From a virus, in IMG/VR virus record IMGVR_UViG_3300010300_004141, positions 1 to 24,764 of that record: a DNA stretch of 24,764 nucleotides; one strand, given 5' to 3'. A program made the translations under genes and the position numbers. The number at the start of each line of letters is the position of its first letter. Position 1 is the stretch's first letter. Under the pieces are notes generated by a model, which was given only the letters and a program-made list of their open reading frames with translations, searched no databases and was not told the DNA's origin. Below are positions 1 to 24,764 of the stretch, piece by piece.

Positions 1-1478
1 ACAAAGTTTATACCGAAGTTCAATATATACGGATCGAGAATATCGATTGTGTCATTGATCATTCTATATTGATTCAGCCATGTTTTTAAATTATTTTTAA
101 TGGTTGAGTTAGCCAAAACTAACTTGCCAGCGGTATCTTCCGATACAACATACATGTTTAGGTTTCTCTTTTGCGAATCTAAGTCCTTTTGGACGGAGCA
201 TCTCTTGATAGCGCCGAACTTCGAGTGCATGCGATAAGCTAAATTTTCGTAGTCTGCCTGTGTTACCGCTCTGTTTTGTGTGGGGAAAGTGTCGTAAATT
301 CTTTGTTTTACTTCATTTGTGGTCGGATATGCAACATCGCCAGTTATTGGCTCTTCGTTTGTTGCCTCTATCGAGCGCTCAACTGCTCTAACCTTTGATG
401 TAACAAGTGTGTCTCTATTATTAAAATCAAAGTTTGCTGTTATGACGTTGGTAATTCCACCGGTAGCAACATTCGAATTGATACCGTTTGTTGTTCTGTA
501 AGTTACAATAAGTGTGGTGTTTGTCGGCACAACTCCAAAACTATCGTTTTGGCTAAGACGGCTTGGATCAAATGTCGTTGTGTTTGTGTATGTTTTTCCG
601 AACACATCTACAGCAAAGTTTTGTGGATTAGCAACGACATCTGAGTTAGCCAGCTTTCCACTACCAAATTGAAGGGTGACGGTATCTCTAATCATCTGAG
701 TTACGAACTTTCTGGAAACCAAGGTCGGCTTTATGATCGATGGTACATTATCGTTCTGGAAATTGGAATTTGGTATTTCTTTAAAAATTGTGTCTTGCAC
801 AAGATAATCAACTTCAAAATATTCGTTGCCTTCGGTATCAAACACAGATATGATTTCAGCAACATTTTGTGCTTCCAAAGTTACTGTCCTGAATCTTTCA
901 AAAGCACCCACAGCAATTCTTTCTTGTCCAAAGTTTCCAGAAACCACTTTACCGTAGGCTTTAACTGCATAAAAGGTTGGAGCACCCGTAGATGGATCCG
1001 TTCTCGCCACTACAAATGTGTTTGTTGGGTTTGCAAAATCAACGTTCTCGGTTAATACAAAACTTAAGCCGTTATCAGTTCCCATAACTGTGCCGCGCTT
1101 CAATATCGGTAGATAATCAGTATCTGGTCCGATACCAGCGGTAGTAGCAGGAGCTAATATGAAAAGCGCAACCTCGCCATATGTAGATGGCCGACCTGTG
1201 AACTTATACCCAAGCACTGCGCCATGGCGAACGACGTTGCTGTACTGATATGCTGTATCTAAGAATGACTCATTGACGTTATAGTCAAGGTAGAAAGAAA
1301 GCTGGTCACCAACATATGAAACCGCATCTATCATGAGCGAACCAAAAGAAGCCTCGCTGAAGTCTTGGAAAGAATCCGGATAAAACCTCTCTGCTATCTC
1401 CAATAGATCTTGCTGTATTGTTTCAAAGTCGCGATGAGTATAATCTATTGGAAGAAGTTTCTTTTGATTTTTAGACAT
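1..1478 (-). CDS. gp6: Baseplate wedge protein, T4 gp6-like (3' end outside window)
   Basis: This frame stays open from an ATG at 1476-1478 to the left edge, giving at least 492 residues; the C-terminus lies outside. It begins MSKNQKKLLPIDYTHRDFE, followed by a stretch on a disc-shaped assembly theme (ASFGSLMIDAVSYVGDQLSF, about residues 44-63) typical of the gp6/baseplate-J group. In T4, gp6 forms the ring of wedge dimers that closes the baseplate around the hub, and I infer the same role. The late part (QNRAVTQADYENLAYR) is also characteristic of baseplate J-like proteins, where a new domain starts. A GAGG Shine-Dalgarno lies 7 nt before the ATG, in a 14-nt gap after the gp25-like gene. That gp25 neighbour supports the assignment. 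The family call is confident; the exact length cannot be given. Confidence 0.88.
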   Translation of the reverse strand, partial: MSKNQKKLLPIDYTHRDFETIQQDLLEIAERFYPDSFQDFSEASFGSLMIDAVSYVGDQLSFYLDYNVNESFLDTAYQYSNVVRHGAVLGYKFTGRPSTYGEVALFILAPATTAGIGPDTDYLPILKRGTVMGTDNGLSFVLTENVDFANPTNTFVVARTDPSTGAPTFYAVKAYGKVVSGNFGQERIAVGAFERFRTVTLEAQNVAEIISVFDTEGNEYFEVDYLVQDTIFKEIPNSNFQNDNVPSIIKPTLVSRKFVTQMIRDTVTLQFGSGKLANSDVVANPQNFAVDVFGKTYTNTTTFDPSRLSQNDSFGVVPTNTTLIVTYRTTNGINSNVATGGITNVITANFDFNNRDTLVTSKVRAVERSIEATNEEPITGDVAYPTTNEVKQRIYDTFPTQNRAVTQADYENLAYRMHSKFGAIKRCSVQKDLDSQKRNLNMYVVSEDTAGKLVLANSTIKNNLKTWLNQYRMINDTIDILDPYILNFGINF

Positions 1479-1492
1479 AAAAAACCCTCATT

Positions 1493-1861
1493 TTAAATAG
1501 TAAATTCTAATAAATCTTGAATATTTAAATTTGGTATTGAATAACGAATTTGGATACCCAACTGGTTTTCGTCCATTAGTGCTGTGTTAAATCTAATTTC
1601 GTTTATATTAATAACGGGAAGATATGTCTGTGTTTGACTAAAAATATCTCTTTCTATTTTAGCAAAAACACTTTCATTAAAATTTTCAAATAAATATTTT
1701 TTTAATCCGACGCCAAAGTTCGGTTCCATTACTCTCTCACCTGGGCTAGTCAAAAGCAGCATTTTAAAATTCTGTCTTATCATGGTTTTGAAACTTTTTA
1801 TCATTCCATAACCGTCACCAACATCACGCGCTAATGGTAGTTTGACTCCGAGAGATGACAT
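1493..1861 (-). CDS. gp25: Baseplate wedge protein, T4 gp25-like (GPW/gp25 family)
   Basis: A 122-aa protein, close to the usual size of the gp25/GPW family (T4 gp25 is about 130 aa). The family core is visible as LLLTSPGERVMEPNFGVGL at residues 35-53, with the Gly-Glu-Arg and Glu-Pro residues that mark the family, followed by the helical stretch KKYLFENFN. In T4 this subunit joins the gp6/gp7/gp53 wedge and is part of the conserved sheath-initiating inner baseplate. Older databases call the family 'lysozyme-like', but the present view is structural. The ATG has an AGAGGA Shine-Dalgarno at 1867-1872 with a 5-nt spacer. It lies between the giant structural gene and the gp6-like gene, the expected baseplate context. 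Confidence 0.92.
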   Translation of the reverse strand: MSSLGVKLPLARDVGDGYGMIKSFKTMIRQNFKMLLLTSPGERVMEPNFGVGLKKYLFENFNESVFAKIERDIFSQTQTYLPVININEIRFNTALMDENQLGIQIRYSIPNLNIQDLLEFTI

Positions 1862-1878
1862 GTTCTTCCTCTTTTAGA

Positions 1879-1886
1879 TATTTAGA
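1879..1886 (-). promoter_or_regulatory. Possible T4-type late promoter element
   Basis: The minus strand reads TCTAAATA here, one mismatch from the T4 late promoter core TATAAATA that gp55-type sigma factors recognise. It sits in the widest intergenic gap of the window (1862-1904, 43 nt), just before the gp25-like gene, and a gp55-like gene is present in the window. Against it: an AT-rich gap makes an 8-mer match with one mismatch likely by chance, a similar 8-mer occurs inside the cyclase gene near 17,120, and the leader before the ATG at 1861 would be only about 10 nt. Confidence 0.25.
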
Positions 1887-1904
1887 TCTGTGTTAAATAT
1901 TACA

Positions 1905-4900
1905 CTAGCCCTTTTTCTTACACTCGTTTCCGTTAGCATCAAAAACATTTCCGCGTGCTTGCTTCTTCTGGAACGATGGAAGAATCTTGTAAGCTGGGTT
2001 AAATCTAAACTTCGATGTGAGCCCGCTTACAAACTCTGCAACAGGATCACGTCCTCCATAATCTGGTGGTGTCCACTTTCTGTTGCGGTAGTGCGTGTGG
2101 AAGGCATTTTTCATGTAGCGTGTTGTCTTACGAAGAATTTCTTGATCCCATTCATCATAATCTAAATATCCAAAACTTGAGAACCAGCTATTACGATCAT
2201 CTTCTGATAACCAACCTGGAACCGCGTCTGTCGTTGCTATATAGCTCTTTGTATCCGGATCCCATTCATAACCAGTAACGTACATACCGGGTTTTTCTTT
2301 TGGCGGTGTTCCAAATAGAGTATCAATAGCACCTTCGGCTGGGTTCGGTAGCTTGGGCGACTTTAAGGTTCCAGACGGTGTTACCCACTCACCAATAGAC
2401 GGAGTAAGCCCAAGGCTGTTGTACATTGCAAGAAGAGACAACGACTTCTTCATAGAGAAGATATAATCTACGACAAAGCGATAACGCGGTTCGTGTTGGA
2501 GTTGATTTATTAGGCACCACAATATTTTACTGTTTGCTTCAATACCAATAAAACGGGCGCACTCTACATCAACCGCGCTCATCTTCGTAGAAGCCATTGG
2601 TATTTTTTGGCTTGAGCCGGGATTGATCATTCCAAATTCCAGCATGTATTCTACTCCGAGGTTACCTGTTACTCCTATGGGGCGACCTTCTCCAATTACT
2701 TGATCATCTCTTATAATTTGCTCTTTAATCAACCTCATATCTCCAGGGAAGTTATCTGATATAAAACCTCTATTGGATCTGACGGTATTGACGCCTTCCT
2801 CGTTGTTGTACTTGATTCCATCAATAAGAATATATTTTGCTAAATAAAAGTTCTTTGACGTATCTGAAGCCGGCATAATATCTCCGAGGAGTTCCTCGCT
2901 GCCCGAAACTGAAAACTTATTGCCGTCTTGGGTGACCACTTCTTTTGTTGAGACTACTTCAAGTTCGTGAGCAAACGGAATAAGCCTGTCTTGCTCTTCT
3001 ACTTCGTTATGCTCTGCACCAGCCATATATATCAACTCGCCGTCAATATCAATATGTGTGTGATATTCGCCAACGTATGGATCGCCGCTCGGTAGTGCAA
3101 GTTGATCGCCGGTTGAATAGTGGCCGTAGCCTGACGTGGGTAACGAGTCTTTTTTGACTCTAAATTTATGTTCTCCATGGAGCGCCAAGTTTTCTCCACC
3201 TGCACAATACTTGTTAAAGAAATAGTAGTTCATATTAACATACTTTGGACTTAAGCCTCCGCGGCCAGCGTTCTTAATAAACAATTTACCAACAGCAACC
3301 AATTGTTCGTGGACCAACTCTTGTAATATCAATTTAGCTTCATCCTCAACTCTTTTGACTGCTTCAAGGTTTTTGCTCTCTCGGAAACTCTTCATTGATT
3401 CAAATGTGCCGTAGTCCTCGCTATTGAAGTCATCGAAATCCCATGGATACTTATAATTTTTTTGTAACCTATCAATTCTTTCGAGGGCCGCTCGAATAGA
3501 ATCAGACATATTTTCTAATGTAATATACTCATCATTTGGATCATCTAATCGATCGATATAATACTGAACGCTCATTTCTAAGAAAGCATACCAGAATTCA
3601 TTATCGTTGAATGGATTGAGCCAGTTGCCTCCGGTGGTCATGAATGATTCTTTCATGATTTCCACAATAAATCCAGAATACATCTTGCTGTAGTTTTCTT
3701 CAAAGTCGGGAGCAAACGTCGTAAATGTCCCCAAACCTCTCATTATTTCAACGTTCGCAAAACAACGAATACCAGCCATTATAAGTCCGCGGATAGCCGA
3801 TTTTCCGGTTCTTGTTAAAATTCTATCGAACGGTACTTCTCTTGTACAATCCGGATCACCATTTATTCGATCGTCTTCGGATAGAGATGCATATGTATCG
3901 CGAACCATCTTTTGAACCTCACCAAAGCCAGTTATTCCCTCTTGTTTGTTTTTACAAGTGCGCGGGCTTTGTTCTGGGAACATAATGTCTAACATTCCAG
4001 TCCAGCCTGTGTTGGGGGGTGGCTTGGCGTATACAGGAGGAAAGTTATAAGAACCGCCGTATTTTGCAGGTTCGAGATAAAATACTCCTATTTTTTCTGG
4101 GTTATTTCGGTTAACGTGAGCGTTATAACTTATACCCAAGAATGCTTCATCAGACATCCACACAAATGTTTCCCCGCCTTCTCCGTCAGACACTTTAAGA
4201 TTCCACCAAGGTACCCAAGTACCAATCTTATCGTCGCCTCCATTAAAGCGCGCCAATTCGGCATCGAGTGTTACGCCATACTCAAAGTCTTTGCGTGTGT
4301 AATTTGGATATGTGGCTCCGAACAACCAACCAGTATCGTTGTTATAAATTTCTGTAGCGAAATCTTCGAAGAATTGTTGGTTAATGGTGTCGTACAGAGT
4401 TTGTGCTTGACCATCGCCAATGTTGGTAGTGATACCATTTTCTCTTTCCGAAAGATTGATCATATCCACTAAGCCAAGAACTGGTGGAGACATTGTCTTT
4501 TGTGTCTCAAAGCTAGAAGCCAAGAGAGGAAAGTCTATTAAATCAACATGGTCAAGCGTATCATCAACAGATAAAAACTCAAATCTTTGTGACGTGATGA
4601 CCCCTGGATCTTCAAGATCACCACCATTACTTAATGCCTCGTTTTCTTGGCCGGTTGAAATAGATGGGTTTCCAAGCCCATAGGCGGAGTTTACATTAAT
4701 TGCCGTCATCACCTCTACACGGACACAGTCGTCTGATCTATTAAAAATGTTTTCGTCTTTTTTGACCAGATCTTGGTAAAACGCCCTTACTTCATAGCCA
4801 AACCCCCACTGTGCAGGCGAGCCGCCAAAATAATCCCCCAGTTTATTCCAACCAGAGCGGTAGCCCTTACCATTATCTCGATAAGTTAAAACAATATCAG

Positions 4901-7900
4901 GAGTATTTTTTCTGCCTTTCTTAGTGAATCTAACGCGGTCATTTGCGAAATCAACCTTGGCGGAAACATTGTAACCATAGTTTGCTGTATCAACCAACTC
5001 TACGTCTGTGTCCCAAAAGAAGCCCTCAAAGCCTAACTTATCAAAACTTCTAGAAAAACTCTTGTCTCGGCGCCAATTATTTGTTGAAGAAAATCGCATA
5101 GACTGTACTGGTAAACTCGTTCTCTCATCGTATAAAGCGAACGAAAAGCCACCTCTTAATTCAGTATTAAAATCTGCTGGTCCATATGCAGGAGCAGATG
5201 CTTTGAGTCCTTGCCCTGCGCCGGCTGGATTAAATTGCTCATGTAGGTATCCTGCAATCCACTGTGGGTATGCACCGCGTACATCACTAAAAAATAACCA
5301 GTTTATTACTCTAATGATGATCTGTAAAGGAAAGAGTATTGCCCATACGAGTAGCGCGCCAAGCCAGCCCGGTATTGCAAACGGGCTGCCCGGAGGAGAT
5401 GGTGGCCCCTCCCACACATCCTCACTAGGCTCCCCATAAAAGGACACCCAACGAGCATTTGCTGCAACCTTATCTTGATGGACAGTCCAAGGATTTCCAT
5501 ATGTATCTGAAAGGACCATGTTGAAAAATCCCCAATCATCTTGATTGTCGAAAAGAGAAAAGCCTCCATCAGCTAACATATCTGACGCAAACATCATTTC
5601 TATTCTCTTTACATCGCCCTCAACGGTGAGCATTGCTGCTTCTTTTAATTCTTCCGGCTCATATGGAAGCATTCCATTATTACACCCAGGATCAGAGAAA
5701 ACCGGGGGCATGTTAGCCTCAATCATATTTGGAAGTCCTAATTGTAGCGTCTTAGCAATGTCGTCCAGATCTTCAAGTAGCTGTCCTCTCGCGCTCTCAT
5801 TTAAAGCCTCACACTGAGCGGGAGACATTCTGCCTTCCAAAAGTGAGCATCTTTGTTGTTCAAAAAGCTGGAGTTCCTCCGGAGTCGAACACATAGACGG
5901 GTTTGCTGGAGTACCCAATTCTTCTGGGAACGCCTCAAGAATATCTCTCATGTCTGCTCTTGTTTGTGCCGGAATTAGTACACCAACATTTTTAAAGAAA
6001 CTTGAGAGCGCTGGTTTTCCTGGGAAAGCATCACGATATTCTGGGTAGTCAAACTCAATAATATTGTCCATCAAATCAAGCGCAGTGTCTGATGGTCCAT
6101 CCAGAAAGGCTCCTAACACCTCTTCTCTCGTCATTGTATTGATTGAGTCAGCAAAGAAGTTTACTGCTGTTTCTCTGTCTGCTAAAGCAGCACCACCGAC
6201 ACCAAGTTGTTCAACAAGAGAGACAACTGTATCCTCAACTGTTTGCTGGTCAGCGTCGGGTCCGCAGATGGTATCTCTAATAACTCCATACAAAGACTCT
6301 CTTCCGCTTAACAAGGCAGGAAGAGAACCAGCTATAGCGCCGACAGTTTCTAACGCCTTACAAATAGCATCTGCAATGATTTCGCAAACCTTTGCGAGAA
6401 TCATCAAAAGAATCTTCATAAGCAACATTATCAGCAGCTTTTTCAATACTGCAAAAATTAAACCGAGGATATCACTTATTTTTGGCCATGCACGGAAAGG
6501 GTTTTCCAATCTTATTGATACGATGGGCGTAGGTTGATTGCAGAACGGAAGGGTTAGACTCTTAATAAAGTCCATAATACCGGGATTAAACAACGGAGGT
6601 GTTGGACAGTCGAACAACGCTATAACTGCTGAAATAAGCTGGGCGCCTGGGAATGCGCTTAAATGGTCCAAAAGTGCGAGATAATTATCTTCATATACTT
6701 CGATCAAAGCCAACACATAAGCATCTAAAACAACGCTTGGATCCAACCCATCCTTCGATGCAGACGAGGGTCCACCAAGTTTTTGTGCTAGTGTTCTTCT
6801 TTCTTGTGTTGGGTCATAGCCAGAAATACTTTTAGATGCTTGTGTGTCTCCAAATGGACCGGGGCGGGCTATTGCTTGCTGGTGTGCTACAAACTCTTCG
6901 TTCTCCCATGGTTTTTCGATTTTGAATCCGCCCCAGAATGGTGCATCTTCAGCAGCAGGAGAACGGTCACTTAAGTTTTTAAATGGTTTTCCTTCTCGTA
7001 AATTCTTTCTTACTAGTGCATCTAGTTCTGCTCTTTTATCTGGAGGCAGCCCAACGAATAGGGCACCAAAGTCCTCAACTCCCATCGCTTTGAGAGCAGT
7101 TAATAAAATTCTACCAAGAGCTTGTTCTAAGGTTAAGCCTTTAAACAAACACTCTATCGCTTCAAAAAGCAAATCAAACAAACCGCAATATGTTAATGGA
7201 CCAAGACCGTGACGGTACAATGAATCTAATTGCGCCATACCCATTCCACCAAAGCCGGCGCCCAACAACGCTCTCTTACACATATTAATAAAAATGGGAT
7301 CTTTTTCATTAACTGTGAAAAAGTTTTGCATTTGTGACTGGGCTTGCATGTTGAATAGATCTGTGAATGTAGTTCCAGGCTCCAGTCCTTGTGCGGCTAA
7401 GTCTTTTCTTACTTCATCTGGATTTGAACGACAAAGTGACTCATGGAATTGTTTAGCAATTGCGTCTCCAATGCTAAACACTTCGTCAAAAATGTCCTGT
7501 CCAAGTTCTTTGAATTCGTTTTCAAGATTGTTAGCCACACAATCGCTGATGTTAGGCTTGCCCACTGGACCTTCCGCAGGTTGATAAACATAAATTTCTG
7601 GATATGTATGCTCTTGCAAAAAGTCCAACCAAGGCTTTGGTCGTCGGGCTTCTGCATCACGAATCATGTTCTTCTGGTTAGCAAAATATGCTACGGCTGT
7701 TCTATCTCTCCAGCCACTTTGTCTTCTTAAGGTAGCAAGTCTTCTTTGTTTGTATACGGCGGCAGGTTTGTCTCTACAGCCTTGAGTATACACTTCCAAT
7801 TTTTTGATTCTGTATTGACCACTAAACACCATTCGCATTTTAGTTATAAGTTCATCAGAACTGAAAAAATCAAAAAAGCCTACGCCAAGTGTATAACCTC

Positions 7901-8714
7901 TACCAGCCAACCAGTTGTCTAATTGATTATAAGTATCCGCTAAAATACCATTACCAAAAAGACCGTTATCGCCGTAATCTCCAAGGTTGAATATTCTATC
8001 AGTTTTCTTAAATTTTAGATTACCACCCTCTGTGGCTCTGTAAACCTTGAGATATCTATTGTAGAGATCTAATGTTTTCCTTAGCTTAACGATATCACTA
8101 TTGATATTAGCAGCCATCATTGTTATTACTATGTCGTCCGCTTCGGCTTCCTCCTCATCTGTATCAGAGAAATCATCTTCAATAGGAGGCAAATCATAGA
8201 TGTAATCAAAATCTATTGAATAAAGCAATTTAAGTCTTGAGCCGGCTCTTGCCTCAAGATAAAAATCTGTATAATCTGTTACTTTTAGAAGATTCTGTAT
8301 TGTCTCGCGAGAGTCGTCTTTCTGAAAATATTCGACGAGTGTTTGCACTGCTTGATAAGCGTATTTATCGTAAAGAGATTTTAAGACAGCGTCTGCTTCT
8401 TCATCCGTCATACCTTCCAAGAAGCCAGTCGTTGTCTCAGGAGTAACGTAGGTTATTTGATACTTACAGCTTTTTTCATTAAGAATGGGGTTCAACTGGT
8501 TTCTATTGCGCCAATTTGAAACGATCGAATATGGATTTGGTATACACTGTCTACATTTTTGAATTGGGATTGGTCCATCGGCACACACATCATCGATACC
8601 ATCGCCATTCTTATCTTGAAATCTGATGAATGGAGATTGCGCACGAGGCGTCATTTCCATCTCGTTAGATGGGACCATAGTCTTATTAAATGTTACAAAT
8701 TTATCTTCAGCCAT
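1905..8714 (-). CDS. Giant virion structural protein (2269 aa), function unknown
   Basis: A 2269-aa protein between spike-like and gp25-like baseplate genes, so almost surely a virion or tail component. I do not recognise a family with a known role. Visible features: a Ca-binding-type loop DKNGDGIDD at residues 34-42 (D34, N36, D38, D41/D42), like EF-hand or thrombospondin type-3 loops; a CxxC at 54-57; an acidic run at about 180-195; two strongly hydrophobic stretches at about 745-790 (rich in LLIMLLMKILLMILA) and about 1113-1142 (LLVWAILFPLQIIIRVINW), long enough to span a membrane; and a GEYHTHIDIDGELIYMAGAEH segment-like motif near residue 1883, with paired His. The ATG is set by AGGA (8721-8724) that overlaps the upstream stop codon, spacer 6 nt. 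It may be a tail fibre, baseplate plate or tape/ejection-type protein; the hydrophobic stretches would fit membrane interaction during infection, but this is speculation. Confidence 0.8.
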   Translation of the reverse strand: MAEDKFVTFNKTMVPSNEMEMTPRAQSPFIRFQDKNGDGIDDVCADGPIPIQKCRQCIPNPYSIVSNWRNRNQLNPILNEKSCKYQITYVTPETTTGFLEGMTDEEADAVLKSLYDKYAYQAVQTLVEYFQKDDSRETIQNLLKVTDYTDFYLEARAGSRLKLLYSIDFDYIYDLPPIEDDFSDTDEEEAEADDIVITMMAANINSDIVKLRKTLDLYNRYLKVYRATEGGNLKFKKTDRIFNLGDYGDNGLFGNGILADTYNQLDNWLAGRGYTLGVGFFDFFSSDELITKMRMVFSGQYRIKKLEVYTQGCRDKPAAVYKQRRLATLRRQSGWRDRTAVAYFANQKNMIRDAEARRPKPWLDFLQEHTYPEIYVYQPAEGPVGKPNISDCVANNLENEFKELGQDIFDEVFSIGDAIAKQFHESLCRSNPDEVRKDLAAQGLEPGTTFTDLFNMQAQSQMQNFFTVNEKDPIFINMCKRALLGAGFGGMGMAQLDSLYRHGLGPLTYCGLFDLLFEAIECLFKGLTLEQALGRILLTALKAMGVEDFGALFVGLPPDKRAELDALVRKNLREGKPFKNLSDRSPAAEDAPFWGGFKIEKPWENEEFVAHQQAIARPGPFGDTQASKSISGYDPTQERRTLAQKLGGPSSASKDGLDPSVVLDAYVLALIEVYEDNYLALLDHLSAFPGAQLISAVIALFDCPTPPLFNPGIMDFIKSLTLPFCNQPTPIVSIRLENPFRAWPKISDILGLIFAVLKKLLIMLLMKILLMILAKVCEIIADAICKALETVGAIAGSLPALLSGRESLYGVIRDTICGPDADQQTVEDTVVSLVEQLGVGGAALADRETAVNFFADSINTMTREEVLGAFLDGPSDTALDLMDNIIEFDYPEYRDAFPGKPALSSFFKNVGVLIPAQTRADMRDILEAFPEELGTPANPSMCSTPEELQLFEQQRCSLLEGRMSPAQCEALNESARGQLLEDLDDIAKTLQLGLPNMIEANMPPVFSDPGCNNGMLPYEPEELKEAAMLTVEGDVKRIEMMFASDMLADGGFSLFDNQDDWGFFNMVLSDTYGNPWTVHQDKVAANARWVSFYGEPSEDVWEGPPSPPGSPFAIPGWLGALLVWAILFPLQIIIRVINWLFFSDVRGAYPQWIAGYLHEQFNPAGAGQGLKASAPAYGPADFNTELRGGFSFALYDERTSLPVQSMRFSSTNNWRRDKSFSRSFDKLGFEGFFWDTDVELVDTANYGYNVSAKVDFANDRVRFTKKGRKNTPDIVLTYRDNGKGYRSGWNKLGDYFGGSPAQWGFGYEVRAFYQDLVKKDENIFNRSDDCVRVEVMTAINVNSAYGLGNPSISTGQENEALSNGGDLEDPGVITSQRFEFLSVDDTLDHVDLIDFPLLASSFETQKTMSPPVLGLVDMINLSERENGITTNIGDGQAQTLYDTINQQFFEDFATEIYNNDTGWLFGATYPNYTRKDFEYGVTLDAELARFNGGDDKIGTWVPWWNLKVSDGEGGETFVWMSDEAFLGISYNAHVNRNNPEKIGVFYLEPAKYGGSYNFPPVYAKPPPNTGWTGMLDIMFPEQSPRTCKNKQEGITGFGEVQKMVRDTYASLSEDDRINGDPDCTREVPFDRILTRTGKSAIRGLIMAGIRCFANVEIMRGLGTFTTFAPDFEENYSKMYSGFIVEIMKESFMTTGGNWLNPFNDNEFWYAFLEMSVQYYIDRLDDPNDEYITLENMSDSIRAALERIDRLQKNYKYPWDFDDFNSEDYGTFESMKSFRESKNLEAVKRVEDEAKLILQELVHEQLVAVGKLFIKNAGRGGLSPKYVNMNYYFFNKYCAGGENLALHGEHKFRVKKDSLPTSGYGHYSTGDQLALPSGDPYVGEYHTHIDIDGELIYMAGAEHNEVEEQDRLIPFAHELEVVSTKEVVTQDGNKFSVSGSEELLGDIMPASDTSKNFYLAKYILIDGIKYNNEEGVNTVRSNRGFISDNFPGDMRLIKEQIIRDDQVIGEGRPIGVTGNLGVEYMLEFGMINPGSSQKIPMASTKMSAVDVECARFIGIEANSKILWCLINQLQHEPRYRFVVDYIFSMKKSLSLLAMYNSLGLTPSIGEWVTPSGTLKSPKLPNPAEGAIDTLFGTPPKEKPGMYVTGYEWDPDTKSYIATTDAVPGWLSEDDRNSWFSSFGYLDYDEWDQEILRKTTRYMKNAFHTHYRNRKWTPPDYGGRDPVAEFVSGLTSKFRFNPAYKILPSFQKKQARGNVFDANGNECKKKG

Positions 8715-8722
8715 TTCTTATC

Positions 8723-9700
8723 CTACGTTAAATGCACGTTTCTACTGCAAATATACTTGTAGCCTCCAGAGTTACAATAGTTAAAATTGATGAAATTGAG
8801 TGTTGTTCTTAACTGATACAGCGAGTGCAGTACCCAAGGGTTAATCATAGCGCCATAAAATGTGACGTTAGCTAACGCAGCCGGTAAATTGTAAAAGGGT
8901 ACCAGGAAAGATAAAAGACTATTGTGAATCATATTTGAATATGTGTGTAGTGTTATAATAGACATTAAATCTTCCATTATTTCAGAATACTCTAAGAATG
9001 CGTCTCTTGTTAATTCACCTCGCACTGCTGGCTGAAGGTTTCTAATTGTCTCAAGAGGATGATAAATACCACCAAAAGTGATGTAAGTGCCCGTATGATT
9101 TCCAGCAATCAAGTTAATTTGAGGCACTCTTGTGACGATTCTTCCACCCATAGAGTTTGTTTCGCCGGTCAACCCATAACCTTCAACACCTTGTGCTTCG
9201 CCTGTAACAATGTTTACACCTTCTCTGCCGATGACTCGTACAGTATCTGCTTTTAATGCAATTGATGCACGGGATTTAGACGGACCTAGATTTCCCGCTG
9301 CTAATCCAAAGTTTTTATCTACATCTGTTAATTGGCTTATGAGTATGCGCGCAGCGTCAGCATACATAGAGTTATCAACTTCAGCGTCACCCTCTTTCAG
9401 ACCCGGAGGGCCATTTCCCCCATCAGCATTAGCCATTCTACCAACAACCAAATCAATAGAGTTAGCTTTATCGGAACCCATGGCGCCATATCCACTAGCC
9501 ATTGAACTGGGTCTATCAGTTCCCAATACAATAGAGGCACCTTCGTTTTGTATAGTGTACTCATTAGGGGCTACCTTAAATTTTGCAAAAGGTCCAGGGT
9601 GTGGAGTGTGAAATATTCCGTCTTTTGCGTGGGTTGGAGGGTAAGGATATATTCCGTCTGCTTTGTTTGTAGTTGGTGATTCGTTTATTTTTTTAGTCAT
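8723..9700 (-). CDS. Beta-rich baseplate/spike-like structural protein
   Basis: A 325-aa protein with a Gly/Asn-rich first two thirds. Segments such as SIALKADTVRVIGREGVNIV (about residues 146-165) and RVPQINLIAGNHTG look like the short strand-turn repeats of phage spike proteins, for example the C-terminal beta-helix of T4 gp5. The last third is different: hydrophobic and helical (SFLVPFYNLPAALANVTFYG), ending in a Tyr/Cys-rich tail. It follows the hub-like gene by 11 nt and precedes the giant structural gene by 8 nt, so the three are very likely co-translated baseplate parts. A GAGAG weak Shine-Dalgarno is 4 nt before the ATG at 9698-9700. The spike assignment is an inference from pattern; the structural role from context is safer. 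Confidence 0.65.
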   Translation of the reverse strand: MTKKINESPTTNKADGIYPYPPTHAKDGIFHTPHPGPFAKFKVAPNEYTIQNEGASIVLGTDRPSSMASGYGAMGSDKANSIDLVVGRMANADGGNGPPGLKEGDAEVDNSMYADAARILISQLTDVDKNFGLAAGNLGPSKSRASIALKADTVRVIGREGVNIVTGEAQGVEGYGLTGETNSMGGRIVTRVPQINLIAGNHTGTYITFGGIYHPLETIRNLQPAVRGELTRDAFLEYSEIMEDLMSIITLHTYSNMIHNSLLSFLVPFYNLPAALANVTFYGAMINPWVLHSLYQLRTTLNFINFNYCNSGGYKYICSRNVHLT

Positions 9701-9711
9701 AAAACTCTCTA

Positions 9712-11034
9712 TTATGAGGTAAAGAAGTCCAAGAAGCTCTCAAAAAAGGATTCTGTTTCAGCAGTAGCCACTGTCGCGGAGGGCTTGTCTGTTTCATTAT
9801 ATATTTGTCCGTTTTTCTTTAATACTACTTCATATTGTCCATATGACTGGTAATATCCTTCTTTAGTTAAAGATAGTGTTGTTGCTATTTTAGCAGTTTG
9901 TTTTCCGGACACACCGCCGCCAAGATTACCACCTGCTAAATATGCCTTATTATTTTCTATTTTATACACCACGTCACCATGAGTGGCGGTGTTCACAGGA
10001 GGATTGGGAGCTTTTGAACCTCTTCGGGCTTTGACTAGCACATCACCAACTTGAGCGGTTATTTTGTTTTCTCTTGTTTTCCAAAGAGTCCATGGTCCTT
10101 CGCTATCTTTTACTGATTCGGAATATAACCAGTGAGCATACGAGCCGGGAAAAGTTCTATCTGATTTCATTACAACATAAGATATAAATGCCGCGGACCA
10201 CGCTGTGCCTTTAGCAGTCCATTCTTTCACGTCTAGATTGTCCCAATATAACTTGAGTCTAGGTTTTGCAGATTCATCTGTTTCTATTTTATCGCTCCAG
10301 AAATCAAGTTCTGTTTCGACGATACCTTTTAATTTCGGTGAAACCGGAGCGGAAGACGATATGTATTGATAACTTTCTAAAGTTTCAGCATCATTTAGTA
10401 ATATTGTATAGATATTATTATTGGGAAATTGAACGCCTCGGTAGGCCGGGTCACTGTTTGGCGTTGTGAGGGTTTTCTTTTTCTTCTTAGGATCTTTATG
10501 GGCTTTCATAGGGCTACCACAACCTAGTTCTGCTTCTCGTATGATCTTTTCCGATTCACGAGCACCTATTACTCCCTCTATAGTTCCTGTATCTGTATCG
10601 TATCCGAAATCTTTCCTTTCTAATCTTACCAGCACAACAGTATTAGGAGATAATGAACCTCCGCTTTTATCAATAGCATAAGTATACATTGATTGTATCA
10701 AATGATTGTTTCCGATATTTGCTACACCGGGTGTTCCATCTGGGCAAGCATCAGGAAGATATCTATGAGGAGAATCTTCCAATATCTTAACAAAATAAGC
10801 ACGGGTACCAGTTGAACGAGTTCCATTTCCTTTTACTTCATCGGCACCTTGAACGTTCGCCATAGTGGTTTCTGATAGTTCTTGTCCGGAGACTGCTCTT
10901 AAAACCAAAGCCTTAAAAAGCGTTTTGTTGCTGCTAGCATCCTCGCCTAATGTTTTTCTTGCTGCATCTGCTAATAAGTCTATGCCGCCTAATCCAGAAT
11001 TCAAATCAGGAAATGATACAAAATCTTTAGCCAT
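9712..11034 (-). CDS. Hub-like protein with DUF2272-type cell-wall hydrolase-like domain
   Basis: A 440-aa protein. Residues about 75-160 (AYFVKILEDSPHRYLP through TIEGVIGARE) have the strand pattern of an OB-like barrel as in the N-terminus of T4 gp5. Next comes a Lys-rich linker (KDPKKKKK, 180-187). Residues about 240-405 match the DUF2272 pattern: WSAAFISYVV at 279-288, His301, a GD pair at 330-331, a KARRG stretch, THGDVVY with H352/D354, and GGN at 368-370. DUF2272 is thought to be related to NlpC/P60/CHAP-type hydrolases, with Ser where those have the catalytic Cys, so activity is unproven. A C-terminal tail (FFESFLDFF) could dock to another subunit. I infer a tail-associated peptidoglycan-degrading hub, an analogue of gp5 with another enzyme domain. 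It starts inside the 99-aa gene (8-nt overlap) after GGAG with a 9-nt spacer. Confidence 0.65.
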   Translation of the reverse strand: MAKDFVSFPDLNSGLGGIDLLADAARKTLGEDASSNKTLFKALVLRAVSGQELSETTMANVQGADEVKGNGTRSTGTRAYFVKILEDSPHRYLPDACPDGTPGVANIGNNHLIQSMYTYAIDKSGGSLSPNTVVLVRLERKDFGYDTDTGTIEGVIGARESEKIIREAELGCGSPMKAHKDPKKKKKTLTTPNSDPAYRGVQFPNNNIYTILLNDAETLESYQYISSSAPVSPKLKGIVETELDFWSDKIETDESAKPRLKLYWDNLDVKEWTAKGTAWSAAFISYVVMKSDRTFPGSYAHWLYSESVKDSEGPWTLWKTRENKITAQVGDVLVKARRGSKAPNPPVNTATHGDVVYKIENNKAYLAGGNLGGGVSGKQTAKIATTLSLTKEGYYQSYGQYEVVLKKNGQIYNETDKPSATVATAETESFFESFLDFFTS

Positions 11035-11326
11035 CAGCGGTCTCTCCCTGTATCAGGTTAAACAAATTATCTTTATCTTCATCTGTTAACTCAAATGACG
11101 TTTCCTGATCTTTCTTTTGTATAGAAATAATTTTTACAAGTTGTTCGTTTGAGCGTTGTAGAGTTTCTATATGCTTTGCTGCTACAGGGCTGAGGTATTT
11201 GTTTTGATCTGGTGATGTAGCGATACAGTTCGCTATCTCATTGAGGAACTCTCTTGCTGACTTTCGGTCATCTCGGATGTTTCCCAGTGCTTCTGCTATC
11301 AATGATTCCAGATCGTTTTTACTCAT
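11027..11326 (-). CDS. Conserved-looking small protein, function unknown
   Basis: A 99-aa, mostly helical and charged protein. The middle (SPVAAKHIETLQRSNEQLVK, residues about 46-65) has a heptad-like pattern that could form a short coiled coil. No catalytic motif, signal peptide or membrane helix is seen. Its ATG overlaps the stop of the sigma gene as ATGA (11323-11326), and it overlaps the hub-like gene by 8 nt, so it is translationally coupled to both. The place between a late sigma factor and the baseplate block suggests a virion assembly or late function, but I cannot name one. The coupling makes it a real gene. Confidence 0.72.
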   Translation of the reverse strand: MSKNDLESLIAEALGNIRDDRKSAREFLNEIANCIATSPDQNKYLSPVAAKHIETLQRSNEQLVKIISIQKKDQETSFELTDEDKDNLFNLIQGETADG

Positions 11327-12048
11327 AAGACACCGCTATTCCAACTTTGCGTGAAGTAATAATATTTCTTTTTAAATTTCTTAAGAGAGTTAACTATTTG
11401 TTTTGTATTCAAACCAGTCAGTTCTCTCAGATATAAGTAAATAGCTTTTTTGTTAAAAATTTGGATATCTTCTTTTGAGTCAAACAGAACGCAAATGGCT
11501 TGATAAACCTTCAAGTCATTTTCTTTCATTTGGGATGTGTCCCAAGATTTTAGTTCCTTATAGAACAGTTTCCAGAACTCGTCTTCCTCTCGCTCAGTAA
11601 CATATGACTCATCTGTGGAGAGATACTGCTCTTCGTAGTTTTTGGCTAGATTATCAAAGTTAACTTCTGTTTTGTTTTTGCGTTGTTGCTTTTTGACTTT
11701 GTGAATAAACCAGTTCTTTGTAATAACGGAAAAATAAGAGAATGCCTTTGAGCCTTTTGCTGGGTCGTACTTATCTAAGATCGTCATTAACCAAACCTTA
11801 CACTCGTCTCTGAGGTAATCGATGTTTGGTAAATTTGTGAACTTGTATGTGAATACAATCTTGTCAACCATTTCATCAAAGGCTGGTTCGATCCATTTTA
11901 CATAAAGTTCGGTTCTTTCACGGATACACTTCGTCTGACAATATCTTATTATTGCATCTTCGTGATCTTGTGTGAAATAGTGATTTTTCTTACGACGTTT
12001 CTTCTTCGGTGTCGGTGTCTGCTGCGTCGTCTGTTTCGTTTGGGGCAT
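11323..12048 (-). CDS. gp55: Late-transcription sigma factor, T4 gp55-like
   Basis: A 241-aa protein from the ATG at 12046-12048. A TTG three codons upstream (12055-12057) is the only other early start and has no better Shine-Dalgarno. A basic tail (TPKKKRRKK) is followed by a sigma-70 region-2-like domain at about residues 28-125. The family signature is YDPAKGSKAFSYFSVITKN at 94-112, with HKVKK after it, where region 2 binds RNA polymerase and melts the -10 DNA. T4 gp55 is 185 aa, so this version is longer. Residues about 198-232 (KAIYLYLRELTGLNTKQIV) could form a helix-turn-helix, though T4 gp55 has no full region 4. The role would be to direct host polymerase to phage late promoters (TATAAATA type in T4). 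It overlaps the upstream membrane-protein gene by 59 nt and the 99-aa gene by 4 nt. Confidence 0.85.
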   Translation of the reverse strand: MPQTKQTTQQTPTPKKKRRKKNHYFTQDHEDAIIRYCQTKCIRERTELYVKWIEPAFDEMVDKIVFTYKFTNLPNIDYLRDECKVWLMTILDKYDPAKGSKAFSYFSVITKNWFIHKVKKQQRKNKTEVNFDNLAKNYEEQYLSTDESYVTEREEDEFWKLFYKELKSWDTSQMKENDLKVYQAICVLFDSKEDIQIFNKKAIYLYLRELTGLNTKQIVNSLKKFKKKYYYFTQSWNSGVL

Positions 12049-12334
12049 CTTCTTCAATTAGTCCATAAATATATTCGAAGGTCTCTAATTGTTCATTAAA
12101 GGACCTTGCGTGCTCCATAAGTCCCCCAAGTGTTTCATCTCCGTAGAACATTTCAAGTTCGTAAACTTGTTCTAAGTGTGTCGCAAAGTTGTCCGTCATT
12201 GTCTTGAAGTCATACATCTCTTCGGATATAGACAAAAGACGGACAATAGCGTTTCTGACGTAATAAACAAGAAACCCATTTAAACCGATGGACAATAAAA
12301 GTATTGCTGATAATATGATTTCAAGACTCGTCAT
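11990..12334 (-). CDS. Small single-helix membrane protein
   Basis: A 114-aa protein. Residues about 4-27 (LEIILSAILLLSIGLNGFLV) form one hydrophobic helix at the N-terminus, followed by a Tyr and Arg; the long C-terminal part would then be cytoplasmic. That part is helical (THLEQVYELEMFYGDETLG, about residues 52-70) and ends in a very acidic tail (ETDDAADTDTEEETS). The function is unknown; I recall similar small proteins next to late genes in marine T4-like phages but cannot check this. It overlaps the zinc-ribbon gene by 14 nt and the sigma gene by 59 nt. In the shared stretch the same purine-rich DNA codes its acidic tail in one frame and the basic head of the sigma factor in another. Confidence 0.72.
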   Translation of the reverse strand: MTSLEIILSAILLLSIGLNGFLVYYVRNAIVRLLSISEEMYDFKTMTDNFATHLEQVYELEMFYGDETLGGLMEHARSFNEQLETFEYIYGLIEEDAPNETDDAADTDTEEETS

Positions 12335-12581
12335 ATGTTTGTTCTTTTATTTCCTTCTTTTGTTGTTCGAGGACTTCTCTATTCTCTTCAATAAATTTCT
12401 TAGTTAAGTCCCCAACATTGTTTGGGTTTTCTTTTTTCTTGGTTATGTAAGGCTTATTAAGCAAACGGGTCATGTGACCCTCCTCATTACAATGAGGACA
12501 AGTAAGCAAATTGTCTCCTATCATGTGCATGACGGTTGTGATTTCTTCACACTTTTCACAATTATACTTAAAAATTGGCAT
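12321..12581 (-). CDS. FmdB-type zinc-ribbon protein
   Basis: An 86-aa protein beginning MPIFKYNCEKCEE. C8, C11, C28 and C31 form two CxxC knuckles that would bind one zinc, as in the FmdB/CxxC_CxxC_SSSS family, whose members also begin MPxYxYxC. The C-terminal half is charged and helical (TKKFIEENREVLEQQKKEIKE). Family members are called putative regulators, but the evidence is thin. Small zinc ribbons in phages may bind DNA, RNA or polymerase. Its ATG shares one base with the stop of the upstream gene (TAATG), and it overlaps the next gene by 14 nt, so it belongs to the same transcript as the late sigma factor. Confidence 0.75.
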   Translation of the reverse strand: MPIFKYNCEKCEEITTVMHMIGDNLLTCPHCNEEGHMTRLLNKPYITKKKENPNNVGDLTKKFIEENREVLEQQKKEIKEQTYDES

Positions 12582-12787
12582 TATCGTTGTGCCAGTTTTT
12601 CGAGGTCTTCTTCGGTGATGGCTGAGTTATCGCTAACTCTAACAGTTGGTGGGTTTTCTACAACGAGACCACCATCTGTCTCAGTTAACTTGAAACCGCT
12701 CAAAATTGGAACAATGTCCAACTCGTTTAAAAGTGACTCTTGGAGCGCCATCATAATAGCTCCAAGGGCTTGATTTGATAAATGCAT
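12581..12787 (-). CDS. Small phage protein of 68 aa, function unknown
   Basis: The best start is the ATG at 12785-12787, with AGGAGA at 12794-12799 and a 6-nt spacer. A GTG 12 codons upstream (12823) would overlap the previous gene and lacks a Shine-Dalgarno. The 68-aa product begins MHLSNQALGAIMMALQESLL, an amphipathic helix, and then has LSGFKLTETDGGLVVENPPT, a likely strand-turn-strand. I recall similarly built small proteins in marine T4-like phages but not their role. No catalytic or membrane signal is present. It lies 1 nt from the preceding gene and is coupled to the zinc-ribbon gene. Confidence 0.7.
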   Translation of the reverse strand: MHLSNQALGAIMMALQESLLNELDIVPILSGFKLTETDGGLVVENPPTVRVSDNSAITEEDLEKLAQR

Positions 12788-12788
12788 C

Positions 12789-13043
12789 TTATTTCTCCTG
12801 TAAAGATTGTATATCGTATTCACTTAACGTTATTATATCATTAAATTCGTTTCTGTATACTTCAAAATTTGTATACTCAAACACACTCCCATCGGGTGAA
12901 TTGTATGAGTATTCTTTAATATCAATTATTACCCCAACACCGACATTCTTGATAGCAATACCATCAGCGTATCTTTCGTGCCAAGTAATAAGTTGTCCTT
13001 TGGAAAATTTACTATTTTGCGCTGGCTTTGAGGTCTTCGTCAT
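12789..13043 (-). CDS. Small protein of 84 aa, SH3-like strand pattern, function unknown
   Basis: The product shows alternating hydrophobic strands ([41 protein letters not shown]), which would fit a small SH3/KOW-like barrel. That is a pattern reading, not a family match. Its ATG (13041-13043) lies inside the end of gmd, a 32-nt overlap, with AGGA 6 nt upstream. Its stop is 1 nt before the next start. It sits at the boundary between the sugar operon and the small late genes. The Shine-Dalgarno and coupling make it credible despite its size; no function can be given. Confidence 0.62.
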
Positions 13044-13998
13044 ACATCATCCTAGCCAGTTCTTTGAACTTGACTTTTGGTTCCCATCCAAGCTGTTCCT
13101 TGGCTTTTGTGGGGTCTCCTAGCAGAAGAGGTACCTCGTGAGGTCTAAACAGCCTCTCGTCTATCTCAACGTATTTAGAAACGTCTAAACCAGCATAGTC
13201 AAACACTTCGTGAAGAAACTCTTCAACAGTGTGCGTCTCGCCAGTTGCAATAACATAGTCATCTGGGTTTTCTTGTTGTAGCATTAGCCACATTGCTTCC
13301 ACATAGTCGCCTGCAAAACCCCAGTCGCGCTTGGCTTCAAGGTTACCAAGATATAATTTATCTTGCTGTCCTAGACGAATACGAGCAGCAGCCTTTGTGA
13401 TCTTTCGTGTTACAAATGTTTCGCCGCGGCGGGGGGACTCGTGGTTAAACAGAATACCGCTAGAAATGTGCATACCATAACTTTCTCGGTAGTTTCGACA
13501 AAGGTTATGGGCAAACACCTTAGCGCAAGCGTAAGGCGAAGCAGGCATCAAACGTGTGGCTTCTGACTGTGGGTTCTCTGGGTTGTCGCCAAACATCTCG
13601 GAGGACGATGCTTGATAGATCTTCACATCAGGACAAATGTTTCTGGCTGCCTCTAAAAGCCTAAGAGTACCCATACCAACTATCTCAGCAGTTTCCTCTG
13701 GTGTATCAAATGAGACTCGGACGTGCGACTGGGCGGCTAGGTTGTAGATTTCATCTGGTTTGTGGTCCAGAAGTAGGCGATGGATGTTTCCAGCATCAAT
13801 CATATTTCCATAAACTAAACTAAAATTGTCCATCTTTTCTAAGTCTGAAAATACATGATCGATCCTATCTGTGCTGATAAGCGATGTTCTTCTTTTGACT
13901 GCTACAACCTCGTAGCCTTTATCTAGTAGCAGATCGACCAAATACGAGCCGTCTTGACCCGTGGCGCCTGTTACTAATGCTTTCTTTTGTTTGCTCAT
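13012..13998 (-). CDS. gmd: GDP-mannose 4,6-dehydratase
   Basis: A 328-aa extended-SDR enzyme that converts GDP-D-mannose to GDP-4-keto-6-deoxy-D-mannose with bound NADP+. The nucleotide loop [10 protein letters not shown] is at residues 11-20. The catalytic ASSSEMFG stretch (S131-E134) and YACAK (Y156, K160) follow, with Gmd-specific segments [16 protein letters not shown] (86-101) and [16 protein letters not shown] (184-199). Length is slightly under that of bacterial Gmd (about 350-370 aa) but all key motifs are present. Its ATG overlaps the stop of fcl as ATGA, and the product is the substrate of Fcl, so the two form a full GDP-L-fucose branch. GDP-mannose must come from the host or from genes outside this window. 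The product could also feed rhamnose or perosamine, but fcl next door argues for fucose. Confidence 0.95.
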
Positions 13999-14891
13999 TT
14001 ATTCTCCGAATACCATTGGTATGTTTTGTGTACTCCATCTCTAAAACTAGTGAAGTCGAATGGTCCTATGAGTTCTAGTAGACGACCGTTGGAACCGTCT
14101 TTACGGAACTGTCCATCCATATTCCCATTAAATAATGTTCTCACATTTTTGCCTGTTTGTTCAACCAAAGTTCTGGTCATTTCCAAGATAGAAAGGTTTT
14201 CATTTGGTGCAACTATCAAAGGAATGCTAGTGTTGTGCTTTTCAAGTAATATAGGAATGATCTTGCATAGGTCATCAACATACAACTGTTGTCGTAAAGG
14301 CATTCCAGTTCCCCACATCTCTACGATATCACCATCAGTTGCGTTGTATATTTTGTGTATAAGTGCTGCTACAAAGTGTGATGCTTGACTTCCGAAATGG
14401 TCTTCTGGTCCATATATGTTTGACGGACAAAACGTAGAATAGTTCATATTATATTGTTCACGATAAGCGCAAGACGATACGTGAAGCATTCTCTTCGTCA
14501 TTCCATATGAAAAGTTTGTTATTGTTGGCGGACCATTGAAAAATTCTTCTTCAACAAACGGAAAGAACGTTACTTCTTCTGGAAACGCGCATGTGCTCAA
14601 AGATGAAAGAACGCGAGGAATACCAGCCTTGTACGCCTGATGAATAACATTTGTGTTCATCATTGTGTTAATGTGATAAAAGTCTGCTTGGTTTTCTATG
14701 TTGTCTTTGATGCCACCAACACGTGCAGCCAAATGCAAAACAGCATCTGGCTTTGTGTCTCCGAATAGTTGCTTTACTTGTTCGGGATTGGTTAGGTCGC
14801 AGTCTTTAGAAGAGATGTAAGTCCAGTCTGGTTTCGACAACTTAAGTCTTCGTCCAAGAAAACCGCTACCTCCGGTTACCACAGTCGTCAT
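13995..14891 (-). CDS. fcl: GDP-L-fucose synthase
   Basis: A 298-aa extended-SDR enzyme that epimerises C3/C5 and reduces C4 of GDP-4-keto-6-deoxymannose to GDP-L-fucose with NADPH. The cofactor loop is TGGSGFLG at residues 6-13. SLSTCAFP at 97-104 holds the catalytic Ser99 and Cys101. YGMTK gives Y129 and K133, and SH at 171-172 aligns with the catalytic His179 of E. coli [14 protein letters not shown] and the GGIKDN segment are also family-typical. It is a little shorter than E. coli Fcl (321 aa). The gene starts 26 nt after the SIS gene with AAGGAT as Shine-Dalgarno and overlaps gmd by 4 nt. It provides the second step of a complete de novo GDP-fucose pair. Confidence 0.94.
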
Positions 14892-14917
14892 CCAGGCTTA
14901 TCCTTTTTGTCTTTCAC

Positions 14918-15523
14918 TTAAAGTGGCTCCCAAGATTCCTCGGTTGATTTTCTTAGTGGGGAATCTGCGAGCCTGTCTTTCTCTTGCCTAATCGATGGAC
15001 AATGGTTACCTGTTCGATGAATAAGATCGTAGAAAATCATGAGAATAGATACTTCTACAGTGTGGAAATAATTGCATTTAATCGGCAACTCATCGATGTC
15101 GTCTCTCAATACCTCGGAATCAGCGCCACTAATCAAAAATGTAGCAAATCCTTTGTCTTCACCCCAGTGTAGTGTGTCGATAACATTTCCAGAGTTACCA
15201 GAACATGAGAGCCCAATAATTAAACACTCCTCTGGATTTTCAACACTTGCGATTGTCTCCAACCACCTGATAAAGATCTGGTTATATCCATGATCGTTAG
15301 CGTTGGATGTAATAAACCCAACACTGTCGAAGGAATAGACTGCTTTATTAGGTATCAGTCGTGATAAATCTGTTGCCATATGACTCGCAACATAGTGTAA
15401 CCCGCCATTACCAATAAGAAATATCTTCTTAGCATTGTTTACTTTTTCCACCAGAATAGCATATTCGTCGCTAGCGGCTGCGGCGTTACACTTGTCCTCG
15501 ATGTTTTCAAAATCTATTAACAT
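14918..15523 (-). CDS. SIS-domain sugar isomerase-like protein, GmhA-like but atypical
   Basis: A 201-aa protein with the SIS phosphosugar-binding fold. The GNGG loop is at residues 38-41, TSNANDHGYNQIF (72-84) resembles the GmhA segment TATANDxGYxxIF, and CSGNSGNV (107-114) is the phosphate-binding signature. GmhA converts sedoheptulose 7-phosphate to D-glycero-D-manno-heptose 7-phosphate using zinc bound by His61, Glu65, Gln172 and His180 (E. coli numbering). By eye, H48 stays but the Glu becomes D52 (HMATD), and the C-terminal Gln/His pair falls on V156 and F164. The usual active site therefore seems lost or changed. It overlaps the aminotransferase gene by 7 nt. It could act on another sugar phosphate, or bind one without catalysis. 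The fold is certain, the substrate is not. Confidence 0.85.
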   Translation of the reverse strand: MLIDFENIEDKCNAAAASDEYAILVEKVNNAKKIFLIGNGGLHYVASHMATDLSRLIPNKAVYSFDSVGFITSNANDHGYNQIFIRWLETIASVENPEECLIIGLSCSGNSGNVIDTLHWGEDKGFATFLISGADSEVLRDDIDELPIKCNYFHTVEVSILMIFYDLIHRTGNHCPSIRQEKDRLADSPLRKSTEESWEPL

Positions 15524-16686
15524 TGTTCCATTGTTCCTTTAAAAATTTGGAGTGCGTGGTCAACCTCATTCTCATTCAAATTTAAATTTGGTCTTAATCT
15601 GATCGATCTAACACCCGTTTTGTTACAAATTAGTCCGTTTTTATACAACTTTTCTACCAATATATCACGTTTTTGAGAATTTGGTAAATCAAATCCTATA
15701 ATTAATCCACAATTTCTTAAATTTAGTATTCCATCTATATCAGATAACCCATGGACCAAAGTGTTACTTTGTTTGTTTACATTATCCAGTATGTTGTCTT
15801 CTTCATATGCTTTCATAATATATTTGCATCTTACCATATCAGATATATCACCATCCCAAGTAACTTCAAGCCTGATAGAGTTTTGTGCGCTGAACATCTC
15901 TCCGTACTTTTCTTGTGCCATAATCCCAGAAAGTTGTGTTTTCTTGCCGAATATAACAATGTCTGGTTCGATACCTAAATGTTCGTAGTACCAAAGCTTA
16001 CCCGTGCCTCCGAAACCAACTTGAATTTCATCAAACACAAGAGGAACGTCATGTTTGGTGCATGCCTCTCTTAGGGCTTGGAAAAACTGCTTGTCAAAGT
16101 AGACATCTCCGGCACTGCATTGTATAGGCTCAACAATCAAGCAGGTAACGTCGGTTCTCCCAAGGGTCCTGTGTACTTCTCTAATATCTGGGTATATCTT
16201 TGTCGAGTAAGCCTCTGGAAGACCATCTAATCTAGCATCGGCGCCGGGGAACCTTGAAGTCACAAAACCGCCATAACCATTTATACCGTGAAAGCTGTTG
16301 TTGAAAGATACGACATTTAAGGTGTGGTATTTTTTGTACTGTAGGCATGTCTTGATTGCTGCTTCAACCGCTAGTGCTCCTGTGCAGGAATAGTGAAAAT
16401 GTGAGAAGCGACCCTTTCCAGCATATTCACTAAACATTCTATCAAATTCTTCAGTCTCATCCGATACAAACTCACAGTTGTTGATCTTATATTTTGATAC
16501 TCTCAAGTACTCTTCTATAAACTCCGGTGTGGAGAATATAGGGTGACTATAACCCAAGGGCAACGAGGCATACATCCCAAAAAAATCTAGATATTCTCTC
16601 TGTGTTCTTTTGTCAAACAGATAAGAATCGTGACTTTTTTCAAAATCTACCTTAATATTAAATTTAGTGCTTCGTGCTATAGACAT
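15517..16686 (-). CDS. PLP-dependent class III aminotransferase
   Basis: A 389-aa fold-type I PLP enzyme of class III, which moves an amino group to a ketone or aldehyde. Family marks: the glycine-rich CTGALAVEAAIK (101-112), FHGINGYGG (132-140), the PLP-ring Asp in VFDEIQVGFGGTGK (D219), and a FGKKTQLSG segment with the Schiff-base Lys at 248 or 249. FGKKTQ followed by a Gly is typical of the L-lysine epsilon-aminotransferase branch rather than the GSA aminomutase branch. Start ATG overlaps the cyclase stop by 10 nt and the stop overlaps the SIS gene by 7 nt, so it is tightly coupled to both. In this setting I infer an amino sugar or aminocyclitol substrate, or a lysine-derived group added to the glycan; sequence alone does not tell. 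Confidence 0.88.
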   Translation of the reverse strand: MSIARSTKFNIKVDFEKSHDSYLFDKRTQREYLDFFGMYASLPLGYSHPIFSTPEFIEEYLRVSKYKINNCEFVSDETEEFDRMFSEYAGKGRFSHFHYSCTGALAVEAAIKTCLQYKKYHTLNVVSFNNSFHGINGYGGFVTSRFPGADARLDGLPEAYSTKIYPDIREVHRTLGRTDVTCLIVEPIQCSAGDVYFDKQFFQALREACTKHDVPLVFDEIQVGFGGTGKLWYYEHLGIEPDIVIFGKKTQLSGIMAQEKYGEMFSAQNSIRLEVTWDGDISDMVRCKYIMKAYEEDNILDNVNKQSNTLVHGLSDIDGILNLRNCGLIIGFDLPNSQKRDILVEKLYKNGLICNKTGVRSIRLRPNLNLNENEVDHALQIFKGTMEQC

Positions 16687-17750
16687 AAATTACCCGACAT
16701 GTATTCGTGGATGATATTTTTTAGTTCTCGATGATCGGTGATTTTTGTTACTCGTATGTCTCCGATACCATAAGGTAACACACAAACTATACAATTGCCA
16801 ACATTTTTCTTATCTTTCATCAACAGAGAGTAGTATTCTTCTTGTAAGTTTGCAGGAACTCTGTAATCAATCAGGTTCATCACTATTGCTGAATGCAATT
16901 GATCGTATTCATTTTTGTTGATAAAGCCTTTTCTGAGTGAAACATAGTTAGCCAAATTCATACCAATAGTCACTGCAAGACCGTGGGGTATTCGATAATT
17001 GCTTATCGATTCAATCGCATGACCAAATGTGTGTCCGTAATTAAAGACCCTTCTCTCGTTTTGATCAAACTCATCTCTCTCGATCATATTCTTTTTAATT
17101 CTCAAACTCTCAGCAACATATTTAGATAAATGACGCACAGGATCCAATAATATGTTATTGTAATCGCTAACAAAATTAAGAATAAGTTGACTATCTTCAA
17201 TCAGATAATAATGTAGTATCTCACCGATACCAGACTTAATATCATCAGTGCTCAGTGTCTTCAAAAACTCTGGGCAACAGTTAATATAAGATGGTGGATA
17301 GAACGTCCCTAATGAATTTTTTGTGTCTAAGAAATTTATAGAACTCTTACTCCCAATACAACTGTCTGCTTGGGCAAGCAATGTTGTAGGCATAAACTCC
17401 CACTCAACACCGCGATAAATAACAGATGCAGTAAAAGCAGTAACATCTTGAGTTATACCGCCGCCAATTGCTAATAACTTATGGTTTCTCTTGAAATTGC
17501 TAGAAATCAAAAAACTTATTATTTCTTCACAAGTTTTGAGTGTTTTTGTTTGTTCGCTTGCTTCGATGATGTACATATTTGATGCATCAAAGTATTGTTT
17601 AAATATAGGATATTTCTTGTATATATTTGAATCGATTATGATGCGCGTACTGTCATCATAGGAACTCAATAGTTCTTTGTTTAGATTGCAGAAATCCACT
17701 GTGTATTCTCTTCGATATGACTTAATCTTCAGTGAATCAATCTCAAACAT
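16677..17750 (-). CDS. Sugar-phosphate cyclase, 3-dehydroquinate synthase-like
   Basis: A 357-aa member of the dehydroquinate synthase/sugar-phosphate cyclase superfamily (AroB is about 360 aa). GGGITQD is the NAD loop at residues 96-102. PTTLLAQADSCIGSK (121-135), K144/N145, E177 (SGIGEILHYY), FNYGHTFGHAIE with H240/H244, and H256 (IPHG) are the NAD, phosphate and metal sites. DHQS converts DAHP to dehydroquinate, but the superfamily also holds enzymes acting on sedoheptulose 7-phosphate (2-epi-5-epi-valiolone type) and glucose 6-phosphate (2-deoxy-scyllo-inosose). Here the segment after the catalytic Lys is SSINFLD where DHQS has TGVNHPL, so a different substrate is possible. Being inside a sugar operon with aminotransferase and SDR genes, and not in a shikimate set, also points away from AroB. 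It overlaps the SDR gene by 8 nt. Confidence 0.85.
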   Translation of the reverse strand: MFEIDSLKIKSYRREYTVDFCNLNKELLSSYDDSTRIIIDSNIYKKYPIFKQYFDASNMYIIEASEQTKTLKTCEEIISFLISSNFKRNHKLLAIGGGITQDVTAFTASVIYRGVEWEFMPTTLLAQADSCIGSKSSINFLDTKNSLGTFYPPSYINCCPEFLKTLSTDDIKSGIGEILHYYLIEDSQLILNFVSDYNNILLDPVRHLSKYVAESLRIKKNMIERDEFDQNERRVFNYGHTFGHAIESISNYRIPHGLAVTIGMNLANYVSLRKGFINKNEYDQLHSAIVMNLIDYRVPANLQEEYYSLLMKDKKNVGNCIVCVLPYGIGDIRVTKITDHRELKNIIHEYMSGNLCL

Positions 17751-18459
17751 TTACAAACCCACCATCAACAATTATGTTTTGACCTGAGATGTATGAGTTC
17801 AGTTCGCTTGCTACAAATAAAACTGTTTTTGAAATCTCTTCTGGTTCTGCCATGCGGCCCATGGGAATGTTTTGTGATATTTCCTGCATTTTCTCTGAAC
17901 CAAGTACTTGCCGAGTTAAGTCAGTCAGTGTAAATCCGGGCGACACAGTGTTAACAAGTACATTAAATTGCGCTAATTCAGCCGCGGAGGCTAGTGTAAG
18001 ACCTCGTAAGCCAAACTTACTGGTAGAGTAGCAGGCGCGCTCAGCAATGCTGATAGAACCCCATATAGAGGATATATTCACTATTTTGCCGTAGCGTTGC
18101 TTAATCATGCTTGGAGCAACTGCCTGCTGCACAAGAAATGGGGCCGTTAAGTTAACTTTCATAATGTTGTTCCAATCCTCTCGTTCAACATCACAAAATG
18201 AATCAATCTTATTTATCCCAGCATTGTTTATGCAGACATCGTATGTTCGGTTTGAAATTTCTTCAATAAACCTATTTGTATTGTCGTCATCCAGAAAGTC
18301 TACCTGCATATATTCCACACCTGTGAAATCGACTTCAGGGCTTCGTCCAGTGATAGTAACATCCGCACCGAGTTCTAGCATATCTTTGGCAATCTGCCTA
18401 CCAATGCCTCTGGTTCCACCCGTGACAAGGACTTTTTTGTTTTCAAAATCAATCTTCAT
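17743..18459 (-). CDS. Short-chain dehydrogenase/reductase (classical SDR)
   Basis: A 238-aa classical SDR that would oxidise or reduce a hydroxyl/ketone with NAD(P). TGGTRGIG at residues 13-20 is the cofactor loop. NNAG at 78-81, S131 (ISSIWG), and Y144/K148 (CYSTSK) make the catalytic triad. NTVSPGFTLT and the closing YISGQNIIVDGG are FabG-like. FabG-like proteins are found in many pathways, so family membership does not fix the substrate. The gene starts 11 nt inside the upstream DUF115/GT42-like gene and overlaps the cyclase by 8 nt. The order SDR, cyclase, aminotransferase suggests oxidation of a ring hydroxyl to a ketone, followed by amination, but that is inference. Confidence 0.9.
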   Translation of the reverse strand: MKIDFENKKVLVTGGTRGIGRQIAKDMLELGADVTITGRSPEVDFTGVEYMQVDFLDDDNTNRFIEEISNRTYDVCINNAGINKIDSFCDVEREDWNNIMKVNLTAPFLVQQAVAPSMIKQRYGKIVNISSIWGSISIAERACYSTSKFGLRGLTLASAAELAQFNVLVNTVSPGFTLTDLTRQVLGSEKMQEISQNIPMGRMAEPEEISKTVLFVASELNSYISGQNIIVDGGFVNV

Positions 18460-19258
18460 TTTCTTCTCTTATGATTTCATCAAAAGGGATATATCTAAAC
18501 ACTGAGTTAAGAGGTGAACCGGGGGTAGCAGATATAACTTCTGGTGGAATAAGGCCGGCTTCGGAGAATGCTTCGTTTAGTAAACTGATTACTTTCTCCC
18601 ACGGCTCAGTAGTAATGTTTTCGCGAGAAGGCGGCCCATGAGTTCTGCTTTCATTAAATGACTCTACATCAAAATACTTTGGATGGAAGTGCGACAGGTC
18701 CTCTCCGGATTCTACGCTTTCTTTCCAATCAACATATTTTAGATCCACCCCAAGTAAGACAACTCTCTCATACCCCATTAAAACAGACATAGCTGTAGCA
18801 AATACTCCACAATTCCCATATGCCGCGGTATGAACTATGGTTTTGCCTTCCAAAATTGAAAATTTATTATTTTCTCTATTATTGAGGAACTCTAATTTTT
18901 CTTCAGTAAACACACTTGAAAGTCTTTCAACCACCATAACATTTGTTTTACAATCAAACGGAGGATCTTGATATTTGTCGAGGTTGGTAAGTCCAGTTTG
19001 GTAGTTGTTTGAAAAAATATATTTACTGATACTACATTTATCATTGTTTATCATATTTGGCTCAACATCGTCTGCAAACACGGTTTTAATAAGATTACGA
19101 TCAATCATTGCGTAATAAGTTGGATAAAACCCCCAGTCTTCATAAGCAATATATTGTCTATTCATACTAAAAGTGTCTTTGTCTTTCAGTAAGCTCATGT
19201 CAATTTGTTTTAAAGAGGGCCCAGATCCAATTATAAATATTGTTTTATTTTTCGACAT
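18449..19258 (-). CDS. DUF115/MptE-like or GT42-like putative glycosyltransferase
   Basis: The ATG at 19256-19258 gives 269 aa; it has GGAG at 19268-19271 (9-nt spacer). A longer reading begins at a TTG (19345) inside the cupin domain and is not supported. Visible: FIIGSGPSLKQIDMS at residues 8-22, NRQYIAYEDW (33-42), HTAAYGNCGVFATAMSVLMG (143-162) and YERVVLLGVDLKYVD (163-177), and a late PGSPLNSVFR (246-255). The GxGPSLKxID start and the LGYkeIYLsGID-like middle are shared by DUF115/MptE-like proteins and GT42 sialyltransferases such as Campylobacter Cst-II. GT42 has a catalytic His near the C-terminus; H189-H191 or H207 could fill this role. It directly follows the CMP-sugar synthetase-cupin gene (14-nt overlap). 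The fold is plausible; the donor is unknown. Confidence 0.72.
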   Translation of the reverse strand: MSKNKTIFIIGSGPSLKQIDMSLLKDKDTFSMNRQYIAYEDWGFYPTYYAMIDRNLIKTVFADDVEPNMINNDKCSISKYIFSNNYQTGLTNLDKYQDPPFDCKTNVMVVERLSSVFTEEKLEFLNNRENNKFSILEGKTIVHTAAYGNCGVFATAMSVLMGYERVVLLGVDLKYVDWKESVESGEDLSHFHPKYFDVESFNESRTHGPPSRENITTEPWEKVISLLNEAFSEAGLIPPEVISATPGSPLNSVFRYIPFDEIIREENED

Positions 19259-20384
19259 TTTCCATATCTCCATCTGGGTAAACATGTGCGACATCTTCCC
19301 TGCTGACCGCAAGCCTGATTGCAGGCTTGTCTCCGGTGGCTTCAATCCTATGAACCACTCCCTTCTGGATGAATACTATGTCATCTTTTTTGATTAATTT
19401 CTTTTCGCCGGCAATCTCCCAAATCCATTCTCCGTCAATAATAAACCACCATTCATTCCAATCTGGGTGGTAGTGGCGACGGTTTCCTTGTCCGGGCTGT
19501 TGGTGAATAATGGTAGCACTGTTGTTTTCGGTGTTGACTACTCTGTGGCTCCACGATGTGCTACTATCAAAAGACGCTCTGATATCGTTAACACTGACGA
19601 TCTCCTTATTCGCATCATGCAAGTTATTATTCATCACCCCATCCTTTGCTAAGATTGATGGAACATCAACTTCCGAGTGTTCCTCGCCATAGTATTGTGG
19701 TGCATACTGTTCAGAGGATAGTGAACGTGCAACAACTTCTGCTAGCTGGAAATCCTCTTCGTTATCAACGTCAACAATTGCAAAACCATCAAGTGTGTAA
19801 AATCCGATGTTTCCATCTCCACCATGGTATCCGCAATCATATTTACTCATATTGTTCATATAATTTTCAGTTCTCCAGCCCATCAATCCACACGCATAAG
19901 GTTGAATTGGTGTCAAGTCTTGCGAGGGAGGAGACAGTTTCTTTTGATCAAAGTTAATCGGACTACCGTTGTATACACATTCAATTTGCTGGTTTGTAAC
20001 AGATATAAGTGTATCTAGGTTGTCATCAATCATCTTTCTGGTGAAGCTTTCAATATCGTCTTTTGATATAAAAGGAGAGGTCGGTAGCAATTGAATAAGC
20101 ACATCGCAGTCAATATTGTTCATAAAGTCTGCTGTAAACTCATCGTTTGTTGCGCGATTCGTAGAAAGCGCATCTGGCCTTTTATAAAACTTTACTCCCT
20201 CTTCAAGCGCAATCTTGCCCAAGATGTCTGATTCAGAGTTAACGTAAATCTCATCAAAACAGTTTGCTGCTTTTGCTGCCCTGATAATATAGCTTATCAT
20301 TGGAACACCGTTTAGCAATCGAATATTCTTTTTTGGAATTCTAGTGCTGCCCATGCGAGCAGGAATCATTGCTACTGTCTTCAT
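19245..20384 (-). CDS. CMP-sugar synthetase fused to a cupin domain
   Basis: A 379-aa two-domain protein. Residues about 1-225 are a cytidylyltransferase of the NeuA/PseF type: IPARMGSTRIPKKNI at 7-21 is the CTP-binding start, QLLPTSPF at 98-105, and VDVDNEEDFQLAE (204-216) is close to the NeuA end motif. It would make a CMP-sugar from CTP and a 2-keto sugar acid such as a nonulosonate. Residues about 262-379 are a cupin: H304, H306 and E311 (RRHYHPDWNEWWF), then H345 (KGVVHRIE) form a likely metal site. The cupin could epimerise, isomerise or sense a sugar. No NeuB-type synthase is seen in the window, so the sugar is unknown. The ATG overlaps the GT29-like stop (ATGA, 20381-20384). Confidence 0.88.
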   Translation of the reverse strand: MKTVAMIPARMGSTRIPKKNIRLLNGVPMISYIIRAAKAANCFDEIYVNSESDILGKIALEEGVKFYKRPDALSTNRATNDEFTADFMNNIDCDVLIQLLPTSPFISKDDIESFTRKMIDDNLDTLISVTNQQIECVYNGSPINFDQKKLSPPSQDLTPIQPYACGLMGWRTENYMNNMSKYDCGYHGGDGNIGFYTLDGFAIVDVDNEEDFQLAEVVARSLSSEQYAPQYYGEEHSEVDVPSILAKDGVMNNNLHDANKEIVSVNDIRASFDSSTSWSHRVVNTENNSATIIHQQPGQGNRRHYHPDWNEWWFIIDGEWIWEIAGEKKLIKKDDIVFIQKGVVHRIEATGDKPAIRLAVSREDVAHVYPDGDMENVEK

Positions 20385-21256
20385 TTTCTCTTAATCAATC
20401 CTATTGTTTTTTTAAAGTTTTCTTCCAGATAATCATCTAATGTGAGTTTTCTGTCATAGTGAAAATAAACCATCTTGTGAAAATAATTTATTTGTGGAAC
20501 TTGTTGATGAATGTCAATCCGAAGATCTGCAAAATTGGGGATATTTTTTGATGCTTCGTTAAAATTACCATTTTTTAGAGCTTCCTCGTAATACTTCCCA
20601 TAATATACTTGCCCAAATGTGTTCATGTTGAAGAAGGTCATACCTGTAACGTATACTTCTTTTACATCATAGTTTAAAAGTGTTATGACACCCATCAGCC
20701 CAGTGTTGCAAGTAGTCCCCACTTCTTTGAATACTTTAAACAAATAACCATCACATACATTATGCCATGGTGTACCGGTTTCGTCAAGGAAATCGTTTAC
20801 TCTCTGAATATCCCACATGGATACCATCGGGCACACAATATATTTTAATGAGCGTGCGTAATCCATATTTTTGCGGAGTGCATTGATCTTGTTTATGTTG
20901 AGGCAGTTCATCAATATATCAGTCCGTTGACCGTAATCTTCCCAGTCTTCTTCGCGCATGTGGTATGCCTGATTAACTCTTACAACAAGATCATGAGAAT
21001 CAATATACTCTCCCATCTTCATTCCTTTCAAGTGAGGAGATGGGCAAACATAAGCGATTCTTTTGCCTTCGATTAATTTTGCTAACTGCTCATCCTTCAC
21101 GTAATCTCGGAATCCATCTACAAATGGTCCGCGTGAACCCAGGTCAGCCAATTGCAATTCTGGTCGTGGTGGAGATGAGCGCCATCGCGGCGCCTTCTTC
21201 GATAAAGGTATACCTATAATGGTCTTCTTCAATCCATTGTGCCATTCAGTTTTCAT
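20381..21256 (-). CDS. GT29 (sialyltransferase)-like glycosyltransferase
   Basis: A 291-aa protein with a sialylmotif L-like stretch at residues 66-98. RIAYVCPSPHLKG then MGEYIDSHDLVVRVNQAYH align with the CAVVGNSGxLxxS and IDSHDxVVRxNxA pattern of animal GT29 sialyltransferases. TTCNTGLMGVITLLN (181-195) and EVYVTGMTF resemble motif S. The motif-VS His/Glu is not clear; H250 or H260 could serve. GT29 enzymes use CMP-Neu5Ac-type donors. It overlaps the CMP-sugar synthetase by 4 nt and starts 3 nt after the dehydratase gene, so donor synthesis and transfer would be co-translated. GT29 is mostly eukaryotic, and relatives in bacteria and phages are few as far as I know. The family call is from motifs only. 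Confidence 0.75.
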   Translation of the reverse strand: MKTEWHNGLKKTIIGIPLSKKAPRWRSSPPRPELQLADLGSRGPFVDGFRDYVKDEQLAKLIEGKRIAYVCPSPHLKGMKMGEYIDSHDLVVRVNQAYHMREEDWEDYGQRTDILMNCLNINKINALRKNMDYARSLKYIVCPMVSMWDIQRVNDFLDETGTPWHNVCDGYLFKVFKEVGTTCNTGLMGVITLLNYDVKEVYVTGMTFFNMNTFGQVYYGKYYEEALKNGNFNEASKNIPNFADLRIDIHQQVPQINYFHKMVYFHYDRKLTLDDYLEENFKKTIGLIKRK

Positions 21257-21259
21257 TAT

Positions 21260-22210
21260 TCACCATATAAAATTATTTTTGTAATATTCTACGATGGACC
21301 TAATTTCATCATCAAAAACTTTTCTAGGAGACCACCCTAAGTTTCTCAATTTATCATCATTTAAAGCATATCGTACATCTTGTCCTTCACGAGAATATGA
21401 GAAATCGACATGTTCTTCCCATTTATAATCACTTTCATGATAACAGTCAATTACTTTTAATACTGTCTCAATATTTTTTTGTTCGAATCCACCGGCAACA
21501 TTATAGATCTCATTTACATTTCCGGAGTCTATAATAGCCATCACGGCTTCCGCAGTATCATCTGCATGAAGCCAATTTCTAACTGGAGTGCCCCCGTTGT
21601 GCAAGCGTATCTTTTTGTCTCTCATAAGGTTTTTAACAGACAGAGGTATAAGCTTTTCGGGATACTGTCCAATACCATAGTTATTCGTTGGTCGCAATAT
21701 GACGTATTCTAAGTCATAAGTCCTCGCCCAAGCAAGAACAAGCATGTCTGCCGCGGCTTTAGCGGCAGAGTAAGGGTTACTAGGATGAAGCAAATCTGTT
21801 TCCGTGTGCTCGCCTTCAACAATGTCTCCATATACCTCGTCGGTACTAAAATGGAAGAAAATTGGACGACGGTTACAATTAACGGGCTTATTTTTGATTA
21901 GATCGAGAAGGTTTTGTACGCCAACAATATTGCTGTTGATAAACTCTTTGCTATCAATAATACTGTTTCCAACATGAGATTCAGCGGCAGTGTTAATAAC
22001 ATAGTCACAGTCATATAGATGGTCTAGGTCTTTTATATCAACATTTAAATAATGAAAGTTGTCGTGAGCAAGAAACTCTTGTAACAAAGACCTGTTGGCG
22101 ACATATGTTTCCTTATCAATGCCGTAAACTTTCCAGCCGCGCTCAAGACACTTTCTAGTAACATACGAGCCTATAAAGCCTAGACATCCAGTCACATAAA
22201 CGAGTTTCAC
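21260..22210 (-). CDS. NDP-glucose 4,6-dehydratase (RfbB/RmlB-like)
   Basis: A 316-aa extended-SDR dehydratase that would form an NDP-4-keto-6-deoxyhexose. The NAD loop is GCLGFIG at residues 8-14. STDEVYGD (123-130) gives the catalytic T124, D125 and E126, and YSAAK gives Y148 and K152. LRPTNNYGIGQYPEKLIPL and GGTPVRNWLH are very close to RmlB. The start is GTG (22208-22210), not ATG, in a GTGA overlap with the preceding stop, and a strong GGGAG at 22218-22222 with a 7-nt spacer supports it. RmlB-like proteins act on dTDP-glucose; a CDP-glucose enzyme for the RfbH-type neighbour would be the same fold. The nucleotide specificity is not visible. Confidence 0.88.
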   Translation of the reverse strand: MKLVYVTGCLGFIGSYVTRKCLERGWKVYGIDKETYVANRSLLQEFLAHDNFHYLNVDIKDLDHLYDCDYVINTAAESHVGNSIIDSKEFINSNIVGVQNLLDLIKNKPVNCNRRPIFFHFSTDEVYGDIVEGEHTETDLLHPSNPYSAAKAAADMLVLAWARTYDLEYVILRPTNNYGIGQYPEKLIPLSVKNLMRDKKIRLHNGGTPVRNWLHADDTAEAVMAIIDSGNVNEIYNVAGGFEQKNIETVLKVIDCYHESDYKWEEHVDFSYSREGQDVRYALNDDKLRNLGWSPRKVFDDEIRSIVEYYKNNFIW

Positions 22211-23547
22211 TCAAAGTCTCCCAAAAAACCATCAACCGCTTCCTTGATATACTGAATCTTCTCGTCAGTCAGACCAGCATATGTCCCCAAGAAGAATGAG
22301 TTGGTTGTAACCAACTGAGCATTAGGGAATGTAACGTTCATGTCGCCATACTCCTCAGCCATGTGTATGTAACCGGGGTGAGCAAGAATGTTTCCAGAGA
22401 AATAAGATCTTGTTTGGATCTTGAAGCTTTCTAGGTGCTCAACAATATCGCTTCTGGAGAACGGTGCATCCTCTTTTACAGTCAGAAGAAAAGCAAACCA
22501 GCAAGGATCAGACTTTTCTGTTGCTTCTGGAATGTGAAAGAAACGCTCGTAAGGGGCGAATATTTGCTTCATCTTCTCCCAGTTAACCCTACGAGCACTA
22601 TCTAGCATCTCAAGCTTATCAAGCTGTTGCAGACCCATTGCAGCCTGTAAATCAAGCGGCTTGAGGTTATATCCAATTTCGTCAAAGACATAGCGATGAT
22701 CATACACGGCTTCCTTAAGCCCCGGCAACCAGTTCTTAAACCTGTTTCCGCATGCTGTCGCGCTTGTTACGTTTCCGGGCTTCTGCGTGTTGCAATAACA
22801 AGCACGACCCCAGTCACGAACACTAGCAAGAATAGTCTTTGTCCTCAAACTGTTTGTTGCGATAAAACCACCTTCACCCATCGTCATGTGGTGAGCAGGG
22901 AAGAAAGAGCAAGTAGACATATCGCCAAACGAACCAAGTTTCTTACCGTCGTAATAAGAACCAAGAGCATCACAGGCATCTTCTAAAAAGACAAGATCAT
23001 ACTTTTCAATAAGCGCCATCAAGCGGTCCATGTCTGGCGGGTTTCCAAGAACATGAGCAAACATAATTCCTCGGATGCTTGGGTCTGCCTCAAGGGCTTC
23101 CTCAACTTTGTCGAGGTCCAAGTTAACACTGGGCAACTCAACATCTACAAATACTGGAACCAAATTGTTTTGGATGATGGGGTTGATGGTTGTCGGAAAA
23201 CAAACAACTGGTGTAATGATTTTATCACCGTCTTTCAGTTGTTTCTTGAATCTATTGGACTTTGTAGCTGCAACCATAAGAAGGTTGGCGGAGCTTCCGG
23301 AGTTTGTGAGTGCTCCGTACAATTTTCCAAGCTTTGATGGAAACTTTTGCTCGAACTCACTTGCGTTCTTTCCAAAGATCATCCAACCGTCAAGCACTTG
23401 CCTAATAGCCGCAAGATATTCCTTATCGTCAAAGACCGGTCCAGAATAAGAAACCCAGTCTTGACCGGGTATCCACTTCTCGTTTTCTTGCTTCTCAGCA
23501 ACATACTCAGAAACTAAGTTTAGGATTTGCTCCAATTTTTCAGACAT
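22207..23547 (-). CDS. rfbH: RfbH-type NDP-4-keto-6-deoxyhexose 3-dehydrase (PMP, [2Fe-2S])
   Basis: A 446-aa DegT/DnrJ-fold protein, the length of RfbH/DdhC/E1. The PLP-Lys position carries His: SFFPAHHMTMGEGG at 214-227, with H219 at the Lys site, so it is a PMP-dependent dehydrase, not an aminotransferase. E1 binds [2Fe-2S] through a C-X57-C-X1-C-X7-C pattern. Here C192-X57-C250-X1-C252 fits exactly, and the fourth Cys is C266 (TACGNRF), with six extra residues in the loop. It removes the C3 hydroxyl of a 4-keto-6-deoxyhexose on the way to 3,6-dideoxyhexoses such as abequose or tyvelose, with an iron-sulfur reductase (RfbI/AscD). No reductase gene is visible. It overlaps both neighbours (28 nt and 4 nt). 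Confidence 0.9.
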   Translation of the reverse strand: MSEKLEQILNLVSEYVAEKQENEKWIPGQDWVSYSGPVFDDKEYLAAIRQVLDGWMIFGKNASEFEQKFPSKLGKLYGALTNSGSSANLLMVAATKSNRFKKQLKDGDKIITPVVCFPTTINPIIQNNLVPVFVDVELPSVNLDLDKVEEALEADPSIRGIMFAHVLGNPPDMDRLMALIEKYDLVFLEDACDALGSYYDGKKLGSFGDMSTCSFFPAHHMTMGEGGFIATNSLRTKTILASVRDWGRACYCNTQKPGNVTSATACGNRFKNWLPGLKEAVYDHRYVFDEIGYNLKPLDLQAAMGLQQLDKLEMLDSARRVNWEKMKQIFAPYERFFHIPEATEKSDPCWFAFLLTVKEDAPFSRSDIVEHLESFKIQTRSYFSGNILAHPGYIHMAEEYGDMNVTFPNAQLVTTNSFFLGTYAGLTDEKIQYIKEAVDGFLGDFE

Positions 23548-24368
23548 TCTTTTATACCCTTTTCTAGTCCAACGAGTTCGATATTTAATTCTTCCAGAAG
23601 AAAATTATCTCCGGTATAGGAATATGCAATCTCGTTAGACTTAATAATAACATCTTCGGTGTTATTTGTCAATCTTTTTATCATTGCAGCATGCTCGCTT
23701 AGTTTGTATTTTTCTCTGTAACACAGATTAAAGTCCGGTGACATTTCCCATATGTCGTGGTTTGCAATGATGTACTCGATAACACGACCGATATCCTGTG
23801 CGTAAAAATAGTCCATATACTTATCTTGGGTTATATTCGCGTTTATTCCCTTTGCAAAGTTTTCATAACATGTTTTAAACAACCTTTGTGGTTCTTCATG
23901 TACCCCAAAACATCCAAATAATCTTAAGTTATAGATATTGGTATCAAGTTCGTATATTCTTCTAGTTATTAAATTTTTTGATAAACCATACATGTCCACA
24001 GGATTTGATTTAAAAACATCTGTCTCTATAGAATTTTTGATATCAAACCTTCTATCAAATTCAGCACCAGAACCAAAATTAAACATTACTTGAAACTTGT
24101 TTGAGAATTTTGATAAATTATCAAACATTGCAATATTATCAAAAAAATTACTTGTGTTATCGAAATGCCCACGCTTTCCACCCTTAACAGCAGTGTGTAT
24201 AACAACATCTACGGTTACATTATCAAAAAAATCTTTTACATTCTCATAATCTGTAGGATCTAGCGTGCTTCTATCAGTGACCATCAAGGTGTATTGTTTT
24301 TTGTCCGAAAAATAGCGCACCATCTCTTTTGCAAGAAAACCCTTTCCTCCGGTGATTAAAACATTCAT
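23520..24368 (-). CDS. NAD-dependent epimerase/reductase (extended SDR)
   Basis: A 282-aa extended SDR. GGKGFLA at residues 7-13 is the NAD(P) loop, GSGAEFD (99-105) stands where the catalytic Ser/Thr lies, and MYGLSK gives Y127 and K131. Length is at the short end of the family. In 3,6-dideoxyhexose clusters, an SDR next to RfbH (RfbJ or RfbS) reduces the 4-keto group to abequose or paratose; the position directly before the RfbH-like gene fits that step. It could also be a C2 or C5 epimerase. The gene is markedly more AT-rich (about 30% GC in sampled lines) than the RfbH-like gene (about 50%), a hint of different origin. It overlaps the glycosyltransferase stop as ATGA and the RfbH-like gene by 28 nt. 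Confidence 0.82.
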   Translation of the reverse strand: MNVLITGGKGFLAKEMVRYFSDKKQYTLMVTDRSTLDPTDYENVKDFFDNVTVDVVIHTAVKGGKRGHFDNTSNFFDNIAMFDNLSKFSNKFQVMFNFGSGAEFDRRFDIKNSIETDVFKSNPVDMYGLSKNLITRRIYELDTNIYNLRLFGCFGVHEEPQRLFKTCYENFAKGINANITQDKYMDYFYAQDIGRVIEYIIANHDIWEMSPDFNLCYREKYKLSEHAAMIKRLTNNTEDVIIKSNEIAYSYTGDNFLLEELNIELVGLEKGIKECLKNWSKS

Positions 24369-24764
24369 ATTCCCATTATCTCTTCTAATACTCTGCTTAG
24401 TCTTATCTTTGAGTCATGTTCTTTCAAAAACCTTTCATGACCTGCTTTTGCTAGCTTCTCAGCTATTTGTGGTTTGTTTTGTAAGAAAGTAACTTTTTCT
24501 CTAAACTCTTCTGTTGTTTCGAACGTTATTATTTCTTTATCTATCTCAAAGTATTCTTCTATACCGGGGTGATATTCAGTAACAAGCAACCCAGCACCAG
24601 CGGTAGTTTCAAATATTCTTTGTTTCATTTGTGTTTTCAGTTCTGGATCATTGTAGTTTACTGATAGGTTGATTCCAAATTTTGTATTTGAAAATGCATG
24701 AAACATTTGTTCCTGAGTTAAGTTGTGTATGACTTGTATTTTTACTTTTGTTTTTTCAAGAAAC
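24365..24764 (-). CDS. CgeB-like glycosyltransferase, C-terminal part (5' end outside window)
   Basis: The frame is open to the right edge (FLEKTKVKIQVIHNLTQEQ before the first ATG at 24704-24706), so the ATG is likely internal and the true start is outside. At least 132 residues are seen. The end matches the GT-B 'glycosyl transferases group 1' of CgeB-like proteins: GINLSVNYNDPELKTQMKQ, RIFETTAGAGLLVTEYHPGI, then EIITFETTEEFREKVTFL and a closing SRVLEEIMG. This region binds the nucleotide of the NDP-sugar donor. The role would be to add a sugar to the surface glycan. It precedes the epimerase with an ATGA overlap and is the first gene of the operon visible here, not necessarily the first in it. 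Confidence 0.78.
   Translation of the reverse strand, partial: FLEKTKVKIQVIHNLTQEQMFHAFSNTKFGINLSVNYNDPELKTQMKQRIFETTAGAGLLVTEYHPGIEEYFEIDKEIITFETTEEFREKVTFLQNKPQIAEKLAKAGHERFLKEHDSKIRLSRVLEEIMGI

Follow-up and report, generated by a model that had tools for sequence, protein, structure and literature searches.

A GT29-like transferase gene beside a CMP-sugar synthetase-cupin fusion and a putative NeuB-free donor pathway in a T4-like phage

The window, a 24,764-nucleotide stretch of IMG/VR record IMGVR_UViG_3300010300_004141, contains three overlapping minus-strand open reading frames (ORFs) encoding a GT29-like protein, a CMP-sugar synthetase-cupin protein and a DUF115/GT42-like protein (Table 1). 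The initial annotation had described a synthetase-cupin fusion flanked by two different sialyltransferase-like proteins, and both sequence motifs that it singled out, IDSHDLVVRVNQ and GSGPSLKQID, were found. The gene overlaps, given there as 4 to 14 nt, measured 4 nt between the GT29-like and synthetase genes and 14 nt between the synthetase and DUF115-like genes. Its interval, 18449-21256, proved too short: the operon continues after the DUF115-like gene with an SDR gene (11-nt overlap), an AroB-like cyclase, a class III aminotransferase and a SIS isomerase, likewise overlapping or abutting. The contig is a phage, as indicated by its gp25-type baseplate wedge and by the T4-type gp23 capsid protein encoded by 9 of 22 related contigs, in keeping with the T4-like setting first proposed.

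Table 1. Features of the window, with the evidence for each assignment
Feature	Position	Strand	Basis
gp25-type baseplate wedge	1493-1861		Phage marker
NAD-dependent nucleotide-sugar dehydratase (labelled Gmd)	13012..13998	-	Syntenic neighbour, conserved in relatives
NAD-dependent sugar epimerase/reductase (labelled Fcl)	13995..14891	-	Syntenic neighbour, conserved in relatives
SIS-domain sugar phosphate isomerase, GmhA-like	14918..15523	-	gmhA 62.9 bits, cut-off 209
PLP class III aminotransferase (lysine-6-aminotransferase-like)	15517..16686	-	Aminotran_3 196 bits
AroB-family sugar phosphate cyclase (TIGR04425)	16677..17750	-	TIGR04425 410.6 bits, cut-off 400
SDR oxidoreductase (FabG-like)	17743..18459	-	adh_short_C2 175 bits
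DUF115/MptE-like, GT42-like protein, 269 aa	18449..19258 (assumes internal ATG start; longest ORF, TTG start, reaches 19345)	-	Pfam sub-threshold, profile vs PDB, Foldseek
CMP-sugar synthetase (CTP_transf_3) with C-terminal cupin, 379 aa	19245..20384	-	Pfam, alignment
GT29-like transferase, 291 aa	20381..21256	-	PF00777, AlphaFold2 model, Foldseek
Nucleotide-sugar 4,6-dehydratase, deoxysugar pathway	21260..22210	-	TIGR01181 295.6 bits, cut-off 365
RfbH-type 3-dehydratase, 3,6-dideoxyhexose pathway	22207..23547	-	NF011936 480.9 bits, above NCBIfam equivalog cut-off of 423
NAD-dependent epimerase/reductase, deoxysugar pathway	23520..24368	-	Epimerase 71 bits

The arrangement was seen again in about 20 distinct contigs, and this recurrence, together with the PF00777 (GT29) score of the window protein (29.6 bits against a curated Pfam cut-off of 23), places it beyond chance. 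In 23 of 27 contigs the gene immediately upstream of the synthetase-cupin gene is the GT29-like one, and the two mostly overlap or lie within about 5 nt of each other; the linkage counts take in near-identical contigs. The three genes of the initial annotation did not hold up as a unit, as 11 of 28 contigs carry the DUF115-like gene, with 26-39% identity and at changing places in the gene order; in most relatives it is missing or relocated.

GT29 has long been regarded as an animal sialyltransferase family. On profile and model evidence, assignment of the phage protein to this family and fold is solid. PF00777 matched 22 of 22 close relatives (E<0.1), and an AlphaFold2 model of the window protein (pLDDT 91.7, pTM 0.92) retrieved mammalian GT29 sialyltransferases at ranks 1-30 of a Foldseek search against the PDB (best E value, 1.7e-6; TM score, about 0.4-0.5), with CstII ranking above M. 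jannaschii HPPK (MptE). Sialylmotif L, at about residues 64-120, aligns to ST3Gal1 and ST6Gal1. A candidate S-like motif lies at residues 184-205 and a candidate motif III-like tyrosine at Y218, with N184, G186 and Y218 conserved; HMMER aligned the protein only weakly, at a negative score, to the S/III region of ST6Gal1. The VS-like motif reads D248-x-H250-xxxx-Q255, and its His is kept in every one of 22 aligned relatives. The protein shares the fold, motif L and VS His, and putatively the S-like and III-like motifs, with GT29 sialyltransferases (ST3Gal1, ST6Gal1, ST8SiaIII and ST6GalNAc2) and with bacterial GT29 proteins (PMC5811610).

In contrast to those enzymes, the first Asn of motif L (VGNS) is replaced by Pro (VCPS) in the window protein and nearly all relatives, and 47 wider phage homologs, almost without exception, have HxxxxQ in place of the canonical VS motif HxxxxE. 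Because of these two replacements, we withhold the label sialyltransferase and class the protein, by its sequence, as a divergent GT29-like branch; the original description as sialyltransferase-like stands for family and fold, a sialyltransferase function being no more than putative. The phage version further differs in having no apparent N-terminal membrane anchor in its sequence and in being phage-encoded beside a NeuB-free donor module. Since GT29 was reported in bacteria in 2018 (PMC5811610), what is new is the phage setting; no report of a phage GT29 was found in the literature searched. Dozens of uncultured relatives of this T4-like phage also carry a GT29-like protein. Among 50,697 phage records, no relatives of the window protein were found; Stenotrophomonas phage DLP6 gave a distant GT29 match. 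A scan of 84,980 genomes, which demanded exact matches to two short patterns and which distant cellular relatives would escape, returned a single 13.9 kb contig with phage gene order from a Thaumarchaeota MAG, the only one to pass the TIGR04425 cut-off among 151 genomes of that phylum. We read this contig as misbinned phage, and a host-derived GT29 was rejected within the reach of this exact-pattern scan.

The second flanking protein was confirmed in fold type but lies under both Pfam cut-offs, scoring 32.1 bits against 34.6 for MptE-like (PF01973) and 17.8 against 25 for GT42 (CST-I). PF01973 was matched at E<0.1 by all 11 of its relatives, a profile search against the PDB matched GT42 only, and its model (pLDDT 73) matched CstII (1.3e-6), M. 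jannaschii HPPK (4e-4) and Maf (8e-4) in Foldseek. The GSGPSL motif and fold are common to GT42 (CstI/CstII) and DUF115/MptE/Maf proteins, whereas CstII His188 is not clearly matched, the nearly invariant H190 of an HF motif being a tentative counterpart. In contrast to those systems, the gene is optional and variable in phage loci, and we regard its product as a candidate accessory second transferase, optional and mobile. A single-sequence DUF115 scan of IMG/VR returned no matches.

The synthetase-cupin fusion is real, with both Pfam domains in one ORF as initially described (CTP_transf_3, residues 4-121, 72.1 bits against a cut-off of 22.6; Cupin_2, residues 293-359). In the close relatives L009 and L011, synthetase and cupin are separate adjacent ORFs. 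The CTP motif RxGSxR..KN, TSPF and DxD are invariant in a 19-sequence alignment, as are the cupin ligands H304/H306/E311/H345, and the cytidylyltransferase therefore retains an intact, plausible CTP site. These three motifs are common to the CMP-ulosonate synthetases NeuA, PseF and KdsB. The solved structures matched were NeuA and CMAS, and PseF was the top NCBIfam match. Unlike these enzymes, the phage synthetase bears a C-terminal cupin and falls far under the PseF (92.3 bits against 205.7) and KdsB equivalog cut-offs. The substrates known for this synthetase family are ulosonic acids, which bear a carboxylate. On plasmids, the nearest relatives of the phage enzyme, in Leisingera, Sinorhizobium and Paenibacillus, are likewise accompanied by a SIS protein and a phosphatase of the IMPase type, and NeuB was not recognised there.

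Among the remaining enzymes, the cyclase lies above the TIGR04425 cut-off and below that of the aroB equivalog (267 bits against 305). It shares metal ligands, GHTFGHAIE and family membership with DHQS, DOIS, EEVS and TIGR04425 cyclases, but all 12 aligned homologs have His where DHQS has Lys197. The window cyclase retains K250/R264/N268/DKK and is not EEVS-like at N268 or DKK; its residue pattern fits neither EEVS nor plain DHQS fully, and both identities were rejected. In DHQS, the K250 and R264 positions bind the substrate carboxylate. To our knowledge, TIGR04425 has no known substrate or product, and literature searches for it found nothing relevant. Wherever a fused-synthetase locus has the cyclase (28 loci), it has the SDR gene as well. 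The nearest solved structures to the aminotransferase are Lys epsilon-aminotransferases, and the SIS protein matches phosphoheptose isomerase in the PDB (3e-13). On a Streptomyces plasmid, genes for a sedoheptulose-7-P cyclase, a cupin and a class III aminotransferase adjoin.

Across 52 fused-synthetase loci, a SIS gene was present in 49, an aminotransferase in 47 and a GT29-like gene in 41. The synthetase, cyclase, aminotransferase and SIS protein have pairwise identities that correlate with one another at 0.62-0.81 but weakly with those of GT29 (0.23-0.39), as would be the case if the donor genes stayed together as a module while the transferase could be exchanged. NeuB was found in none of the 22 close contigs, which are fragments of up to 165 kb, and in 5 of 36 wider contigs, in line with the earlier remark that no NeuB-type synthase is visible; a KdsA-like gene occurs in 4 of the 36. 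In this the close phage group differs from NeuA, PseF and KdsB systems. The accompanying suggestion of an unusual or host-drawn CMP-sugar loses its simple host origin, since the synthetase is accompanied by enzymes of its own for the preceding steps (SIS, AroB-like or HAD-like, SDR and aminotransferase). In 79 related loci, the cyclase was present in 31, a HAD-like phosphatase (an ORF identified by motifs only, with no Pfam match) in 36, and both together in none. About six cyclase/HAD switches fall on the best tree, only two of them on strongly supported branches. As the two never co-occur, it is as if they were alternative means of dephosphorylating the precursor before CMP activation.

We favor, at a probability of roughly 0.55, the reading that this phage-borne operon encodes a NeuB-free route to an unusual CMP-donor, a sugar or something resembling one, which the GT29-like transferase would use on a host surface glycan. 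We infer substrate, product and order of steps as follows. The SIS protein would isomerise a sugar phosphate, which the AroB-family cyclase and the SDR would convert with loss of phosphate, a HAD-like phosphatase taking the cyclase's place in sister loci. The class III aminotransferase would add an amino group, making the donor probably an aminated one, and the synthetase-cupin would activate this product with CTP. The GT29-like protein would then move the activated group to an acceptor, most likely the infected host's surface glycan, with the DUF115/GT42-like protein as an optional second transferase; the surface change might, for example, alter receptors against superinfection. A carbocyclic donor (an aminocyclitol) is speculative. 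The corresponding scheme, in which the AroB-family cyclase yields a CMP-activated aminocyclitol or carba-sugar for the GT29-like protein and HAD-type sister loci proceed in the same way to a simple sugar activated with CMP, strikes us as doubtful.

Some observations count against the proposed pathway. A NeuB- or KdsA-free path to a carboxylate-bearing ulosonic acid is not obvious. The lack of NeuB, coming from fragmentary contigs, falls short of proof, and NeuB and KdsA-like genes do occur in some wider contigs (5 and 4 of 36). The cyclase keeps DHQS K250/R264, its family is without a product known to us, and the target surface is a guess.

Ordinary nonulosonate or Kdo chemistry, in which the synthetase activates host-made Pse, Leg, Kdn or Kdo, GT29/GT42-like enzymes add it, and the four other enzymes (SIS, cyclase, SDR and aminotransferase) serve the synthesis of another sugar, seems unlikely. 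It would fit the PseF and NeuA/CMAS matches and the NeuB or KdsA genes of a few related contigs, but not the shortfall of the PseF score (92 bits against 205.7), the SIS and aminotransferase genes in 49 and 47 of 52 synthetase loci, or the count of 0 of 22 for NeuB in the close group. We give still less credence to two pathways in one operon, with the cyclase, SDR and aminotransferase making an aminocyclitol-type decoration that has nothing to do with the CMP donor and is used by other transferases. The cluster clearly holds another pathway (dehydratase, RfbH and epimerase), and TIGR04425 offers no known product to set against this; however, the cyclase and the HAD-like phosphatase substitute for each other in loci that keep the synthetase and aminotransferase, and these genes show the correlated pairwise identities given above. 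Finally, it is improbable that the GT29-like protein is another CMP/CTP-binding enzyme of the superfamily, such as an MptE-like or phosphotransfer enzyme moving a phospho-group, since HPPK among its structural matches, the motif L Pro and HxxxxQ are outweighed by GT29 at Foldseek ranks 1-30, CstII above HPPK, the invariant VS His and linkage to a CMP synthetase.

The host is probably a member of the Bacteroidota; the nearest named gp23 is that of Flavobacterium phage immuto. A cyanophage host was rejected on this match and on the lack of psbA-type genes in 22 contigs. As in the LPS/O-antigen clusters of T4-like marine phages (pelagimyophages and cyanophages; PMC7029224), glycan genes thought to remodel the host surface lie here in a large T4-like phage; that study does not mention sialyltransferases, and the main GT family it gives for pelagimyophages is GT8. 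The proposed pathway likewise suggests that T4-like phages, probably those infecting Bacteroidota, remodel the surface of their hosts. Dozens of phage GT29 members with a dedicated NeuB-free CMP-donor pathway would broaden the possible range of groups transferred by GT29 and of compounds activated by CMP, and they offer small testable operons for this chemistry. A donor that is not a nonulosonate would, if confirmed, be a new activated sugar class of direct use in glycan engineering, and a CMP-carbocycle would represent a CMP-donor class and a GT29 reaction not known in cells. A second locus type with GT29-like genes combines a cupin, an SDR, a separate CMP transferase and a SIS-HAD fusion.

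The three overlapping genes of the initial annotation, encoding a GT29-like protein, a CMP synthetase-cupin fusion, and a DUF115/GT42-like protein, were present as described, with overlaps of 4 nt (GT29-like/synthetase-cupin) and 14 nt (synthetase-cupin/DUF115-GT42-like). An 11-nt overlap joins the DUF115/GT42-like gene to an SDR gene, and genes for an AroB-like cyclase, a class III aminotransferase, and a sugar phosphate isomerase (SIS) follow, each overlapping the next. This run of minus-strand sugar genes shares the 24,764-base IMG/VR contig with a gp25-type baseplate wedge gene, which is adjoined by a 2,269-residue open reading frame (ORF) with no PHROG match. The window also encodes a dehydratase, RfbH (over its equivalog cut-off), and an epimerase, which point to a 3,6-dideoxyhexose pathway, although no gene for glucose-1-phosphate cytidylyltransferase was noticed there.

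Coordinates of features in the window and in compared loci
Feature	Sequence	Coordinates	Strand
2,269-residue ORF	window	1905-8714	minus
DUF115/GT42-like protein	window	18449-19258	minus
CMP synthetase-cupin	window	19245-20384	minus
GT29-like protein	window	20381-21256	minus
Dehydratase, RfbH, epimerase	window	21260-24368	minus
GT29-like domain with fused N-terminal domain	L007	7131-8840	
GT29-like domain with fused N-terminal domain	L008	7122-8840	
GT29-like domain with fused N-terminal domain	L021	6070-7980	
Contig in Thaumarchaeota MAG	L022 (JACAFS010000027.1)	1-13864	
Hypothetical protein AMQ65952	L163 (KU682439.2)	8040-8828	

The window GT29-like protein matched PF00777 at 29.6 bits (cut-off, 23), PF00777 was also matched by 22/22 of its close relatives, and a profile of the family matched ST3Gal1 (E value, 3e-6) and ST6Gal1 in the PDB. 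In a Foldseek search with its AlphaFold2 model (pLDDT, 91.7; pTM, 0.92), mammalian GT29 enzymes filled ranks 1 to 30 (best E value, 1.7e-6; probability, 1.00), and GT42 CstII and then the MptE pyrophosphokinase ranked below them. TM-scores against GT29 structures were moderate (about 0.4 to 0.5), and the protein therefore represents a distant branch. Motif L of the GT29 sialyltransferases is clear in the phage protein, but VGNS is there VCPS or VGPS. The VS-like motif reads D-[IL]-H-xxxx-Q, with the His invariant in 22 aligned relatives, and of 47 wider phage homologs, nearly all have HxxxxQ as well. The catalytic residues are listed as H319 in ST3Gal1 and H370 in ST6Gal1 (PMC4202792), to which, judging from motif order, H250 of the phage protein may be equivalent. 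We therefore describe the protein as a GT29-like transferase of a divergent kind, with no claim that it transfers sialyl groups.

A 19-sequence alignment of the synthetase-cupin showed no variation in the CTP-binding motif, in TSPF, at the DxD metal site, or in any of the four cupin metal ligands (H304, H306, E311, and H345). The protein's scores fell far short of the equivalog cut-offs for PseF and KdsB. In two compared loci (L009 and L011), the synthetase and cupin halves are separate ORFs, and the fusion is therefore natural. Among 52 loci with the fused gene, SIS was found in 49, the aminotransferase in 47, a GT29-like gene in 41, and both SDR and cyclase in 28. The GT29 gene lay directly upstream of the synthetase in 23/27 contigs, about 20 once near-copies were removed. 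Pairwise identities correlated among donor genes (0.62 to 0.81) and weakly between GT29 and donor genes (0.23 to 0.39), these correlations being descriptive, as the identity pairs are non-independent. The pattern is consistent with a donor pathway that is stable and a transferase, at the edge of that pathway, that can be exchanged.

The trio was not supported as a unit: the DUF115/GT42-like gene occurred in only 11/28 contigs, at variable positions. Its product scored slightly under the MptE-like cut-off and also under the CST-I cut-off. GT42 structures were the only PDB matches of the family profile, and a lower-confidence model (pLDDT, 73) matched CstII best, then MptE and Maf. The protein is best seen as a candidate accessory transferase.

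NeuB, the nonulosonate synthase, was absent in 22/22 close contigs, up to 165 kb; it was found in 5/36 wider contigs, and a KdsA-like gene over cut-off in 4/36. The window cyclase passed TIGR04425, an AroB-related family (410.6; cut-off, 400), and failed aroB (267; cut-off, 305). The position of DHQS Lys197 is His in 12/12 aligned phage-type homologs. The window cyclase differs from two annotated sedoheptulose-7-P cyclases in that it retains K250, R264, N268, and the DKK motif; for these positions we assume the DHQS residue roles and numbering. The kept carboxylate-binding positions argue for an acid as the putative substrate, which the residue pattern does not settle.

Loci lacking cyclase and SDR usually carried a small HAD-like ORF with DFDG, Thr/Ser, Lys, and DD motifs and no Pfam match. 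Across 79 related loci, the cyclase occurred in 31, the HAD-like ORF in 36, both together in none, and neither in 12, several of which are incomplete. The best tree implied about six switches, two on strong branches. This mutual exclusion is a computed result, as are the domain identities, fold, and linkage; we read cyclase and HAD as two routes to a phosphate-free compound for CMP activation. A second locus type comprises a cupin, an SDR, a separate CMP transferase, and a SIS-HAD fusion, often with GT29-like genes; in the phage loci of this type (L128 to L152), the cupin is free and the GT29-like gene, when present, is nearby.

As to step order, donor, and target, we infer that SIS isomerization would come first, cyclase and SDR (or HAD) would then yield a phosphate-free compound, this compound would be aminated, the synthetase-cupin would activate it as a CMP-donor, and the GT29-like enzyme would transfer it onto a glycan of the host surface. 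The nearest plasmid relatives of the synthetase (35 to 37% identity), from Leisingera, Sinorhizobium fredii, and Paenibacillus, neighbor SIS, IMPase, Gfo/Idh, and 2-hydroxyacid dehydrogenase genes (named from ORF translations in the latter two), and no NeuB was recognized beside them. The bacterial plasmid module of a CMP transferase with these four genes (L047, L048, and L049) lies in surface-polysaccharide-type regions. On a Streptomyces plasmid, sedoheptulose-7-P cyclase, cupin, and class III aminotransferase genes are adjacent.

The host is probably a member of the Bacteroidota, since Flavobacterium phage immuto has the nearest named gp23 (49% over 40% of the protein) and a psbA-type gene is absent from 22 contigs. 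A 2018 paper reported bacterial GT29 (PMC5811610) in a text that makes no mention of viruses, and LPS genes in T4-like marine phages are already known (PMC7029224). No report of a phage GT29 was found in the literature searched, and no relatives of the window protein were found among 50,697 phage records. A hypothetical protein of the isolate Stenotrophomonas phage DLP6 is a distant GT29 match (PF00777, 31.8 bits, over cut-off). A 13.9-kb contig in a Thaumarchaeota MAG shares the gene order of the phages, with its GT29 at 74% identity, and is probably misbinned phage. In three loci, GT29-like domains lie behind fused N-terminal domains of about 290 to 365 residues and of unknown type.
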